From: Thraustochytrium sp. TN22
Taxonomy: Eukaryota; Sar; Bigyra; Thraustochytrida; Thraustochytriidae
Direction of reading: 5' to 3'
Length of the DNA: 64,000 bases
NCBI GenBank assembly: GCA_013306675.1
Contig: JABLUY010000152.1
Coordinates: 29,417 to 93,416, forward strand
Under the pieces are notes generated by a model that saw only the letters and a program-made list of their open reading frames with translations, had not been told where the DNA came from and searched no databases. Shown piece after piece: positions 1 through 64,000 of this stretch. Each line of letters starts with the position of its first letter. The stretch's first letter is position 1. Made by a program: the position numbers and the translations under genes.

Positions 1-1069
1 GATGGCAACGCGACCTTGGCGGCGGCGGCATGGGCGGCAGCGGCGATCGAGTGGGCGATTGACCCGCCGTTGGGCGCCGCATGGCTGGGCTGATCCGGCT
101 TTGAGCCGGTCAATCAATCCACCGCACGGCAGCCACCGCCCGCCACGAGCCGGCTGAGCTGAGCCGAGGGCCGGCCGCCGTCGACGCGGCTCGCGCCGGC
201 GCCGGCGACGCGACGCTGCGCTAAGCTGCGCTGCGCGGGCCTGCGCGGCCAGGCCGCCGCTTCCGGCCGCCACGCCGCGCGAGCAGCCTGTGAGCACATG
301 GCGCGCCGGGAAGAAGATGGTGGCTTCACTCATCATCACTTGCCGGTGCGCGCGGCGAGGCGCGCACCCGGTCCTCGTACGCACCCTGTGAATTAACGGG
401 ACTTGGCGGCGCTGTGTTCGGTTCGTTCCGATACTGCCCCGTTCTTTAACCGTGGGAGGAACGGGAGAGAACGGCCGGCCGAGGCGCGCCGCGGCCGGCC
501 AGCCTGATGAGCGGGGGGGCGTGCATGCAGAGCCTCAGGGAGAGAGGCGCAGAGCGCGGCGAGTCTCAGAACCCGGCCGGCTTGGGCTTGGGCTTTCGCT
601 GGGAGCGAAGGGAGCATTCTTCGAGATCATCTTGGCGGCCACTGAGTCGGTACTGCGCCTCTTCACCGCACGTGAGGCAGGTGCGATGACCGTAACAGCG
701 GCGACAGCTTGAGCAAGCTGAGGTCGGCGCAGCGGCAGCACAGCAATGGCATGAGCAAGGCCGGGCATGGCCGCTGCGCCGCTGCGGCATGCGGCCGCCT
801 TGCTTGTGGCAGCACCAGAAAGGCCAGCCTCGGCCACGCTACGCACGCGCCATCTTAGATCTGAGACGGGTTGCCTGGCTCTGAGACTCACCAGCCGCAA
901 TTCCGCTGCGATTCCCCTCTTGCCGGCGCGCCGGGCACGGGGGACGGCTGAGCCTCTGGGCCCTGAGCGCCGCGCCGGCCGCCCTGCGCGCGGGCGCAGC
1001 AGACCCGCAATCAAATCAGAGACCAAGACCACCAGCCTGCACCCGCAAGACACCACCCAAGACACCAAG
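1..1069. other. Intergenic / 5' flank, no supported gene
   Basis: GC-rich sequence in which open frames occur on both strands, but none shows a recognisable domain or a convincing start. The last 60 bases before 1070 are rich in CAAGACACC-like A/C words and probably form the 5' UTR of the next gene. A frame runs upstream of 1070 from an ATG at 767, but its translation is arginine/alanine-biased and looks like non-coding GC-rich sequence. Confidence 0.5.
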
Positions 1070-1561
1070 ATGTCGAGCATCGAGACCCCCGCGCACACCG
1101 ACGAGGTGCCCCCGCAGGCGTCGAACGAGATCAACAACCCGCCCAACGAGACCAACACGGCCAGCTTTCTGCAGGACTTCGCCGTGGCCAACGCGGAGAA
1201 GGACAACGCGCGCATCGGCGAGCTGCTCCTCAACATCACGCCCGAGCAGGCGGACGAGCTCGTGCCGGTGCTCGACGGCCTGTACCGCAAGGACGGCGTC
1301 TTCTCCTACGACAACGTCTTCCACAACGCCATCACCTCCACCAACCCGCTGCACGCCAAGCAGACGGCCTTCCTCGTCTTCGCCGCTCTGCGCCAGGGCA
1401 AGGACGAGCTCGCCGCCGCCCTCGTCAGGGACCGCAAGTTCGACCAGGGCACCTTCACCGACGAGATCAAGAAGGTCGACGCCGAGAAGCACATGCCGGA
1501 GGGCAAGCTTGACCAGTTCCTCCAGGAGCACAGCATCTCCTCCACCTCCGCTGAGGAGTAA
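1070..1561 (+). CDS. Small acidic protein of unknown function (163 aa)
   Basis: I do not recognise this protein. The ATG at 1070 has A at -3 and follows an A/C-rich leader; I prefer it to the in-frame ATG at 767 because the composition changes sharply here from Arg/Ala-rich to balanced, charged protein. The first 30 residues are polar and Asn/Pro/Thr-rich, likely disordered. Residues 30-155 look like a compact all-helical domain, with FLQDF near the start, ITPEQADELVPVLDGLY in the middle and a Lys/Asp-rich end. There is no signal peptide, membrane segment or cysteine motif, so it is probably soluble and cytosolic. It ends at TAA 1559-1561. The large STAND gene on the opposite strand ends 240 bp downstream, so the two genes converge. 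Confidence 0.7.
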   Translation: MSSIETPAHTDEVPPQASNEINNPPNETNTASFLQDFAVANAEKDNARIGELLLNITPEQADELVPVLDGLYRKDGVFSYDNVFHNAITSTNPLHAKQTAFLVFAALRQGKDELAAALVRDRKFDQGTFTDEIKKVDAEKHMPEGKLDQFLQEHSISSTSAEE

Positions 1562-1800
1562 ACAGAGTCTCCTTTTTGACCGCGACAGCCACCAACGAAC
1601 TAACCAAGTTCCTCACGCGTCTCGGCCGCGTAGGGCGGCTCGACCTGATGAGACAATCGACAGCGAATGAGTGATGCAGTTTTGACCTTATTACCTCTCT
1701 CTCAGGCTGGCTTCTCTTGGGTCACACCGTGGCGTGCCAGCCTTTCTCTCCTTTCCTTTCGCCATGGTCGAAGTTCTCCCCGGCCAGCCGCCCTTCTCAC

Positions 1801-4800
1801 TCAGCACTTGATAAAGGTGGCGCCCCGTGCCTGCTGCAGATACGCGTCCATGGCGGCAGGGTCCGCGAGCAAGTGGTCCACTTGCACGTCAGGGCAGGCC
1901 GACGCGAGGCGAGCAGCGAGGTCGCGGTTGCCTGCCCGCAAGGCGACAGGCAAAATGACACGAGCCAGCCGCTCCTCTGAGCAGAGCCACGGTTCACGCG
2001 TGGCGAGGAAATCCAGTGCCGCGACATTGGCGTGCGCCGCAAAGGACCGCACGCAGGGCTCCAAGGCTGACGGATGAGGAGGAGGGGGCAGACGCCCCCA
2101 CAGGAGCTGCATGATGGGCAGCGCCTTGTCAACCTGCTTGGTGCTCTGCGCAAGACGCAGCAGCGCGTCCTCCAGACGGAGGCCACCCGTCAGGCCGTGG
2201 TCCAGCAGCACACGCGTCGCGTTCAGAAACGGCCGCCGCAGCGCCAGCTCCAGAGCGCCCTCGCCCCCGAGCTTGGAGCGCGCATCGCGCGCCACGCGCG
2301 ATGCCGGCTCCAGCGCCAGCAGCACCTCCAGCGCGCGGCTCCGCCCGAATTGCGCCGCCACAAGCAGCGGAGTGAGCCCGTGCTGCTCGTCCGCCTCGTC
2401 CAGGCGCGCACCGGCGAGGGCCAAGGCCTCCAGCGACCGCACGCCGTTCAGCCGCGCCGCCAGCCAGGCCGGCCGCACCATGGCCGTGGCCGTCGATGCC
2501 GATGCCGATGCCGATGCCGATGCCGACGCCGACGCCAAAGCCGAAGCCCACGTCGCAGGAAGCGCCTCCGGGACGCGCTCGTCCGGGTCCACGCCCTGCG
2601 CCAGCAGCCACGCCGTCACGCGCGGCTTGCTCCAGCGCACCGCCGTTCCCAAGAGCGTCTGCGGCGGACGCCGTGCCCCGCCACCGCCGCCGCCCAGCCG
2701 CACACGGTGTTCGCGCAGAAACGCAGCGCCGCCCGCGCGCGACGACACGGCCTCCAGGCTCTCCACGCAGCCCGCCTTGGCCGCAAGGTACGCCGCCGAC
2801 ACACCCGAGGCCGCCACCACGCACGGGTCCGCGCCGCGCTCCAGCAAAAAGCGAACCACCGCCGGTTCGCGCGACGCGCAGGCCGCCAGCAGCGCCGTCG
2901 ACCCGCGCGCAGTGGCCTGGTCCACGCGCGCGCCGCCCTCGTCCACCAGCACGCGCACGGCCGCCAGCGCCCCGCTGCGGCTCGCCTCCATGAGCGCCGT
3001 GCGGCCCTCGTTGCGCTCCGCCGCGTGCTCCACGCGCGCGCCGCGCCGAAGCAGCTCGCGGACCACCTCCGGGTCGCCGCCGTACGCAGCGCCGTGCATG
3101 AGCACGCTCCACCCGGTCCGCGGGCTCTCCGTCCGCGCCGCGCCCTCCTCGAGCGCCAGCAGCTGCGCCGCCACGCATCGTCCGTACTGTGCGGACCCGA
3201 CCACCGCGCACAGGAACTCGGCCCGCGCCACGGGCGGCAGCACCTCCACCACCAGCGCCTGCCGCAGCGAGTCCGGCAGCGCCTCCACGAAAAACACCAG
3301 AAACCCCAGGTTCGCCTCCACCACGCTCAGCTCGCGCGAGATCGCCAGCCGCGCGCACAGCGTCGCGACGCGCCGCACGCCTGCCGCGTTCGCCGCGTTG
3401 CGCACGCGGGCGTCCAGCGCCGCCACCACGGCGCGCACCTCGGCCAGCTGCTCCGGCCGCCGCCCGCCCTCCACGTACGCCTCCACGGCCGCCTCGAGCC
3501 GCTCTGCGTCCCCGCGCACCTTGTCGCTCACCAGCTTGCTGCGCAGCCGCCGCAGCGTCTTGCGCAGCTCCGACACGGCGCGCAGGCCCACGCAGTCCGG
3601 CTGCGCCAGCAAATCGCCCACCAGGTCGCGCAGCGCCGCCACCGACGGCCCGCACCGCACCACGGCGTGCGAGGCCGCCAGGTACGCCTGCGCGTTCTCG
3701 CTCACCAGCGCGTACTCGCGGCGCGCCACGGGCTGCGCGCGATCCCGGCACTGCAGCAGAGGATGCGCGTCCGAGTGCACCGCCTCCAGCAGCGCATTGA
3801 GCCCGCGCGCCAGCGACTCCGTGGCCAGCGCTTCGCGCCGACCGGCGATGCGGAACGTCTGCGTGCCCTCGAACCGCAGCTCCGCCGCCATGGCGCGCAA
3901 GAGCGCCTCCATCGAGAACCACCCGCCCTCGCTCGCGCGCACCTGCACCTCGTACGCCACGCGGGCGAGGACGCGCCTCAGGGCCGTCTGTTCCAGCGCC
4001 GCCAGCCGCAGCGGCGCCAAGTTGTGCTCCACCACCGTGGAGAACAGCTCGCCGATCGACTCCGCCGGCCCCGACCGCTCCATCACGTGCGTCAGCAGCA
4101 GTGACACCTGCATCGTGTCGCTGCACAGCCGGTACCCGCGCCGCAGCGCATCCGTCACCTCGCGCCCCAGCTCCCCGAGCCGCGTCCGCGCCAGCGCCAG
4201 CACGTGGGCCTCCTCCAGCGCCTGCAGTCTCACCGTCACGAAGCCCTCGCGCCGCACGCGGTCCGCAATCGTCCCCATGACAGGCCGGCTCGCCACCACG
4301 AGCCGAAAGGGCGCCAGCCGCCCGTCCGGCGCCACTGCCGCGCCCGGCGCACGGCCGTCCGCGTGCCCGTCCGGCCGGCCCTCGGCGGCCGCCTCAGACT
4401 CCGTCTCCTCCAGCAGCGGCCGCGACGAGGCCGCGAGCCGCGCCAAGATCTCCTCCCACACGTCCGCCGCGCGGCTCAGCCCGTCGCACAGCACCACGAG
4501 CCGGCCCTGCGCGCGCGCTCGTCGCAGCATCACCGTACGCAGCGCACACGCGCCGTACTTGGCCGACCAGTACGCGTCCAGCACGTCCTCCTCGCGCACC
4601 GCCGCCGACGGACCGCCGCCCACGAAGGCCGCCAGGTCCACCGCGCTCACCACGAACGGCACGAGCCGCGTCTGCAGCACGAGCCGCGTCGCCAGGAGCG
4701 ACAGCAGCACCGACTTGCCCATGCCGCTCGCCGCCAGGATCGCCACGCGCCCGCACACGGCCGCGTCCTCGACACGGTCGCGGCCCAGCAAGAAGATGCC

Positions 4801-6825
4801 CTCAAAGTCCAGCTCGAGCCGCTCCGACACCACGTCTTCCGGGACCGCCACGCTCGGGTTCCACGCCTGCGCGAGGCTCGTCGACACCGGGACGCGCGAG
4901 CACGTGACCGCGTCCGTGAAGAAGGCGTGCTGCAGCCTGCACGAGCTGCGGAACCGCAGCTCCGCCGCCTCCAGCTCCGCCTCGCTCGTGCGCACCAGCG
5001 CGGCGCCGTGTGGCATGAGCGCGCCGGGCTGCGGCGCCTGCTGCGCCAGGATTGCGCGTGCGTGCAGCACGCACATGTGAAGGGCCCATAACTTGCTGGC
5101 CGGCTTTACGTCGCCGTACCGCAGCACGTCCAGACTGTATGCCAGCAGCGCAAAGGCCACCTGCGACGGTTTGCCGGCGCCGCGCGTCAGGTCCGCCGCG
5201 AACTGTCGCAGCCGGCCCACAGCCTGCGCCAGGGGCTGCAACCTCGACGGCGCGCCGCCACTGGCACCGCCTCCGCCGCCATTTGTGAACGCGAGCGCGC
5301 ATCGCTCAAAGTCCTCCAGGCACAGCGGCGTGTACTCGAACATGAGGCAGGTCTCCAGCTTTGCCACGTCCCGTATCAGGTGACTCTCCTCAAAGGTTGC
5401 AAAGTCAATGATCCACACGCGCCCCATCGCGTCCACCAGCACGTTGTTTCCGTTCAGGTCGTTGTGCTGCAGCCCCACATGCACGCCGTCCACGCCGTCG
5501 ACCCGCGCCAAAAAGCCGGTGAAAAAGCGCTCCACGCCGTCCGCCGTGGCGCATGCCGCATCGCCCAGCCGCTCCAGCGGAAGCGCCTCCAAAACGCGCC
5601 GGTTCTCCGCCACGCCGCGCCGCACGCGCTCGCGCAATCCGTACAGGTCGACCAGGTCCACGGTCGCCACGCGCCGCGACTGCTCGTAGCACTTGGCCAT
5701 CACTTCGCCAAAGAGCGTCGACACGAGGTCCTCGAAGTCCGTCACAAAGTGCCGCGCGCACGACGGACTGCGCGAGTCGGACCGCAGCGTGCGCTCCGGC
5801 GTGTTGGTAAACTGCATTTGGAAAAGCGCCTTGAGCGTGTAGATGAGCGGGGACTTTTCCTTGACGAAGCGCGGCAGCGTCCAGCACGCGCCGCACAGCT
5901 GAATCTTGACGCCCGCCAACCCGCCCACGCTCGTGAACGCCAGGACCATGGGCGCGCTCTCGCCCAGCAGCGGCGTGGCGCGCTCCATGCGCTCCACCTC
6001 GTCCTGCAGGCCGGCCGCCTCGTCCACCTTGACCACGCTCTGCTCCTCCTGCGCGCCATCCGCAGACCGCGCCTGGCACCGGAACACGCGCGACGAGGAG
6101 AAGCCGCCGGCCAGCGGCTCGATTTCCACCTCCTCGGCGCCCGCAAAGAGCGCCAGCACGATTGCCTCGGCCTCGCGCTCCAGCTCAGGCGCCGCAGTCC
6201 CGCCGCTCGCGGACGACGCGGCCGCGGTCCACACGAGCCTGGGCACCACCTCGCGGCCGGCGTGCGTGGGTGGCGCGGCCGCCTCCCCTCGCAGCGCGTC
6301 GGCGGGCGGCCCCCGCCCCGTCTGCCACGAGCAAATGTACGCGCGCGCGCCGTCCGCGTCCAGGACAGGGAAGGCCTCCTGCTCGTGCCGGTGGCGCTCC
6401 TGCGTCGACGCGAAGGACTCCTCTCGCCCGCCCGGCCCGTCCACCGGGCTGGCGAAGATGCCGCGTCGCAGTCCGAGGTGGCACTGCAGCTCGCGCTGCT
6501 CGCCACGCGCCAAAAAGTACCGCGCCGCCATGGCGCGGAAATCCTCCGGCTGCTCCCGAACCGCCATCTCCACGAGCTCCTGCAGGATCGGCCCTGTCTT
6601 GACGCGGAGTGCGTCCTCGTCGACGCGGTCCTCGCTCCCAGGCCTGTGCGCCACGAGGGCCTCGCGGCCGTGTACGAACCACGTGCGCATGAACTCCTCC
6701 GCGTCCTGCGTTGCGCTCAGGTGCAGCTTGAGGTCCACCAGCAGTGCGTGCAGCGCCTCGTGCGCGCCGCAGCGCCGCAGCGCCTGCGCCAGGGCCAGCG
6801 ACCCGCGCAGCCGCCGCTGCGCCAT
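1801..6825 (-). CDS. Kinase-fold / NACHT / ankyrin-repeat STAND protein (1674 aa)
   Basis: A three-module signalling protein with no visible intron. The N-terminal third contains an aminoglycoside-phosphotransferase/choline-kinase-like fold: a Gly/Ser loop GGFSSSRVF, a candidate ATP lysine (K266, VVKVD), a catalytic loop HNDLNGNN (D456) and a metal-binding IIDFA (D474). This arrangement resembles the TCAD9-type phosphotransferase domains described in STAND-linked proteins. A NACHT-like NTPase follows, with P-loop GMGKS (K704), Walker B LVVLCDG (D781) and a sensor-like VVASRP. The C-terminal part, from about residue 1235, carries ankyrin repeats (GWSVLMHGAAYGG, GRTALMEAS, GSTALLAAC) that degenerate toward the end. 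I chose the ATG at 6825 because the frame upstream opens only with TTG and encodes Arg/Pro-rich sequence. STAND proteins of this layout typically oligomerise on ligand sensing by their repeats; that role is inferred here. The kinase motifs look intact, so activity is possible. Confidence 0.85.
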   Translation of the reverse strand: MAQRRLRGSLALAQALRRCGAHEALHALLVDLKLHLSATQDAEEFMRTWFVHGREALVAHRPGSEDRVDEDALRVKTGPILQELVEMAVREQPEDFRAMAARYFLARGEQRELQCHLGLRRGIFASPVDGPGGREESFASTQERHRHEQEAFPVLDADGARAYICSWQTGRGPPADALRGEAAAPPTHAGREVVPRLVWTAAASSASGGTAAPELEREAEAIVLALFAGAEEVEIEPLAGGFSSSRVFRCQARSADGAQEEQSVVKVDEAAGLQDEVERMERATPLLGESAPMVLAFTSVGGLAGVKIQLCGACWTLPRFVKEKSPLIYTLKALFQMQFTNTPERTLRSDSRSPSCARHFVTDFEDLVSTLFGEVMAKCYEQSRRVATVDLVDLYGLRERVRRGVAENRRVLEALPLERLGDAACATADGVERFFTGFLARVDGVDGVHVGLQHNDLNGNNVLVDAMGRVWIIDFATFEESHLIRDVAKLETCLMFEYTPLCLEDFERCALAFTNGGGGGASGGAPSRLQPLAQAVGRLRQFAADLTRGAGKPSQVAFALLAYSLDVLRYGDVKPASKLWALHMCVLHARAILAQQAPQPGALMPHGAALVRTSEAELEAAELRFRSSCRLQHAFFTDAVTCSRVPVSTSLAQAWNPSVAVPEDVVSERLELDFEGIFLLGRDRVEDAAVCGRVAILAASGMGKSVLLSLLATRLVLQTRLVPFVVSAVDLAAFVGGGPSAAVREEDVLDAYWSAKYGACALRTVMLRRARAQGRLVVLCDGLSRAADVWEEILARLAASSRPLLEETESEAAAEGRPDGHADGRAPGAAVAPDGRLAPFRLVVASRPVMGTIADRVRREGFVTVRLQALEEAHVLALARTRLGELGREVTDALRRGYRLCSDTMQVSLLLTHVMERSGPAESIGELFSTVVEHNLAPLRLAALEQTALRRVLARVAYEVQVRASEGGWFSMEALLRAMAAELRFEGTQTFRIAGRREALATESLARGLNALLEAVHSDAHPLLQCRDRAQPVARREYALVSENAQAYLAASHAVVRCGPSVAALRDLVGDLLAQPDCVGLRAVSELRKTLRRLRSKLVSDKVRGDAERLEAAVEAYVEGGRRPEQLAEVRAVVAALDARVRNAANAAGVRRVATLCARLAISRELSVVEANLGFLVFFVEALPDSLRQALVVEVLPPVARAEFLCAVVGSAQYGRCVAAQLLALEEGAARTESPRTGWSVLMHGAAYGGDPEVVRELLRRGARVEHAAERNEGRTALMEASRSGALAAVRVLVDEGGARVDQATARGSTALLAACASREPAVVRFLLERGADPCVVAASGVSAAYLAAKAGCVESLEAVSSRAGGAAFLREHRVRLGGGGGGARRPPQTLLGTAVRWSKPRVTAWLLAQGVDPDERVPEALPATWASALASASASASASASASTATAMVRPAWLAARLNGVRSLEALALAGARLDEADEQHGLTPLLVAAQFGRSRALEVLLALEPASRVARDARSKLGGEGALELALRRPFLNATRVLLDHGLTGGLRLEDALLRLAQSTKQVDKALPIMQLLWGRLPPPPHPSALEPCVRSFAAHANVAALDFLATREPWLCSEERLARVILPVALRAGNRDLAARLASACPDVQVDHLLADPAAMDAYLQQARGATFIKC
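2495..2536. repeat. (GATGCC)n hexanucleotide microsatellite inside the ankyrin region
   Basis: Seven head-to-tail six-base units, five GATGCC followed by two GACGCC. On the coding (-) strand they encode an alternating Ala-Ser/Ala run between two ankyrin units. This is a likely length-polymorphic linker. Confidence 0.9.
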
Positions 6826-7369
6826 GGCGCGCCGGGCCGGCCTGGCGACCCGAGGGCCGCCGCTCGCGGGGCGGTCACGGGCCGCTCGCCCGTCCGCATG
6901 CAGACCGCGCCTTGCCGGCCTGCCGCGCCGGCGCGGCGCCTTGGGAGAGATGAGGAATGGTGGAGTCCCTCCGAGTCGAGCCAACGGCAGCGCGGGACAC
7001 TGGTCCAGGGTCCCGCTCGCTCGGGCTCGGAGCGCGCCGGAGCGCGCAAGGTTCTTGGTGGCGACCTTGGCGCCTGCGGACCGCCGTTATCTTTGGGGTG
7101 CTTTCCTCGGAGCCTGAGCATGTGGCTTTGTGGGAGAGATCTAATCATGTCGAGATCGCCCGGCGCCCTGCCGGACGATAAAGAGGGAAGGACGGCGACT
7201 TGGAGAGAAAGTAATCAAACAAAAGAGAACAAGAGAGAGAGAGAGAGAGGGGAGACGGACTGCGTCCAGCCGCCCGCACGCTCCTTTTGCCGCACGACCG
7301 ACCCGAGTGCCATCTCCGACTCGACGCCACGCGTCTCGGCGTCCCCAGGGCTGTACAGGCTCGACCTGC
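6826..7369. other. Intergenic, 5' flank of the STAND gene and 3' flank of presenilin
   Basis: No gene seen. It contains a (GA)n run at about 7231-7250. A 24-base word beginning GCCATCTCCGAC at 7309 recurs with two mismatches near 26774. Confidence 0.5.
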
Positions 7370-8548
7370 TCACACGCAGAGCAAGGAGGAAGAGAGCGCG
7401 TCAACAAAGGTCTGCAGCGTGTAGCGGCTGCCAAAGTAGACGAGCACGCCGATGGCGAGTGTGATGGGCAGCGCTGGGATGGTGGCGTCGGGCGGCGTGA
7501 CGGCGATGGTGAGGATGAGGCCCGAGAGGATGGCGGTGAAGCACGCAGAAAGCGTGGCGGCGTCCACAATGGCGGCCCGCCCCACGATGACGCCATAGAA
7601 TACGAGATCCATGAGCCCCAGCTCGTACAGATCAGTCTGGTACACCATGCCGCCAGGCATGCGAAAGTCCTCGGCCAGCAGCCTGCGCTTGCGCTCCAGG
7701 TACAGCGCGTATCGCAGTGGGCCGCACGGCGTCATGACCGCGAAGATGTCCCAGATCACCATAAAGAGCACGAGGAACCAGAGCGCCACCTCGGGCAGGC
7801 TGCAGAACGGCCACGCCAGCGCCACGCTCGCCAACAGCAGACACGCGCGCCCGAGCCGTGGCGGGCCTTCCTCCCACAGGATGACCACGGCGCCTGCCAT
7901 GCCGAGGTTCCAGCAAATCACTGCCAGGCTGATGGCGTCCACCGGAAAGGCGTGGACTTGGCTGGCTCGCACGACCAAAAAGGCCGGCAGCCCCCCGAGC
8001 GCTGCCGCGAAGGAGGCCAGCACGAGCGCGTGCACGCACCTGGACAGGCGGAACTGCAGCATGCCCACGAAGGCCAGCGTCAGCATAATGATGGCCGTCA
8101 CGATGACGCCCGCGTACGCGGCGCCCTTGGCCACGCGGGCCGCCCGCGTGTCGCCGGGTTCTGGCCGAAAGACCGCCGGCGCGAACGGCGCGCTGCCGTC
8201 CTCCTGCAGGTCGAGCCCCCACGCGACCGCGCACACCAGCACCAGCTGCGTCGCCAGGGGCGCCGTCAGGCAGTTCGCCATGTCGAAGATGCCCTGCGCT
8301 CTCGCCTCCTCGCGCCCGCCCTCCTTGCCGTCGTCCGGGAGCAAGAGGCCCGCGGCCCACCGCCACCATCCATGCTGCTGGCCGATCTGCGCCAGCGCCG
8401 GCGCCGCCGCGCCCGACGCCGTCGCTGCTGCGCTGGAGGCCGGCGCAGGCCTTGCGCTGGGGTCCGAGGCCGCCGCTGCGACGGAGGCCGACGCCGTGCC
8501 CGCGCCGCCGCCGCCCGCCGAGACCGTCGGGCGGTGGTTGTCGAGCAT
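7370..8548 (-). CDS. Presenilin homologue (intramembrane aspartyl protease, 392 aa)
   Basis: Presenilin is the catalytic subunit of gamma-secretase, which cleaves single-pass membrane proteins within the membrane. The assignment rests on ordered hallmarks: hydrophobic segments matching TM2-TM6, the family signature after TM6 (WDIFAVMTPCGPLR, compare YDLVAVLCPKGPLR in animals), a second aspartate in TM7 (LGLMDLVFYGVIVGRA) and a PALPI motif before the last helix. The two catalytic aspartates are D267 and D314. Two oddities stand out. The conserved GxGD motif is GLMD, so the glycine before the second aspartate is methionine. The TM6-TM7 loop is only about 45 residues, against about 125 in human PSEN1, so the usual auto-cleavage loop is missing. 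The N-terminal 65 residues are low-complexity Ala/Ser/Pro. The start is the first ATG after a long Ala/Gly-rich leader. One upstream ATG-less frame overlaps and was ignored. Confidence 0.9.
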   Translation of the reverse strand: MLDNHRPTVSAGGGGAGTASASVAAAASDPSARPAPASSAAATASGAAAPALAQIGQQHGWWRWAAGLLLPDDGKEGGREEARAQGIFDMANCLTAPLATQLVLVCAVAWGLDLQEDGSAPFAPAVFRPEPGDTRAARVAKGAAYAGVIVTAIIMLTLAFVGMLQFRLSRCVHALVLASFAAALGGLPAFLVVRASQVHAFPVDAISLAVICWNLGMAGAVVILWEEGPPRLGRACLLLASVALAWPFCSLPEVALWFLVLFMVIWDIFAVMTPCGPLRYALYLERKRRLLAEDFRMPGGMVYQTDLYELGLMDLVFYGVIVGRAAIVDAATLSACFTAILSGLILTIAVTPPDATIPALPITLAIGVLVYFGSRYTLQTFVDALSSSLLCV

Positions 8549-8732
8549 GGACGTCGGGTAGGAGAACTGCTGCAGGGACAGTCAAGCTGGCAAGCAAGCG
8601 AGCGACGATGCCGCGACCTCTCGACGGAAGCCCTCTGGCTCGTCCTTTTCGAGTCTTCTCTCTCTTCTGCAACACCATCAACACGAGCTCTTGGTCGACC
8701 AACGTTCTGTTGGCCATGAGCTCAAACATCCA
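8549..8732. other. 5' flank of presenilin, start of the duplicated block
   Basis: No gene. From about 8640 the sequence matches 8913 onward, the first copy of a tandem duplication that includes the 3' part of the FKBP gene. Confidence 0.6.
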
Positions 8733-9215
8733 AGATGAGCGTGCTGTTGCTGGGAAATGAGGCCAGGGAGACCCCCGCGCTCGCCGTAGGCGAGGTACGT
8801 GAAGATGACGAAGTTGGCGCGCTCGCCCACGGAGAGTTGCCCTCGTCGCGACCGGTGATGACCTGCAAAAAAGCACCGCGCTTGAACTTGAAAGCCCACA
8901 CAAGCAGGGTGGCTCGTCCTTCTCGAGTTCTTCGTATCTCCTGCAGCAACAACAGCACAAGCTCTTGGTCGAATAACGTTCTATTGGTCACGGTCATGGT
9001 CAGCTGGCACATGCATGGGTCAGGTAAAGGTGATGAGCTCAACGTCAAAAATGAGCGTGCTGTTGCTGGGAATGAGGCCCGGGAAGCCGCGCTCGCCGTA
9101 GGCGAGGTCCGTGGGGATGACGAGCTTGGCGCGCTCGCCCACGGAGAGCTGCGAGACGCCCTCGTCGAGACCGGTGATGACCTGCTCGGCGCCGAGCTTG
9201 AACTTGAAGGGCTTG
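8640..9215. repeat. Tandem duplication of about 273 bp covering the FKBP 3' end
   Basis: The block 8640-8912 aligns with 8913-9215. Both begin with TCGTCCTT followed by TCTCGAGTTCTT-like text, both contain AGCTCTTGGTCGA then AACGTTCT, and both run into antisense FKBP coding sequence. The downstream copy (8913-9215) belongs to the intact FKBP gene; the other has decayed by indels. Confidence 0.85.
8733..8900 (-). pseudogene. Decayed 3' fragment of an FKBP gene
   Basis: On the minus strand this stretch reads as the C-terminal half of the neighbouring FKBP but in shifting frames: FKFKRGAFLQVITGRDEG in one frame, then LSVGERANFVIFTYLAYGERG in another. Compared with the intact gene it has an extra A in the GGGAAATG run, an insertion near the LPGLI segment and a deletion of about 8 bases before the SVGER motif. 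It lacks the 5' exon and the first beta strands. It arose by the local tandem duplication and is not expected to make an active isomerase. Confidence 0.85.
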
Positions 9216-9415
9216 CCGCGGTCGCGCGAGCTGTCGAACCGCGTGCCGTCCGCAAGGTACCCGGTGTAATGAATGGTCACGGTCTGGCCGCGCTTGGGGT
9301 AGTTGACGCCATCACCGCTGCGCTTGCAGCCGTCAGTCTTTACGTCCGAACCCTCGCTCTAAAACGCAACTCACGCAGAAAAGATCTCCACGGTGACGGC
9401 GCTCTTCTTGACCAT
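9020..9415 (-). CDS. FKBP12-type peptidyl-prolyl cis-trans isomerase (two exons, 112 aa)
   Basis: A single FKBP domain that catalyses prolyl isomerisation and is the usual FK506/rapamycin receptor. Exon 1 is 9375-9415 ([13 protein letters not shown] plus two bases of an Ala codon) and exon 2 is 9020-9317. The 57-nt intron 9318-9374 has donor GTGAGT and acceptor GCGCAG. Splicing restores the family-typical [13 protein letters not shown] segment and a total length close to FKBP12 (108 aa). Conserved active-site elements are [34 protein letters not shown] and FDVEL. Without the intron the frame would begin only at MTIHYTG and lack the first strand. No signal peptide or membrane segment, so cytosolic. 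The gene lies head-to-head with AMMECR1 across about 400 bp. Confidence 0.95.
9318..9374 (-). other. Spliceosomal intron in the FKBP gene (57 nt)
   Basis: GT-AG intron, donor GTGAGT at 9374-9369 and acceptor CAG ending at 9318. Its position is fixed by restoration of the FKBP SAGDG segment in frame. Confidence 0.9.
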
Positions 9416-9818
9416 GCCGGCGACCTGCGCGCGCGCGCGTCAGCGCAGGCCCAGTCCAACGCAGCGCAACGCAACGCAGCGCAGCGCAGCGCAACGCAGC
9501 GCAGGACCACGCAACGCGACGCGATGCAGTGCCACGCCGCGAGCGCCGCGCGGTGATCCGGAGTTTGCGTCGCATCAAGGTCCACTGCAAGGAAATGGAA
9601 AAAATCGCCCCGTAACGCATACCCATCCGGGGGAAAAGGCGGCCAGGCGGGCAAAGACCCCGCCGCGGGTCCCGCGCACGCTCGGACCAGACCGACTTGG
9701 CCGAGTCCGTCGCGCGCAGCCCAGGGTCCTCCCTCTCGCGCGACACGCTGCGCGACGCGACGCGACCTGACGCGAGGCGACGCGACGCAGGCGCAGCCCT
9801 CGCGTCGGCGCTGGCGCG
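9416..9818. promoter_or_regulatory. Divergent FKBP/AMMECR1 intergenic region
   Basis: A 403-bp head-to-head spacer that must hold both promoters. About 9458-9525 is a tract of GCAAC and GCAGC pentamers, and a GCGACGC-rich stretch follows around 9745-9790. I see no TATA-like box. Open frames crossing it are products of the simple repeats. Confidence 0.5.
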
Positions 9819-10448
9819 ATGGCGGCGCAGGAGCCCGCGACGCCGGGGCTCGAGGCGACCGCGGAGCACTGCAAGTTCTGCTTCGACGTGCTGCTGGCCA
9901 AGCTGCAGGGCGGCGCGGCGCCCAAGGCGGAGTTCGCGAATCGCAGGCTCAAAGCGCCGCTCTTCGTGACGTGGAAGAAGGCGGACGGCGACCTGCGCGG
10001 GTGCATTGGCAACTTCTCCGACCTGGAGCTGGGATCCGGGATCCGCGAGTACGCGCTCATCGCGGCGCTGGAGGACCACCGGTTCCAGCCGGTGCGCCTG
10101 GCCGAGGTGCCGGGGCTCGCCGTGGGCGTCTCGCTGCTGGTGAACTTTGAAGACGCGCAGCACGCGCGCGACTGGGAGATCGGCAAGCACGGGATCCGCA
10201 TCTCGTTTCCAGACTCGGCCTCGCGACGCACGCTGGGCGCCACGTTCTTGCCGGAAGTGGCGGCAGAGCAGGGCTGGTCCGTGGACGACACGCTGACGGC
10301 GCTGGTCCGCAAGGCAGGCTTCCGCGGGGTCATCACCGAGGACGTGATCCGGTCAATCAAGCTGGTACGGTACCAGTCGTCCAAGGCCAACCTCTCGTAC
10401 GAGGAGTACCAAAAGCTCGCCGAGACGCAAGCGGGAGAGCAGGCCTAG
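9819..10448 (+). CDS. AMMECR1-domain protein (209 aa)
   Basis: A member of the AMMECR1 family, widely conserved in eukaryotes, archaea and many bacteria. Its biochemical function is not settled. The hallmark LRGCIG appears near residue 65, preceded by LFVTWKK and followed by the helical segment IREYALIAALEDHRF. VSLLVNFE and GIRISF fit the family's central beta strands, and the C-terminal half contains TFLPEVAAEQGWS and a Tyr/Glu-rich tail. The length is normal for the single-domain form. The frame is uninterrupted from the ATG at 9819, the first in frame after the GCGACGC-rich leader. It converges with the acyltransferase-like gene downstream. Confidence 0.92.
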   Translation: MAAQEPATPGLEATAEHCKFCFDVLLAKLQGGAAPKAEFANRRLKAPLFVTWKKADGDLRGCIGNFSDLELGSGIREYALIAALEDHRFQPVRLAEVPGLAVGVSLLVNFEDAQHARDWEIGKHGIRISFPDSASRRTLGATFLPEVAAEQGWSVDDTLTALVRKAGFRGVITEDVIRSIKLVRYQSSKANLSYEEYQKLAETQAGEQA

Positions 10449-10741
10449 TTGGCAAGCCTCGGCGGCAACATGATAACAGCCCTGCCTCAGACAACGTGAA
10501 GAACGAGGGAAAGAAAAAAAAAACAGCCAAGACTCCTGTGTGTGCAATAAGGACATGTGCGTGATGGTCAAATGGACGATTTATCGAGGCTGCGCCGAGG
10601 CCTCCTTTTCCGTCGTGCCCTCGTTTTTTGGAACTCAAATAGGTCGCTCGCTCCGGCCGCTCCAATCGCTCGCTCTGGCCGCTCCAATCTACGGCCGGTC
10701 CAGCCTCCTCCTGCCAGGCCAAGAAACCCCGGCCGGGTCGC
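10449..10741. other. Convergent 3' region between AMMECR1 and the acyltransferase-like gene
   Basis: No gene. It holds an A-rich run (about 10513-10522) and a duplicated word of about 20 bases, CGCTCGCTCYGGCCGCTCCAATC, at about 10644-10688. Confidence 0.5.
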
Positions 10742-12637
10742 TCAAAAGACGAAGAGGTAGACAGCAAGGAAGACGAGAATGAGAAGGTTCACGGCCCAAA
10801 TGGCGGCCATGGGCCAAATGTCGCCCTCGACGCCAAAGGCGTCGCGCCTGATGACCTGCTGCTCGTCCTCGGGCGGGAAGGCGGTGTAGAGGGAGAAGTG
10901 CTTGAGCTTCTGGTCCTTGAGCTGCCAGCGCTGGTCGAGCCAGTCGGCGACGCCGCCCGGGTGCGAGAGGATGTCGTCCGGCTTGAAGCGCACGAGGTTC
11001 ATGTGAATGTCCGAGGCGGAGGCGCCCGAGAGCAGGTTGCGGTAGGTGGGCACCGTGGAGTCGCGCGCAAGCTTGCGCTCGTTCTCCGGGATGTCGTCCG
11101 AGTAGCCCTCATAGGCGATCGTGACGTCGTAGACCTCGACGTCATTGCCGTCGAGCGCCTCGAGGGCGGCGACGAGCTCGTTGGCGTCCGGGAGCAGCAG
11201 CGTGTCGAGCTCCGGGCGGTCGGGCTCCTCGTCGCGCTGCTGGTCGATGCCGTCCTTGGTGGGCCAGCCGCGCTCGGGGAAGATGAGCGACCACTCGTAG
11301 GCGCGGTCGGCGACGAGCGCGCGCATGTGGCGCGCGACGTGCTTGCGGTCCTTGGTTTGGCGATCCTCGCGGTTGCGACGCGAGAGGAAGACGAAGCCGA
11401 AGAGCTCGAAGAGCGCGCCGAGCCCAAAGAGCTCCACGCGCTCGCGCAGGCCCAGAAAGGCCTTGACGTTGCCGTGCGCGTCCTCGAGCGCCTTGGCGAC
11501 GAGCATAAAGAAAAGCACGTCCGCCTCGCAGGCGCTGTTGGCGATGAAGATGCGCGTCGGCTTGGCGGGCGGCAGCGAGGCGCGGCGTGAGCTCCGCGAG
11601 CTCCGCGAGCCGCGCGAGCTGCTGCTGAGGCGGCGGCTCGCGGACCGGCGCGCGCGCGCCAGCTTGGGCACGTCGCCGCTCAGGTGGAAGAGCAGCGGCG
11701 GCAGCAGCCACGCCAGGGCGTCCACCCAGATGGCCTGGAGGCGCTCCACGACGGTGCGGCGCAGCATCGAGGGCGCCATGCCGGCGCGCAGCGTCGACTT
11801 GGCCAGGCCGCCCATCATGGTCATGGACACGCCGGCCGCCACGGCCGCCGCAATGCGGCCCGTCGCCTGCACGGGCCGCGGCAGCTTCTTCGCCTCGCGC
11901 ATGGTGCGCGACCAGGCCTCCTCCGCCTCGAAGAGCCGCGACTTGTGCTTGTTGCGGCGGCCCACGCGGTTGCCCGTCGTGTTGCGCCGCAAGCCTTGGC
12001 CGTCGTCGTCCATCGCCGTGTTGTACTCGCGAAGCTGCGCGTAGTTGGACTTGAGCCGCGTCGACTGGCTCACCTGAATCGCCTTGTTGATCGAGTTTAC
12101 CCATTCGCGCGCCTCCTCCGCGCTTGCCGCGCGGAACACCAGCACGGCATCCTTGTACGTGACCAGGTCTTCCTCCTCCTCGGGCTCCTCGTCGCTGTCC
12201 GCGCCGAAGCCGAACGAGAACTCGCCCTCCTCCGCCTCGCGCTGCCGCTGCGGCGACCGCACTGTCACCTCCATGCGCTGCCGCTGCGTCCACGTGATGG
12301 CGAACTCCGGCTCGTCGTCCACGGGCAGCACGTGCTTGATCGTCGACAGCATGATCTCCGTGCGCAGTGAGGTATCCTCCAGGTTCTGCACGATCACCTT
12401 CTCGTTGTCGATGAACACCGTGTTGGGCGACCACTCCCCGATCACGCGGTTGTAGATCTTGTCCCGCTTGCGCTGCCGCTGCCCCACGCGCCGCCGAGTC
12501 TTGAGCTGGCCGGACTTGATCACCGACCGCTCCAACGTGCGCATCTTCTGCTCGAACAGCTCCTCCGGCGACAGCCCGGTGCCGGCGCCGGGGCTCACCT
12601 CCACGAACTCATCGTCCGACAGCTCCTCCGTCGCCAT
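10742..12637 (-). CDS. PH domain plus PlsC/LPLAT-like membrane protein with altered catalytic motifs (631 aa)
   Basis: The N-terminal 200 residues resemble a PH domain: basic strands (KSGQLKTRRR), acidic insertions, and a final helix EEAREWVNSINKAI. A serine-rich linker leads to a region matching lysophospholipid acyltransferases of the AGPAT3-5/LCLAT1 group: IFIANSACEAD, FVFLSRRNREDRQ, WSLIFPERGWPT, then the Acyltransf_C signature (VYDVTIAYEG, IHMNLVRF, WLDQRWQLKDQKLKHF). The family's catalytic NHxxxxD is NSxxxxD here (N367-S368-D373), and FPEGT is FPERG, so classical acyl transfer is doubtful. A C-terminal hydrophobic segment (about residues 608-631) could anchor it to the ER or a lipid-rich membrane. 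The first in-frame ATG at 12637 gives a polar acidic N-terminus. It may be a lipid-binding pseudoenzyme. Confidence 0.8.
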   Translation of the reverse strand: MATEELSDDEFVEVSPGAGTGLSPEELFEQKMRTLERSVIKSGQLKTRRRVGQRQRKRDKIYNRVIGEWSPNTVFIDNEKVIVQNLEDTSLRTEIMLSTIKHVLPVDDEPEFAITWTQRQRMEVTVRSPQRQREAEEGEFSFGFGADSDEEPEEEEDLVTYKDAVLVFRAASAEEAREWVNSINKAIQVSQSTRLKSNYAQLREYNTAMDDDGQGLRRNTTGNRVGRRNKHKSRLFEAEEAWSRTMREAKKLPRPVQATGRIAAAVAAGVSMTMMGGLAKSTLRAGMAPSMLRRTVVERLQAIWVDALAWLLPPLLFHLSGDVPKLARARRSASRRLSSSSRGSRSSRSSRRASLPPAKPTRIFIANSACEADVLFFMLVAKALEDAHGNVKAFLGLRERVELFGLGALFELFGFVFLSRRNREDRQTKDRKHVARHMRALVADRAYEWSLIFPERGWPTKDGIDQQRDEEPDRPELDTLLLPDANELVAALEALDGNDVEVYDVTIAYEGYSDDIPENERKLARDSTVPTYRNLLSGASASDIHMNLVRFKPDDILSHPGGVADWLDQRWQLKDQKLKHFSLYTAFPPEDEQQVIRRDAFGVEGDIWPMAAIWAVNLLILVFLAVYLFVF

Positions 12638-14512
12638 GCTCCCTCCCGCCGCCGCGCGGCGCTCCTTCTCCTCCCTCTGCTAGTACCTCCTCGCGCCGCG
12701 CACGAGCCCGCGTGCCGCCGCGCCGGGATCCGATCCCGCCAGCCCGCGCAGCTGCCGGCTGCCTGCCGCCGCCAGCGCGCGCCGCCGCCTCGGCCCGGGC
12801 CCGCGCAGCCGCCGCGCCGAGCCGCCGCCGCGCCGCGCCGCGCCGCGCTGGGCCTTGACTTTGAATTTGAATTTGGTTGAAGTCGAACTCCGACTCGAGG
12901 CAGAGGCGCGGCACGTGCGCGCGTGTGCGCGCGCCGCGGCCGCGCCGCAAGGGGCGCAAGCGCGCTTGGGCCGCTTCTTACCGCTGCAATTGTTGCACTT
13001 GCCACAGACGTTCATTCACCGGGGCGGGCTGTCCCTGGCGGCGCTGCCGGTGGCCGCCGCGGGCGCCGAGGGCGCGAGGCGCAGGGCGATTCTGGGCGGG
13101 TGGCGAGGACGCGCTGGGCGACCAGAGCAGCCACAGGAGGAATTTTGCCGACGGCTGGATCTGGCGGTGGCGGAGCGAGGGTGCAGGACGACTGCAAAGG
13201 GCGCGAGATGCTGCGCGGAGGAGGAGGAGAGGGCGGGGAGAGCGGCAGAAGGCAAGACGTGGACGCTTTGGCTGACGCAAGGGCATGCTTTCTCAGCTTT
13301 TGGTCAGCTTTTGTCTGAGCTTTTGGCTGAGCTTTTGGTCAGCTTTTGGCTGAGCTTTTGGTCAGCTTTGGGGCAGCTTTAGGGCAGCTCTTGGTCAGCT
13401 TTTGGTCAGCTCTTGGTCAGCTCTGGTCAGCTCTTGGTCAGCTCTTGGTCAGCTCTTGGTCAGCTCTTGGTCAGCTTGTCGTCGGTCAGGTGAGGTGGAG
13501 GCGTGGGTGTTGAAGCTCTCGTGCGCCAAGGAACAAGAAAGGCGCATGCAAGATCGAGACCGCACCGAAACAGAACATGAGCTCGTCCGCACCCCTGCGG
13601 GTATCAGCGAGCGCCGGGCAGCTAGCTAGCTAGCTGCCACGCTCCGGTGTCCGGACGCCGCGCAAGACCAGACGAAACGCGGAGTCTGGACCGGGCCGCC
13701 AGCAGGCGAAAATGAACCGCAGCTTGCTGCCGCACCGTGCCAGTGCGTCGTTTCGCTCATCCGTGGCTCGCAGTGGCCAGCGCGGTCACTTGAATCACCG
13801 CCCAATGCCCATGCCATGTGCAGGCTTTTGCTTCCTACACGTGCAACGGCCGTCCTGCGTTCGCTGTCAATAACCTACGTTACGTTGCGACGGCTCCGAG
13901 TCAGCGAAAAGAAGCGAGGCACCCCGCAGATCGCTGTGATCGCTCGCGTCAGCCATGGCCACTGCATGGCATGCACGCTCCCGCATGTGGGGTCTCGAGT
14001 GCCAGTGGGCTCTCGTCTCCGCCTGCGTCCCTGCCTAATAACTAGCTAGCTGGCTGCATGCTGCGTGCCTCGTCGCCAGTCCTTGGCGTCGCCCAAGCAG
14101 CCCGCACAGCGCAACGCAGCCCCTGACAGCCTCCTTTGGACGCGCCGCGCGGCGCGCCGGGCGCGGCTCGCCTCGCCGGCGAGCACCGCCAACGGGTGGG
14201 GGCCAGTTGCGCCGCGCGAGCTTCCGCGCACGAGCCGCGCCAACGGCAGCGCCTGCACTGCGCGCGCAGGACTGCACTGCACTGCGGACACGCCGGCGGA
14301 GTCACCGTGGCGTATGGGAAAAGCGTCCCAGCGCGGCCGGTGGGACTCGGCGCCCGGATTCTGCGCGCTGGCCGCCGCGCCCGGGCGGCAAACCCGCTTC
14401 GACGGAGCACCCGGCGGGTCGGCGCGACGCAGCGCGGCCCCAGCCCCGCGCCCTTGGTTCGCGCTGCGCTGCGCTGCGGTCTCGACGCGAGCGAGCAGGC
14501 AGCACTAGCAGC
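12638..14512. other. Intergenic region between divergent genes, with simple repeats
   Basis: About 1.9 kb without a supported CDS. It contains GCGCC-rich text to about 12850, a minus-strand MNVCGKCNNC reading frame at about 13015 (see findings), the CTTGGTCAGCT repeat block, and short (AGCT)n runs near 13622 and 14041. The promoter of the first protease gene presumably lies at its right end. Confidence 0.5.
13291..13480. repeat. Degenerate tandem repeat of an 11-13-bp CTTGGTCAGCT unit
   Basis: About fifteen head-to-tail units. The left part reads CTTTTGGCTGAG or CTTTTGGTCAG, and the right part is homogenised to CTCTTGGTCAG. Higher order is visible: two unit types alternate on the left, one type dominates on the right. 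Confidence 0.9.
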
Positions 14513-17074
14513 ATGCCGTGCGGCATGGCGCTGGCCGCGCTGGCGACCGCGCTGGTGCTGGCGCAGACGACCGCGAGCGCGGTGATGCCGCGCGTGGTGG
14601 GCGGCGCGAATGCGCAGACGCAGGACCTGGCGTGGATGGTGAGCCTGCAGTACGGCGACAACCGCGCGCCGGACCTCGCCAAGGATCACATTTGCGGCGG
14701 CAGCCTCATCGCGCCCGGCTGGGTGCTCACGGCGGCGCACTGCGCCGTGGGCGTCATGGTGCCGGGCGAGGCAGCCTCGCAGGTGGACGTGACGTCAATG
14801 AGGGCAGTGCTGGGCCAGACCGACCTGGAGGGCGGCGCCGCAGCCACGCGCCAGGTGCGGAACGTCGTGGACGCCATCGTGCACCCGGACTATGACAGCG
14901 ACCTCATCTCCAACGACCTGGCGCTGCTGCGCCTGGACCGCGACATCGAGGGCGTCGACCCGGTCAACATTCTGGCGGCCGCCGCACTCGAGAAGCAGGG
15001 CCTCGTGCTGTCCGTGGCCGGATGGGGCACGACCAAGGCGCAGATCGCCAAGCGGGCCGGGGCCGAGGGCGGCCGCCTCCTGGAGAAAAGTGACAGCGAC
15101 GAGACCAGAGCCGACGACGATGGCTACGAGACCGAGTACTCGTCGGCCTACTCGAGCTACTACAACGGGTACTACGCCGACTCGACGCCGGTGGTGCTCC
15201 GATCCGCCAAGGTGCCGCTCGTGACCTATGGCGACTGCACCGGCGGCGACGCATACCCAAAGTCGTGGATCGTGCGCAAGACCATGCTTTGCGCTGGCTA
15301 CGCGAATGGCGGCACGGACACGTGCAGCGGGGACAGCGGCGGCCCTCTCTTCGTGGACGGCGGGCCTGGCATGCAGTTCCAGGCGGGCATCACCTCGTGG
15401 GGCATGGGGTGCGCTGCGCCCAACGCCTACGGCGTGTACACGAGGCTGTCGACCTATCTGGATTGGATCCAGTCGCACATCACCTCGGGGCTCGCGACGG
15501 CCGAGATTCCGGCCAGCCTGCTGGTCGTGACGCCGACGCCAAGCCCAACCAAGCCGCCCAGCTTCCGCTATCGCATAACGGCGCGTGCTGACCGCCTCCG
15601 CCTCGTTGGCGGCAACCCTGGTGTGCTCTTTGTCAAGACAACCAGCGGAAGTAAGAAGAAGAGCTCGGCCTACCGCTATGTGCAGACGGCCGCGGACCTT
15701 GGCGACGTCGAGGCCGACGTCGCGTGCCGCGAGCTCGGCTACGCCGGTGGCGGGACGCTGCGCTGGGATCTCGTCCGTGACTTCCCAGATCTGCCTTCAA
15801 AGTTCAAGGCGCTCGCGCCTGTGGTGCGCTGCGCCGGCTCAGAGGCGCGCCTGGCGGACTGCGAGCTGGTCGCGGACTCCGGTGGTCGCGCTCGCTCCGC
15901 CGCCGTCGTAGAGTGCTACTCGACGTTGCAGCCCACGCGTTCACCCGTCACGGTCCCTGACGTCGTGGGTACCTCAGCGAGTCAGGACGAGCTGCTCGGC
16001 AGCGCGCTGGGCATGCGCCTGCGCCGTGTCTCGGAGGACGGCGCCGCCACGGAGAACGGTCGCCTCGAGGTGCTGCACCACGGGGTGTGGGGCACGGTGT
16101 GTAGCGTCACGACAGCGGCAGCTGCCGCGGCCGCCGACGCAGCCTGCCACACGATGGGCTTCGTGGGCCCGGCCGAGGTGCTGGAGCCGCCCTCGGACCT
16201 TAGCGCCGTGCCTTCTCTGCCCGTCGCCCTGCACGCGCTCTCCTGCACGGGCTCCGAGGAGAGTCTCGATGACTGCCCGCGCGCCATGTTTGCCCTGCAG
16301 TGCGCCGGTCACGCAGGCGACATTTATATGCGTTGCCCGAACGTGACGGTGTCACCCACGCCAGCGCCCACGCCGCGGCCCACAAAGGCGCCCTCGTTTG
16401 CGCCCACTGGCATGCCACGTACCACCGAGGCCACGGCCGACAACCTGCGTCTGATCTTCGGCAACCCGGGCGTGCTGGAGATGAAGGTCAACGGGGACTG
16501 GGTCAGCGTCTGCCCCGCCGGCGTCGGCTTCACGGAGCGCGATGTGGCCTGCAGGTCGCTCGGCTACGCCGGCACGGCGCGCATCGACGGCATACTGCCC
16601 ACGCTCGAGCACGAGTATGCCATCGGGGTGGGCAGCCTAGAATGCGACGGCTCAGAGTCCTCGCTCGTGGACTGCGCCATGGAGGCCAGCTCCGCGTGCA
16701 CCAGCTCCGACGCGCTCGTGCTCTCTTGCGTCGACGAACCGCTCCCGCCCGTCCAACTTCGCCTCGAGAACAACATCACATCGGCCGACTCTGCCTTCGG
16801 CTTGCTGCTCGCCTCACTGGACGACGGTGCTTCTTTTGGCCTCGTCTGCGACGACTGGTTCGATGCCGTGGACGCCGGCGTGGCCTGCAGAACACTCGGC
16901 TACGCCGCTGGCTACAAGTCCTCCGGCACCACGCCGCCCGACTCGTACGCCTTCGTCATGGACGACCTCGGCTGCACAGGCACCGAGACTGACCTCGGGC
17001 ACTGCCCATTCCGCGCCCAGGCCAACTGTTGGCTCGTCGAGGCCGTCTACCTACGCTGCGAGGGTTTGCTCTGA
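14513..17074 (+). CDS. Secreted trypsin-like protease with four SRCR domains, array copy 1 (853 aa)
   Basis: A signal peptide (residues 1-23, Ala/Leu-rich) and a short pro-segment end at R27, followed by the activated N-terminus VVGG. The S1A domain has the full triad: H76 in TAAHC, D135 in NDLALL, S275 in GDSGGP. Aspartate six residues before the serine (TDTCSGDSGG) predicts trypsin-like cleavage after Arg/Lys. An acidic, Tyr-rich insertion of about 45 residues follows GWG, at the autolysis loop. Pro/Thr linkers (TPTPSPTKPPSF and similar) separate four scavenger-receptor cysteine-rich domains at about 358-471, 500-610, 641-741 and 748-853. The protein ends directly after SRCR4. The start at 14513 is chosen because it begins the signal peptide; the frame upstream is Arg/Ala-rich. 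It is the most divergent member of the array and has VVGG where the others have VIGG. Confidence 0.92.
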   Translation: MPCGMALAALATALVLAQTTASAVMPRVVGGANAQTQDLAWMVSLQYGDNRAPDLAKDHICGGSLIAPGWVLTAAHCAVGVMVPGEAASQVDVTSMRAVLGQTDLEGGAAATRQVRNVVDAIVHPDYDSDLISNDLALLRLDRDIEGVDPVNILAAAALEKQGLVLSVAGWGTTKAQIAKRAGAEGGRLLEKSDSDETRADDDGYETEYSSAYSSYYNGYYADSTPVVLRSAKVPLVTYGDCTGGDAYPKSWIVRKTMLCAGYANGGTDTCSGDSGGPLFVDGGPGMQFQAGITSWGMGCAAPNAYGVYTRLSTYLDWIQSHITSGLATAEIPASLLVVTPTPSPTKPPSFRYRITARADRLRLVGGNPGVLFVKTTSGSKKKSSAYRYVQTAADLGDVEADVACRELGYAGGGTLRWDLVRDFPDLPSKFKALAPVVRCAGSEARLADCELVADSGGRARSAAVVECYSTLQPTRSPVTVPDVVGTSASQDELLGSALGMRLRRVSEDGAATENGRLEVLHHGVWGTVCSVTTAAAAAAADAACHTMGFVGPAEVLEPPSDLSAVPSLPVALHALSCTGSEESLDDCPRAMFALQCAGHAGDIYMRCPNVTVSPTPAPTPRPTKAPSFAPTGMPRTTEATADNLRLIFGNPGVLEMKVNGDWVSVCPAGVGFTERDVACRSLGYAGTARIDGILPTLEHEYAIGVGSLECDGSESSLVDCAMEASSACTSSDALVLSCVDEPLPPVQLRLENNITSADSAFGLLLASLDDGASFGLVCDDWFDAVDAGVACRTLGYAAGYKSSGTTPPDSYAFVMDDLGCTGTETDLGHCPFRAQANCWLVEAVYLRCEGLL

Positions 17075-17091
17075 CTGAAGCGAGCGCGCGT

Positions 17092-17390
17092 TTGCGCGAG
17101 ATAGCCCACGCGGCTGCTTAGACTTTTTGTAACAAACATCGATAGAGATCATCAACATTGAGCCCGAGGCTACTTTGGCTCGACGCTCGTTGCCAAGGGC
17201 GCGCGAGATAGTCAACCCGGCTGCTTAGACTTTTTGCAAGTAAGATCATCATCAACATTGAGCCCGAGGCTACTTTGGCTCGACGCTCGTTGCCAAGGGC
17301 GCGCGAGATAGTCAACCCGGCTGCTTCGATTTTTTCGTAACATCAACATTGAGCCCGAGGCTACTTTGCCTCGACGCTCGTCGCCAAGGG
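17092..17390. repeat. Three tandem copies of the 3' end of the small membrane protein gene
   Basis: Units of about 108, 100 and 91 bp (about 17092-17199, 17200-17299, 17300-17390). Each carries CGCGAGATAG, CGGCTGCTTMGA, ATCAACATTGAGCCCGAGG and CGACGCTCGT. The third unit contains the real last codons and stop of the gene to the right; the other two repeat those codons and the 3' flank. Confidence 0.9.
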
Positions 17391-17750
17391 CACGCTCGCC
17401 TGCGGCTGCACCTGTGAGGCCTGCATCTGCGGTACTTGCATCTGCATCTGCGCTGGGAAGCCTGCGTAGTTCTGGTTGTACGCCATTGGGGCGTTGAAGC
17501 TGCCGATCGCGCCGTTGCCGAAACCTCCGTTCCAGTTGCGGGATGATAGGCCGAAACCTCCGTACCAGTTGCGGGATAGCCCGCCCAGGCCCTCTTGGAT
17601 TCTCTTGCGGTAGTAGCACGCGATGAGGCCACCAACTACGCAGCACAGCAGCGGGATGCCGACGCCCAGCCCCAGAACGAGCCAGTAACCTGTCATGTAC
17701 TCATCAATGTCAGGGGAAGCCATCGTCGGGCGCGGCGTCGGCCACGACAT
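17361..17750 (-). CDS. Small single-pass membrane protein, function unknown (129 aa)
   Basis: A short polar N-terminus (MSWPTPRPTMASPDIDEYM) precedes one strong membrane segment of about 22 residues (LVLGLGVGIPLLCCVVGGLI), then a basic stop-transfer YYRKR. The remainder is a Gly/Asn/Phe-rich and Gln/Met-rich tail that looks disordered and cytosolic. It has no recognisable domain. The frame extends upstream to a GTG at 17759, but the first ATG is 17750; a second ATG at 17723 is also possible. The gene sits antisense between protease copies 1 and 2. Its stop codon and last dozen codons are present three times in tandem, a sign of local slippage or unequal exchange. Confidence 0.65.
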   Translation of the reverse strand: MSWPTPRPTMASPDIDEYMTGYWLVLGLGVGIPLLCCVVGGLIACYYRKRIQEGLGGLSRNWYGGFGLSSRNWNGGFGNGAIGSFNAPMAYNQNYAGFPAQMQMQVPQMQASQVQPQASVPLATSVEAK

Positions 17751-19234
17751 CTTGGCCACTGTGCAGAAGGTCTCCGGGGGTTTCCGGTTTGCTGCTCATG
17801 ATCTGCGAGCGAGGGCTTCTTTTGCAAATGCGTTCCTGTCATCGTTTGCGTGTTTTGCAAATGCGTTCCTGTCATTGTTGCAAGACCAGCGAAAGGGGGC
17901 GGCGGGTACGCAAATGGACGCAAAGCCTTTCTTTACAAGCGTGCGCGGTCATCACCATGGCATAGTTAGCACGAAGTGCGCCGTAGCTGAGCTGCAGCGC
18001 GCTGCAGCCGCGTGCTCCGCGCGGACTCGCAGGAGACCACTGGCAGTGCCAGTGCCAGTGTTTGCGTCGATCCCGCTGCTGTCCGTCGGCGAGGCGAGAC
18101 GAGCCCAGCCGAGGCGATTCAAGCGTGTGCAGGGTCTGCAGACACCGTGACGCGTACACGCGTACTGCGTGTGCTGTGGTTGCAAGCACTTGCTGTTTCA
18201 CCCAGTGCCAAGCTCTGCCGCTGTTGTCGCAGACTCGCAGCGCCACCCTGTCAGTAAGAGGTCTCCTCCCCCGGCCAACCAACCAGCTGCAAGCTGACCG
18301 CAGCGGACCGCAAGCTACCAGCTGTCACGGGGCGGGCAGCCATCCCACAGCTCATGAACGTCCCGCCCCTCGTGTCGAGCGCGCGCAGAGCCAGAGCTGA
18401 CGACAGTGAGAGGCGCGTTGATCAAGCGCAGCGAATCACGAGACACCATGGCCTGCACCGGACGAGCCCCGCCAGGCCACAAGCGCCCGCAAGCGAGTAG
18501 CTAGAAGAACATGCCAGCGAGCGGACCGCCTGTGCTCACGGCGCCGCGTGCCAGGCACCTTCATGACCCCAGGCCTTCCGCCAGCCTGAGCCAGGTCCAT
18601 GTCGCTCTTCCCGCTCCCAAGCTTGGCAAGCTGAGCTGCGCTGAGCTCAACAACCCAATCCCACAGAAACCCGCACACCCCTGTCCGCGCGTGACATGTC
18701 GTCCTGCGCCCTGCCTCTAGAGGCGGGCTGCGCTCGAGCGCGCGAGCGCCGCCGCCTGCCCGCGGGCCGCCCGGCCCCGCGTCCGGCTCGGGCCGCCTGC
18801 GCGCCGCAGGCAGGCCGCCTCCGGCTCGGCTCGGCTCGGCGCGGCGCGTCGTAGTCGTGGTCACCATCACTCACGCTGTCCATGCTGTCATCCCATCACT
18901 CCCAGTCAAGCCTGCGAGACCTGCACGCGCCCGGGCCGGCGCCGAAGCGCGCGCGGGGCGAGTCTCGACCCGCGCTTGGAGCGGGCTGGGCTGAGCTGGG
19001 CTGAGCTGAGCGCGGGCGCGGCCGGCCTGGGCTCGGCCCGGGACGCCGGCCGGCGCGCCGGCTCGAGCCGCAGGACTCGGAGCGGGAGCGGGAGCGCGGC
19101 GGTACAGCGTGACCCCGCACGAGCTGTGGACAAGAAGCTGGAGCGAGCGAGCGAGCAAGAAAGCCGAGTCGAAGCGCGCCGAGCGGGAGCCGCGCGCGCG
19201 CGCCGCGTGCAAAGCAGCAATCCGAGCGGAGAGC
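17751..19234. other. Intergenic region upstream of protease copy 2
   Basis: No supported gene. A pair of 29-32 bp direct repeats, TTTTGCAAATGCGTTCCTGTCAT, lies at 17820-17851 and 17853-17881. The remainder is GC-rich text with a G/C-skewed stretch (GGCTCGGCTCGGC) near 18830 and GAGCTGGGCTGAGCTG runs near 18985. Confidence 0.5.
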
Positions 19235-22200
19235 ATGGCGCGGCGCGGGACGCGAGCGGCGGCGGCCGCGCTCGTGGCGGCGCTCGCGCTGGCGGCGGCG
19301 ACGCGCGGCGCGGCGCAGGTGACCACGAGGGTGATCGGCGGGGCGCCGACGGCCCAGGGCGAGCTTGACTGGATCGTGAACCTGCAGGTGGGCGCGCTGG
19401 ACGGGCTGAGCCTGGTGGACGACTTCCTGTGCGGCGGCAGCCTCATCGCGCCCGGCTGGGTGCTCACGGCCGCGCATTGCGCCGTCTTCGCCGATGTGCC
19501 GGGCGAGCGCGGCGTGGAGTCGCTCGCCGGCCTGCGCGTGATCATGGGCCAGCGCGACCTCGCAGGCGCGCTCGAGGACAGCCGCGAGGTGCGCACCGTT
19601 GTGGATGTCTGGGTGCACCCGGACTACGACGAGTCCACGATGCAGAACGACATCGCGCTGCTGAAGCTGAACCGCGACGTTCACGCGGCCAGCTTTCCCA
19701 ACATCCTGCAGGCGCGCAAGTTCGAAAAGGACGGCGTCGTGCTCAAGGTCTCCGGCTGGGGCTACACGACGACGAACTCCGACTACTACACCACCGGCAG
19801 CGACCACTACCGGCGGCTCTCTGATGACGACGCCGAGGGCGCCGCGGCAGACCAGGAGGCGCAAGCGCCCTCGAGTGAGAATACAACGACGACCAGCAGG
19901 ATGACCGAGTTCCAAGCCGCGCGGGCGGAGCAGCGAAGCGAGCGCTCGTCCGCCACCAATATCGGCGTGCTCAACAGCGTGGAGACGCCCTTCATCTCGT
20001 ACTCGCGATGCGTCGGCTCCAAGTCGGGCTACACGTCGTACGACATCAGCCGCCGGACAATGATTTGCGCCGGCGACCTGTCAGGCGGCGTCGACTCGTG
20101 CCAGGGCGACAGCGGCGGCCCACTGTACGCGGACGGCGGCTCGGGCGAGCAATTCTTGGTGGGCATCGTGTCATGGGGAAATGGCTGCGCGCTGGCGCGC
20201 TGGCCGGGCGTCTATACACGGCTGTCCCGCTACATCGGCTGGATCAAGGGCATCGTGGACCAGGACCTCGTTCAGGGCGCGCCGCCCGCGGACCTGCTCA
20301 CCCTGCCACCCACCCCGGCGCCCACGCGCCGCCCGCGCTTCGATGACACTACAGTGGTCTCATCCGAGACCACCAAGCTGGTTGGCGCCAACCCCGGCTT
20401 CCTCATGTTCAAGCCGGCCGGGCAGACGTCCTTCCGCTACGTGCGCGCCAACCCGTTCTTCGGCGACGTCGAGGCCCGCGTTGCCTGCCGCGATCTCGGC
20501 TTCGCGGATGGCGCTTTCCGCTGGGATCTCATCGCCTCTGCCCCCGAGGTTCCGTCCAAGTACAAGGTCTTCGATGACTTGCTCCGCTGCACGGGCGCCG
20601 AGGCCTCGCTGCGCGACTGCGAGACGCGCACCGTGGCGGACTACGTCGCGGCCAGCGCTAGCTCCGCCACGCCCGCCTGGGCCACCGACACGGAGCAGTT
20701 GCCGGCCCTCATTGAGTGCCTCGCTACGGACTCGCCCACTCGCGCGCCCGTGCCGACGCCGCCCGTAGGCGTGACCCTTTCGTCCTCTGGTGCCTATGTC
20801 GCCACGAGCCAGTTCATGCGCCTTCGCCGCAGTCCTGAGGAAGCCGCCGCGAGCTCCACCGGCGCCGAGTACGGCCGCGTGGAGGTCTACCACCACGGCG
20901 CGTGGACCACCGTCTGTCAGAGCGATTCGGACAGCTACGTGGCCTTGGACGAGGCCGCCAGGACCGTCGCCTGCCGAAGCCTGGGCTACACCGGTGTATC
21001 CTACTACAAGCGGTACTACCGGTCCGTCTTCAGCAAAGACCGCGTCCCGGCATGCGGCATTGGTATCCTCGAGTGCACGGGCTTCGAGGACAACTTGCTC
21101 GAGTGCGACCACTCGGCGCTTGGCTCCGGCGATCATTCGGCCGACATCTTCCTCATGTGCACCAACGAGACGGCGCGGCCCACGCCGGCGCCCACGCCGC
21201 GTCCCACCAGCGCGGCGCCCACAAGCTACTCAACGCGCCCCGTCGCCTCCGGCTCCAAGGCGCGCCTGCTCTACAGCAACCCGGGCCTGCTGGAGGTTCG
21301 CAACAACAACAAGTGGGTCGGCATCTGCAAGACCGGCTTTGGCTGGACCGAGCGCCAGGTGGCTTGCAGGAACCTCGGCTTTGCCGGCTCGGACCGAGTC
21401 GACCTCGCCTTCCTCACCACCTTCACGTCTTCCACCTCGGGGCCGCTCGAGAACGTCGTTTGCCAGGGCGACGAGAATCAGCTCACCAAGTGCGACTTCG
21501 ACGTTGCCACCACCGTGACCTGCTCCAAGGTCAATCTCGGCTGCGCCGAGGTGGAGCCTGAGCCCGTCCAGGTGCGCCTCATGCAGACGACCTTCGTCGA
21601 GGAGACCAATACCATCTCGGGCTTCGTGCAGGTCTCGCTCGATGGCGGCGCCACCTGGGGTATCCCGTGCGATGACTATGTCGACTCGCCCGAGGCTGAG
21701 GTCATGTGCCGCAGTCTCGGCTATGAGGGCGGTGCCGTCAGCACCATGTCGCCTCCCAATTTCGGCCTTGACATCCTCATGGACGACATCTCCTGCGACG
21801 GCACTGAGGAGCATCTCGGCCAGTGCCAGTACACCTCGAGGGACAACTGTTACTGGACCGAGGCGCTCGCCATTGAGTGCACCGTCCCCGTCACGCCCTC
21901 GCCCACCCTTGCCTCCAGCGGCACTTTTTCGGAGGGCCAGCTCGCCACGCTGCCCGAGGCCTCTCTTGTGCGATTCGGCTCCGCGTCGAGCTTCGGCGTC
22001 GTTCTCCTGCCCGCCGACACGACCTTTATCTGCTCCGCGGCCGTCATCGGCTTCGACCCGCCCAACAGCGGCGCCATCGGCGACCGCCTCTGCTCCTACG
22101 AGATCCTTACCGCCGTGAGCGCCTCCGCCTCTGGCGGCGACCCTCGCGACGACCTCGTCGTCCTCGCCGCGCAGGGCGAGACGCTCACCGTACCGCAGGA

Positions 22201-22342
22201 CGGCATCCTCGCCTACGGCTACGGCGACTTTCACGCCTACCTGCTCGTCTCCCAAGGTGCCTCCATCCTCTGTGCCGCCTCCTCGTTCTCGATGCCCATC
22301 CCTGCCACCTCCGAGAACGACTGCTCCTTCTTGCCGCTGTAG
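19235..22342 (+). CDS. Secreted trypsin-like protease, four SRCR domains plus novel C-terminal domain, array copy 2 (1035 aa)
   Basis: The ATG at 19235 opens a clear signal peptide (MARRGTRAAAAALVAALALA). Activation after R32 yields VIGG. The triad is complete: H81, D139 and S293, with the trypsin-type specificity aspartate (DSCQGDSGGP). The autolysis-loop insertion is about 75 residues, Tyr/Asp- then Thr/Ser-rich. SRCR domains lie at about 375-495, 527-644, 669-772 and 778-883, joined by linkers such as PTPAPTPRPTSAAPTS. Residues 896-1035 form an additional domain I do not recognise, with FGVVLLPADTTFICSA, GFDPPNSGAIGDRLCSYE, DGILAYGYGDFHAYLLVS and a final CSFLPL. The same domain occurs in copy 4 and as a relic after copy 3. 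It is presumably secreted; substrate and partners are unknown. Confidence 0.92.
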   Translation: MARRGTRAAAAALVAALALAAATRGAAQVTTRVIGGAPTAQGELDWIVNLQVGALDGLSLVDDFLCGGSLIAPGWVLTAAHCAVFADVPGERGVESLAGLRVIMGQRDLAGALEDSREVRTVVDVWVHPDYDESTMQNDIALLKLNRDVHAASFPNILQARKFEKDGVVLKVSGWGYTTTNSDYYTTGSDHYRRLSDDDAEGAAADQEAQAPSSENTTTTSRMTEFQAARAEQRSERSSATNIGVLNSVETPFISYSRCVGSKSGYTSYDISRRTMICAGDLSGGVDSCQGDSGGPLYADGGSGEQFLVGIVSWGNGCALARWPGVYTRLSRYIGWIKGIVDQDLVQGAPPADLLTLPPTPAPTRRPRFDDTTVVSSETTKLVGANPGFLMFKPAGQTSFRYVRANPFFGDVEARVACRDLGFADGAFRWDLIASAPEVPSKYKVFDDLLRCTGAEASLRDCETRTVADYVAASASSATPAWATDTEQLPALIECLATDSPTRAPVPTPPVGVTLSSSGAYVATSQFMRLRRSPEEAAASSTGAEYGRVEVYHHGAWTTVCQSDSDSYVALDEAARTVACRSLGYTGVSYYKRYYRSVFSKDRVPACGIGILECTGFEDNLLECDHSALGSGDHSADIFLMCTNETARPTPAPTPRPTSAAPTSYSTRPVASGSKARLLYSNPGLLEVRNNNKWVGICKTGFGWTERQVACRNLGFAGSDRVDLAFLTTFTSSTSGPLENVVCQGDENQLTKCDFDVATTVTCSKVNLGCAEVEPEPVQVRLMQTTFVEETNTISGFVQVSLDGGATWGIPCDDYVDSPEAEVMCRSLGYEGGAVSTMSPPNFGLDILMDDISCDGTEEHLGQCQYTSRDNCYWTEALAIECTVPVTPSPTLASSGTFSEGQLATLPEASLVRFGSASSFGVVLLPADTTFICSAAVIGFDPPNSGAIGDRLCSYEILTAVSASASGGDPRDDLVVLAAQGETLTVPQDGILAYGYGDFHAYLLVSQGASILCAASSFSMPIPATSENDCSFLPL

Positions 22343-22389
22343 CCGCTGGTGGGGGCAGAGCAGGCCGGCAACATCGGCTGCACACAATC

Positions 22390-22610
22390 TTACAAACGCA
22401 GCCTCCGTAGTACGCTAGGCTTCTCCTGGCTCTATCGAACACAACTTCAATACAAACGCGGACGACTTCAAAGACAAACGTAGTTCTGAAGTACGCCAGG
22501 CTTCTCCTGGCTCTATCGATAGCAACTTCAAGACAACCGCAGCTCGGCTTCTCCTGCTTCAAGACAAACTTGATCAAGCAAGCCAGGCGCGCCTTGCTAG
22601 GCTTCTCCAA
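22390..22610. repeat. Degenerate tandem repeats of about 60 bp
   Basis: Recurring words AGGCTTCTCCTGGCTCTATCGA (22417, 22498) and CTTCAARACAAACG, then a truncated third unit with GGCTTCTCCTGCTTCAAGACAAAC. It lies just downstream of the stop codon of protease copy 2. Confidence 0.75.
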
Positions 22611-22784
22611 GTCTCGCCAACCAACTCGCTCGAGTTCCTTCACGTTGCCCCGCATCAAAATATGTCGCTGCTCGCCCCGCACGCGGGCCATCTCCACCGC
22701 CGAGGCCGGTCCGGCAGCTCTTGCCCGCAGGCGATCAAAGCTGCGTCCTGGCTTTCCCAGTCTCCCGCGGGCCAGCGGGGCGAG

Positions 22785-23165
22785 TACTGGCAGTCCTCCT
22801 CCGATCCCAGCATGGCGGCCCACGTGACGGCCACGACGCTAGCCAGAGTCAGGCTGCCGTCCCTCAGGCTGCGTACTGGGTCGAGCCTGAGACCGAGCCT
22901 GAGACCCAGACGAGACGAGACCGTGCCGAGACTTGGCCCACTGAGGGAAAAAGGAGCGAGCCACCAAGCAACGCAGGGCGCGTACTGGCAGTCCTCCTCC
23001 GAATCTCCGATTCCAGCATGGCGGCCCACGTGACGGCCACGACGCTAGCCAAAGCCAGGCTGCCGTCCCTGCGTACCGAGACGAGCTTGAGACCGAGACG
23101 AGACGAGACGAGACGAGACGAGACTTGGCCCACTGAGGGAAAAAGGAGCGAGCCACCCAGCAAGC
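22785..23165. repeat. Two direct copies of a block of about 190 bp
   Basis: Copies at 22785-22982 and 22983-23165 both start TACTGGCAGTCCTCCTCC and contain AGCATGGCGGCCCACGTGAC, GCCAGGCTGCCGTCCCT and CTTGGCCCACTGAGGGAAAA. The second has an expanded (GACGA)n pentamer run near 23096-23124. The palindromic CCCACGTGAC E-box-like core occurs once per copy. Confidence 0.9.
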
Positions 23166-23798
23166 CTTCAACGCGCCACTGATCTCACTGACTCAGTGAG
23201 AGCCGCCAGGCCGAGCTGACTGCGATCAACCACAACAGCCTGCCTCGACTCGACCTGGCAACTCGGGGCGGCTGGGCGGCCCGGACGAAGCCAGTCGGCC
23301 GGCTTCTCTGGCCGTCATCATCAGTCGCCGAGCGCGTGGCGCGGCGCGGCGCGGCGCCCGCCTCTGGCTCGCGCCCGGCGCCCGCGTTGGTCACGGCTCG
23401 AGCGGGGACGCCGAGAGGGCACGGTCCCCGCTCTGAGCACGAACACGAACACGCCGCGCGAGGGCGTATCGCGGCACTGCAGTGACAGGGCTTGCTCGAC
23501 TCGGAGACAATCTAAAGAAATGGAAAGCCGCGAGAGGCCAGCCAGGCTGACTGCGAGTCGCGGCGCGGACCCAGCGTCCTCGGCGGCCTCGGCGCGTGAC
23601 TCCCAGATCAGATTAGCCTGAGCTCGGAGGTACTCGTACTACTCGTACCAGTCCTCACGTCAACGCGGGCATTGACTCGAACTCATCAGCCGCCGGCAGC
23701 CAGCACGGGCCGGGCCTGCAGTGCAATGATCTCGGCCACGGCAGGGCGCACGTGCACGCAGACACGAATCGGAGGCTCGAGGCGAGCGCAGAGCGGAG

Positions 23799-26447
23799 AT
23801 GGCGGAGAAGCGGATGGCGGCGGCGGTGGCGGTAGCGGTGGCCATGGCGGCGGCGGTGGGCCGCGGCACGGCGCAAATTGTGACGCCCAGGGTGATCGGC
23901 GGCAGCCTCACGGAGGAGGGCGAGATTGACTGGATCGTGAACCTGCAGGTGGGCGCGCTCTATGGGTCGAGCCTGATGGACGACTTCTTGTGCGGCGGTA
24001 GCCTCATCGCGCCCGGATGGGTGCTGACGGCGGCGCACTGCGTTGTGAGCTTCCCTGTGCAGGGCGAGCAGGCGGTCGAGTCGACGACTGGCATCCGCGT
24101 CATCCTGGGTCAGCGCGACCTGAACGGCGCCGTGGAGGCGGGCCGCGAGGTGCGCACGGTGGTGGATGCCTACGTTCATCCGGACTACGACGCGACGGAA
24201 ATGACGAATGATATTGCGCTGCTCAAGCTGAACCGAGACGTGAACGGTGTGCACTACCCAAACGTCCTGCAGGCCTCCCGCTTTGAGAGAGATGACGTCC
24301 CACTGACCGTGTCGGGCTGGGGCTATAGCGCAGTGGACAGTGGCGGCGGCTCGTACTATGGCTCCTATCACCACTACGCGCACGACGCCAAGTCGGAGAA
24401 GGAGGTCGCTTCGGCGGAGGCGGCAGTGAACTCGAGAAATGCGTCCGCGATGGACAAGGCGGCTGCGATGGAGCTCATGCAGGCGGACAAGGAGCACGCT
24501 CAGGAGATCCGCGCGCAAGAAGGCGACGTCATCGGCGAGCTGCGCAGCGTGGAGGTGCCCTTCATCTCGTATTCGCAGTGCGTTGGCCAGCGGTCGGGCT
24601 ACATCAAAGAGGAGATTGACCGCAAGTCAATGATCTGCGCGGGCTCCTTTGTGGGCGGGATCGATTCGTGCCAGGGCGATAGCGGCGGCCCGCTGTACGC
24701 GGACGGCGGCCTCGGCGAGCAGTACCTGGTGGGCATTGTGTCTTGGGGCTACGGCTGTGCGCAGCCCACGTACCCGGGCATTTACACGCGCGTCTCCAGC
24801 TACACGAAGTGGATCAAGGGCATCGTGGACCAGGACCTCGTGGACGGCGCGCCGCCCGAGAGCCTGCTCACGACGCCGCCAACCCCGGCGCCCACCCCCA
24901 AGCCGCGCTTCCAAGACACCACCGTGGCTTCGAGCGCAAACACCAAGCTGGTGGGCGCGAACCCGGGCTACCTCTTCTTCCAGCCAGCCGGCGAGAGCGC
25001 CTACCGCTACGTGGGCTCAAACCCGTTCTTTGGCGACGCCGAGGCGCGCGTGGCCTGTCGCAACCTCGGCTTCGCCGACGGCGCCTTCCGCTGGGACCTC
25101 GTCAGCGGCGCTGCCTCGGTCCCGTCCAAGTACAAGGCCTTCCCCGACATCTTTCGCTGCAAGGGCAGCGAGGCGTCGCTGCAGGATTGCGAGACGCGGA
25201 CCATCGCGGAGTACATCGACGCCAATGGCACGCCCACGTGGGCCGACCCCGACGAGCAGGAGCCAGTCATGATCGAGTGCTACGAGACCGCCTCGCCCAC
25301 ACGCGCACCGGTGCCGACGCCGCCGGCCGGTGTCTCCGCCTCGGCCACGGGCGACTTCATCGTCACGAGTCAGTTCGCGCGCCTGCGCCGCCACAGAGAC
25401 GCTGGCGTCTCGGCGAGCGGGTCCGAGTACGGTCGACTCGAAGTGTACTACCACGGCGAGTGGACCACGGTGTGCCAGGCCAGGGAGTCCAGCAGCCGCC
25501 CACTGGATGCCGCCACCCTCGAGGTGGCCTGCAAGAGCATGGGCTTCACGGGCGTATCCGACGCCAGGCGGGCCAACGACGTGAGCTTCAACAAGGACCG
25601 CATTGAGGCCTGCGGCATTGGCACAATCCAGTGCAACGGCTTTGAGGACAACTTGCTTCAGTGCGAGCACTATGCTCTCGACTCCGGCGACCACACGGAC
25701 GACGTCTTTCTACTGTGCAGCAACGACACCAACTCTCCCACGGCCTTTCCGACGCTTGCGCCCCCGACACCCAAGCCCACGCCCCTATCCGCGAACCCCG
25801 TCGCCTCCGGCACCAAACTGCGCCTTCTCTACGACAACCCAGGCATGCTTCAGATGCGCTACAAGAAGAAGTGGCTCACCCTCTGCGCCGACAATTTCAA
25901 CTGGGCCGAGCGCGACGTGGCCTGCCGGAACCTCGGCTTTGCGGGCACCGACCGCCTCGACAGGACCAGGTTCTCCTCCTTCGACTTTGATGACGACCAG
26001 CCCATCGGCGGAGTCACTTGCCAAGGCGACGAGCAGAAGCTCGTCGACTGCGACGTCCGATCGCCCACGGAGGCTTCCTGCTCCAGGGCCAACGTCGGCT
26101 GCGCCGACGACGTGCAGCCACCCATCCTCACGCGCCTCGTGGATGCGGATATCGCGTACGGCTATATCTCTGGAATTGTGCACGTCTCCCTGGACGACGG
26201 CGCGACCTGGGGACTTCCGTGCGACGACGGCATCTACGAAGAAGAGGCTAATGTCATCTGCCGCTCGCTCGGCCACGGGAACGGGCAGCTCGTTTATGGC
26301 GATGAATACTCCAACTCCGGCCTCGAGATTGTCATGGACGACATCGTGTGCCCTGACGGCACCGAATCCGACCTCAGCAAGTGCTTCTACACCTCGAACC
26401 ACAACTGTGTCGAGTCAGAGGCCATCCGCATCTCGTGCAAACTTTAG
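23799..26447 (+). CDS. Secreted trypsin-like protease with four SRCR domains, array copy 3, truncated (882 aa)
   Basis: The signal peptide spans about residues 1-25 (MAEKRMAAAVAVAVAMAAAV) and activation occurs after R31 to VIGG. Triad H80, D138 and S295 is intact with a DSCQGDSGGP pocket. The autolysis-loop insertion is about 80 residues, Tyr/His- then Ala/Glu/Met-rich and possibly helical. SRCR domains lie at about 381-496, 525-641, 671-771 and 778-882. A TAG follows CKL right after SRCR4, where copies 2 and 4 continue into a Pro/Thr linker and the extra C-terminal domain. The linker and a shortened, frameshifted remnant of that domain are still readable downstream, so the protein was shortened by mutation and is not an ancestral short form. 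The protease and SRCR part looks functional. Confidence 0.92.
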   Translation: MAEKRMAAAVAVAVAMAAAVGRGTAQIVTPRVIGGSLTEEGEIDWIVNLQVGALYGSSLMDDFLCGGSLIAPGWVLTAAHCVVSFPVQGEQAVESTTGIRVILGQRDLNGAVEAGREVRTVVDAYVHPDYDATEMTNDIALLKLNRDVNGVHYPNVLQASRFERDDVPLTVSGWGYSAVDSGGGSYYGSYHHYAHDAKSEKEVASAEAAVNSRNASAMDKAAAMELMQADKEHAQEIRAQEGDVIGELRSVEVPFISYSQCVGQRSGYIKEEIDRKSMICAGSFVGGIDSCQGDSGGPLYADGGLGEQYLVGIVSWGYGCAQPTYPGIYTRVSSYTKWIKGIVDQDLVDGAPPESLLTTPPTPAPTPKPRFQDTTVASSANTKLVGANPGYLFFQPAGESAYRYVGSNPFFGDAEARVACRNLGFADGAFRWDLVSGAASVPSKYKAFPDIFRCKGSEASLQDCETRTIAEYIDANGTPTWADPDEQEPVMIECYETASPTRAPVPTPPAGVSASATGDFIVTSQFARLRRHRDAGVSASGSEYGRLEVYYHGEWTTVCQARESSSRPLDAATLEVACKSMGFTGVSDARRANDVSFNKDRIEACGIGTIQCNGFEDNLLQCEHYALDSGDHTDDVFLLCSNDTNSPTAFPTLAPPTPKPTPLSANPVASGTKLRLLYDNPGMLQMRYKKKWLTLCADNFNWAERDVACRNLGFAGTDRLDRTRFSSFDFDDDQPIGGVTCQGDEQKLVDCDVRSPTEASCSRANVGCADDVQPPILTRLVDADIAYGYISGIVHVSLDDGATWGLPCDDGIYEEEANVICRSLGHGNGQLVYGDEYSNSGLEIVMDDIVCPDGTESDLSKCFYTSNHNCVESEAIRISCKL

Positions 26448-26682
26448 CCAACGCCCCCGCCCACGCCCGACGCGCGCGATGACCTGCAGATCGTCGCCGC
26501 GCAGGGCGAGACCGTCTCCTACAATGGCATCACACTGGTCGCCTACGGCCAGGGCGCCTTGCAGACCTCCGCCTTCCACCTTCGTCTGCGAGGCGGCCTC
26601 CTTCCCCGGGCCCATCCCTGCCAGCACCGAGCACGTCTGCTCCATCCTTGACGGCGCTCGAATAGCTTCCTCTTCAAATTAG
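26448..26682 (+). pseudogene. Relic of the C-terminal domain of protease copy 3
   Basis: Immediately after the TAG the same frame reads PTPPPTPDARDDLQIVAAQG, matching the linker and the DPRDDLVVLAAQGET stretch of copy 2. A shift of frame then gives FVCEAASFPGPIPAS and VCSIL, matching the end of the domain (ILCAASSFSMPIPATS, CSFLPL). The first half of the domain, with the GFDPP and GDRLCS motifs, is deleted. This is a broken tail, not a gene. Confidence 0.85.
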
Positions 26683-27197
26683 ATTGTCAACATACACCGC
26701 ACGTGCAAAAACCGCTCGAGTTCTGCGCGGACCTGGACTCGGCAAAGGCCGCGCCCAGCGACCAAGCCGTGAGCCATCTCCGACTCGGCGCCGCGCCGTG
26801 TCGGAGTCGGCAGCACCCAAGTGGCTCCCCGCAAATCGTGCGAGTTCCACGCGGACCTGAACACGGACAAGGCCGCGGCCGTGCTCAGCGATCTCGAGGA
26901 GTTCGGGCAGGATGGCCTCCGCGCGCGCCGCGGCCGCTGCCCGCGACTCGGACGCGAGGGTAAAATCTAACAAAGACTTGGAGGCAAGCGGCGGCGGCGG
27001 CGACGACCGTGAGCCGAGCGGAGGACTCGGCGTCCGAGACGCGTTTCAGGAGAATGCGCGACAAGGACGGCGCGCGCCGCCGTCGAGGTCGTCGGGAGAA
27101 TGGATGCGCACTCGGCGCGAGAGACGGAGCGAGCGAACTCGCGAGCAAACATCGATCGATCGGAGCTGCGCGAGGCCAAGAAGAGGCGGTCGCGAGG
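26683..27197. other. Intergenic region upstream of protease copy 4
   Basis: No gene. A degenerate direct repeat of about 65 bp (about 26698-26762 and 26825-26893, sharing GCGCGGACCTG and AAGGCCGCG-type words) flanks a 29-base palindrome at 26778-26806. The last 200 bases before 27198 are the likely 5' UTR. Confidence 0.5.
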
Positions 27198-30100
27198 ATG
27201 CCGGGCCTGCACGTGGCGAGCTTGACGCTTCTTGCGGCGGCGGCACTGGCAGGGACGGCCGCTCCCGCCAGCGCCGCGACCATGCCGAGGGTGATCGGAG
27301 GGACGCTGGCGGAGGACGACGATGCGACGGATTGGATTGTGAACGTGCAGGCCGGCCAGCTGGCGGGGGCTAGCCTGATGGATGACTTTATCTGCGGCGG
27401 TAGCCTGATCGCGCCCGGCTGGGTACTGACGGCGGCGCACTGCGTCATGTACTTTCGAGTGCAAGGCGAGCAGGGCGTCGAGTCGACTGCCGGGCTGCGC
27501 GTCATCCTCGGCCAGCGCGACTTGGCCGGTGCCGTGGAGGCCGGTCGCGAGGTGCGCACGGTCGTGGATGCCTTCGTGCACCCCGGTTTCGATGGCAATG
27601 ACCTCTCGAACGATCTCGCTCTGCTCAAGCTGAACCGCGACGTGCATGGTGTGAGCTACCCGAATGTGCTCCAGGCCCGCAAGTTCGAGAAGGATGGCGT
27701 GATGCTCACAGTCTCAGGCTGGGGTTGGAGTACCGTGGACGACAACTACTACGGTTATTACTACTTCCCACTGGCACACGCCGCGGCCACCGACGGCACT
27801 CGACCCGGACGCTCTGCGCGACCCGAGAGCGCCACGAGCATGTCTGGTAGACCGAGAGCGGAGGCGCTGAACAAGCTTAGGGCAGACAAGAAGCGCCTCG
27901 CGGGGGACGGCGATGGCAATGGGTTCAACGTCGGCGAACTGCGGAGCGCGCACGTGCCCTACCTCTCCTACTCGCGCTGCATCGGCGACGAGTCTGGCTA
28001 CTGGCCCGATGAGATCGACCGCAGCTCCATGATCTGCGCGGGGAGCTTCGCGGGGAGCTACGACTCTTGCTACGGCGACAGCGGCGGCCCGCTCTACGCT
28101 GACGGGGGGGGCGGCCAACAGTATCTAGTGGGCATCGTGTCCTGGGGCTACGGCTGCGCAAACCCCACCTACCCCGGCGTCTACACGCGTCTCTCCCGCT
28201 ACGCTGGCTGGATCAAGCGGACGGTGGACCAGGACCTCGTGCGGGGCTCGCCGCCGGCCAACCTCTTCGCATTGCCTCCCACGCCCGCACCCACGCGCAA
28301 GCCCCGCTTCCGCGATCGCACTGTAGCGTCATCGAAGAGCACCAAGCTGGTGGGCGATAATCCGGGGTTCTTGATGTTCAAGCCAGCTGGCGAGCGCGCG
28401 TATCGCCACGTTGAAGCCAACATCTTCTTTGGCGAGCCCGAGGCTCGCGTCGCCTGTCGCGACCTCGGCTTTGCGGACGGCGTCTTCCGCTGGGACCTCA
28501 TCAGCAACGCGCCGCCCATTCCCTCCAAGTACAAGCCCTTCGGCGCCCTCTTCCGTTGCAAGGGCACCGAGGCCTCCCTCTTGGCCTGTGACACCCCCAG
28601 CAAAGAGGAGCTTCTGGACGCCACGCAGGGCTACGACTCCTCTTGGGTGGACTACGAGAGTCAACAAGAGCCGGCAATCGTCGAGTGCTTCGCGACGGCC
28701 TCGCCGTCGCGTGCGCCCGTGCCTACACCGCAGGCAGGCGTCACGATCTCCTCCTCCGGCAAGTTCATCGCCACGAGCCCTTTCATGCGTCTGCGGCGTC
28801 GCGTAGATGCCGCAGTGAGCGCAAGCGTGGGCGAGGCGGAGTACGGCCGCATCGAGGTGTACCACCATGGCACGTGGACCTCCGTGTGCCAGGGCCTCTC
28901 CTGGTCTGGGACGCTGGACCAGCCCACCAGGACCGTCGCTTGCCGGAGCCTGGGCTACACCGGTCTGGCCGATGCAAGGCGTCTCCCGGAGGCGACCTTC
29001 CGCAAGGACCGCGTGGCTGCCTGCGCCGTCGGGACCATCAAGTGCAGCGGCTTTGAGAACCACTTGCTCGAGTGCGAGCGCTTCCCTGTCAGCGCTGGCG
29101 ACCCGAATCACTCCGACGACGTCTTTCTGCGCTGCACGAATGAGACTGCGCGGCCAACCGCGCACCCCACGCGGCGGCCCACGCGGGCTCCGACCCCCCC
29201 GACGCATGCACCGACGGCCGCTCCTATAGTTGTGGTTGCGTCGAGCGACGAGTTGCGTCTCCTCACGGACAACCCTGGCTTGCTCGAGGTGATGCACGAC
29301 AATCAGTGGACAACAGTCTGTGCCAACAACTTCGACTCCAAGGAGCGGAGCGTGGCGTGCAAGAGCCTCGGCTTCAACGACACGGGCCGCCTGGACCGCG
29401 ACACCTTTGCGATCGACTGGTCGTACGCCCAGGCGATCGGGTCAGTTCATTGCGAGGGCAATGAGACCAGGCTCAGCGATTGCAGCTTCAGTTCGGTGTT
29501 CATGACATCCTGCACCAGGGTGCAGCTCAGCTGCGTTGAAGTGGCACCCCCGCCGATATTGACGCGCCTTGAGGAGTTTGAGGTGCATCACCACCAGGGG
29601 AAACAAGTCATCACTGGCTTCGTCCACGTCTCCCTCGACAATGGACGAACCTGGGGACTCCCATGCGACGACGGCACAAGCAGCCTCGAGGTAGCGGTCA
29701 TTTGTCGATCGCTCGGCTACCTGCCGGGCTGGCTCGACGACTTCTGGGGCTACTACGGCTGGTATGGCCCCTCGCCACCTGAATCCGACCTCGACTTTGT
29801 CATGAGTCACATCCGATGCAGAGGTAACGAGCCCGACCTCACCTCCTGCTCGTACGATGCCAATTTTGACTACTGCGATCGCTTCGACGCCATGCACATC
29901 ACGTGCGAGGTCCCGCCCACGCCACCTCCCACTCCCGGGACCACCTTTACGTGCGCGGAGGGCGAATTTTGCACTGCGCCCGAGGCTGGCATCGTGCGCT
30001 TCGGTTCCAACTCTAGCTACGGGGTTGTTCTCCTACCTGGTTCGACTTCCTTCGTTTGCTCTGCAGGCGTCGTCGGCTTCGATCCGCCCGGAAGCGGCGC

Positions 30101-30353
30101 GCTCGGTGACCGTCTGTGCTCCTTCGACCCGCTCAAGGGCGACGGTCAACTCGCGCTCCTTGGTGCCGAGGGCGAGGACCTAGACGTCCCCAGCGATGGC
30201 CTTCTCGCCTACGGCAGCGGCAACTTCCACGCTTACCTGCTCGTTTCCGCCGGCGACTCTATTCTTTGTGCGCAGTCCTCCTTTCCGTCGCTCATTCCGG
30301 CCAGCTCCGCCACAACTAGTAGGGTCCGAGTCTGCTCTTTTTTGCCACTCTGA
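27198..30353 (+). CDS. Secreted trypsin-like protease, four SRCR domains plus novel C-terminal domain, array copy 4 (1051 aa)
   Basis: The ATG at 27198 begins the signal peptide MPGLHVASLTLLAAAALAGT; upstream in-frame codons are Arg-rich and not signal-like. Activation follows R31 (VIGG). Triad H81, D139 and S295 is complete, and DSCYGDSGGP gives the trypsin specificity aspartate. The autolysis-loop insertion of about 70 residues starts with a Tyr-rich patch (NYYGYYYF) and continues Arg/Ala/Lys-rich. SRCR domains lie at about 380-498, 528-648, 683-781 and 788-905. Residues 915-1051 are the same unrecognised domain as in copy 2 (RFGSNSSYGVVLLPGS, GVVGFDPPGSGALGDRLCSF, GNFHAYLLVSAGDSILC, VCSFLPL), with four conserved cysteines. 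This makes it the longest member of the array. Confidence 0.92.
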   Translation: MPGLHVASLTLLAAAALAGTAAPASAATMPRVIGGTLAEDDDATDWIVNVQAGQLAGASLMDDFICGGSLIAPGWVLTAAHCVMYFRVQGEQGVESTAGLRVILGQRDLAGAVEAGREVRTVVDAFVHPGFDGNDLSNDLALLKLNRDVHGVSYPNVLQARKFEKDGVMLTVSGWGWSTVDDNYYGYYYFPLAHAAATDGTRPGRSARPESATSMSGRPRAEALNKLRADKKRLAGDGDGNGFNVGELRSAHVPYLSYSRCIGDESGYWPDEIDRSSMICAGSFAGSYDSCYGDSGGPLYADGGGGQQYLVGIVSWGYGCANPTYPGVYTRLSRYAGWIKRTVDQDLVRGSPPANLFALPPTPAPTRKPRFRDRTVASSKSTKLVGDNPGFLMFKPAGERAYRHVEANIFFGEPEARVACRDLGFADGVFRWDLISNAPPIPSKYKPFGALFRCKGTEASLLACDTPSKEELLDATQGYDSSWVDYESQQEPAIVECFATASPSRAPVPTPQAGVTISSSGKFIATSPFMRLRRRVDAAVSASVGEAEYGRIEVYHHGTWTSVCQGLSWSGTLDQPTRTVACRSLGYTGLADARRLPEATFRKDRVAACAVGTIKCSGFENHLLECERFPVSAGDPNHSDDVFLRCTNETARPTAHPTRRPTRAPTPPTHAPTAAPIVVVASSDELRLLTDNPGLLEVMHDNQWTTVCANNFDSKERSVACKSLGFNDTGRLDRDTFAIDWSYAQAIGSVHCEGNETRLSDCSFSSVFMTSCTRVQLSCVEVAPPPILTRLEEFEVHHHQGKQVITGFVHVSLDNGRTWGLPCDDGTSSLEVAVICRSLGYLPGWLDDFWGYYGWYGPSPPESDLDFVMSHIRCRGNEPDLTSCSYDANFDYCDRFDAMHITCEVPPTPPPTPGTTFTCAEGEFCTAPEAGIVRFGSNSSYGVVLLPGSTSFVCSAGVVGFDPPGSGALGDRLCSFDPLKGDGQLALLGAEGEDLDVPSDGLLAYGSGNFHAYLLVSAGDSILCAQSSFPSLIPASSATTSRVRVCSFLPL

Positions 30354-31155
30354 TGATGGATCCCAGGATCAGTCGTCATGATCAGAGACTTTCCCTGCCA
30401 CTGCGCCCGTGACAAAGAACGCCAGCACCAAAACCAAGCCACCAGCATTGCACATCACTGACCCGGCTGCAATGCGCCCGTGGCGGACCCTGCAGTCCGT
30501 CCGGCTGCGACCAAGCTCAGCACTGCAAGGAGTCTTTTCACCGTCAGCGCTTGCCACGCTAGCTTAGTTCTGCAGCTGCAGGGGCACGCTGCCGACGCCT
30601 TGCGCGCCGACACGCGGCGAGCTCGGACCCGCGTCACGTGGCACGGCTCCTGATCCCAGTCACGTTCCTGGACCAACCTACCTACGGTCCCGGTGGGCCG
30701 ACCGCCGAGTACCCCCGGCCTAATAAGAAACTCCTGTGGTCTCCCCACGTTCAAGTTGTGGTGCACTGCGATCAAGATCAAAACCACGCGCGACGCGCGC
30801 CTGCCTGTCGCCTTCGAGTTCGCCTTGGCGCGTGCGTGCAGGGCATCGCGAGGCGCCTTCGCGCACGCACGCGCGCGCACGCGAGCGAGCGAGCTCGTCA
30901 TGCTCGCTGCTCGCCTGCGATGAAGCAGGACTGGACGGGCCCGGCCGGATGGACGCGGCGCGCATAGGACGTACATGGGCACGTGCACGCACCAAGCCAC
31001 CAGGTCGCCCCGGCGCGATCAAGTCGCGGCAGCAGAACCGAAACCAAGGCGCAAACGGAGGAGGAGCGGAGGGAGCTGAAGAGCGGGGCGCGCGGTCGCC
31101 CGCCCCGCCCGCGCGCTGGGGCCGAGGCCGCGGCCGGGCAAGAGCTCGAGCGAGA
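30354..31155. other. Intergenic region upstream of protease copy 5
   Basis: No supported gene on either strand. Short (GC)-rich alternating runs (GCGCGCACGCGAGCGAGCGAG) lie near 30873-30893. Confidence 0.5.
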
Positions 31156-33741
31156 ATGAGAGCGGTCATGGTGGCAGCGGCGGCGGTGGTCGTGGGGCTG
31201 GACCTCGTGCTCGCGGTCGCCGGCGTGGAGACCGGGATGCCGAGGGTAATTGGAGGCGCGCCGACGGATGCGGGAGCGATTGACTGGGTCGTGAACGTGC
31301 AGGTGGGCGCGAGGGAGGGCTCGAGCCTGATGGACGACTTCATCTGTGGCGGAAGCCTGATCGCGCCGGGCTGGGTGCTGACGGCGGCGCGATGCGTGGT
31401 GGACTACCCGGTCCAAGGGGAACAGGCCGTGGAGTCGGCGACGAGGCTGCGCGTCGTCCTCGGCCAGCGCGACCTGGCCGGCGCTGTGGAAGATGGGCGC
31501 GAGGTCCGCACGGTCGTCGACGCCTACATCCATCCGGACTACAATGACCGCGAGTGGGAAGAGAACGACATCGCCCTGCTCAAGCTGAACCGCGACGTGC
31601 ATGGCGTGAGCTATCCCAACGTCCTGGAGGCGCGCAAGTTTGAGAAAAATGGCCTTGTGCTCACCGTGGCGGGCTGGGGCTTCAGCTCTGTGGACGCTTA
31701 CGAGGAGTACGAGGACTTCTTCCCCGACAGCATCAAGAAACCGGCAACCACCGGCGCCAAAACCGCGCCTACTAGCGCAGTGATGGGGCTGGGCGTGCTC
31801 CAAAGCGCAGACGTACCGTTCATCTCGTACTCGCGCTGCGTGGGCGATGACTTCGACTACAACCCACGGGCGGTTGATCGCAAGTCGATGATCTGCGCGG
31901 GCTCCCCCACGGGCAGCCCCGACTCATGCCTGGGCGACAGCGGGGGACCTTTGTACGCTGACGGAGGCCCCGGCCAGCAGTACCTGGTCGGCATCGTGGC
32001 CTGGAAGTTCCGCTGTGCGCAACCCGACTACCCGGGCGTGTATACACGCGTGTCCGCATTTACCAAGTGGATCAAGGCCGTCGTTGACCAGGATCTCGTG
32101 AACGGTTCTCCGCCCGCCAGCCTCCTGGCCTTGCCGCCCACCCCGGCACCCACACGCAAGCCCCGCTTCCGCGACCGCGCTGTAGCCTCGTCTGAGAGCA
32201 CCAAGCTTGTGGACGCCAACCCAGGCTTTCTCATGTTCAAGCCCGCGGGCGAGCGGTCCTTCCGCTACGTGGAGGCAAATCGGTTCTTCGGCGAGGCGGA
32301 GGCACGAGTGGCCTGCCGCGACCTGGGCTTCGGCGACGGTGCCTTTCGCTGGGACCTTGTCAGCGTCGCGGCCCGGGTTCCGTCCAAGTACAAGGCCTTC
32401 ACGGACCGCCTGCGCTGCAAGGGTAGCGAGGCGTCTTTGCGCGACTGCGAGACGAGCACCGTCGAGGACCTCATCGATGCCAACGAGTACTACGCGCCCG
32501 GAAGCGAGCAGGATCCGGCCATCGTCGAGTGCTTCGAGACCGCCTCGCCCACGCGCGCACCAGTGCCGACGCCGCCGGCCGGCGTGACGATCTCGGCCTC
32601 GGGTGCCTTCATCGCCACGAGCCAGTTCGTGCGGCTCCGACGTTACAAGGAAGGGGAATTTGGCGCGAGCGCAGGCGCCGACTACGGCCGCCTCGAGGTG
32701 TACTACCACGGCGAGTGGACGACGGTGTGCCAGAGCAGGGAGTGGAGGCCATTCGACGCGCCAACGCTCGCGGTCGCGTGCCGGAGCATGGGCTACTCCG
32801 GGCTCGCCGACGCGCGGCGATTTCCTGAGGCCAGCTTTCGCAAGGACCGCGTACCAGCCTGCGGCATCGGGACCATCAAGTGCAACGGCCTGGAAGACAA
32901 CTTGCTCCAATGCCAGCACTATCTTGGGGGTTCAGGCGCCTGGTCTGGGGACGTCTTTTTGGCCTGTTCCAACGAGACCGCGACGCCAACGCGCTCCCCG
33001 ACGTACGCACCGACGCCTGTGCCCACGGACGAGATTATCGTCGCCTCGAGCAACAGGCTTCGCCTCCGCGATAGCAACCCAGGCTTGCTCGAGTTCCGCT
33101 ACGCGAGAAACAAGTGGGGCACCATGTGCTCTGCCGTTTTCCTCTGGGAGGAGCGCGAGGTGGCATGCCGCACGCTCGGCTTTGCTGGCACGGACCGCCT
33201 CGACCAGTCCACGTTCCCGACCCTGCTGCTTGGTGATCCGCCCGTCACAATCGAATGCGAAGGCGACGAAGCCAAGGTTGACGACTGTCGTTTTTGGCGG
33301 CTTCCCGAGACCACATTCTGCTACAGAACCTACCTCGGCTGCGTCCAGGAGGCCCTACCGCCCGTCCAAGCGCGCCTTGCGGACTCGGAGACGCACACCG
33401 GCTTGGAGAATCAGTACGTCACGGGCTTCGTTCAGATTTCACTCGACGGGGGATCTACATGGGGCATTCCATGCGACGACGGCGTCGACGTCAGCGAGGC
33501 GCGCGTCATTTGCCGCTCGCTCGGACTTGAGGGCGGCTCCATCATCAGCCCAGGCTTCGGGGGCTATTACGGTGGAGCACCTTCAGCTCCCGACTATGGC
33601 ATTCCCGTTCTCATGGACAACATCCGCTGCAGCGGCGATGAGTCGGACCTCGGCAAGTGCTGGTACATCTCAGACCACGACTGCAGCTACTACGAGGCCA
33701 TCTCCATCTCCTGCGACATCCCGTCCGCTCCATCGCCATAA
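31156..33741 (+). CDS. Trypsin-like pseudoprotease with four SRCR domains, array copy 5 (861 aa)
   Basis: It has the same layout as the other copies: signal peptide from 31156 (MRAVMVAAAAVVVGLDLVLA), activation site after R30 (VIGG), an S1A domain and four SRCR domains at about 347-462, 490-605, 634-730 and 737-856. The catalytic histidine is replaced: the TAAHC motif reads TAARC (R79, codon CGA at 31390-31392). D138 (NDIALL) and S262 (DSCLGDSGGP) remain. Without the histidine the charge relay cannot work, so this is a serine protease homologue, a kind that in animals acts as a cofactor or decoy in proteolytic cascades; that role is inferred here. The autolysis-loop insertion is the shortest of copies 2-5. 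It lacks the extra C-terminal domain and ends PSAPSP, with no relic seen downstream. The open frame is otherwise perfect over 861 codons, which argues against a simple pseudogene. Confidence 0.9.
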   Translation: MRAVMVAAAAVVVGLDLVLAVAGVETGMPRVIGGAPTDAGAIDWVVNVQVGAREGSSLMDDFICGGSLIAPGWVLTAARCVVDYPVQGEQAVESATRLRVVLGQRDLAGAVEDGREVRTVVDAYIHPDYNDREWEENDIALLKLNRDVHGVSYPNVLEARKFEKNGLVLTVAGWGFSSVDAYEEYEDFFPDSIKKPATTGAKTAPTSAVMGLGVLQSADVPFISYSRCVGDDFDYNPRAVDRKSMICAGSPTGSPDSCLGDSGGPLYADGGPGQQYLVGIVAWKFRCAQPDYPGVYTRVSAFTKWIKAVVDQDLVNGSPPASLLALPPTPAPTRKPRFRDRAVASSESTKLVDANPGFLMFKPAGERSFRYVEANRFFGEAEARVACRDLGFGDGAFRWDLVSVAARVPSKYKAFTDRLRCKGSEASLRDCETSTVEDLIDANEYYAPGSEQDPAIVECFETASPTRAPVPTPPAGVTISASGAFIATSQFVRLRRYKEGEFGASAGADYGRLEVYYHGEWTTVCQSREWRPFDAPTLAVACRSMGYSGLADARRFPEASFRKDRVPACGIGTIKCNGLEDNLLQCQHYLGGSGAWSGDVFLACSNETATPTRSPTYAPTPVPTDEIIVASSNRLRLRDSNPGLLEFRYARNKWGTMCSAVFLWEEREVACRTLGFAGTDRLDQSTFPTLLLGDPPVTIECEGDEAKVDDCRFWRLPETTFCYRTYLGCVQEALPPVQARLADSETHTGLENQYVTGFVQISLDGGSTWGIPCDDGVDVSEARVICRSLGLEGGSIISPGFGGYYGGAPSAPDYGIPVLMDNIRCSGDESDLGKCWYISDHDCSYYEAISISCDIPSAPSP

Positions 33742-34043
33742 AGGTATCTCCGACCTACAGGCAGAAGATCTTAGCTAATTTGGTTGGGATCGAAGAGATC
33801 TTGAGCTTGACCCGTCGCGGTACCGGTGCGTAGTACAAGGGGTAACTTACCGCCGTGGTACTTGGTACCCGGTACGCGAGTACCACCATGATCACCCTTT
33901 TGCGGTTCCAGCGCGCGGCGGCACCAGCACAAACTCACGACTCCTCCGCGCAGCTGGCTGAGCCCTGCGCGAGCAGGGCCTCGCAAGGGCCTCGCAGAGC
34001 CAAGGGGGGAGGCCGCGCCGAGCCTGGCCGAGCCGAAGGCAGC
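33742..34043. other. Short spacer between protease copy 5 and the TIR-NACHT-WD40 gene
   Basis: 302 bp with no gene. A GGTACC-type word recurs several times at about 33820-33880 (CGGTACCGGT, TGGTACTTGGTACCCGGTACG). Confidence 0.55.
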
Positions 34044-37000
34044 ATGCAGGCGCTCGCAGCCGTGATGGAGCTCTTCTCATCGCGCAAAGGCCGCGTCAAG
34101 GCCAATGACGAGGGGACAGTGCCCGTGAAGGTGTTCCTGTCGTACAAGCCGGGCAAGGACGCGCAGGGCCGCGACAATCAAGCGCGCGTGGAGCGCATCG
34201 CGAGCTGGCTCGAGGACAACCACGAGGAGTGGCGCATCAGCCCGCGCGTCAGCCCAGTCCTGGACGAGCGCGAAGGCCACGGCCATGGCTACGTGACGGC
34301 GTGCACGCAGATCGAGGAGTGCAACGTCATTCTTGTGTGCTTGACGACGGACTACTACGAGGCAGCGAACGCGAACATGAGGCAGGATTTCTCCCATCTT
34401 GAGTTTCGCCACGCCGCGAAAGAAAAGCCCCGCCGGCTGCTGGGAGTGGCCATGGAACGCTCGTTGCTTCGCCATCCTTGGAACGGCAGCATCAGCATGG
34501 CCTTGCGACAGGACGTCTGCTATGATCTCTCTTCGGACGAGGCTTTTGAGACCTCCATGCGCAAGCTCGCCAATGCGATCCTGCGCGCTCACCCAACAGG
34601 CGGGCAGCCCATGGTCGAGCCTCCCTTTTGCCTCGGAGGATACGACGCCGCGCTAAAAGGCCGCGCCAAGGCGCTCGAGCACGAGGAGCAAACGCACGTT
34701 TGGGTCCTCCGAGAGGTGAAGGACTGGGCCAAGGCGCGCTTGTGGAAAGACGAAAAGCGCATCCTGGCCGTGCTGGGGCCCGCCGGCTCGGGCAAGTCCG
34801 TCATGATCGCCAAGCTGTGCGCTGAGTCCGGCCTGCTTGGATTTGCGTCGCTCGCGCGACCCAGGCAGTCTGTCCTGGGTCGTGCCTCGCAGCGGCTGTC
34901 TGGCTCGCTGCCCTGGGTCGTTGGCGCCATGCACTTCTTCCGCCACGATGACGAGCGCGCCAGGGACGTGGTCATGTGCCTCAAGAGCATCGCGAACCAG
35001 CTCGCGGCCGCGGTCCCCGCACTCCGCGAGCATCTGACACCAGACCTGGTGCAGGCGACCCTCAGGCTGGAGGACCCCCTCACGATCTTTCACCGACTCA
35101 TCGCCGACCCGTGCTCCAATCTGGCGAGCAGGCCTGACTTCCACGTGGTGGTGGCACTGGACGCAGTGGACGAGGCCGAGGAGGTGCAGCGTGGTACGCT
35201 ATCCACCATCATTGAAAGCGAGTGGATCCGTAGCACGCCTGACTGGCTCGGCTTGCTCGTCACGTCCCGGCCCGAGGGCAAACTCCTCGGACGCCCGCGC
35301 TCCTCGATCGACCTGCTCGTGCTGCGGCTCGACGACCGGCGCAATATGGTCGATGTTCGGATTTTTCTTCGCACCAGACTCAGCAAGTTCATGGCCAGCG
35401 AGCACGAGCTGGACCTTGCGCTGGAAAACCTCCTCCAGCGCTCGCAAGGTCTCTTCCTTTACACGACGCTTCTCTGCGCCAAGCTCAAGGAAGGTCACTT
35501 GAAAAGTCTCCTGGCCGAGGACCTCGAGAACATGCTCCCAGACGGCCTCGACGGAATGTACGCGGAGTACTTTGGCCGCCTGCAAAGTGGTCCGCTCAAG
35601 GACAATGGCAAGTACAGAGACCTTTTCAGCGCCATGTGCGCAACCCGCAACGCGCTGCCCCTTGCGCTTGCCGCGAGGGTGCTCGAGATCAGCAAGCGCA
35701 AGACCGAGGACCTGCTTGGCAGCACCATGCAGCTCTTCGACGTTGACGCCTCCACCGTGCGCTTTCGTCACAAGTCTGTGCCAGACTTTCTCACGGACGA
35801 GGCGCGCTCTGACGGCACGCTCGTGGCGAGCCGCGAAGATGGCCACGTCACCTTGGCTCAAGTCCTTCTCCTGGAGGAGAGGAACGAGGAGGAGAAGCAG
35901 GAGGAAGTGAGAGAGGGCGAGGAAGAGGACCAAAAGGACGATACCTCCTCCGTCTTCGCGCTCAAGCACGTCATCTATCACCTCGCGAAGAGCAGTCGCA
36001 TGGATGAGGCGACTCACAGGCTCAACAGCTTCGACTGGATCCACGCCTTTGTCTCCGCCAAGCAAGTACCGGCCGAGCGCGAAGCATTTATCGGCGCCCT
36101 TGTGCGCACGGTCGAGCGCCTCACGCTGCAAGCAGTCAGCGATACGCCCCAGCTCCTCGTCAGGGCCACGACTGCCCTGATGCGGGATCCAAACGAGCTT
36201 GCCAGCCAGATCGTGGCCCGGATCGACGACGAGTCTCATCCGCTCCGGAAGAGCCTCTCCGTGCCGTCCATGCCCTGGCTTAGGCCTATGAAGCGCCAGC
36301 TCGCTCCGCCCCGCGATCCTCTTTTGCACGTTCTTGAGGGCCAGATGGACATGGTGTGGGCCGTGGCAATGTCCGACGACAACGTCGTGGCTGGATCTGC
36401 TGACGCGGCCGTGCGCGTGTGGGCTGCGGCCAGCGGCGAGCTGCTGCATGTGTTGGAGGGTCACGCTGGCTCGGTGGACGCCGTTGCGGTGACCGGCAAC
36501 TGGATCGTGTCTGGATCGTACGACAGCACCATACGCGTGTGGGACGCGACCAGAGGCGAACTGCTGCGTGTCCTGCAGGGCCACCAGCGTGGCATCAAGT
36601 CTGTTGCGATAGCTGGCGGCCGGATTGTGTCTGGATCCGCGGACGCAACTGTGTGCATGTGGGACGCGACCACCGGTGAGCTGCTGCGTGTGCTGGAGGG
36701 CCACACGAGCTGGGTCATGGCCGTGGCGGTGACTGGCGACTGGATCGTGTCTGGATCAAGGGATGCGACTGTCGGCGTGTGGGACGCGAGCAGCGGCGAC
36801 CTCCTGCGGGTGTTGAAGGGCCATGGAGACTGCGTCGCAGCCGTGGCACTGGCCGGCGACCGCGTTGTGTCTGGTTCCTGGGACCGAAGCTTGCGCATTT
36901 GGGACGCGGCCAGCGGCGAGCCGGTGCGTGTGATACGAGGCCACACGGAGGTGTGGGCCGTGGCGCTGGCCGGCGACCGGATCGTGTCTGGGTCAGTGGA

Positions 37001-37853
37001 TGGGAACGTGCGCGTGTGGAATGCAGCGAGCGACGATACGCCACGTGTCTTGGAGGGCCACCTGAGTCCGGTCACTGCCGTGGCCATGGTCGGCGACCAA
37101 ATCGTGTCTGGGTCGCTCGACAGGACCGTGCGTCCGTGGGGCACGGGGAGCGACGAGCCGCTGCGTGCGCGAAACGGCCACGCGGACCGGGTCACGGTCA
37201 TGGCGATCGTCGGCGATCAGGTCCTGACTGGATCCAGGGACACCACTGTGCGTGTGTGGGACGCGACCAGCGGGGACGTCCTGCTTGTGTTGGAGGGCCA
37301 CAAGTTTCCGGTCACTGCTGTGGCGACAGACGGCGACCGCATCGCCTCTGGGTCCGAAGACATGCCCGTGCACGTGTGGGACGCGACCAGCGGCGAACTC
37401 TTGCATGTGCTGAAGGGTCATACGGGATGGATCAGGACTGTGGCGATGGCTAGCGGTCGGCTCGTGTCTGGGTCTGACGACAGGACCGTGCGCGTGTGGG
37501 ACGCGACCAGCGGCGAGGCGCTGTGCGTCTTGGAGGGCCACACGGTCGGGGTCACGGCGGTGACGATCGCCGACGGGCTGATTATCAGTCAGAGCTGGGG
37601 CGCCACTCTCTGCCACGACCTGCTGACGTTTGAGCGTGTGGTGGGCTCAAATGCTGCTGCCCGTGTCCTAGATGCTGACGGCGGCTATGAGCGCCGCGTA
37701 AGGGTCGTGCAAGGCGTCCACATCGTCTCAGTTGTCGACCATCACGTGGGCTTTACGATGGATTCGCGGATCGTGTTATTGATTCAAAGAGACGACACGA
37801 TCGCCGTGGCCGACGAGACCCACCAAATCCACATCCTAAAAATCCAGCCATGA
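34044..37853 (+). CDS. TIR-NACHT-WD40 STAND receptor-like protein (1269 aa)
   Basis: Residues about 28-178 form a TIR-like domain: first strand VKVFLSYK, central LVCLTTDYY, and a helix with HLEFRHAAK whose Glu (E120) aligns with the NADase glutamate of catalytic TIR domains. Next is a NACHT-type NTPase with P-loop GPAGSGKS (K251), Walker B VVALDAVDE (D373, D376, E377) and LLVTSRPEG. A helical region and an acidic Glu-rich linker lead to WD40 repeats from about residue 760 to 1185. There are ten full units of 40 codons (one of 39) plus a degenerate eleventh, close to identical to one another (VSGS-D-TVRVWDATSGELLRVLEGH). A C-terminal tail may close the propeller. The layout matches animal/bacterial TIR-NACHT and fungal HET-E-type NLR-like proteins: repeats sense, NACHT oligomerises, TIR signals, possibly by consuming NAD. 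I chose the ATG at 34044 because upstream codons to 33855 are Arg/Ala-rich. No membrane segment. Confidence 0.88.
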   Translation: MQALAAVMELFSSRKGRVKANDEGTVPVKVFLSYKPGKDAQGRDNQARVERIASWLEDNHEEWRISPRVSPVLDEREGHGHGYVTACTQIEECNVILVCLTTDYYEAANANMRQDFSHLEFRHAAKEKPRRLLGVAMERSLLRHPWNGSISMALRQDVCYDLSSDEAFETSMRKLANAILRAHPTGGQPMVEPPFCLGGYDAALKGRAKALEHEEQTHVWVLREVKDWAKARLWKDEKRILAVLGPAGSGKSVMIAKLCAESGLLGFASLARPRQSVLGRASQRLSGSLPWVVGAMHFFRHDDERARDVVMCLKSIANQLAAAVPALREHLTPDLVQATLRLEDPLTIFHRLIADPCSNLASRPDFHVVVALDAVDEAEEVQRGTLSTIIESEWIRSTPDWLGLLVTSRPEGKLLGRPRSSIDLLVLRLDDRRNMVDVRIFLRTRLSKFMASEHELDLALENLLQRSQGLFLYTTLLCAKLKEGHLKSLLAEDLENMLPDGLDGMYAEYFGRLQSGPLKDNGKYRDLFSAMCATRNALPLALAARVLEISKRKTEDLLGSTMQLFDVDASTVRFRHKSVPDFLTDEARSDGTLVASREDGHVTLAQVLLLEERNEEEKQEEVREGEEEDQKDDTSSVFALKHVIYHLAKSSRMDEATHRLNSFDWIHAFVSAKQVPAEREAFIGALVRTVERLTLQAVSDTPQLLVRATTALMRDPNELASQIVARIDDESHPLRKSLSVPSMPWLRPMKRQLAPPRDPLLHVLEGQMDMVWAVAMSDDNVVAGSADAAVRVWAAASGELLHVLEGHAGSVDAVAVTGNWIVSGSYDSTIRVWDATRGELLRVLQGHQRGIKSVAIAGGRIVSGSADATVCMWDATTGELLRVLEGHTSWVMAVAVTGDWIVSGSRDATVGVWDASSGDLLRVLKGHGDCVAAVALAGDRVVSGSWDRSLRIWDAASGEPVRVIRGHTEVWAVALAGDRIVSGSVDGNVRVWNAASDDTPRVLEGHLSPVTAVAMVGDQIVSGSLDRTVRPWGTGSDEPLRARNGHADRVTVMAIVGDQVLTGSRDTTVRVWDATSGDVLLVLEGHKFPVTAVATDGDRIASGSEDMPVHVWDATSGELLHVLKGHTGWIRTVAMASGRLVSGSDDRTVRVWDATSGEALCVLEGHTVGVTAVTIADGLIISQSWGATLCHDLLTFERVVGSNAAARVLDADGGYERRVRVVQGVHIVSVVDHHVGFTMDSRIVLLIQRDDTIAVADETHQIHILKIQP
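36320..37600 (+). repeat. High-identity WD40 minisatellite, 120-bp period, about 11 units
   Basis: The coding sequence repeats every 120 bp, with the word GTGTGGGACGCGACCAGCGG recurring almost unchanged. One unit (around 36900-37017) is 117 bp. Such nucleotide-level identity among WD40 units points to recent unit shuffling or gene conversion. Confidence 0.95.
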
Positions 37854-38379
37854 ATCCCAGCACCATCCTCCTCAATCTGAAGCGACCCAATCATCCCCAA
37901 GATTAGAGCCTGTTTCGCCCAGAGTTGCGCAGGTTCGACTGCTGCGCGAAGAGAACCACCTTTGCCGCCGCCTTGCAGTGGGTCACGTCATTCGTCGCCT
38001 TGTAGACCACGCACAGGGTGCCGCGCACGCATGCAGAGATGCCCTCCAAAGTCTGGCCGCGAAGTCCGGCCCGGACGCCCGGGCCGCGTCCATGGCCGGC
38101 AGGCTGCTGGGCGCGGCGGCCAGGCCGTCGTTGTGCTAGCTAGTTAGTACCTTGCCACCAGCGTGTCGTCGTGCTTGCGCTGCTTCGCGAGAGAGCCTAA
38201 CGACGGTGCCGGCAGAGCCTTCTCTGGTCAGCTGCGCGGCGCGGCTGCGCGGCTGCGCGGCGGGCGGCAGCGGCAGCGGCGGGCGGGCGCCCCCCGCGCA
38301 CGGGCTCGCCAAGCCCGCGGCGAGCGCGGCGAGCGGCGGCGGCGGCGGCGGTAGCGGCACGCGGGCGGCGGCATCATCC
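37854..38379. other. Intergenic region upstream of the USP48-like gene
   Basis: No separate gene. The frame of the next gene is open from about 38152, but only from a TTG codon. It is likely promoter and 5' UTR, ending in GGC/GCG triplet runs. Confidence 0.5.
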
Positions 38380-38418
38380 ATGCTGGGGCCAAATTCCGCC
38401 GCCCCGGCCGCCGGCGCG

Positions 38419-38449
<31 letters not shown>

Positions 38450-41400
38450 CGGCGCAGGGCGGGAGGCTCGCGCCCGCGCCCGCCGCCGAGCCCGCGGCGG
38501 CGCTCGCGTCGCCTACGGCGCGCAAGGCCGGTCCCGGGGAGGGGGCTGTCGGGCTCGCTCGGCGACGACCAGCTGCAGACGCACAAGGGCCGCGCTCTCA
38601 TGCAGCCGCCAGCGACGGGAGCCAGGGCCAGGGCGCAGAGCCCATGGAGGTCAACCAGGACGCTGCCGAGCAGCCAGACGTCGTCGTGTCGCTGGAGGAG
38701 GAGGAGGAGGAGGGGGACGCTGCCGAGCCCAGCACGAAGAGCAAGAGGAAGGCCTCCGGCAGCGAGGACGAGGTGGAAGGCGGAACCGCAACGCCCGCCA
38801 AGTCACGGCGCAGGAGCTCGTCGGGGATCCGCAAAAGCGCGGAGGACGGCGAGAGCGAGAGGGCGCCCTCTCCAGAGGCGGCGGGCAGGCCGCGGCGAAG
38901 CGCGAGGGCGAAGCGCGAACCGGAGGGGTTTGACCCAACGCCGAAGTGCTGGAGGACCAAGAACAAGCGCGAGGCCGCCGAGGCGGATGCAGTCAAGCGA
39001 CGGAGGCGGCAGAGCAGTAAATCCGCTTCCGCTTCCGCTTCTGCGCCCAGACGCCGCCGCGGAAGGTTGGCAAAGAGCGCCGGCAACATCGAGTCCGTGG
39101 AAGATGAGGACGCGGGCAATAAGGCGGAGAACTCGGAGGGCCCCGCGGAGGGCGCCCACGAGTCGGCAGCGCAGTCTGTGGAGGAGAGCAGCAGCGCAAG
39201 TGAGAGCGGGTCGCAGCAGGGGCGCGGCGGCACACTCGAGGAGGTGCAGACGCTGAGCCAGGTTGCGCAGGGGCTCAAGGAGGACCCGCTGATGCGCACC
39301 AAGGTGGCCTGCCGGCCGAGCGACCACAAGGGCGGGAGGCGAAAGAACTGTACCAACAATCCAAATTGCCTCTACGGTCTTGGCGTCGATACGGGCATCT
39401 ACACAAAGCGCTTCAACGCGGCGGCGGACCTTGGCACGGACCCGCGCACGAGCCTGCGCGACACCAAGGCTGGGCGGAGCCCCGTGGGGCTCATCAACCT
39501 GGGCGCCACGTGCTACGTGAACGCGCTCATCCAGACGCTCTTTATGACACCGCGCGTCAGGCACCTCGTATACCTTTGGACGCCCATGGGCCGCGACCCG
39601 GCGCACGAGGCGCCCCTGGACGAGCTGCAGCTCATCTTCGCGCTCATGCAGGAGGGCAACGCCAAGAAGCAGGACCTTCGCAAGCTGTGCACGCTGCTGG
39701 AGCTCGACTCGAGCTACCAGCAGGACGCACAGGAATTTCACAAGTTGCTGCTTAATCTGGTCAGCAATGTGACGGCCAATCACGAGGTGCGCGAGGTGCG
39801 CACGCTGAGCTCCATGTTTTGTGGCAAGGTGCTCAACGTTGTGCGCTGCCTCAATTGCAAAAGGTCCTCGCAGAGGCCAGAGGAGATTTTGGAGCTGCAG
39901 CTCAACATCAAGGGCCATGCGACGCTGCGCGCCGCGCTCGAGGCCTACGCGGCCGTCGAGAAGCTAGAGGGCCACGACCAGTACGCCTGCGACAGCTGCA
40001 AGTCGAAGCAGGATGCCGAGCGCTCGGTGCGCATCGCCGTCTTGCCAGAGGTGCTCATCGTGCTGCTCAACCGTTTCGTATGGAACCTTGAGCTCGGCGT
40101 GAAGAAGAAGGTCAAGGACAGCATCGAGATTCCCGAGACGTTGGACTTTGCCGGCGACCCGGTTCTTGCGACGATGCTGGCTGAGTCGCTGGCCAAGTCC
40201 GAGGACGGTGCTTACACTCTTACCGCGGTGCTTGCGCACAAGGGCGCCGGCGCGGATGCCGGCCACTACACGGCGGACGTCCTGGACGTCACGCGCACGC
40301 CGGCTTGCTGGTACACCATGGACGACGAGCGCGTCTCTCCCATCCAGAAGCGGCCCACCTCGAGCCGCAACGCCTACATGCTCGTCTACCGGCGCACCTC
40401 GTCGCTGCGCAACAACGCCGAGGACCTTGGTGCGCTCCCGGCCCGCGTGCGCGCTCGCCTGGATGCTGAGAACGACCGCCTCAATGCCGAGATTGCGGAC
40501 TACGACGACCGCCGCGTTAAGCTGCAAGGCGCAGCGGAGGAGCGCCGCAAGCTCTTTAGTTCACTCTTCATCAACCAGAAGCAAGGCCCGCCCTACGCCG
40601 GGCCGGACACCCCGGCGGTCTGGGTGCCCACCAATTGGCTGGCCGGCTGGATTTCGGGGCGCAAGCCTGCCGCGGCGGACGAGACCACCGCAGGCGGGGC
40701 TCGTAGGCCCAAGTCCAAGTTCAAGTCAAGGTCGTCCTCGGCGCCAGCCGTCGTGGACCTGGACGCGCCGCAGGAGCCCATCGACCTTTCGCAAGAGGCA
40801 GACCCCGGAGCGATCGACGAAAAGGACGAGGGCATTGATGACGACAATGACGATCGTGACGACAATGACAAAGAGGACAGTGCGGCGGACGACGATGCAA
40901 ACGACGACGACGACAACGGGGAAAAGGGTGGTGCAGAGGGCACCATGTCGAAGAAGAAATCAAAGAAGAAGAAGAAGAGGAAGAAGAAGAAGAAGAGGGA
41001 GGCGGAGGAGGAGGAGGAGGAGAAGGAGGAGGATATCAAGACCAAGACCAAGGTCAAGAGGCGCGCCGCGGGGAACGGCACCAAGGCGCAGAACGGCGAG
41101 AATGGCATGGACTCGGCCGACGTTGGCGGCGGCGCCATTGAGGTGGTCTTCTCGGAGCCGCCGGACGTGCGCCCATACCTGTGCCCGCACAGCCGGCGCA
41201 CGCGGCAGTCCGAGGCGGAGGTCAACCAGCAGGCTGGCGCGCTGGTGTGCGTCGGGCCGGCCGCAGCCGCGCGCATGAAACGCGTGAGTCGGCCGGTCTG
41301 GGAGGCCATAGCCGACGCGTGCGCGCTGTCGGCCAAGGAGCGCTTCGCGCTGCCTTACGTGCTAGACGAGGCGGCGCACCCAAATCTGGCGTGCAGCGAG

Positions 41401-43167
41401 TGCTGCAACAAGCTACGCTCCAAAGTGCAGTCGATCCAGGAGTCGGAGGATGCGCGGAACCGCATCGACGATATGCTGCGCAAGGACCGTGTTTCGTCGG
41501 CGCGAATGCAGGCGGGCCGCAAAGAATACTACTACATTGCAAACAAGTGGGCGGCGGACTGGCTCAGGTTCAACAAGCTCAAGCAGGAGCATGCCGAGGC
41601 CGTGGTCAAGGCTCTCGCACAGGACCGCGACGGCAAAGCGAGCCGTCGCGGCGACCGGTCCAACCGCAAGCGCGTCACGGCGCCCGAGGTGTTGGACGTG
41701 CTCTCGGGCGGCGTTGGCCGCGTGGGTATCGGCTCTGACGCCTCGGGTGGCGGCGAGGGCGGCGCGGGCGGTGGCGCGGGCGCGGACGCCAACGAGGAGC
41801 CCACGGACGACATCAACGAGTCCATCCTGTGCAAGCACGGCAAGCTTACGATGGGCCACAAGGACAAGCAGCTCATCACGGACGAGGCGTGGAAGTTCAT
41901 TGTGGACAACGCATTGGGCGGGCGCTGCAAGGAGAACACCACGGCGCTGAGCGGCGAAACCCCCCCCTGCAGCCAGTGTGAGTCAGAAGTCCTGGCAACC
42001 AAGGACAAGGCGGAGGAGCGCGCGCGCAGCAAGGCGCTCCAGCTCAAGTCCGAATCGCACGGGAAGACGCTGTCGTCGCTCGCCAAGCGCACGCTGAGCG
42101 GGAGACCCAGCCTCTCGCAAGGCGTCCTGCCGCGGGGCACTTACTACGTGTTGCCGCGCGGCTGGCTCGTGCGGTGGCGGAATTTCGTGCGCAACAAGGC
42201 CGTCGAGGTGATGCCGCCACCGCAGCTCGCGGAAGCTCTCGAGGCGCCCTCACTCCGCTGCAAGCACGGCGAGCGTCTCGTGCACGCGCGCCTGGTACGC
42301 TGGCTCCGCCGGGACGACACGCACGAGGCCGCGAGTTTGCTCACGCCCGAGGAGCGCGAGAACCCTAGCGAGTGCAGCCCCCTCTGCGAGCTCCTCAGCG
42401 AGACCGAGTGGAACGCGCTCACCGCATTTTATGGCGACGCGCCCTCGCCCATCCGGGTCCATCTGCTTGATGACCTCGATCCGACGAAGCCATTCGTGGC
42501 GGCTACCTCCGTCGACGAGCGTCTCGCATTTGACCCGCCGCTCTGCGACGAGTGCATGCGCGAGCGGCTCGAGCGCGCGGCTCGGGATGCCGTTGACTTC
42601 GTGCAGAGCCCGATTCGCGTCTGCCTCCTGCCACCGGGCGCCGCGCTGCCCTCGGACTGGCTCGACGCTGCGCCCAACGGCAGCACCACCGCTGGCGACG
42701 CGGAGGGCGCCCGCGAGGCTCACAACTCGGGCGCGTCCGATCCGGCCGCCGACGCTGCCTCCTCTGCGCAGGCTCCGGTGCGCCGCTCGCGCCGTAAGAA
42801 CGAGTCCGCCAAGAGCGCCATCCTGCGCCTCTCCAGCTCCATGTCCCTGCGCAAGCTCTTGGTTCAGGCTTACTACGAGGACAAGCTGCACGGCATGCTC
42901 AGTCAGGTCGCCCCCAGCAGCGTGCGCATCTACCACAAGGGCAAGCAGCTCTCCGATATTGACATGACGCTCGAGCAGGCCGGCGTGCGCCGCGACGATG
43001 AGGTGCTGCTCCAGCTAGACCCGGACGACCTCCCCGAAGATGCCGACCTGGCCAAGCCCGAGGAGCTCTGGTTCGGCCTGCTCCAGGACGCCACCGACAT
43101 TGGCTCCGCCGAGCTGCGCGCCCCGGAGCGCGGCTTCGCCGGCTCGCTCCTCTCTCGGACCAACTGA
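38380..43167 (+). CDS. USP48/UBP26-like ubiquitin C-terminal hydrolase (1595 aa)
   Basis: A cysteine protease that removes ubiquitin; plant and animal relatives (UBP26, USP48) act on histone H2B/H2A in the nucleus. The USP domain spans about residues 365-680, with the Cys box NLGATCYVNALIQTL (C378), QQDAQEF, a zinc-finger pair (CLNC, CDSC), and the His box GADAGHYTADV (H629) followed by YTMDDERV. Three DUSP-like segments follow, near 740 (WVPTNWLAGW), 1047 (YYYIANKWAADWL) and 1255 (YYVLPRGWLVRWR). A ubiquitin-like fold lies at about 1483-1545 (LRKLLVQAYYEDKL through DDEVLLQLD). This order is diagnostic of the USP48 group. The N-terminal 330 residues are Ala-, Ser- and Arg-rich and disordered; an Asp/Glu block and a Lys-rich block near 860-890 look like nuclear localisation signals. 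38380 is the first ATG in the frame. Confidence 0.93.
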
Positions 43168-43435
43168 CAGCACATTGCGATGTCCGCGCCGTCACGTGAT
43201 TTCTTTTTAGCCTAATGATAGGGTACGGGTACCACCATGCGAGGCACGTTCGCAAAGAAGCATGCAATGGCAAGGCTCTGACACCCTTGATTGACTGACA
43301 GTGGATGCTGTCATGGGAGATGACGAGGACGAGGACGCGGAGACAGACCCGCAAGATCGCAACGGGCTTCGTCAATCCACCGCGCCGCCAACCAGCGGGC
43401 GAGCGAGCGAGCGGGCGAGCGGGCGAGCGGACAGC

Positions 43436-43973
43436 ATGCAGGCGACGCTGTCGGCGGGCGCGCTGGGCGTGGCGAGCCTCTTCTTCTTGCTGCTCGGCTG
43501 CGGCGTCGGCGGCGCCTGGTGGCCGCTCTTCAATGGTACGTGACGTCGGGATGCGCAGCCCGCAGGCTCGCCACTTGCGCTGCAGCGCGCGAGCGGAGCG
43601 AGCACAGAGGCGCATTGCGCTTGGTGCTGGCGTCCTCTCTCCTCTTGCACCTTGCCGTCTGAGCGCGAGCGCGAGCGCGAGACAGGACGAGTCCGACTGA
43701 CGGACGGACAACGCGGTTGCGGCAGTCTTCTTCGTGGTGCTCCTCGTGTTGCCCATGGTGCTCGGGTCGCACGAGTCCACTGGGCTGGTCGGTGCGCTGG
43801 GCGACTTCGCGGAGGCGCTCTTCGCGGTGAGCATCTTCGCGCTTCCCACCGTGCTGTACCGCGTGGATGAGCTCAACGGGGGCGGCCTCTTCTTGGTCTA
43901 TTGCAGCAATTTCCTCGCGGGTGGCACGCTCTACGTGCTCTACAAGATCGCGCAGGAGCAGTCCGTCTGGTGA
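43436..43973 (+). CDS. Vps55/LEPROT-family membrane protein (two exons, 115 aa)
   Basis: Exon 1 is 43436-43535 and exon 2 is 43726-43973. The 190-nt intron (donor GTACGT at 43536, acceptor GGCAG at 43721-43725) splits a Val codon and joins AWWPLFN to VFFVVLLVLP. The product has four hydrophobic segments, as in yeast Vps55 and animal LEPROT/OB-RGRP, including the family's first-helix LLLGC followed by WPLF, and FALPTVLYR in helix 3. Vps55 works in a complex with Vps68 at endosomes in traffic to the vacuole or lysosome. The unspliced frame reaches a stop within two codons of the donor, which supports the intron. It is the right size for the family. Confidence 0.87.
43536..43725 (+). other. Spliceosomal intron in the Vps55 gene (190 nt)
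   Basis: GT-AG intron, GTACGT...GGCAG. It contains a (GAGCGC)n run, and a pyrimidine-poor acceptor region. It is supported by restoration of the Vps55 frame. Confidence 0.85.
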
Positions 43974-44762
43974 ACGTATGGCTCCTCTCGCCTCGAGCGA
44001 CGTCGAGCCCCTCTTCATGTGCATATATTTCTAAAGGGTACAAGGTACGATCTGCATCCTCGCGGGGCCACAGCTCAGGCTGGCCGCGCTCTTTCTGCTT
44101 TGCCTCAAGCGCGAGCAAGTGATGCCTAGGGGGGAGGCTGTCCAGGACGTGGTCCTTCCAGCGCAGCTGCTGTCGTTCTGTTCGCCTCGCCTCGCCTCGA
44201 AGAAACCCCAGCCATGGACCTCTCTCCCTTGCATGAAATCGAGGCGCACATTGCGCGCACGGAGTGTGGGTCCTTGCTCACCCATGCGAGCACGCCCCCC
44301 CACGAAATCACAGATTGCGATAAGAATCTCTTCCTGTACGACTCGGATGCAACCGGCGGAAACAGGCGAACCTCGCGAAGGGTTGACTCAAGGTCGCCTG
44401 CTGGCTTGAGCACCAGATGACGCTAAAGCCTTTTCCACTCGAAGTCGCGCCACGCCAAGCCAAGCCAAGCCACGGCACCGCTGCTGGCGTCCGCGCCAGG
44501 AATGCAAGCCTCAATTTGCCTTGGTCTTCCTTTTATTTTACCTTGAGCCGGGCGGCTCCTACAGCCAAGCTTCTCGTCACTGTGGAATGTCACCCAACGC
44601 AAACGGTCCCCGCGCACCCCGCTCAACGCCTAGCTCGAGGTCGAGCTCAAGTTCAAGGTCCATCGGCTTGACGCGGCGCGGTCGCGCAGGCAGCGGCAGG
44701 CGGCAAGCGGACGGGCAGCGCCGAGCGGACGGGCAGCCAGCGGCGCGAACAATTGCGCCAGG
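43974..44762. other. Intergenic region between Vps55 and LRRC56
   Basis: 789 bp with no supported gene. Small repeats GCCTCGCCTCGCCTCG (44185) and CCAAGCCAAGCCAAGCC (44455) are present. Confidence 0.5.
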
Positions 44763-46481
44763 ATGAGCGCGGCAGCGCGGCGCCTGCAGCAGGCGAGGTC
44801 GTCGTCCTCCTTCCTCATCAGGGCGTCGCCGGCGGCGCGCAAGGCGTCTGCGAGCGGTACGCAGGCCGGCCGCGTGCGCGAGGAAGACGTGGAGCGCGAG
44901 TTTCTGGAGATTGACATGCTCACGGAGGACAAGCTGCGAGAGTTGGCCGGCAGCGAGGACCTGGAGGCCGTGAGCAAGTTGGCTTTACGCGTGGACACGA
45001 CGGACCAGAGCATCGCGCAGCTGGGCGGCATCCTACCGCAGTTGCGCGAGTTGACGCTGAGCCGCAGCATACTCGCGAGCTTTCGCGACTTTGGCACGGG
45101 CCTGCGCCGCCTCGAGGTGCTGCACCTTGAATCGAGCTGCGTACGGGACCTGGACGGCATCGCTGCGCTCGACGCGCTGCGCGAGCTCTACGTGGCGGGC
45201 AACCGCATTCGCGACCTTACGCCGCTGGCCATGCACGACTGCCTCGAGGTGCTCGATCTGCGTGGAAACCTGGTCACGGAGCTGAGCGAGATCGACCAGC
45301 TCGGCACCTGCCTGCTTCTGCGCTCATTGCTGCTTGAGGAGAACCCGGTGGCGCGCATTGAGCCGTACCGGCGTGTCGTCGTGCAGTACATCCCGCAGCT
45401 GGTTTTGCTGGACGGTGTTGCTGTGCAAGAGACGGATCGTGAGCCCGTAGGCGACAACGTGCTGGAGAACCTCTCGGCGTACCTGGAGACGCTCGAAGTC
45501 TCACGCGAGGCCGACGGCGACGTCCAGGGCGACCTCACGTCGCGTTGGGCCCTCGCAACCGGCGGCGTCGACACGGCGCACCTGGACATGATCCGGGCGC
45601 GGCCCAGCACGCCGGGTCGCATGGCCTCGTCCGCCTCCACCGCCTCGTTCAAGACTTCTTCCGCGCGTCTCAGCGCAGGCAGTCCGCGTGAGGGCAGCCC
45701 GCGCGAGGATCATCGTGGCGGCGGCCTAGGAGCCGGCGCCGGCGCCGAGGCTGGAGCCAGCGCCGGGTCGACGCTCGCGGGCGAGGGCGCCTCGGACCTC
45801 ACGCACGGCTCGCACGTTGTCATTGCCGGCAACCTGGCCGCCTCCATGCGGCGACGCAAGAAGGCCTCGCGCCTCGAGAACAACGAGCAGCGCCTCAAGC
45901 AGGCTGCTGCTGCACTGCTAAGTGAAGACAACTGGGGCATTCCGCATCGGCCGGAGGACGACCTCACGCCGCGCTTTGGAAGCACTGGCGCGAAGGATGA
46001 CCTGCTCCTCTCGGACACCAAGCTGGACGAGTTGCTTGCGCTCAGCGCCGGTCTCGAGCGCGACTTTCGCGACCTGCAGGTTGCAACCTCTGCAGTCGCG
46101 GTCGATCACAGTAGCGAAGGCCGTCTGCGCGCCGCGCAGCCTGCTGTCACCGAGTCCCCCCGCTCGCGCATCGCGCGACGCAAGCCTCGCGAGGGCGTTG
46201 ACGCGATGCAGGCTCTTAAGCGTCGGCCGCACCCGCCTGCGCGCAGTGGACCGGCTTCCAGGTCCTCCAGCCCGCTCGCAGCGAGCGCCGACATCGCCAT
46301 GCTCGCCCAATTCGCCGCTGACATTTCTGACAGCGAGGCCGACGCTGGTGATAGCAGTATCGAGGAGGAGAAGAGCAACAGCAACAACAGCAGCATCAGC
46401 AGTACCAGCAACAACAACAACAACAACAACAACAACTGCGACAGCAGTCAGCACTTGCACGTGGTTGCAGCTGCGCAATAG
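44763..46481 (+). CDS. LRRC56: LRRC56/ODA8 homologue, dynein-arm assembly LRR protein (572 aa)
   Basis: Residues about 45-235 match LRRC56: MLTEDKLRELAGSEDL, then VDTTDQSIAQLG, followed by leucine-rich repeats with LPQLRELTLSRS, LRRLEVLHLESS, ALRELYVAGNRI and LEVLDLRGNLV, and the capping YIPQLVLLDGV. In Chlamydomonas (ODA8) and humans the protein works with intraflagellar transport to deliver outer dynein arms, so the host should build motile cilia. The second half is low-complexity: Ser/Ala-rich, basic patches (RRRKKASR, IARRKP), and a final Asn/Ser homopolymer encoded by AAC/AGC triplets at about 46377-46435. The 3' half of this gene was caught in the local tandem triplication, and two broken copies lie downstream. 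The frame here is intact to TAG 46479-46481. Confidence 0.85.
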   Translation: MSAAARRLQQARSSSSFLIRASPAARKASASGTQAGRVREEDVEREFLEIDMLTEDKLRELAGSEDLEAVSKLALRVDTTDQSIAQLGGILPQLRELTLSRSILASFRDFGTGLRRLEVLHLESSCVRDLDGIAALDALRELYVAGNRIRDLTPLAMHDCLEVLDLRGNLVTELSEIDQLGTCLLLRSLLLEENPVARIEPYRRVVVQYIPQLVLLDGVAVQETDREPVGDNVLENLSAYLETLEVSREADGDVQGDLTSRWALATGGVDTAHLDMIRARPSTPGRMASSASTASFKTSSARLSAGSPREGSPREDHRGGGLGAGAGAEAGASAGSTLAGEGASDLTHGSHVVIAGNLAASMRRRKKASRLENNEQRLKQAAAALLSEDNWGIPHRPEDDLTPRFGSTGAKDDLLLSDTKLDELLALSAGLERDFRDLQVATSAVAVDHSSEGRLRAAQPAVTESPRSRIARRKPREGVDAMQALKRRPHPPARSGPASRSSSPLAASADIAMLAQFAADISDSEADAGDSSIEEEKSNSNNSSISSTSNNNNNNNNNCDSSQHLHVVAAAQ

Positions 46482-46557
46482 CAGTCGCAATAGCAGTCAA
46501 GAAGAGCGAGCTGGTCGGTGTCAGCACTATTGCATTGAACGTTGAAACTCTTTAGTC

Positions 46558-47178
46558 TCACGCAAAGTTTGCGGCGATCAGGGCGACAACACCCCAGACG
46601 AAGATCTGCGATGTACGTGCCGTCCCAGCACTGGATGTCGGCGTGCCGCCGGTCGTGCCATTGGTCGTGGTCGTGCCACCGGTCGAGGTCGTGCCGCCAT
46701 CATCAGAGCACAATGCCATCATGCGTTGGTAGAGGTCAAGAAAGCCCTCTTGATAGGAGTCTTCCAGCCAGGTATAAATTTGGAGGTAGAACTCTGGGCA
46801 GCCGGGGTAGCACATGCTGCACGCGTTGGCAGCGTTCAGCTCGTCGATGTCGGCCTCCAGCGAAGCCTCCATAGCGTCCAAAACGGCGGAAAGGACGCCG
46901 TCGCCCGCCGTCGTGCCCGAAAGAAAAGCCAATAATTCCTCTTGCGTCTCTGCGACGAACGCAGCACACTCAGAGTCTGCCATGCAGGCTTCTATCTCAC
47001 TGCTGCAGATTTCGGCCATGTCCATGTACGGGCAGGTCGTGCCCGTGATATCGGGAACATCGGTCCGTACATCGAGTGAACGCGCCAGTGCGAGCGCCGG
47101 CACCACAGCACCACCAGCAGCCTCGCCTCGGCACGAGCTGGCCGCCGCGAAGACCAAAAGGATTCCGGTGAAGCGCAT
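46558..47178 (-). CDS. Secreted, probably GPI-anchored Cys-rich surface protein, copy 1 (206 aa)
   Basis: I do not recognise the family. The ATG at 47178 starts a signal peptide (MRFTGILLVFAAASSC). The ectodomain has about ten cysteines (TTCPY, EICSSEIEACMADSECAAF, CSMCYPGCPEFY, ALCSDDGG) and a central helix-prone stretch. A Thr/Gly stalk (GGTTSTGGTTTTNG) precedes a hydrophobic C-terminus ending ALIAANFA and then the stop, as expected for a GPI-attachment signal, though a tail-anchored form is possible. The frame upstream of the ATG is open but matches neither of the other copies well beyond a basic stretch. The gene lies tail-to-tail with LRRC56, 76 bp apart. Two paralogues occur in the triplicated units. 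Confidence 0.8.
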   Translation of the reverse strand: MRFTGILLVFAAASSCRGEAAGGAVVPALALARSLDVRTDVPDITGTTCPYMDMAEICSSEIEACMADSECAAFVAETQEELLAFLSGTTAGDGVLSAVLDAMEASLEADIDELNAANACSMCYPGCPEFYLQIYTWLEDSYQEGFLDLYQRMMALCSDDGGTTSTGGTTTTNGTTGGTPTSSAGTARTSQIFVWGVVALIAANFA

Positions 47179-47274
47179 CCTCTTTCTTGAGGTCTCGAGC
47201 TCCTTGGCAATCTTGGCGACTTTTGCGGGTTTGCTGCCGCCCCTGCCGCCAAGATCGGATGGCGCACGCCGACG

Positions 47275-48665
47275 CACGTCTCGGCTGGAAGAGCGCTCTG
47301 TTCGTCGCCAATGAGAAGGACAAGTGGGCGTCGAGTGTGACGCAGTCTGGCCGTAGATTTCCCGCAATAAGTGTCAGCCTGGTCGGGCCCGCCGAGATCC
47401 TGAGCTTGGCGCGCCGCGTCCACCCTGACTTCCAGAGTTGCTTCTTCAAGTTGCACGGGCCATGTCAGCTTGGGGAATGGCGCGCTGGCGCCTTCCTTCG
47501 TGCCGACGGCGAGGAGCGAGCTGACGAGAACCGGGCGCGCGCCCCGCGAGAAAGAGAGGAGGTGGGGCGAGGGTTGGCGAGCCGTCCTGCGCACGGACTG
47601 GCACGCTGCATACGCAAGCATTGCGCAGCATTGCCCGACTTCAGCCTGAGCCACAAGGCAATGCCGATCGGCGCGGCGGCGTCATCTTAGACTTTTGGAG
47701 AACGGACGCCCTGTTCGTCGCCCATGAAAGGACAAGTCGGCGTCGAGCGTGACGCAGTCTGGCCGTAGATTTCCTCCAAGGCTGCGACGATGAGCAAGGT
47801 CTGGTACGCCGCGATCTTGAGCTTGGCGCGCCGCGTCTCCGGACTAGCCATCCTGTGTCCGCCTTGATTTCCAACGTGGCTTCTGTAGAATGCGTACGCT
47901 GGCCGATGGCGAGGAGCGAGCTGACGAGAACCGGGCGCGCGCCCCGCGAGAGCCCGCGAGAGCCCGCGAGAAGGCGAGGAGGGGGGTCGGACAGGTCCCA
48001 TTGGCAGTCGTCCTGCACACGGACTGGCACGCTGTGTGCGCCAGCATGGCTGGCCCGCATCCAAGTCGGCCTTGGGCGCGCCCAGGTCGGCCATGCCGCA
48101 TGCGCACCGAGTTCAAGTTGCGCGCGTTCGGGCGGTTCAGCCACATCAGCTCGCTGCACTGGTACTGCAGCAGAGTTTATTTTGGGCGCCGCGTCATTTT
48201 AGACTCTTGAAGAACGGAGGCGGAGAACGCCCTGTTCATCGCCAATAGAAAGAACAAGTCGACGTTGAGTGTGACGCAGTTTGGCCGTAGGTTTCCGCTA
48301 AGATTGCGAAGACAAGCCAGCCTGGTCTGGCACGCCGAGATCTGAGCTTGGCGCGCCGCGTCCCCGGCCCAGCCATCCCGCGTCCGCCCTGATTTCCAAT
48401 GTGGCTTCATGTCAGCTTGGGGAACGGCGCGCTGGCGACGGAGAACGCACGAGAACTGCGCGCGCGCCCCGCGAGAAAGAAAGGACGGGGGGGCGCGGGT
48501 TGGCGAGCCTCACTGGCAGCCGTCCTGCGCACGGAATGGCACGCTATATGCGCCAGCATTGCCCGCATTCGACTTCAGCCACAGCGCAGCAATGATGATC
48601 TGTGCGGCCGCCGTGCGGCGGCGTCCGAGTCATCTTAGACTCTTGGAGAACGGAGCACTGCACTG
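47275..48665. repeat. Threefold tandem spacer repeat of about 410-520 bp upstream of surface-protein copy 1
   Basis: Three units (about 47275-47699, 47700-48222, 48223-48665) share CTGTTCGTCGCC, GACGCAGTCTGGCCGTAG, GAGCTTGGCGCGCCGCGTC, ACGAGAACYGSGCGCGCGCC and GTCATYTTAGACTYTTGGAG. Units 2 and 3 of the big triplication have only one such spacer each (about 51170-51545 and 53990-54520). No convincing coding sequence; they form the 5' flank of the surface-protein genes. Confidence 0.85.
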
Positions 48666-48721
48666 GCATGGGAAGTTCGCCTAACAAGCAAAGAAAGGGG
48701 TTTCACTAGACATGTTCGCTA

Positions 48722-49457
48722 CGCTACTACTTTGGGTTCTTATTGCGCTCTTGGCCGTCTTGGCGTTGCCGTCATTATCGCCGTCAAGCAGAGCGGCGGC
48801 CTTATCTGCGAGATGGCGCTTGGCGGCCTTGAGGTCGCGCTGCAGCTGGCGGACACACGCCTGGGCAGCCTAGTTGGCGACGTCTCGAACATGAACGCCA
48901 CCGAAGACCATGACAGCAAGGGCATCGGCCCGAGCGACGAGCTCGTTCATGCGGCCCAGCACGATCTCGAGCTTGGTGTCAAGGGCATCGGGCAGCAGGC
49001 CATCGTCCGGATCCTCGCGCCACAGGGCATCAAAGAAGTCGGCCTCCGCGCGCGCCGCGGCGGCTTCGGCTTCGGCCTCGAGCTCCTCGGGCGACTTTGG
49101 CTCCTCGGCGGCGTCGGAGGCCGAGTCGGTGGCATAGCCTTGCGAGTCCTGCGCGCCTTGCGAGCGTCGACGGTGCAGGATGGCGCCGAAGGCGGCGCCC
49201 ACGAGCAGCAGCGGGTCCGGGATGAGGTCGCTGCGGTCTGGGGTGCCGAAGAGGATGCAGCGCTCCACTGAGGCGCGCAGGCGCGCCTCGAGGTCGCGCA
49301 CCTGCTCAATGGTGACCTTGGAGTCCGGGCCGAGGTCTGCGAGCTGGACGGTCAGGAGCTGCAGTCGCGTGCGCGTCTCCACAGGTAGGTGTGCGTGAAG
49401 ACGTGCTTGGGTACATCGACCTGGCGGGCGCGACGCAGCGTCATTCCGCAGGGCTGC
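48722..49457 (-). pseudogene. Ankyrin-gene 3' fragment, unit 1
   Basis: On the minus strand it reads the C-terminal part of the intact ankyrin protein (RLQLLTVQLADLGPDS, LEARLRASVERCILFGTPDR, DPLLLVGAAFGAIL, SPEELEAEAEAAAARAEAD). It lacks the ankyrin repeats, carries deletions (the RRAASLLVRLQTE segment is missing) and has an in-frame stop at about 48870, after which homology continues. Its 5' end is fused to LRRC56 sequence at about 49458. Confidence 0.88.
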
Positions 49458-50397
<940 letters not shown>

Positions 50398-50403
50398 TTA
50401 GTC

Positions 50404-51054
50404 TCACGCAAAGTTTGCGGCGATCAGGGCGACCACACCCCAGAAGAAGATCTGAGGTAAGCGTGCCGTTCCAGCATTTGATGTCGGCGAGATGGTAGCA
50501 GAGCCGCCGGTCGGGCCATTGGTCGTGGTTGTGCCGCCGGTCGAGGTCGTCCCGCCATCATCAGAGCACAATGCCACAAGGCGGTAATAGACGTCAAGAA
50601 AGCCCGCGTGAACGAATTCAAAGAAGGTAAAAAGCTCGAGGTAGACCTCTGGGCAGCCAGGGTAACACACGCTGCACTTCATGGCCGCGATTCCCTCGTC
50701 AATCTCCAGCGAGGCCTCGAGAAAGTCCAAAAACACGGAAGGCTCAATTTCAGCCGTGGCCGTCGAGTTGAACACCGACGAGTTGAACGTCGAGTTGAAG
50801 ATAGCCTTGTATGTCTCTGAGAGGAACGCAGTACACTCAGAGTCAGCCAAGCAGGCATCGAGCTCGCCGCTACAAGCTTCGGCGACGACGTTGGCCTGGC
50901 AGGTCGTATACGCGGAGTCGGGAGCGTCGGTCCGTACATCGAGGGAACGCGCCAGTGTGCGCGCCGGGCGCGCCGGCGCCCCAGCACCATCAGCGGCCAC
51001 GCCTTGGCACGAGCTGGCCGCCGCGAAGACCAGAAGGATTCCGGTGAAGCGCAT
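50404..51054 (-). CDS. Secreted, probably GPI-anchored Cys-rich surface protein, copy 2 (216 aa)
   Basis: The signal peptide MRFTGILLVFAAASSCQG is almost identical to copy 1, as are CYPGCPE, ALCSDDGG, the Thr/Gly stalk and the C-terminus ALIAANFA. The middle differs strongly: TTCQANVVAEACSGELDACLAD, then an Asn/Ser/Thr/Phe-rich loop with several NxS/T sequons (FNSTFNSSVFNST) that is absent from copies 1 and 3. Cysteine positions are kept. The frame is intact. The upstream basic segment (SKPAKVAEIAKELETS) is shared by all three copies before the chosen ATG, so a longer N-terminus cannot be fully excluded, but the signal peptide argues for 51054. Confidence 0.8.
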   Translation of the reverse strand: MRFTGILLVFAAASSCQGVAADGAGAPARPARTLARSLDVRTDAPDSAYTTCQANVVAEACSGELDACLADSECTAFLSETYKAIFNSTFNSSVFNSTATAEIEPSVFLDFLEASLEIDEGIAAMKCSVCYPGCPEVYLELFTFFEFVHAGFLDVYYRLVALCSDDGGTTSTGGTTTTNGPTGGSATISPTSNAGTARLPQIFFWGVVALIAANFA

Positions 51055-51619
51055 CCTGTCTCTAGAGGTTTCGAGCTCCTTGGCAATCTCGGCGACCTTT
51101 GCAGGTTTGCTTGATCTACGCTGCCAAGGCCACCGCTGCCGCCAAGATCGGATGGTGCACGCCGACTCGCACCACAGCTGGAAGAACACTCTGCTCGTCG
51201 CCTATGAAAAGGACAAGTCGCGCGTCGAGTGTGACGCAGTCTGGCCGTAGATTTTCGCTAAGGTTGCGACGACGAGCCAGGTCTGGCACGCCGAGCTCTG
51301 AGCTGGCGCGCCGCGTCCCCGGCTCAGCCATCCCGCGTCCGCCCTAATTTCCTGCACGGGCAACGTCAGCTTGGAGAGCGGCGTGCTGGCGACGGGAACG
51401 CACGAGAACTGCGTGCGCGCCCCGCGAGAAAGAGAGCACGAGGGCGTGGGTTGGCGGGCCTCATTGGCAGCCGTCCTGCGCACGAACTGGCATGCTGCAT
51501 GCGCCAGCACCACCCGCATCGTCTTTAGCAGCTATGATGATCTTCTGTGTGGCGCGGGCGCTGGCAAGTACCTGGTTGACAAGGAAAGAAAGGGTCTTCG
51601 CTCACCTAGTGATCTATCT

Positions 51620-52312
51620 TAGTGCGACAAGTTCGCTACGCAACTACGTCTTGTCCTTGGCGTAGGCAGTCTTATCTGCGAGAAGGCGCTTGGCGGCCTT
51701 GAGGTCGTGCTGCAGCTGGCGGACACGTGCCTGGGCAGACTGGTTGACGACGTCTCGAACTTGAACGCCACTGCAGTCCATGGCAGCAAGGGCGTCGGCC
51801 TGAGCGACGAGCTCGTCCATGCGGCCCAGCACGGTCTCAAGCTTGGTGATGCGGGCGTCGGCGTCGGCGGCGCTGGCCTTGGGCATGTCCCGTTGCGCGA
51901 GCTCAGTGAGCTCGGCCTCGGTCTACAGGCGCACGAGCAGGGACGCGGCGCGTGGGAGCAGGTCATCGTCCGGATCCTCGCGTCACTGGGCATCAAAGAA
52001 GTCGGCCTCAGCGCGCGCCGTGGCGGCGTCAGGCTTGGCCTCGAGCTCCTCGGGCGACTTCTGCTCCTCGTGGCGTCGAAGGCCGGGTCGGTCGCCTCGG
52101 CCTTGCGAGCCTTGCGAGCGTGGACGTGGGTGGGGCAGGACGGCACCGAAGGCGTCGCCCACGAGCCAAAGCGGGTCTGGGCTGAGTTCGCTGCGCTGCG
52201 GTCTGGGGTGCCGAAGAGGATGCAGCGCTCCACGGAGGCGCGCAGGCGCGCCTCGAGGTCGCGCACTTGCTCAATGGCGACCTCGGAGTCCGGACTTAGG
52301 TCCGCGAGCTGC
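51620..52312 (-). pseudogene. Ankyrin-gene 3' fragment, unit 2
   Basis: Homologous to the C-terminal part of the intact ankyrin protein: MPKASAADADARITKLETV, LGRMDELVAQADALAAMDC, QARVRQLQHDLKAAKRLLAD. Frameshifts lie between this and an upstream piece that reads DLEARLRASVERCILFGTPD in another frame. It lacks ankyrin repeats and ends at the LRRC56 junction. Confidence 0.88.
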
Positions 52313-53061
52313 CGCAGATGACCTCGCCCGCGCCCACCGCCTCGTTCAGAACCTCTACCGCGCGCTTCAGCGCAGACAGTCCGCGTGACGGCAGTCCGCG
52401 TGAGGATCGTCGTGGCGACGCCCTATGAGCTGGCGCCGGCGCCGAGGCTGAAGCCAGCGCCGGGTCGACGCTTGCGGGCGAGGGTGCATCGGACCTCACG
52501 GCTCGTCATTGCAGGCAACCTGGCCGCCTCTATGCGGTGACGCAACAAGGCCTCGCGCCTCGAGAACAATGAGCAGCGGCTCCAGCAGGCGGCTGCTGCA
52601 CTTCCAAGTGAAGACGACTGGGGCAGTCCGCATCGGCCGGAGGACGACCTCACGCCGCGCTTTGGAAGCACTGGCGCGAAGGATGACCCGCTCCTCACGG
52701 ACACCAAGCTTGACGAGCAGCTTGCGCTCAGCGACGTTCTCGAGCGCGACGTTCGCGACCTGAAGGCTGGAACCTCTGCAATCGCGGTCGACAAACAGCA
52801 GCGAAGGCCGTCTGCTTGCCGCGCAGCCTGCTGTCGCCGAGTCCTCATGCCCACGCATCGCGACACGTACGCCTCGCGAGGGCGTTGACGCGGTGCAGGC
52901 TCTTGAGCGTCGGCCGCACCCGCCTGCGCGCAGTGGACCGGCTTCCAGGTCCTACAGCCCGCTCGCAGCGAGCCCCGACATCGTCCTTCTCGCCCAGTTC
53001 GCCGCCTGCATTTCTGTCAGCGAGACCGACGCTGTTGATAGCAGTATCGAGGCGGAGAAGT

Positions 53062-53148
<87 letters not shown>

Positions 53149-53240
53149 TTAGCAGCAACTGCAACAGCAGTCAGCACTTGCGCGTGGTGTTAGCTGCGCA
53201 GAAGCAGTCGCGTTGGCAGTCAAGAAGAGAGAATTGGTCG
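52313..53240 (+). pseudogene. LRRC56 3' fragment, unit 3
   Basis: It resembles LRRC56 from the TASFKTSSARLSAG region, with a damaged start, a stop after AASMR (TGA at about 52538) and frame changes. Matching pieces include ENNEQRLQQAAAALPSEDDW, DDLTPRFGSTGAKDDPLLTD and ALERRPHPPARSGPASRS. It ends in an AGC tract (about 53064-53144) at the place of the Asn/Ser run of the parent. Confidence 0.88.
53064..53144. repeat. (AGC)n trinucleotide tract
   Basis: About 27 nearly perfect AGC/CAG triplets, orthologous in position to the AAC/AGC tract of LRRC56 and the ATC/AGC tract of unit 2. Confidence 0.95.
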
Positions 53241-53249
53241 GTGTCAGCA

Positions 53250-53885
53250 CTATTGCATTGAACGTGGAAGCTCTTGCGCAAAATTTGCGGCGATCAGGGC
53301 GACCCCACCCCAGAAGAAAATCTGCGATGTGCGCGCCGTCCCAGCACTGGATGTCGGCGAAATGGGAGCCGTGCCGTCGGTCGTGCTCTTGGTCGTGGTT
53401 GTGCCGCCGGTTGAGGTCGTACCGCCATCATCAGAGCACAATGCCATGGTGCGGTGGAATACGTCAAGAGAGCCCTCTTGAACGAACTCAAACAGGTTAA
53501 AAAGCTCGAGGTAGACCTCTGGGCAGCCAGGGTAGCACATGCTGCACTTGGTGATTGCGTTCATCACGTTAATCTCCAGCGACGCCTCGAGAATGTCCAA
53601 AAACACGGGAACGTCGACCACGGCCGTCTCCGCCGTGCCGAACAAAACCTTGTGTGTCTCTGACATGAACGCGGCACACTCAGAGTCAGTCCGACAGGCG
53701 TCCATCGCACTGCCGCAAACTTCGGAGACCTTGAACTGGCAGGTCGTATTCGCGGAATCGGGAGCACCTTTCATTACGTCGAGTGAACGCGCCAGTGTGA
53801 GCGTTGACACCCCAGCACCGTCAGCGGCCACACCTCGGCACGAGCTGGCCGCCGCGAAGACCCAAAGGATTCCGGTGAAGCGCAT
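53250..53885 (-). CDS. Secreted Cys-rich surface protein, copy 3, with extended C-terminus (211 aa)
   Basis: The signal peptide MRFTGILWVFAAASSCRG, cysteine pattern (TTCQFK, VCGSAMDACRTDSECAAF, CSMCYPGCPEVY), stalk and ALIAANFA hydrophobic end match the other copies. The middle (FGTAETAVVDVPVFLDILEA) is again different. The stop that follows ALIAANFA in copies 1 and 2 is changed to a sense codon, adding QELPRSMQ before the next stop. A polar tail after the hydrophobic segment would be unfavourable for GPI attachment and could make this a single-pass protein with a short cytosolic tail. It is immediately adjacent to the LRRC56 fragment on the opposite strand. Confidence 0.78.
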   Translation of the reverse strand: MRFTGILWVFAAASSCRGVAADGAGVSTLTLARSLDVMKGAPDSANTTCQFKVSEVCGSAMDACRTDSECAAFMSETHKVLFGTAETAVVDVPVFLDILEASLEINVMNAITKCSMCYPGCPEVYLELFNLFEFVQEGSLDVFHRTMALCSDDGGTTSTGGTTTTKSTTDGTAPISPTSSAGTARTSQIFFWGGVALIAANFAQELPRSMQ

Positions 53886-54628
53886 CCTTTTTCTAGAGGT
53901 CTCCAGCTCCTTGGCAGTCTCGGCGACCTTTGCGGGTTTACTTGCTCTAGGCTGCCACCGCTGCCGCGCGCTGCCGCGCCTGGCGCCACGGCCGACGCAC
54001 ACCATAGCTGGAAGAACGCTCTGCTCGTCGCTCATGAAAAGGGCAAGTCGGCGTCGAGTGTGACGCAGTCTGGCCCGCCTTAGACTTCCGCTTGCACCGA
54101 TGACTCTGACTCAGCCACGCGGAGATCTTGAGCTTGGGCGCGCCGCGTCCCTGGGCTAGCCATCCTGCGTCCGCCACCGGCGTGACTTCACACCCTGTCA
54201 GTGATTCCCAATCTGGCTACTGGCTCTAGAATCCGTACAGGCCACGTCATGGTGCGCTGGCCGACGGCGAGCAGCGAGCTGACGAGAACTGGGCGCGCGC
54301 CCCGCGACAAAGAGGAGAGGGGGGGGGTCGGGGATTGGCGCCGCTTGGCGGGCCCCATTGGCAGCCAGCCGTCCTGCGCACGGGCTGGCTGGCATGCTGC
54401 ATGCGCCAGCATTGCCCGCATTCGACTCCAGTCGCAGCGCAGCTATGATGATCTGTGTGCCAGTGGTGGCGCCGCGCGGCGGCCCGGCGGCGTCATCTCT
54501 GACTCAGAGACTCTTGGAGAACGGAGCAGGCCTAAGCTTACAGTTAGTACTGGTAGCGTCTGACGAAAGGCAGGCAGACTGAGTGTAGACAAGCAAAGAA
54601 ACGGTTTTCGCTAGCGTTACGCTACCAA
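53886..54628. other. Intergenic spacer, unit 3
   Basis: No gene. It carries one copy of the spacer repeat found three times at 47275-48665, here with more divergence. Confidence 0.6.
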
Positions 54629-57082
54629 CTACTTCTTGTTCTTGCCGCGCTTCTTGGCAGTCTTGGCGTTGCCGTCATCGTCGCCGTCGAGCAGAGCGGC
54701 GGCCTTGTCTGCGAGATGGCGCTTGGCGGTCTTGAGGTCGCGCTGCAGCTGGCGGACACGTGCCTGGGCAGCCTGGATGACAACGTCTCGAACTTGAACG
54801 CCACCGCAGTCCATGGCAGCAAGGGCGTCGGCCTGAGCGACGAGCTCGTCCATGCGGCCCAGCACGGTCTCAAGCTTGGTGATGCGGGCGTCGGCGTCGG
54901 CGGCGCTGGCCTTGGGCATGTCCTGCTGCGCGAGCTCAGTGAGCTCGGCCTCGGTCTGCAGGCGCACGAGCAGGGACGCGGCGCGGCGCAGCAGGTCATC
55001 GTCCGGATCCTCGCGCCACAGGGCATCAATGCGGTCGGCCTCCGCGCGCGCCGCGGCGGCTTCGGCTTCGGCCTCGAGCTCCTCGGGCGACTTCTGCTCC
55101 TCGGCGGCGTCGGAGGCCGGGTCGGCGGCCTCGGCCTTGCGAGCCTTGCGACCGCCGCCGCCCTTCTTGCCGCGCTTGCCACCCGCGCCGCCACTGCCGG
55201 CGCTGTTGAGGTTGCGACCGCCGCGCTTGGAGGAGGCGATCTTGCCGGTGGCGTCGTCGTCGGCGCCGGCGGCGAGCGTCGACGGGTGCGGCAGGACGGC
55301 GCCGAAGGCGGCGCCCACGAGCAGCAGCGGGTCTGGGATGAGGTCGCTGCGGTCTGGGGTGCCGAAGAGGATGCGGCGCTCCACAAAGGCGCGCAGGCGC
55401 GCCTCGAGGTCGCGCACCTGCTCAATGGCGACCTCGGAGTCCGGGCCGAGGTCCGCGAGCTTGGCGGTCAGGAGCTGCAGACGCATGCGCGCGTCCATGT
55501 ACAGGTAGACGCGCGAGGTGCGCGTGAAGACGTGCTTGGGCACGTCGACCTGGCGGGCGCGGCGCAGCGTCGTGCCGAAGGGCCGCAGGCGGCCGAGGTC
55601 CGAGGTCTCGGCAATAAGCTCCAGCATACGCATGGAGGCGACTTCGCAGTGCTGGCGGTAGCGCTGCTCGCGCAGTGCGCGCTGGCCGGCCTTGAGCAGG
55701 TCGGCGTTCACCTTGCAGGCGGCCGCGATCTCCACGGCGGACGCCAGGTCCTCGAGGCGCGCGCGGAGGCCGTCCAGGAGCGCGCCAAGGTGGTGCGTGC
55801 GGCTCCGTTTCACTCGGTCCACCTTCATGACGCCCCGCTGCGCCTCGACCTCGGCGCGCTGCTGCTCGTAGGCGACGTCGATGGCGCTCGGGGCGCCGTC
55901 CTCGCCCGCAGCGCCCGCGGACGGCGGCACGGGCAGTGCCGGCAGCACGGCCTCCGTTGGAGCTGGGTCGGGCAGCGGCGCGGCGAAGAGGTCGAAGCCG
56001 CTCTCAGCATCCTCCTCCTCACGGGCGTTGTCCCGGAAGAGGGTGCCAAGGAGGCGCGAGAGGGTCTCCTCGGCTTCGATAATACGCGCCAGCGAGAGCA
56101 TGGACGACCGCGTGTAGTCAGGCTGCTCGGCGCGTTGCAGCAAGACACGTGCGCGCGCGTCCGTGGCGAGCTGCAGAGCGCGGTTGCCGAACATGTTTCG
56201 CGCGAAGACGTCCACGTCCTCGCTGAGCAGCACCTCGATGATGGTGTCATGCTGGCCCGGACCGGCCGCGTTGCACGCCGTTGCGGCCAGGTGCAAGCTC
56301 GTGTTGCCGTCCGTGTCCACACTACATGGGTCGAAGCCGAAGCGGAGTAGGAGGCACACGATCCCCAGGTGGCCGCCGTAGCAGGCCCAGTGCAGCGGGC
56401 TGTGCGTGCCGCGGCGCGGCCGCTCCCTGGCCAGCGTGCGAAAGCGCTCGTGCAGCGAGGCGTCGGGCGGGCTCACGCCACCGGCGTCGCCGCTGCCGCC
56501 GCTGCCGCCGGCGCCGGCGGCGCTGCTGCCGTATCTGCCAGGCGCAGGCGCGCCGACCTTGCGCCCGCGCGGCGCCACAGACCCGTGGCGCTGGCCGCTC
56601 GCCGCCGTGCTCCCGGCGCGCGGGCGCGTCGGGTTCAATGTGAAGCGGCCGGACGCCGTGAGCGCGTCTTTGGCCGAGCCGAGGCCGGGGCCTCCCAGGC
56701 CGCCGGCGTCGGCGTCGTCGGCAGTGCGGTCGGCGGTGCGCCGCGTCGCGAGGCTGCGCGTGTGCTCGAGCGCGAACCCGCAGTCGAGGAGCGCCGCCAC
56801 CACGGCCTGGTTGCCATTGGCAGCTGCGATTTCCAGCGGCAGCTCGGCGTCCGCGGCGCCCTTGCCGCTGCCGCCGTGTCTCGCGCGCTGCTTCTCCGGT
56901 CGCACGCGGCCCGAGGTGACGAGCGCCACGGCCGCGTCCGTCTCGCCGCCGCGGATGCACCTCACGAGCGCCTCGCGGTTCCTGCGCCTCTCCTGCGCCT
57001 CTTCCTCCTCGGACCGCGGCATGAGCTCCAGCGTCGCGCTCGTCGCGCCGCTCGCCGTGCCGCGCAGCGTGGGAAGCGCCAT
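54629..57082 (-). CDS. Ankyrin-repeat and coiled-coil protein, function unknown (817 aa)
   Basis: The intact parent of two broken fragments in units 1 and 2. From the N-terminus: a charged helix (SEEEEAQERRRNREALV), ankyrin repeats in two blocks (LPLEIAAANGNQAVVAALL; SPLHWACYGGHLGIVCLLLR, GNTSLHLAATACN, EVLLSEDVDVFARN, GNRALQLATDA), a helical region, a conserved-looking segment with VFTRTSRVYLYMDARMR and DPLLLVGAAFGAVL, a Gly/Lys-rich basic patch, then Ala/Glu coiled coils (SPEELEAEAEAAAARAEAD) and a Lys-rich C-terminus. The ATG at 57082 is chosen over one at 57451 because the upstream codons are Arg/Gly/Gln-rich and include simple repeats. No membrane segment. Ankyrin repeats bind proteins, but the partner cannot be read. 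Segments shared with the fragments lie downstream of the ankyrin block only. Confidence 0.82.
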   Translation of the reverse strand: MALPTLRGTASGATSATLELMPRSEEEEAQERRRNREALVRCIRGGETDAAVALVTSGRVRPEKQRARHGGSGKGAADAELPLEIAAANGNQAVVAALLDCGFALEHTRSLATRRTADRTADDADAGGLGGPGLGSAKDALTASGRFTLNPTRPRAGSTAASGQRHGSVAPRGRKVGAPAPGRYGSSAAGAGGSGGSGDAGGVSPPDASLHERFRTLARERPRRGTHSPLHWACYGGHLGIVCLLLRFGFDPCSVDTDGNTSLHLAATACNAAGPGQHDTIIEVLLSEDVDVFARNMFGNRALQLATDARARVLLQRAEQPDYTRSSMLSLARIIEAEETLSRLLGTLFRDNAREEEDAESGFDLFAAPLPDPAPTEAVLPALPVPPSAGAAGEDGAPSAIDVAYEQQRAEVEAQRGVMKVDRVKRSRTHHLGALLDGLRARLEDLASAVEIAAACKVNADLLKAGQRALREQRYRQHCEVASMRMLELIAETSDLGRLRPFGTTLRRARQVDVPKHVFTRTSRVYLYMDARMRLQLLTAKLADLGPDSEVAIEQVRDLEARLRAFVERRILFGTPDRSDLIPDPLLLVGAAFGAVLPHPSTLAAGADDDATGKIASSKRGGRNLNSAGSGGAGGKRGKKGGGGRKARKAEAADPASDAAEEQKSPEELEAEAEAAAARAEADRIDALWREDPDDDLLRRAASLLVRLQTEAELTELAQQDMPKASAADADARITKLETVLGRMDELVAQADALAAMDCGGVQVRDVVIQAAQARVRQLQRDLKTAKRHLADKAAALLDGDDDGNAKTAKKRGKNKK

Positions 57083-57808
57083 CACGCGGCGCCGCGTGGG
57101 CCAGGGGAATCGCAGCGCAGCCGCTCTGCTGCCGCGCCTCTCGAGGCGCGCAGACGGCCTGACGGCCCTTTTGCCTGCCTGCCTGCCTGCCTGTCTGCGC
57201 TGCGCTGCGCTGCGCTCGCGTGGCCCGGCTGCCTGTCCCTGGAGCTCCTGGACTCCGCGCCCGCATCCTCTTCCATGGGGTGCGCGCCCTGGTTCGATTT
57301 CCCAGTGGCAGGCCGGCGCGGCCTGCGCACACCCCCAGATGCCACCATCATGGCCACCATGGTGATGGCCGGAGCCGAGAGGCGCCGGGCGGTCGATCTC
57401 GGCGTTCTCCTCGAGGCGTACAGTGGCGGCTGCTGCGGTCCTGCGGCTCATACGTGGCGAGCACGCGGCATCTGCTGGCTGGCCGTGCCGTGCGGTGCGA
57501 AGGTTCCGATGGCGGAGTCATACCAATTCTTCTTTTCTAAAGTACTTTACCGAGACATGGAACAAAGCGGAGCGGGCTGTCTGCAGGCCGGCTAGCTACT
57601 AGCCTAGCTAGCTAGCTAGCTAGCTAGCTAGGGTGCTGTTTCAATTTTGAAAGGCGTGGCGCAAGCCGATACGCTTGCTCGCGGGGGGAAATCGACCGAC
57701 AGCCTAGCAGTGCGTGTGTGGAGAGAGGCGAAAGAGAGGCCAGGCGAAGGAGGCGGGTCGAGACCACGCACGGTCGCTCGCCGCACACAGGCAGACGCTG
57801 CTGGATAT
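57083..57808. other. Intergenic region between the ankyrin and CCT genes
   Basis: No supported gene. It contains TGCCTGCCTGCC (57171-57190), GCTGCGCTGCGCTGCG (57197-57215) and a (CTAG)n run at about 57604-57630. Confidence 0.55.
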
Positions 57809-58408
57809 TTACACGCGCCTGATGAAGCGGCCATTGACGCGCGGCCGGTCGTGCGCAAGCGCCTTGCGCACGGTATAGCTGATCTTCTTGCCCCAGACGC
57901 GACGCAGACGCTTCTCACGGTACCGCTGAATGCGCTGCAGCCGCTGCTCGCGCGTGTACGGCAGCCCACAATGCGCGATGTAGGCGCCCAGGGCGACGCG
58001 CGCCGCATCCTTGCCGCCGGCCACATGTGCCCCTGCCGACGTCCGTTGGGCCACCACTGCAGCCGCGGTTGGCCCGCGCGTGGCGGCCGCAGTGGCCTTG
58101 GCGGCCTTGGCGGCGGCCTGCTCCCGCTGCCCGTGCCGCTGCTGCGGCGCGTGCCGCGCGGCGGCGCCCCCCGCGGCGCGCGGCGCGCGGTCGAAGGCCA
58201 CGGCGCGGCCCTGCACGCCGCCATGGCGCATCGGCAGCTGCGCCTTGTGCGGGTACTGCGCCTCAATCCTGGGCGCGGCGCAGCGCGCCGGCGCCTCCTC
58301 GTCCCCGCGCCGCGCCGCGCCCCACGCCTCCTCCACGAAGCCCATGAACAGCCTGCACGCCTCGCCGCGCGCGCGCAGCGCCCCTTCGTCGCGCGGGCCC
58401 ATCCTCAT
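57809..58408 (-). CDS. CCT-motif protein, putative transcriptional regulator (199 aa)
   Basis: The C-terminal 45 residues form a CCT motif as in plant CONSTANS/TOC1-type proteins: REQRLQRIQRYREKRLRR, then KKISYTVRKALA and RPRVNGRFIRR. The CCT motif is nuclear, binds DNA together with NF-Y subunits in plants, and also occurs in algae and stramenopiles. The remaining 150 residues are Ala/Arg-rich with no zinc-finger (B-box or GATA) or receiver domain. The frame upstream is open only from a GTG and runs through GGC/GCC triplet repeats; the first ATG is 58408, with another at 58402. An upstream exon cannot be excluded. It is head-to-head with GPKOW across about 1.5 kb. Confidence 0.78.
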   Translation of the reverse strand: MRMGPRDEGALRARGEACRLFMGFVEEAWGAARRGDEEAPARCAAPRIEAQYPHKAQLPMRHGGVQGRAVAFDRAPRAAGGAAARHAPQQRHGQREQAAAKAAKATAAATRGPTAAAVVAQRTSAGAHVAGGKDAARVALGAYIAHCGLPYTREQRLQRIQRYREKRLRRVWGKKISYTVRKALAHDRPRVNGRFIRRV

Positions 58409-59897
58409 CCCGACGTTGCCTGCCGGCCGGCACCGGTCGCCCGGCGCCGGGCCGCTGCGGCGCGCGGGCGGGCGGCAGCGGCGCGGCGGCGGCGGCGGGG
58501 CGGCGGCGGCGGCGGCGCGGCGGCGGCGCGCGGCGGCGGCGGCGGCGGCGGCGGCGCGCGCGGCGGCGGCCGGCCTCCGATCGAAGTTTGAATTCGAAAG
58601 CGTCGAGGCCCAGGCGCGCGCCGCGGTTCCTGGCCAGAGGGCCGGGGGGCGGGTCTCTGCGCTTGCTCTGCCACTCCCCCGCAGCGCCACCGCGTCCGCT
58701 TCCCCAGCGCTGGCCCATGGCGGTCCCCTGCAAAGCCTTCCGCAGCTGCCCGCAGCGACCGCAACCCGCGTTCTGGGGCGGGCGACGCGCGGACGCCAGA
58801 CGCGGCTGCGGGCCAGTGGACAAAGGAGGGCGCCAGCTGCGTTCGCAGCGAGTTGGCCACAGAGGCGAAGGAGGGGCAGCGCACACCCGGGGGGAAAAAG
58901 CAGATTCTGGCCGGCTGGCGCGCCTTAGCGACCCTGCCAGTCCGGGTCCTAGTCGCTGCTCTCCGGGCCGCTGCAGACGCCGCGCGGGGCGCGCCTCCGC
59001 GCGGGACTCGCGCGGCGCCCGCGCGCGGCAGCGGCGGCGCTAGCGGCGCTCCAAGGCGCTGCGCAGCCGCTCCAAGGCGGCGCGCGGGCGCGCAGTTCGT
59101 TCACAGGCGACGCGCCGCCTGTGCTTTGGGCGGGTGCACGGACCAACCCCTACACCGCGACATGTGGACCGTCGCCACAGCCTTCGATGAAGCCTTAGCC
59201 GGCTGCCAAACTTGAGCGAAGCGCCCGGCGCCGCGGGCAGCAGGCCGGGAGGCGGCGGAGGAAGGGAGGGAGGGAGGGAGGGAGGAGCGGGGGCCGGCAC
59301 GCAAGAGGACCTGGGACGCCAGGAGTCTGGCAGGAGAGGAGCCGCCATGCGACGAGAGTGCCTGAGCGCTGGAGATCGACGCGCCTTGATGGAAAGTGGG
59401 GAGAGGAAGGCTCGCTCCGGGGCGGGGGGCTGAGGGATGCGGGGCTCTGGGGAGAAGGTCCGTGCGGAGGAGCTGCGCCACGCAGGGCATGGGCGCTGAG
59501 ATCCCGGCGTGTCTTGCATGCGCGAAGTCGGACCAGAGCACGTGGATGTTCATTTCCTTTTCATAACTCCACCTGAGCTACGAGTCGTCCCGCTCGCCCA
59601 CCACGTACACACACATCCACAGCGCGATGCTCTCCTCGCGCTCATCCTCCCGAAGGGGTCATCGTCCTCCCGGAGGTCACCATCCTCTCGACCGATATCC
59701 TCTCGATCTTTCTTTCCCCTCCAGATCCGAGTCCTCCACCTTGCCCCCGCCAGCGCCGGCCTCGAGCTCGTGCTTGCAGCAGCTCGCAACGATGGCCGGC
59801 GGCTGCGCCACGCCCACGACGTCCGCGAGGTCCAACATGGCGCGCGCCGGCGCCGCGACCTCGGACAGCGCAGACCCCGATCGGGCGGCGCGCGCGG
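58409..59897. other. Long divergent intergenic region, GC-simple and G-run repeats
   Basis: No supported gene. 58475-58575 is dominated by GGC/GCG triplets. 59263-59284 is (GGGA)n, with four or more G-triplets in a row, able to form a G-quadruplex. It must hold the promoters of the CCT and GPKOW genes. Confidence 0.55.
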
Positions 59898-61370
59898 ATG
59901 GCGGAGGCCGGTGCGGCGGGCGGCGCGGGCGGCGCGGGCTTCGCGCGCGTGCGGCTGCGCGTGCGGCGCGCGCGCGGCGGCGGCGGCAAGGAGGAGGAGG
60001 ACGAGGAGGACGAGGAGGAGCTCGAGCATGACGGCGAGGGCGAGCAGCTGGAGCCGGAGGACGCCGCGGGCGGCGGCGGCGCGGGGGCGGGGCAGGCGCG
60101 CGAGGCCGCGGTGATCCCACTGCCCGCCGTGGAGGCCGGCGACGAGACGCTGCCGATGCTGCTGCGCAACCAGCCGGCGGCGCTACGCGCGGTGCAGGAC
60201 GAGAAGGAGCGCTTCGAGCGGCACCTGGCGCAGCTGCCAGACACGAGCGAGGAGCAGTTCAAAAGCATGCCGATCGAGGACTTTGGCATGGCCATGCTGC
60301 GCGGCATGGGCTGGAAAGGCGGCGAGGACGCTGCCAATAGCGAGGGCGGCGCGACGTCCAGCATGCCGCGGCCCGCGCTTCTGGGGCTCGGCGCGATGCC
60401 CAAGAAGGACATTGAGAAGATGCTGCGCGAGCGCAAGCAGCGCAAGGACCGCAGCGCCGCCGCCCGGCAGAAGCAGCAGGAGCAGGAGCAGGCCCAAGCG
60501 CAAGCGCAGGCGGCAGCGGCGAGCAAGAAGCCGGCGTTCCGGGCTGGGTGGATCGAGGACGGGAGTCTGATCCGGCTACGCGAGCGCGCCGGGGAGCTGG
60601 CGGTCGTAGTCCAGGCCGACAGCGTCCCGGGTCTCAACAACGTCATCGTGCAAGTGGCCGGTGGCGAGGCGCTCACGGTGAAGCGCGACGCCGTCGACGT
60701 CGTGGACCACACAGAGCTGCCTGAGGAGGACGCCGGCGCGCAGCTTCGCGCCAAGGTGCTGGCTGCGCTCCGTGCGGAGCGGCAAGCTTCGCCGGAAGAC
60801 GACGACGACGAAGAGGAGGAGGAGGAGGATGACCAGAACGATGACGCTGACGCGGATGGCGGCGATGTCGGGCGCGGTCGCGACAAGAGCAGCAAGAAGC
60901 ACAAGCGGCATGAGAAGAAGTCGAAAAAGTCCAAGCACCGCAAGCGGTCGCGGCACTCGTCGGACTCGGAGGGCGAGGGCGAGGGCAAGAAGCGGCGGCG
61001 CCGCGCCGAGTGCTGGCTGTGGCCCGGCATCCGCGTGCGCATCATGTCCAAGTCCCTGCGCGGCGGCGAGGTGTACGGCGAGAAGGCGGTCATTCAGGAC
61101 GTGGAGGATGCGCACGCGTGCACGGCCAGCGTGCTGGTGGGTGAGGGCCGTACGCAGCGCCTGCTGGAGCGCGTGGCGCAGGTCGATCTGGACACGGCGC
61201 TGCCCAAGGCGGGCGGCCGCGTGGTGGTCGTCCGCGGCGCGGCGCGCGGGGAGCGCGGCCGCCTCGTAGAGCGCGACAGCCGCCGCAGCGTTGCGGTGGT
61301 GCAGCTGGACTCTTCCATGGACATGAAATCCTTTGGCTACGACGACGTTGCGGAGCTCGTGAACGTGTAA
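59898..61370 (+). CDS. GPKOW: GPKOW/Spp2-like G-patch and KOW spliceosomal protein (490 aa)
   Basis: The G-patch-type core MPIEDFGMAMLRGMGWKGG (about residues 124-142) matches the Spp2/GPKOW signature, which binds and activates the DEAH helicase DHX16/Prp2 in the spliceosome. A second family block, MPRPALLGLGAMPKKDIEKM, follows. Two KOW-like beta modules come next: GSLIRLRERAGELAVVVQ near 212-230, and the C-terminal pair around 372-470 with WLWPGIRVRIMSK, EKAVIQDVEDAHACTA, LPKAGGRVVVVRG and FGYDDVAELV. Between them are acidic (Asp/Glu) and Lys/Arg/Ser-rich stretches with nuclear localisation signals. Length and domain order match human GPKOW (476 aa). The ATG at 59898 is the first that keeps the Gly/Ala N-terminus in frame; upstream exons are not needed. 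The next gene converges from the right. Confidence 0.9.
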   Translation: MAEAGAAGGAGGAGFARVRLRVRRARGGGGKEEEDEEDEEELEHDGEGEQLEPEDAAGGGGAGAGQAREAAVIPLPAVEAGDETLPMLLRNQPAALRAVQDEKERFERHLAQLPDTSEEQFKSMPIEDFGMAMLRGMGWKGGEDAANSEGGATSSMPRPALLGLGAMPKKDIEKMLRERKQRKDRSAAARQKQQEQEQAQAQAQAAAASKKPAFRAGWIEDGSLIRLRERAGELAVVVQADSVPGLNNVIVQVAGGEALTVKRDAVDVVDHTELPEEDAGAQLRAKVLAALRAERQASPEDDDDEEEEEEDDQNDDADADGGDVGRGRDKSSKKHKRHEKKSKKSKHRKRSRHSSDSEGEGEGKKRRRRAECWLWPGIRVRIMSKSLRGGEVYGEKAVIQDVEDAHACTASVLVGEGRTQRLLERVAQVDLDTALPKAGGRVVVVRGAARGERGRLVERDSRRSVAVVQLDSSMDMKSFGYDDVAELVNV

Positions 61371-61652
61371 AAAAAGAAAGAAAAACGGGTGGTACAACAA
61401 AACAAGCCTGCCTGCACTGCTGTGCAACAGGAGCTTGGTATAAGACCGTCGTGCGGCTTGAAGATCGACCTTTTTGCCGGGACGGAGCTCCAGAGCTCCA
61501 GCTTTGCCTTTCCCATACGTGCGTGACGTCTCTTTGCATGCTGCGCTGGCGGGCTAGCTGACTGGCCAGCTGGCTGATACGTGTTCGGTCTCAGCGTCGC
61601 CCTCGAGCCAGGCCTCGCTCTAGCTAGCTCTCGGCCACGAGCTCTCGGCCAC
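61371..61652. other. Convergent 3' region between GPKOW and RIC8
   Basis: No gene. An A-rich stretch (AAAAAAAGAAAGAAAAAC) follows the GPKOW stop. GCTAGCTGACTGGCCAGCTGGCTG at 61554-61577 is a small inverted-repeat-like run. Confidence 0.5.
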
Positions 61653-63232
61653 TCACTTCTTGGCGGCCTGCTCCTCGCGGCGCGCGCGATCCTCCTCCTG
61701 CTTGGCAAGGATCTGACCCATCATCCCTCCCTTGATGGCGAGCATGTGCGCGGCATGGCCGTAGCCGCAGCGGCGCGTGAACTCGTCAGCCTCGTCGTCG
61801 CAGAGCAGAAAGAGGAGCTCGCCCACACAGCGCTTGAGATTGGAGTCGAGGCATGTGAGGAAGGGCAGCAGGCGACCGCCCAACACGTCCTTGGGCGTGT
61901 TCCCGCTCATCTGGCGCGCCTTCTCCCGCGCCTCAAGGGCTTCGTCGGTCTCGCCGTCCTCGCGCGCCACGGGCGGCAACTCGCGCGCGAAGACGCGTGC
62001 CTTGGCCGCCTCGCGGCCGGCCTCGCAGGTCTGCGCGACCCGTGTGCACGCAATGACAAAGGGCAGGAGGTTGTTCACGTTCTGCACGGCGCGGATCGGG
62101 TTCGCCTCGAAGTCCGCAATCTCGCCCGTGCGGGCGTCCAAAATATCCAGCAGCCCGTCCAGGCCGCCGCGGTGCACGAAGAGATCCGAGAAGCCGTCGA
62201 AGTCGCAGGCCAGCATGGCCACGCTGGCCGCCTGCAGGCGCACTTCATCGAGCTGGCGCGCCGCCTCCGCGTCCGTGTCTGCCTCCTGGGCGGCGGCACC
62301 CGCGCCGCCGAGCACCTGGACGACCGCGAGAGCGAAGCGGTCCACCAGCGCCGCGCCATCGTCGTCGAGGCGCAGGCCGTCCAGGAAATTCAGGGCTTCC
62401 TCCACGGACTGCGGCGGCGCGCGCGCCTGACGCGAGGCCGCCTCGAGCCCCGCGAGCGCCGCCGGCCGTGTCACCATGACCGCGTACACGAGTTTGAGGA
62501 CGGCGGCCAGCGCGGCGCAGGCCGCCTTGTCGCCGGTCCGGGCCGCCAGCGCCACGGCCGCGGCCAGCGCGGCGCGCAGCAGCGTGCCGCTGACCGGCCC
62601 GTCCTCCGGCTCCGTGGCGCCGGCCACCAGCATCATGCCGACGCCCGCCGCAAGCCGCTGCGCCTCGAGGTCCTCGCGCTGCTCCACGACGGCCGCCAGC
62701 GCGTCCGCGCCGCGCGCCGGCGGCAGCGCGCAGAACGCGCGCTGCGCGTCCTCCTGCTCGTACAGCGCGTTGTTGACGCACTTGATGGCGTCGTGGGCCT
62801 CCTTGCGCGCACTGGCCTGGTCCGCTGCGATCGCGCAGCACGCCGCCAGCGTCTCGGGCGCCGTCAGCACCGCGATCGCCTCGTTGCGCTCGCACAGCGC
62901 CACCTTGGCCGCCTCCACGGCGTCCGCGCGGCTTGCGCCCTCGCCCTGCGCCTTTTCGCCGCGCACGAGGGAGGCCACATCCCTGTAGAACGCCGTTTGC
63001 GCTTCCTCGTCGCCCCCGAACCTGCGTCGAGCGCCCCGCGCGTGAGTGAGTTCTCCTTGCCCCTGCGCCCGTCGCCCGTCGCGGCCGCCATGCTCGCCGT
63101 CTGCGCAGCGCAGCGCCACGGCGCAAGCCGCTCTACGCGGCGCGGGGGACAGACTACCACCTACACGGCTGCCACGATGGGGCCCTCCTCGCCGCCGCCG
63201 CCCGCGCGCTGCGCCAGGAACCTCGCCAGCAT
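61653..63232 (-). CDS. RIC8/synembryn-like G-alpha chaperone and exchange factor (two exons, 478 aa)
   Basis: The C-terminal half carries the family pattern: LLPFVIACTRVAQTC, a variable acidic loop, then LKRCVGELLFLLCDDEADEF and GYGHAAHMLAIKGGMM, which parallel LFVLC and GYGNAAGLLA in animal RIC8A. RIC8 folds and activates heterotrimeric G-protein alpha subunits. The protein is otherwise all-helical (armadillo-like) and Ala-rich. I propose exon 1 at 63165-63232 (starts MLARFLAQRAGGGG) and exon 2 at 61653-63021, with intron 63022-63164 (donor GTAGGT, acceptor GACGCAG). This keeps the frame, gives a hydrophobic helical N-terminus, and removes the Arg-rich, unnatural sequence that a continuous frame from 63395 would encode. 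The family assignment is firmer than the exon 1 model. Confidence 0.75.
63022..63164 (-). other. Predicted intron in the RIC8-like gene (143 nt)
   Basis: GT-AG boundaries GTAGGT and GACGCAG, phase preserving (68 + 1369 coding bases, divisible by three). It is predicted from frame and composition only. Confidence 0.55.
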
Positions 63233-64000
63233 CTTCGCCAACGCCCGCACGGCGCGGCACTCTGGCACTGCGTTCTGTGTGCCAGTGGCGGCTCGACTGC
63301 GCTGACAGTGACTGTGAGCAGGCGGGCAACTCAACGGTGCGGCGGCCTTCTCTCAACTTGCTGCCGACCGCCCGGGTCAAGCGATCAGTTGCCATGGTTG
63401 CAGGGCGAGGGATGACATTAGGGCAAGCCTGATTCTATTGACGATGCTCGTCCTGCCAGCCAGATCCTAACGCTTTCCTTGAACCTGTCGGAATCCTTCT
63501 CAACTCCCGCTCGCTGTCATCTGAGTCTATGCGCTGACGCCAATCTGCTCTCCCGGCGCTGACTGCCGCTCTCCTCCGCGATGTCACGCTCGGCACATCA
63601 TCATCCCCTGCCCGCCTCCCTTTCCCGCTCTCCCTCTCTCGCACCACGCCTCCTCCTCCTCGTCCCCGCATCTCCTCCTCCTCCAGCTCCGCGTTCGCGG
63701 CGCCTCCATCTCCTCGCTCCTCTCCGCTCTCTCGCCGTCCTCCCTGCGGCTCCGGCGCTCCGCTCGCCCGCGCGCATCTCCGCCCTCTCTCCTCCTCGCG
63801 CTCCTCGCCGCCTCCTCGTCGCTCTCCTGCCTGCTCCCGCCCTCCTCCTCCACCTCCGGGTCGACGTTCGCGGTCTCGCCGCGCCGCCGGGCCTCCTGCT
63901 GCTGCTCCTCTCCTCGGTCCTCCTGCAGGTCCTCCATCACCTCCACCACCACCTCCTCCACCTCCTCCTCCACCTCCTCCTCCACCTCCTCCTCCACCTC
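63233..64000. other. 5' flank of RIC8 and pyrimidine-rich tract
   Basis: No supported gene. From about 63580 to the window end the + strand is strongly C/T-biased, ending in (CCTCCTCCA)n repeats from about 63940. A minus-strand open frame here encodes only Glu/Arg-rich low-complexity sequence expected from a polypurine strand. Confidence 0.6.

Follow-up and report, generated by a model that had tools for sequence, protein, structure and literature searches.

A thraustochytrid TIR-NACHT-WD40 gene as a probable slowly changing member of a receptor family in which some paralogs diversify like fungal NLRs

Among the systems closest to the locus described here are the fungal HNWD genes, in which the units within a gene are over 80% to 100% identical (PMC12222747) and in which codons 7, 9, 25 and 27 of HET-E/HET-D, placed around the conserved positions 8 and 26, are reported as positively selected (PMC1805685). 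Beta-propellers of the highly repetitive kind are known chiefly in bacteria and fungi; in one survey Ascomycota and Basidiomycota made up 84% of those from eukaryotes, and the same source describes a cyanobacterial WRAP gene whose coupled TIR-STAND partner is encoded separately (PMC9218822). In the human proteins NWD1, NWD2 and TEP1 the DUF4062 domain adjoins NACHT, several of these proteins carry WD40 repeats, and TEP1 is described as a NADase (PMC13174449). The gene that we analysed probably belongs to a TIR-NACHT-WD40 receptor family as an old member that changes slowly, with some other members diversifying in the manner of fungal NLRs.

The window, that is, the whole stretch of 64,000 nucleotides that was analysed, comes from Thraustochytrium sp. 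TN22; thraustochytrids are single-celled marine protists that grow in culture. The first-pass annotation had deduced a protist host, and the RNA polymerase subunit of the genome, which has a 95% identical counterpart in transcriptome sources, agrees with this and places the host among the thraustochytrids. The frame scan and Pfam also confirmed that TIR-like, NACHT and WD40 parts are encoded in one uninterrupted frame, which has 1269 codons followed by a stop (34044–37853, forward strand, as are all the features below). Its start codon is uncertain, the frame being stop-free up to alternative in-frame starts at 33888 (ATG) and 33855 (GTG). The NACHT domain is of the NPHP3_N type (34698–35270; PF24883, E 3.8e-17), with the P-loop GPAGSGKS at 34776–34799 and an acidic Walker B stretch at 35145–35177. 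The C-terminal tail (37614–37850) ends in a HILK-type motif, and several paralogs have similar endings; the tail is poorly modelled by AlphaFold2 (pLDDT under 50) and the region 37500–37850 gave no Pfam match.

The TIR-like effector domain (residues about 28–175, 34125–34568) matches TIR_2 with an E-value of 3.8e-5 for the domain alone, its 24.6 bits lying below the Pfam cut-off of 28. TIR_2 was matched in all 14 family members scanned, in many paralogs above the cut-off and more strongly in C398 and C428 than in the window gene, and the 38 Mb genome holds 114 matches over it; the matches of the family TIR profile to solved structures were weak (E 0.08–0.1). A NADase-type TIR with a glutamate at position 120 had been proposed, and the glutamate stands: residue 120 (codon 34401–34403) is Glu within a conserved [LKRE]EF motif, and all 23 TIR domains of the family that were aligned have Glu at this position, while the evidence for the fold is modest. 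A HET effector domain was not found, the N-terminal 200 residues matching only TIR_2 in Pfam. DUF4062, in turn, was matched by 9 of the 14 family TIR domains scanned (best E 5.5e-4), which, given the human proteins with DUF4062 beside NACHT and the NADase TEP1, speaks for a TEP1/NWD1-like DUF4062-NACHT-WD40 protein having a structural or vault-related role instead of being part of a receptor repertoire. We regard such a role as very unlikely. The Pfam scan gave no DUF4062 match in the window gene, TROVE and vWA were matched neither in residues 1–200 and 201–769 nor among the 25 of 52 families listed for the whole protein, and more than 20 genes, five of them with rebuilt arrays, are unlike a single-copy scaffold protein.

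The WD40 array of the window gene (units 1–11, 36297–37613; Pfam WD40 in 10 stretches, E 1.3e-65) had been read as eleven near-identical 40-codon units at 120-bp spacing. The number and the period were right, but unit 6 has 39 codons where the other ten have 40, and unit 1 is degenerate. The claim of near identity had to be given up. Tandem Repeats Finder reported an array at 36385–37562 with period 120, 9.8 copies and only 67% matches, and among the nine full 40-codon units identity averages 65.3% for nucleotides (56.7–74.2%) and 50.8% for amino acids (27.5–65.0%), little above ordinary WD40 genes and short of the 80–100% of HNWD units. For the WD40 genes elsewhere in this genome the mean nucleotide identities are 58–62% (gapped alignment of 4–5 units each in four of the seven genes fetched, the other three having too few units). 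The sequence does contain the residues that had been listed as following GH and as lying between GS and D, and the proposed hypervariable set of positions 17, 18, 19 and 35 contains two of the columns that vary most across the family (19 and 35) but misses the other two, 21 and 37. At these four family-wide columns the diversity is 2.3 times that of the framework in the window gene. The corresponding ratio is 1.5–2.5 in the seven usable proteins among 12 WD40 proteins tried from the database search, and 1.5 in the only one of seven in-genome controls with a sufficient number of units; since the ratio matches that of other WD40 proteins, the variability pattern of the window gene alone is not distinctive. 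For 7 of 8 of its units the nearest neighbour is another unit of the same gene, yet a diverged one, and the gene contributed no near-identical unit pairs. The array is old and diverged, without sign of recent turnover.

The AlphaFold2 model of the array (me75eaa14f8fe) consists of a regular series of beta strands. Up to the end of unit 6 its pLDDT is above 90 at most positions; it dips to 52–76 at the start of unit 8 and is low from model residue 431. A propeller model had been suggested as a check on whether the variable sites form one face. According to the strand list for units 2 and 3, the d-a loop is predicted to contain columns 17–19 and the b-c turn columns 35 and 37, and strand a to open with column 21.

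We read 26 paralogous NACHT-WD40 loci, more having matched, and most of them have an N-terminal TIR-like domain. In five paralogs (C428, C243, C283, C61 and C422) the arrays have 8–10 units that are linked to one another at 90% or more nucleotide identity, and their mean unit nucleotide identity is 0.82–0.92, compared with 0.63 in the window gene by the same method; at the amino-acid level the means are 0.75–0.88 for all units and 0.81–0.97 for indel-free units. Some other paralogs (C77, C277 and C149) are apparently broken or partial; C277 and C149, without clean units, were dropped before the counts, and units with an insertion or deletion are outside the 184 clean units used below. C397a and C397b, 9 kb apart on one contig, were rejected as a pair of alleles. 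The near-identical arrays might be artefacts of collapsed or expanded repeats, as Illumina-based assemblies cannot, according to PMC12222747, reconstruct such arrays; the contig of C428 ends inside its array, runs of N occur in C409 and C277, and C61 contains seven N. Five separate arrays, however, stay in open frame over 8–10 near-identical units with unit-specific differences at four codons, and we consider an artefact highly improbable; the number of units in the paralogs may be wrong, their sequence much less so.

Among the 184 clean units, 60.0 had their nearest unit in the same gene, against a shuffled mean of 8.2. C422 and C398 have one identical unit in common while their NACHT regions are only 81% identical, and C428 and C61, with NACHT regions 97% identical, have arrays that are built differently. 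Concerted evolution and unit exchange between paralogs are thus found in a subset of the family, and units appear, as far as such comparisons tell, to have moved between loci. The sequence evidence on alleles and paralogs comes from one genome. We considered C428/C61 and C442/C409 as pairs of alleles and rejected this, since the similarity of their upstream flanks (up to about 1.6 kb examined) is lost, which makes paralogs likelier. The HNWD-like rapid diversification that had been ascribed to the window gene does not show in that gene, with its diverged array, and is well supported in the five paralogs by homogenised arrays, column variation and unit sharing.

The hypervariable columns of the family unit, 19, 21, 35 and 37, flank a conserved Val and a conserved Asp and have the highest within-gene diversity over 17 genes. 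In the five homogenised paralogs they are the top 4 of 40 by mean non-synonymous difference (in the order 21, 19, 37, 35); in the computation behind this ranking each of the eight most homogeneous genes lost one or two units that matched poorly, and its framework figures are inflated because some indel-misaligned units remained. In 160 units, 131 different four-residue combinations occur, where four framework columns average 44.5. The variation may in principle reflect neutral repeat amplification with relaxed constraint, the four columns being unconstrained surface loops without diversifying selection or a special role in recognition. In its favour, beta-propellers in general amplify their blades (PMC9218822), other WD40 proteins also show some of their highest variability at these columns, and when FEL was run with site-specific synonymous rates no site came out as positively selected at p<0.05. 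Neutrality, on the other hand, predicts N/S near the neutral share, and 23 near-identical within-gene pairs from 7 genes gave N=56.6 and S=4.4 at the four columns against N=18 and S=15 in the framework (Fisher p 1.6e-5), the N excess over the neutral share having p 0.0025, and p 0.0025–0.032 across all four distance cut-offs tried. The codon-wise dN/dS check proposed at the outset shows an N excess in near-identical paralog pairs and no significant site in FEL. With the four columns pooled, the 58-unit set gave a beta/alpha of 0.86 (p 0.59), C428 with C61 one of 3.8 (p 0.021) and C422 with C243 and C283 one of 4.0 (p 0.18); in these last two sets, of low divergence, amino-acid change at the four columns is about seven times as fast as synonymous change in the framework, which also argues against neutrality. 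The four codons have mixed bases, with transversions 45 to transitions 16 (framework 18 to 29), in a computation in which both end motifs were present in 8 of the 27 genes; no obvious targeting was seen in this spectrum, though it is unable to exclude targeted mutagenesis. On balance the neutral explanation seems to us unlikely.

The reading that we prefer, an old member of a family with diversifying paralogs, suggests the following scheme. The products of the family are presumed to be intracellular immune receptors, in which the top face of the WD40 propeller or propellers would bind a ligand or a modified host protein, the NACHT domain would then oligomerise, and the clustered TIR domains may cleave NAD+, signalling or killing the cell. 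Some members would have their arrays rebuilt as repeats are amplified and homogenised and as units move from one locus to another, and the four top-face residues of each unit would be diversified meanwhile, a scheme that would be that of the fungal HNWD genes. The domain order and the four variable positions, equal to those of the fungal genes, might also suggest an allorecognition receptor proper of the HET-E/HET-D type, whose WD40 face would, once two cells have fused, read the allelic forms of a protein of the same species. This we find distinctly unlikely, as the vast majority of such fungal gene families are, according to PMC12881547, not involved in allorecognition, and thraustochytrids have known viruses (PMC4512727, PMC8354545), which makes the sensing of pathogens no less probable.

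If the proposal is true, fungi are not alone in making receptors in this way, since a thraustochytrid family would diversify the same four positions, and the generality of the scheme could be tested in culturable organisms with known viruses. It is a tentative possibility that a unicellular stramenopile keeps an anticipatory TIR-NACHT-WD40 repertoire, with blade exchange and amplification and the four residues used by fungi, and that this arrangement arose independently in two kingdoms.

Relatives outside the genome were sought in two protein searches, each of which limited scoring to the 8000 candidates with the most words in common and is for that reason weak evidence of absence. The search with the protein gave 41 matches, driven by WD40, the named ones mainly from Streptomyces, and that with its N-terminal part gave five; the transcriptome sources holding the 95% identical polymerase subunit were not among the matches of either. 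PADLOC returned a repeat-driven match only, and the best 80 of the 127 relatives in a scan of bacterial and archaeal genomes are mostly cyanobacterial. Among the matches listed for open-licence PMC articles, a collection that mostly excludes subscription papers, we found no report of thraustochytrid NLRs.

The database protein P0016, which was the top hit when the N-terminal part was searched (28% identity over 65%), has TIR_2, NPHP3_N and WD40 in the same order as the window gene, and its WD40 units are diverged. The animal STAND proteins TEP1, NWD1 and NWD2 have a TIR-like or DUF4062 domain, NACHT and WD40 in the thraustochytrid order, and TEP1 is a NADase with a catalytic Glu; they differ in that the thraustochytrid family is large, with a DUF4062 match that is weak and absent in the window gene, and with TROVE and vWA not seen. 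Cyanobacterial WRAP-type STAND proteins resemble the homogenised paralogs in their near-identical WD40 blades, but there the TIR sits in a separate STAND gene, whereas in the thraustochytrid gene it is part of the same protein. Like the HNWD family of Podospora anserina (het-d, het-e, het-r), the thraustochytrid family is multigene with the order effector-NACHT-WD40, near-identical units in part of its members, hypervariability at the same four positions flanking a conserved Val and Asp, and probable movement of units between paralogs. The fungal proteins carry the TIR-related HET domain instead of TIR_2, their units are 42–43 residues long instead of 40, and the Podospora family, with 10 members, is smaller than that of the thraustochytrid, many members of which, the window gene included, have diverged units.

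Domain matches confirm that the gene at 34044-37853 on the forward strand is real; its product carries a TIR-like domain, a NACHT of the NPHP3_N type, eleven WD40 units and a tail. The count of eleven units in the first-pass annotation was right but their uniform length of 40 codons was not: this holds for ten, and one is a codon short, at 39. Directly upstream on the same strand lie five tandem genes (14207-33738), each encoding trypsin and several SRCR domains, and 15 of the 16 SRCR matches found genome-wide at E 1e-6 or better fall within this cluster; a tandemly repeated sequence of roughly 100 bp (2.6 copies, 91%) follows the first of these genes at 17148-17395. Downstream, at 38152-43167 (+), there is a large ubiquitin-specific protease gene (UCH, E 5.1e-45). 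The window is C58:29417-93416 of an assembly of 37.9 Mb in 453 contigs, in which three large polymerase-subunit genes were matched, the number expected for a eukaryote; a large RNA polymerase subunit shares 82% identity with its counterpart in Mucochytrium quahogii and 95% with an MMETSP/EukProt transcript. We assign the genome to a thraustochytrid.

The near-identity first attributed to the units of this gene belongs to its paralogs instead. Its units share on average 65% of nucleotides and 51% of amino acids (TRF matches, 67%), and four ordinary WD40 genes from this genome reach 58-62% nucleotide identity in gapped alignment (seven were fetched, three of them with too few units to compare). 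The ratio of diversity at columns 19, 21, 35 and 37 of the unit (hereafter the four columns) to that of the framework is 2.3, compared with 1.5 in one in-genome control and 1.5-2.5 among seven WD40 proteins from the database, three of them named Streptomyces and the rest unnamed or labelled only WD40/kinase. Taken alone, this gene would not support HNWD-like evolution.

Searching the genome with the whole protein gave at least 91 matching stretches, and with the TIR-NACHT part at least 68. We read 26 paralogous loci, named here by contig; further matching loci include C87, C133 and C364. Since the frames were taken from stop to stop, the intactness of the paralogs is not established: C77 has a stop inside its array, C277 a frame change, C149 starts within the NACHT region, C428 is cut off by the end of its contig and C409 contains a long run of N. 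A TIR related to that of the window's gene is found in 22 of the 26, and C242 matches TIR_2 independently. Five arrays are homogeneous, with mean unit nucleotide identities of 0.92 (C428), 0.91 (C243), 0.87 (C283), 0.83 (C61) and 0.82 (C422), each with 8-10 units that single linkage groups at 90% nucleotide identity or more; C445, C54 and the window's gene are among the diverged ones.

For 60.0 of 184 units the closest relative was another unit of their own gene, against a mean of 8.2 and a maximum of 15.4 with shuffled labels, and 47.8 of these 60.0 fall in the five homogeneous paralogs and the window's gene (7/8). An identical 120-base unit is common to C422 and C398, whose NACHT regions are only 81% identical, and C422 and C451 have units at 96.7% identity with NACHT at 75%, which suggests that units moved between loci. 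C428 and C61 have built their arrays differently at 97% NACHT identity, while those of C397a and C397b (96%) are still collinear. Across eight genes, the repeat region measured 12.9 to 19.1 unit lengths. Within the C61 array a block of several units appears to have been duplicated, with a nine-residue insertion common to the copies.

When all 40 columns of the five homogeneous arrays were ranked by non-synonymous difference, before any comparison with the fungal selected codons, 21, 19, 37 and 35 came out on top, and the four columns again led in within-gene diversity across 17 genes. They form 131 different combinations in 160 units, against a mean of 44.5 for four framework columns. The set proposed earlier from the window's gene (17, 18, 19, 35) also ranks high, only 345 of 91,390 four-column sets being as good or better, but column 17 is unremarkable. 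In an AlphaFold2 model of the WD40 region of the window's gene (mean pLDDT 79, pTM 0.57, 10 sequences), the strand list for units 2 and 3 places columns 17-19 between predicted strands d and a, and 35 and 37 between b and c; column 21 falls where strand a begins.

In 23 within-gene pairs of near-identical units (at most 10 nucleotide differences; 7 genes, the window's gene contributing none), N=56.6 and S=4.4 were counted at the four columns, with N=18 against S=15 in the framework (Fisher p 1.6e-5; the fractional counts were rounded for tests, and the pairs are not fully independent). The N share at the four columns was above that expected under neutrality (p 0.0025 at this cut-off, and 0.032, 0.0037 and 0.0030 at the other three). 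In contrast, FEL run on 58 distinct units from eight genes, with the synonymous rate free per site, found no site with significant excess. Pooling the four columns gave a beta/alpha of 0.86 (p 0.59) for this set, of 3.8 (p 0.021) for C428+C61 and of 4.0 (p 0.18) for C422+C243+C283; once the framework's synonymous rate was imposed on the four columns, their amino-acid rate was 3.6, 7.4 and 7.0 times that rate, respectively. Diversifying selection at the four columns is thus likely, though short of proof.

The glutamate noted at residue 120 is present, and all 23 aligned members have Glu at that position. The 14 family TIR domains scanned all matched TIR_2, nine matched DUF4062 and seven FxsC, a TIR-like bacterial family; against solved structures the family profile found SEFIR and plant TIR only at E 0.08-0.1. 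DUF4062 is described in a preprint (PMC13174449) as a TIR-like NADase adjoining NACHT in TEP1, NWD1, NWD2 and NPHP3; of these four, TEP1 alone is reported as active on NAD+. Across the 38 Mb of the genome, TIR_2 matches 126 times at E 0.01 or better, and 114 of these exceed the cut-off; they do not include the TIR of the window's gene. All nine sampled loci match TIR_2, and because three also match the COR domains of ROCO proteins (one over the cut-off), some TIRs of this genome sit, by domain match, on ROCO-like proteins. At G000:C160:1247-4627 four TIR matches recur at intervals of exactly 1043 bp, with one TGA inside each, which looks like a tandem array of recent origin.

If the protein works like APAF-1, TEP1 and HET-E, a ligand would be expected on the top face of the propeller, followed by NACHT oligomerisation and then TIR-catalysed cleavage of NAD+; the receptor family may serve pathogen sensing or allorecognition. 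The fungal HNWD proteins named at first pass are the right comparison; the five homogeneous paralogs vary at what would be the same four positions. Strong positive selection in Podospora is described for codons 7, 9, 25 and 27, pairs beside conserved 8 and 26, located in the d-a loop and the b-c turn (PMC1805685). Columns 19 and 21 likewise stand beside a conserved Val20, and 35 and 37 beside a conserved Asp36. From this published description we infer a residue-by-residue mapping onto the fungal codons, in which the two-residue offset would correspond to the difference between a unit of 40 residues and the 42-43 given for fungal WD units (PMC4986451).
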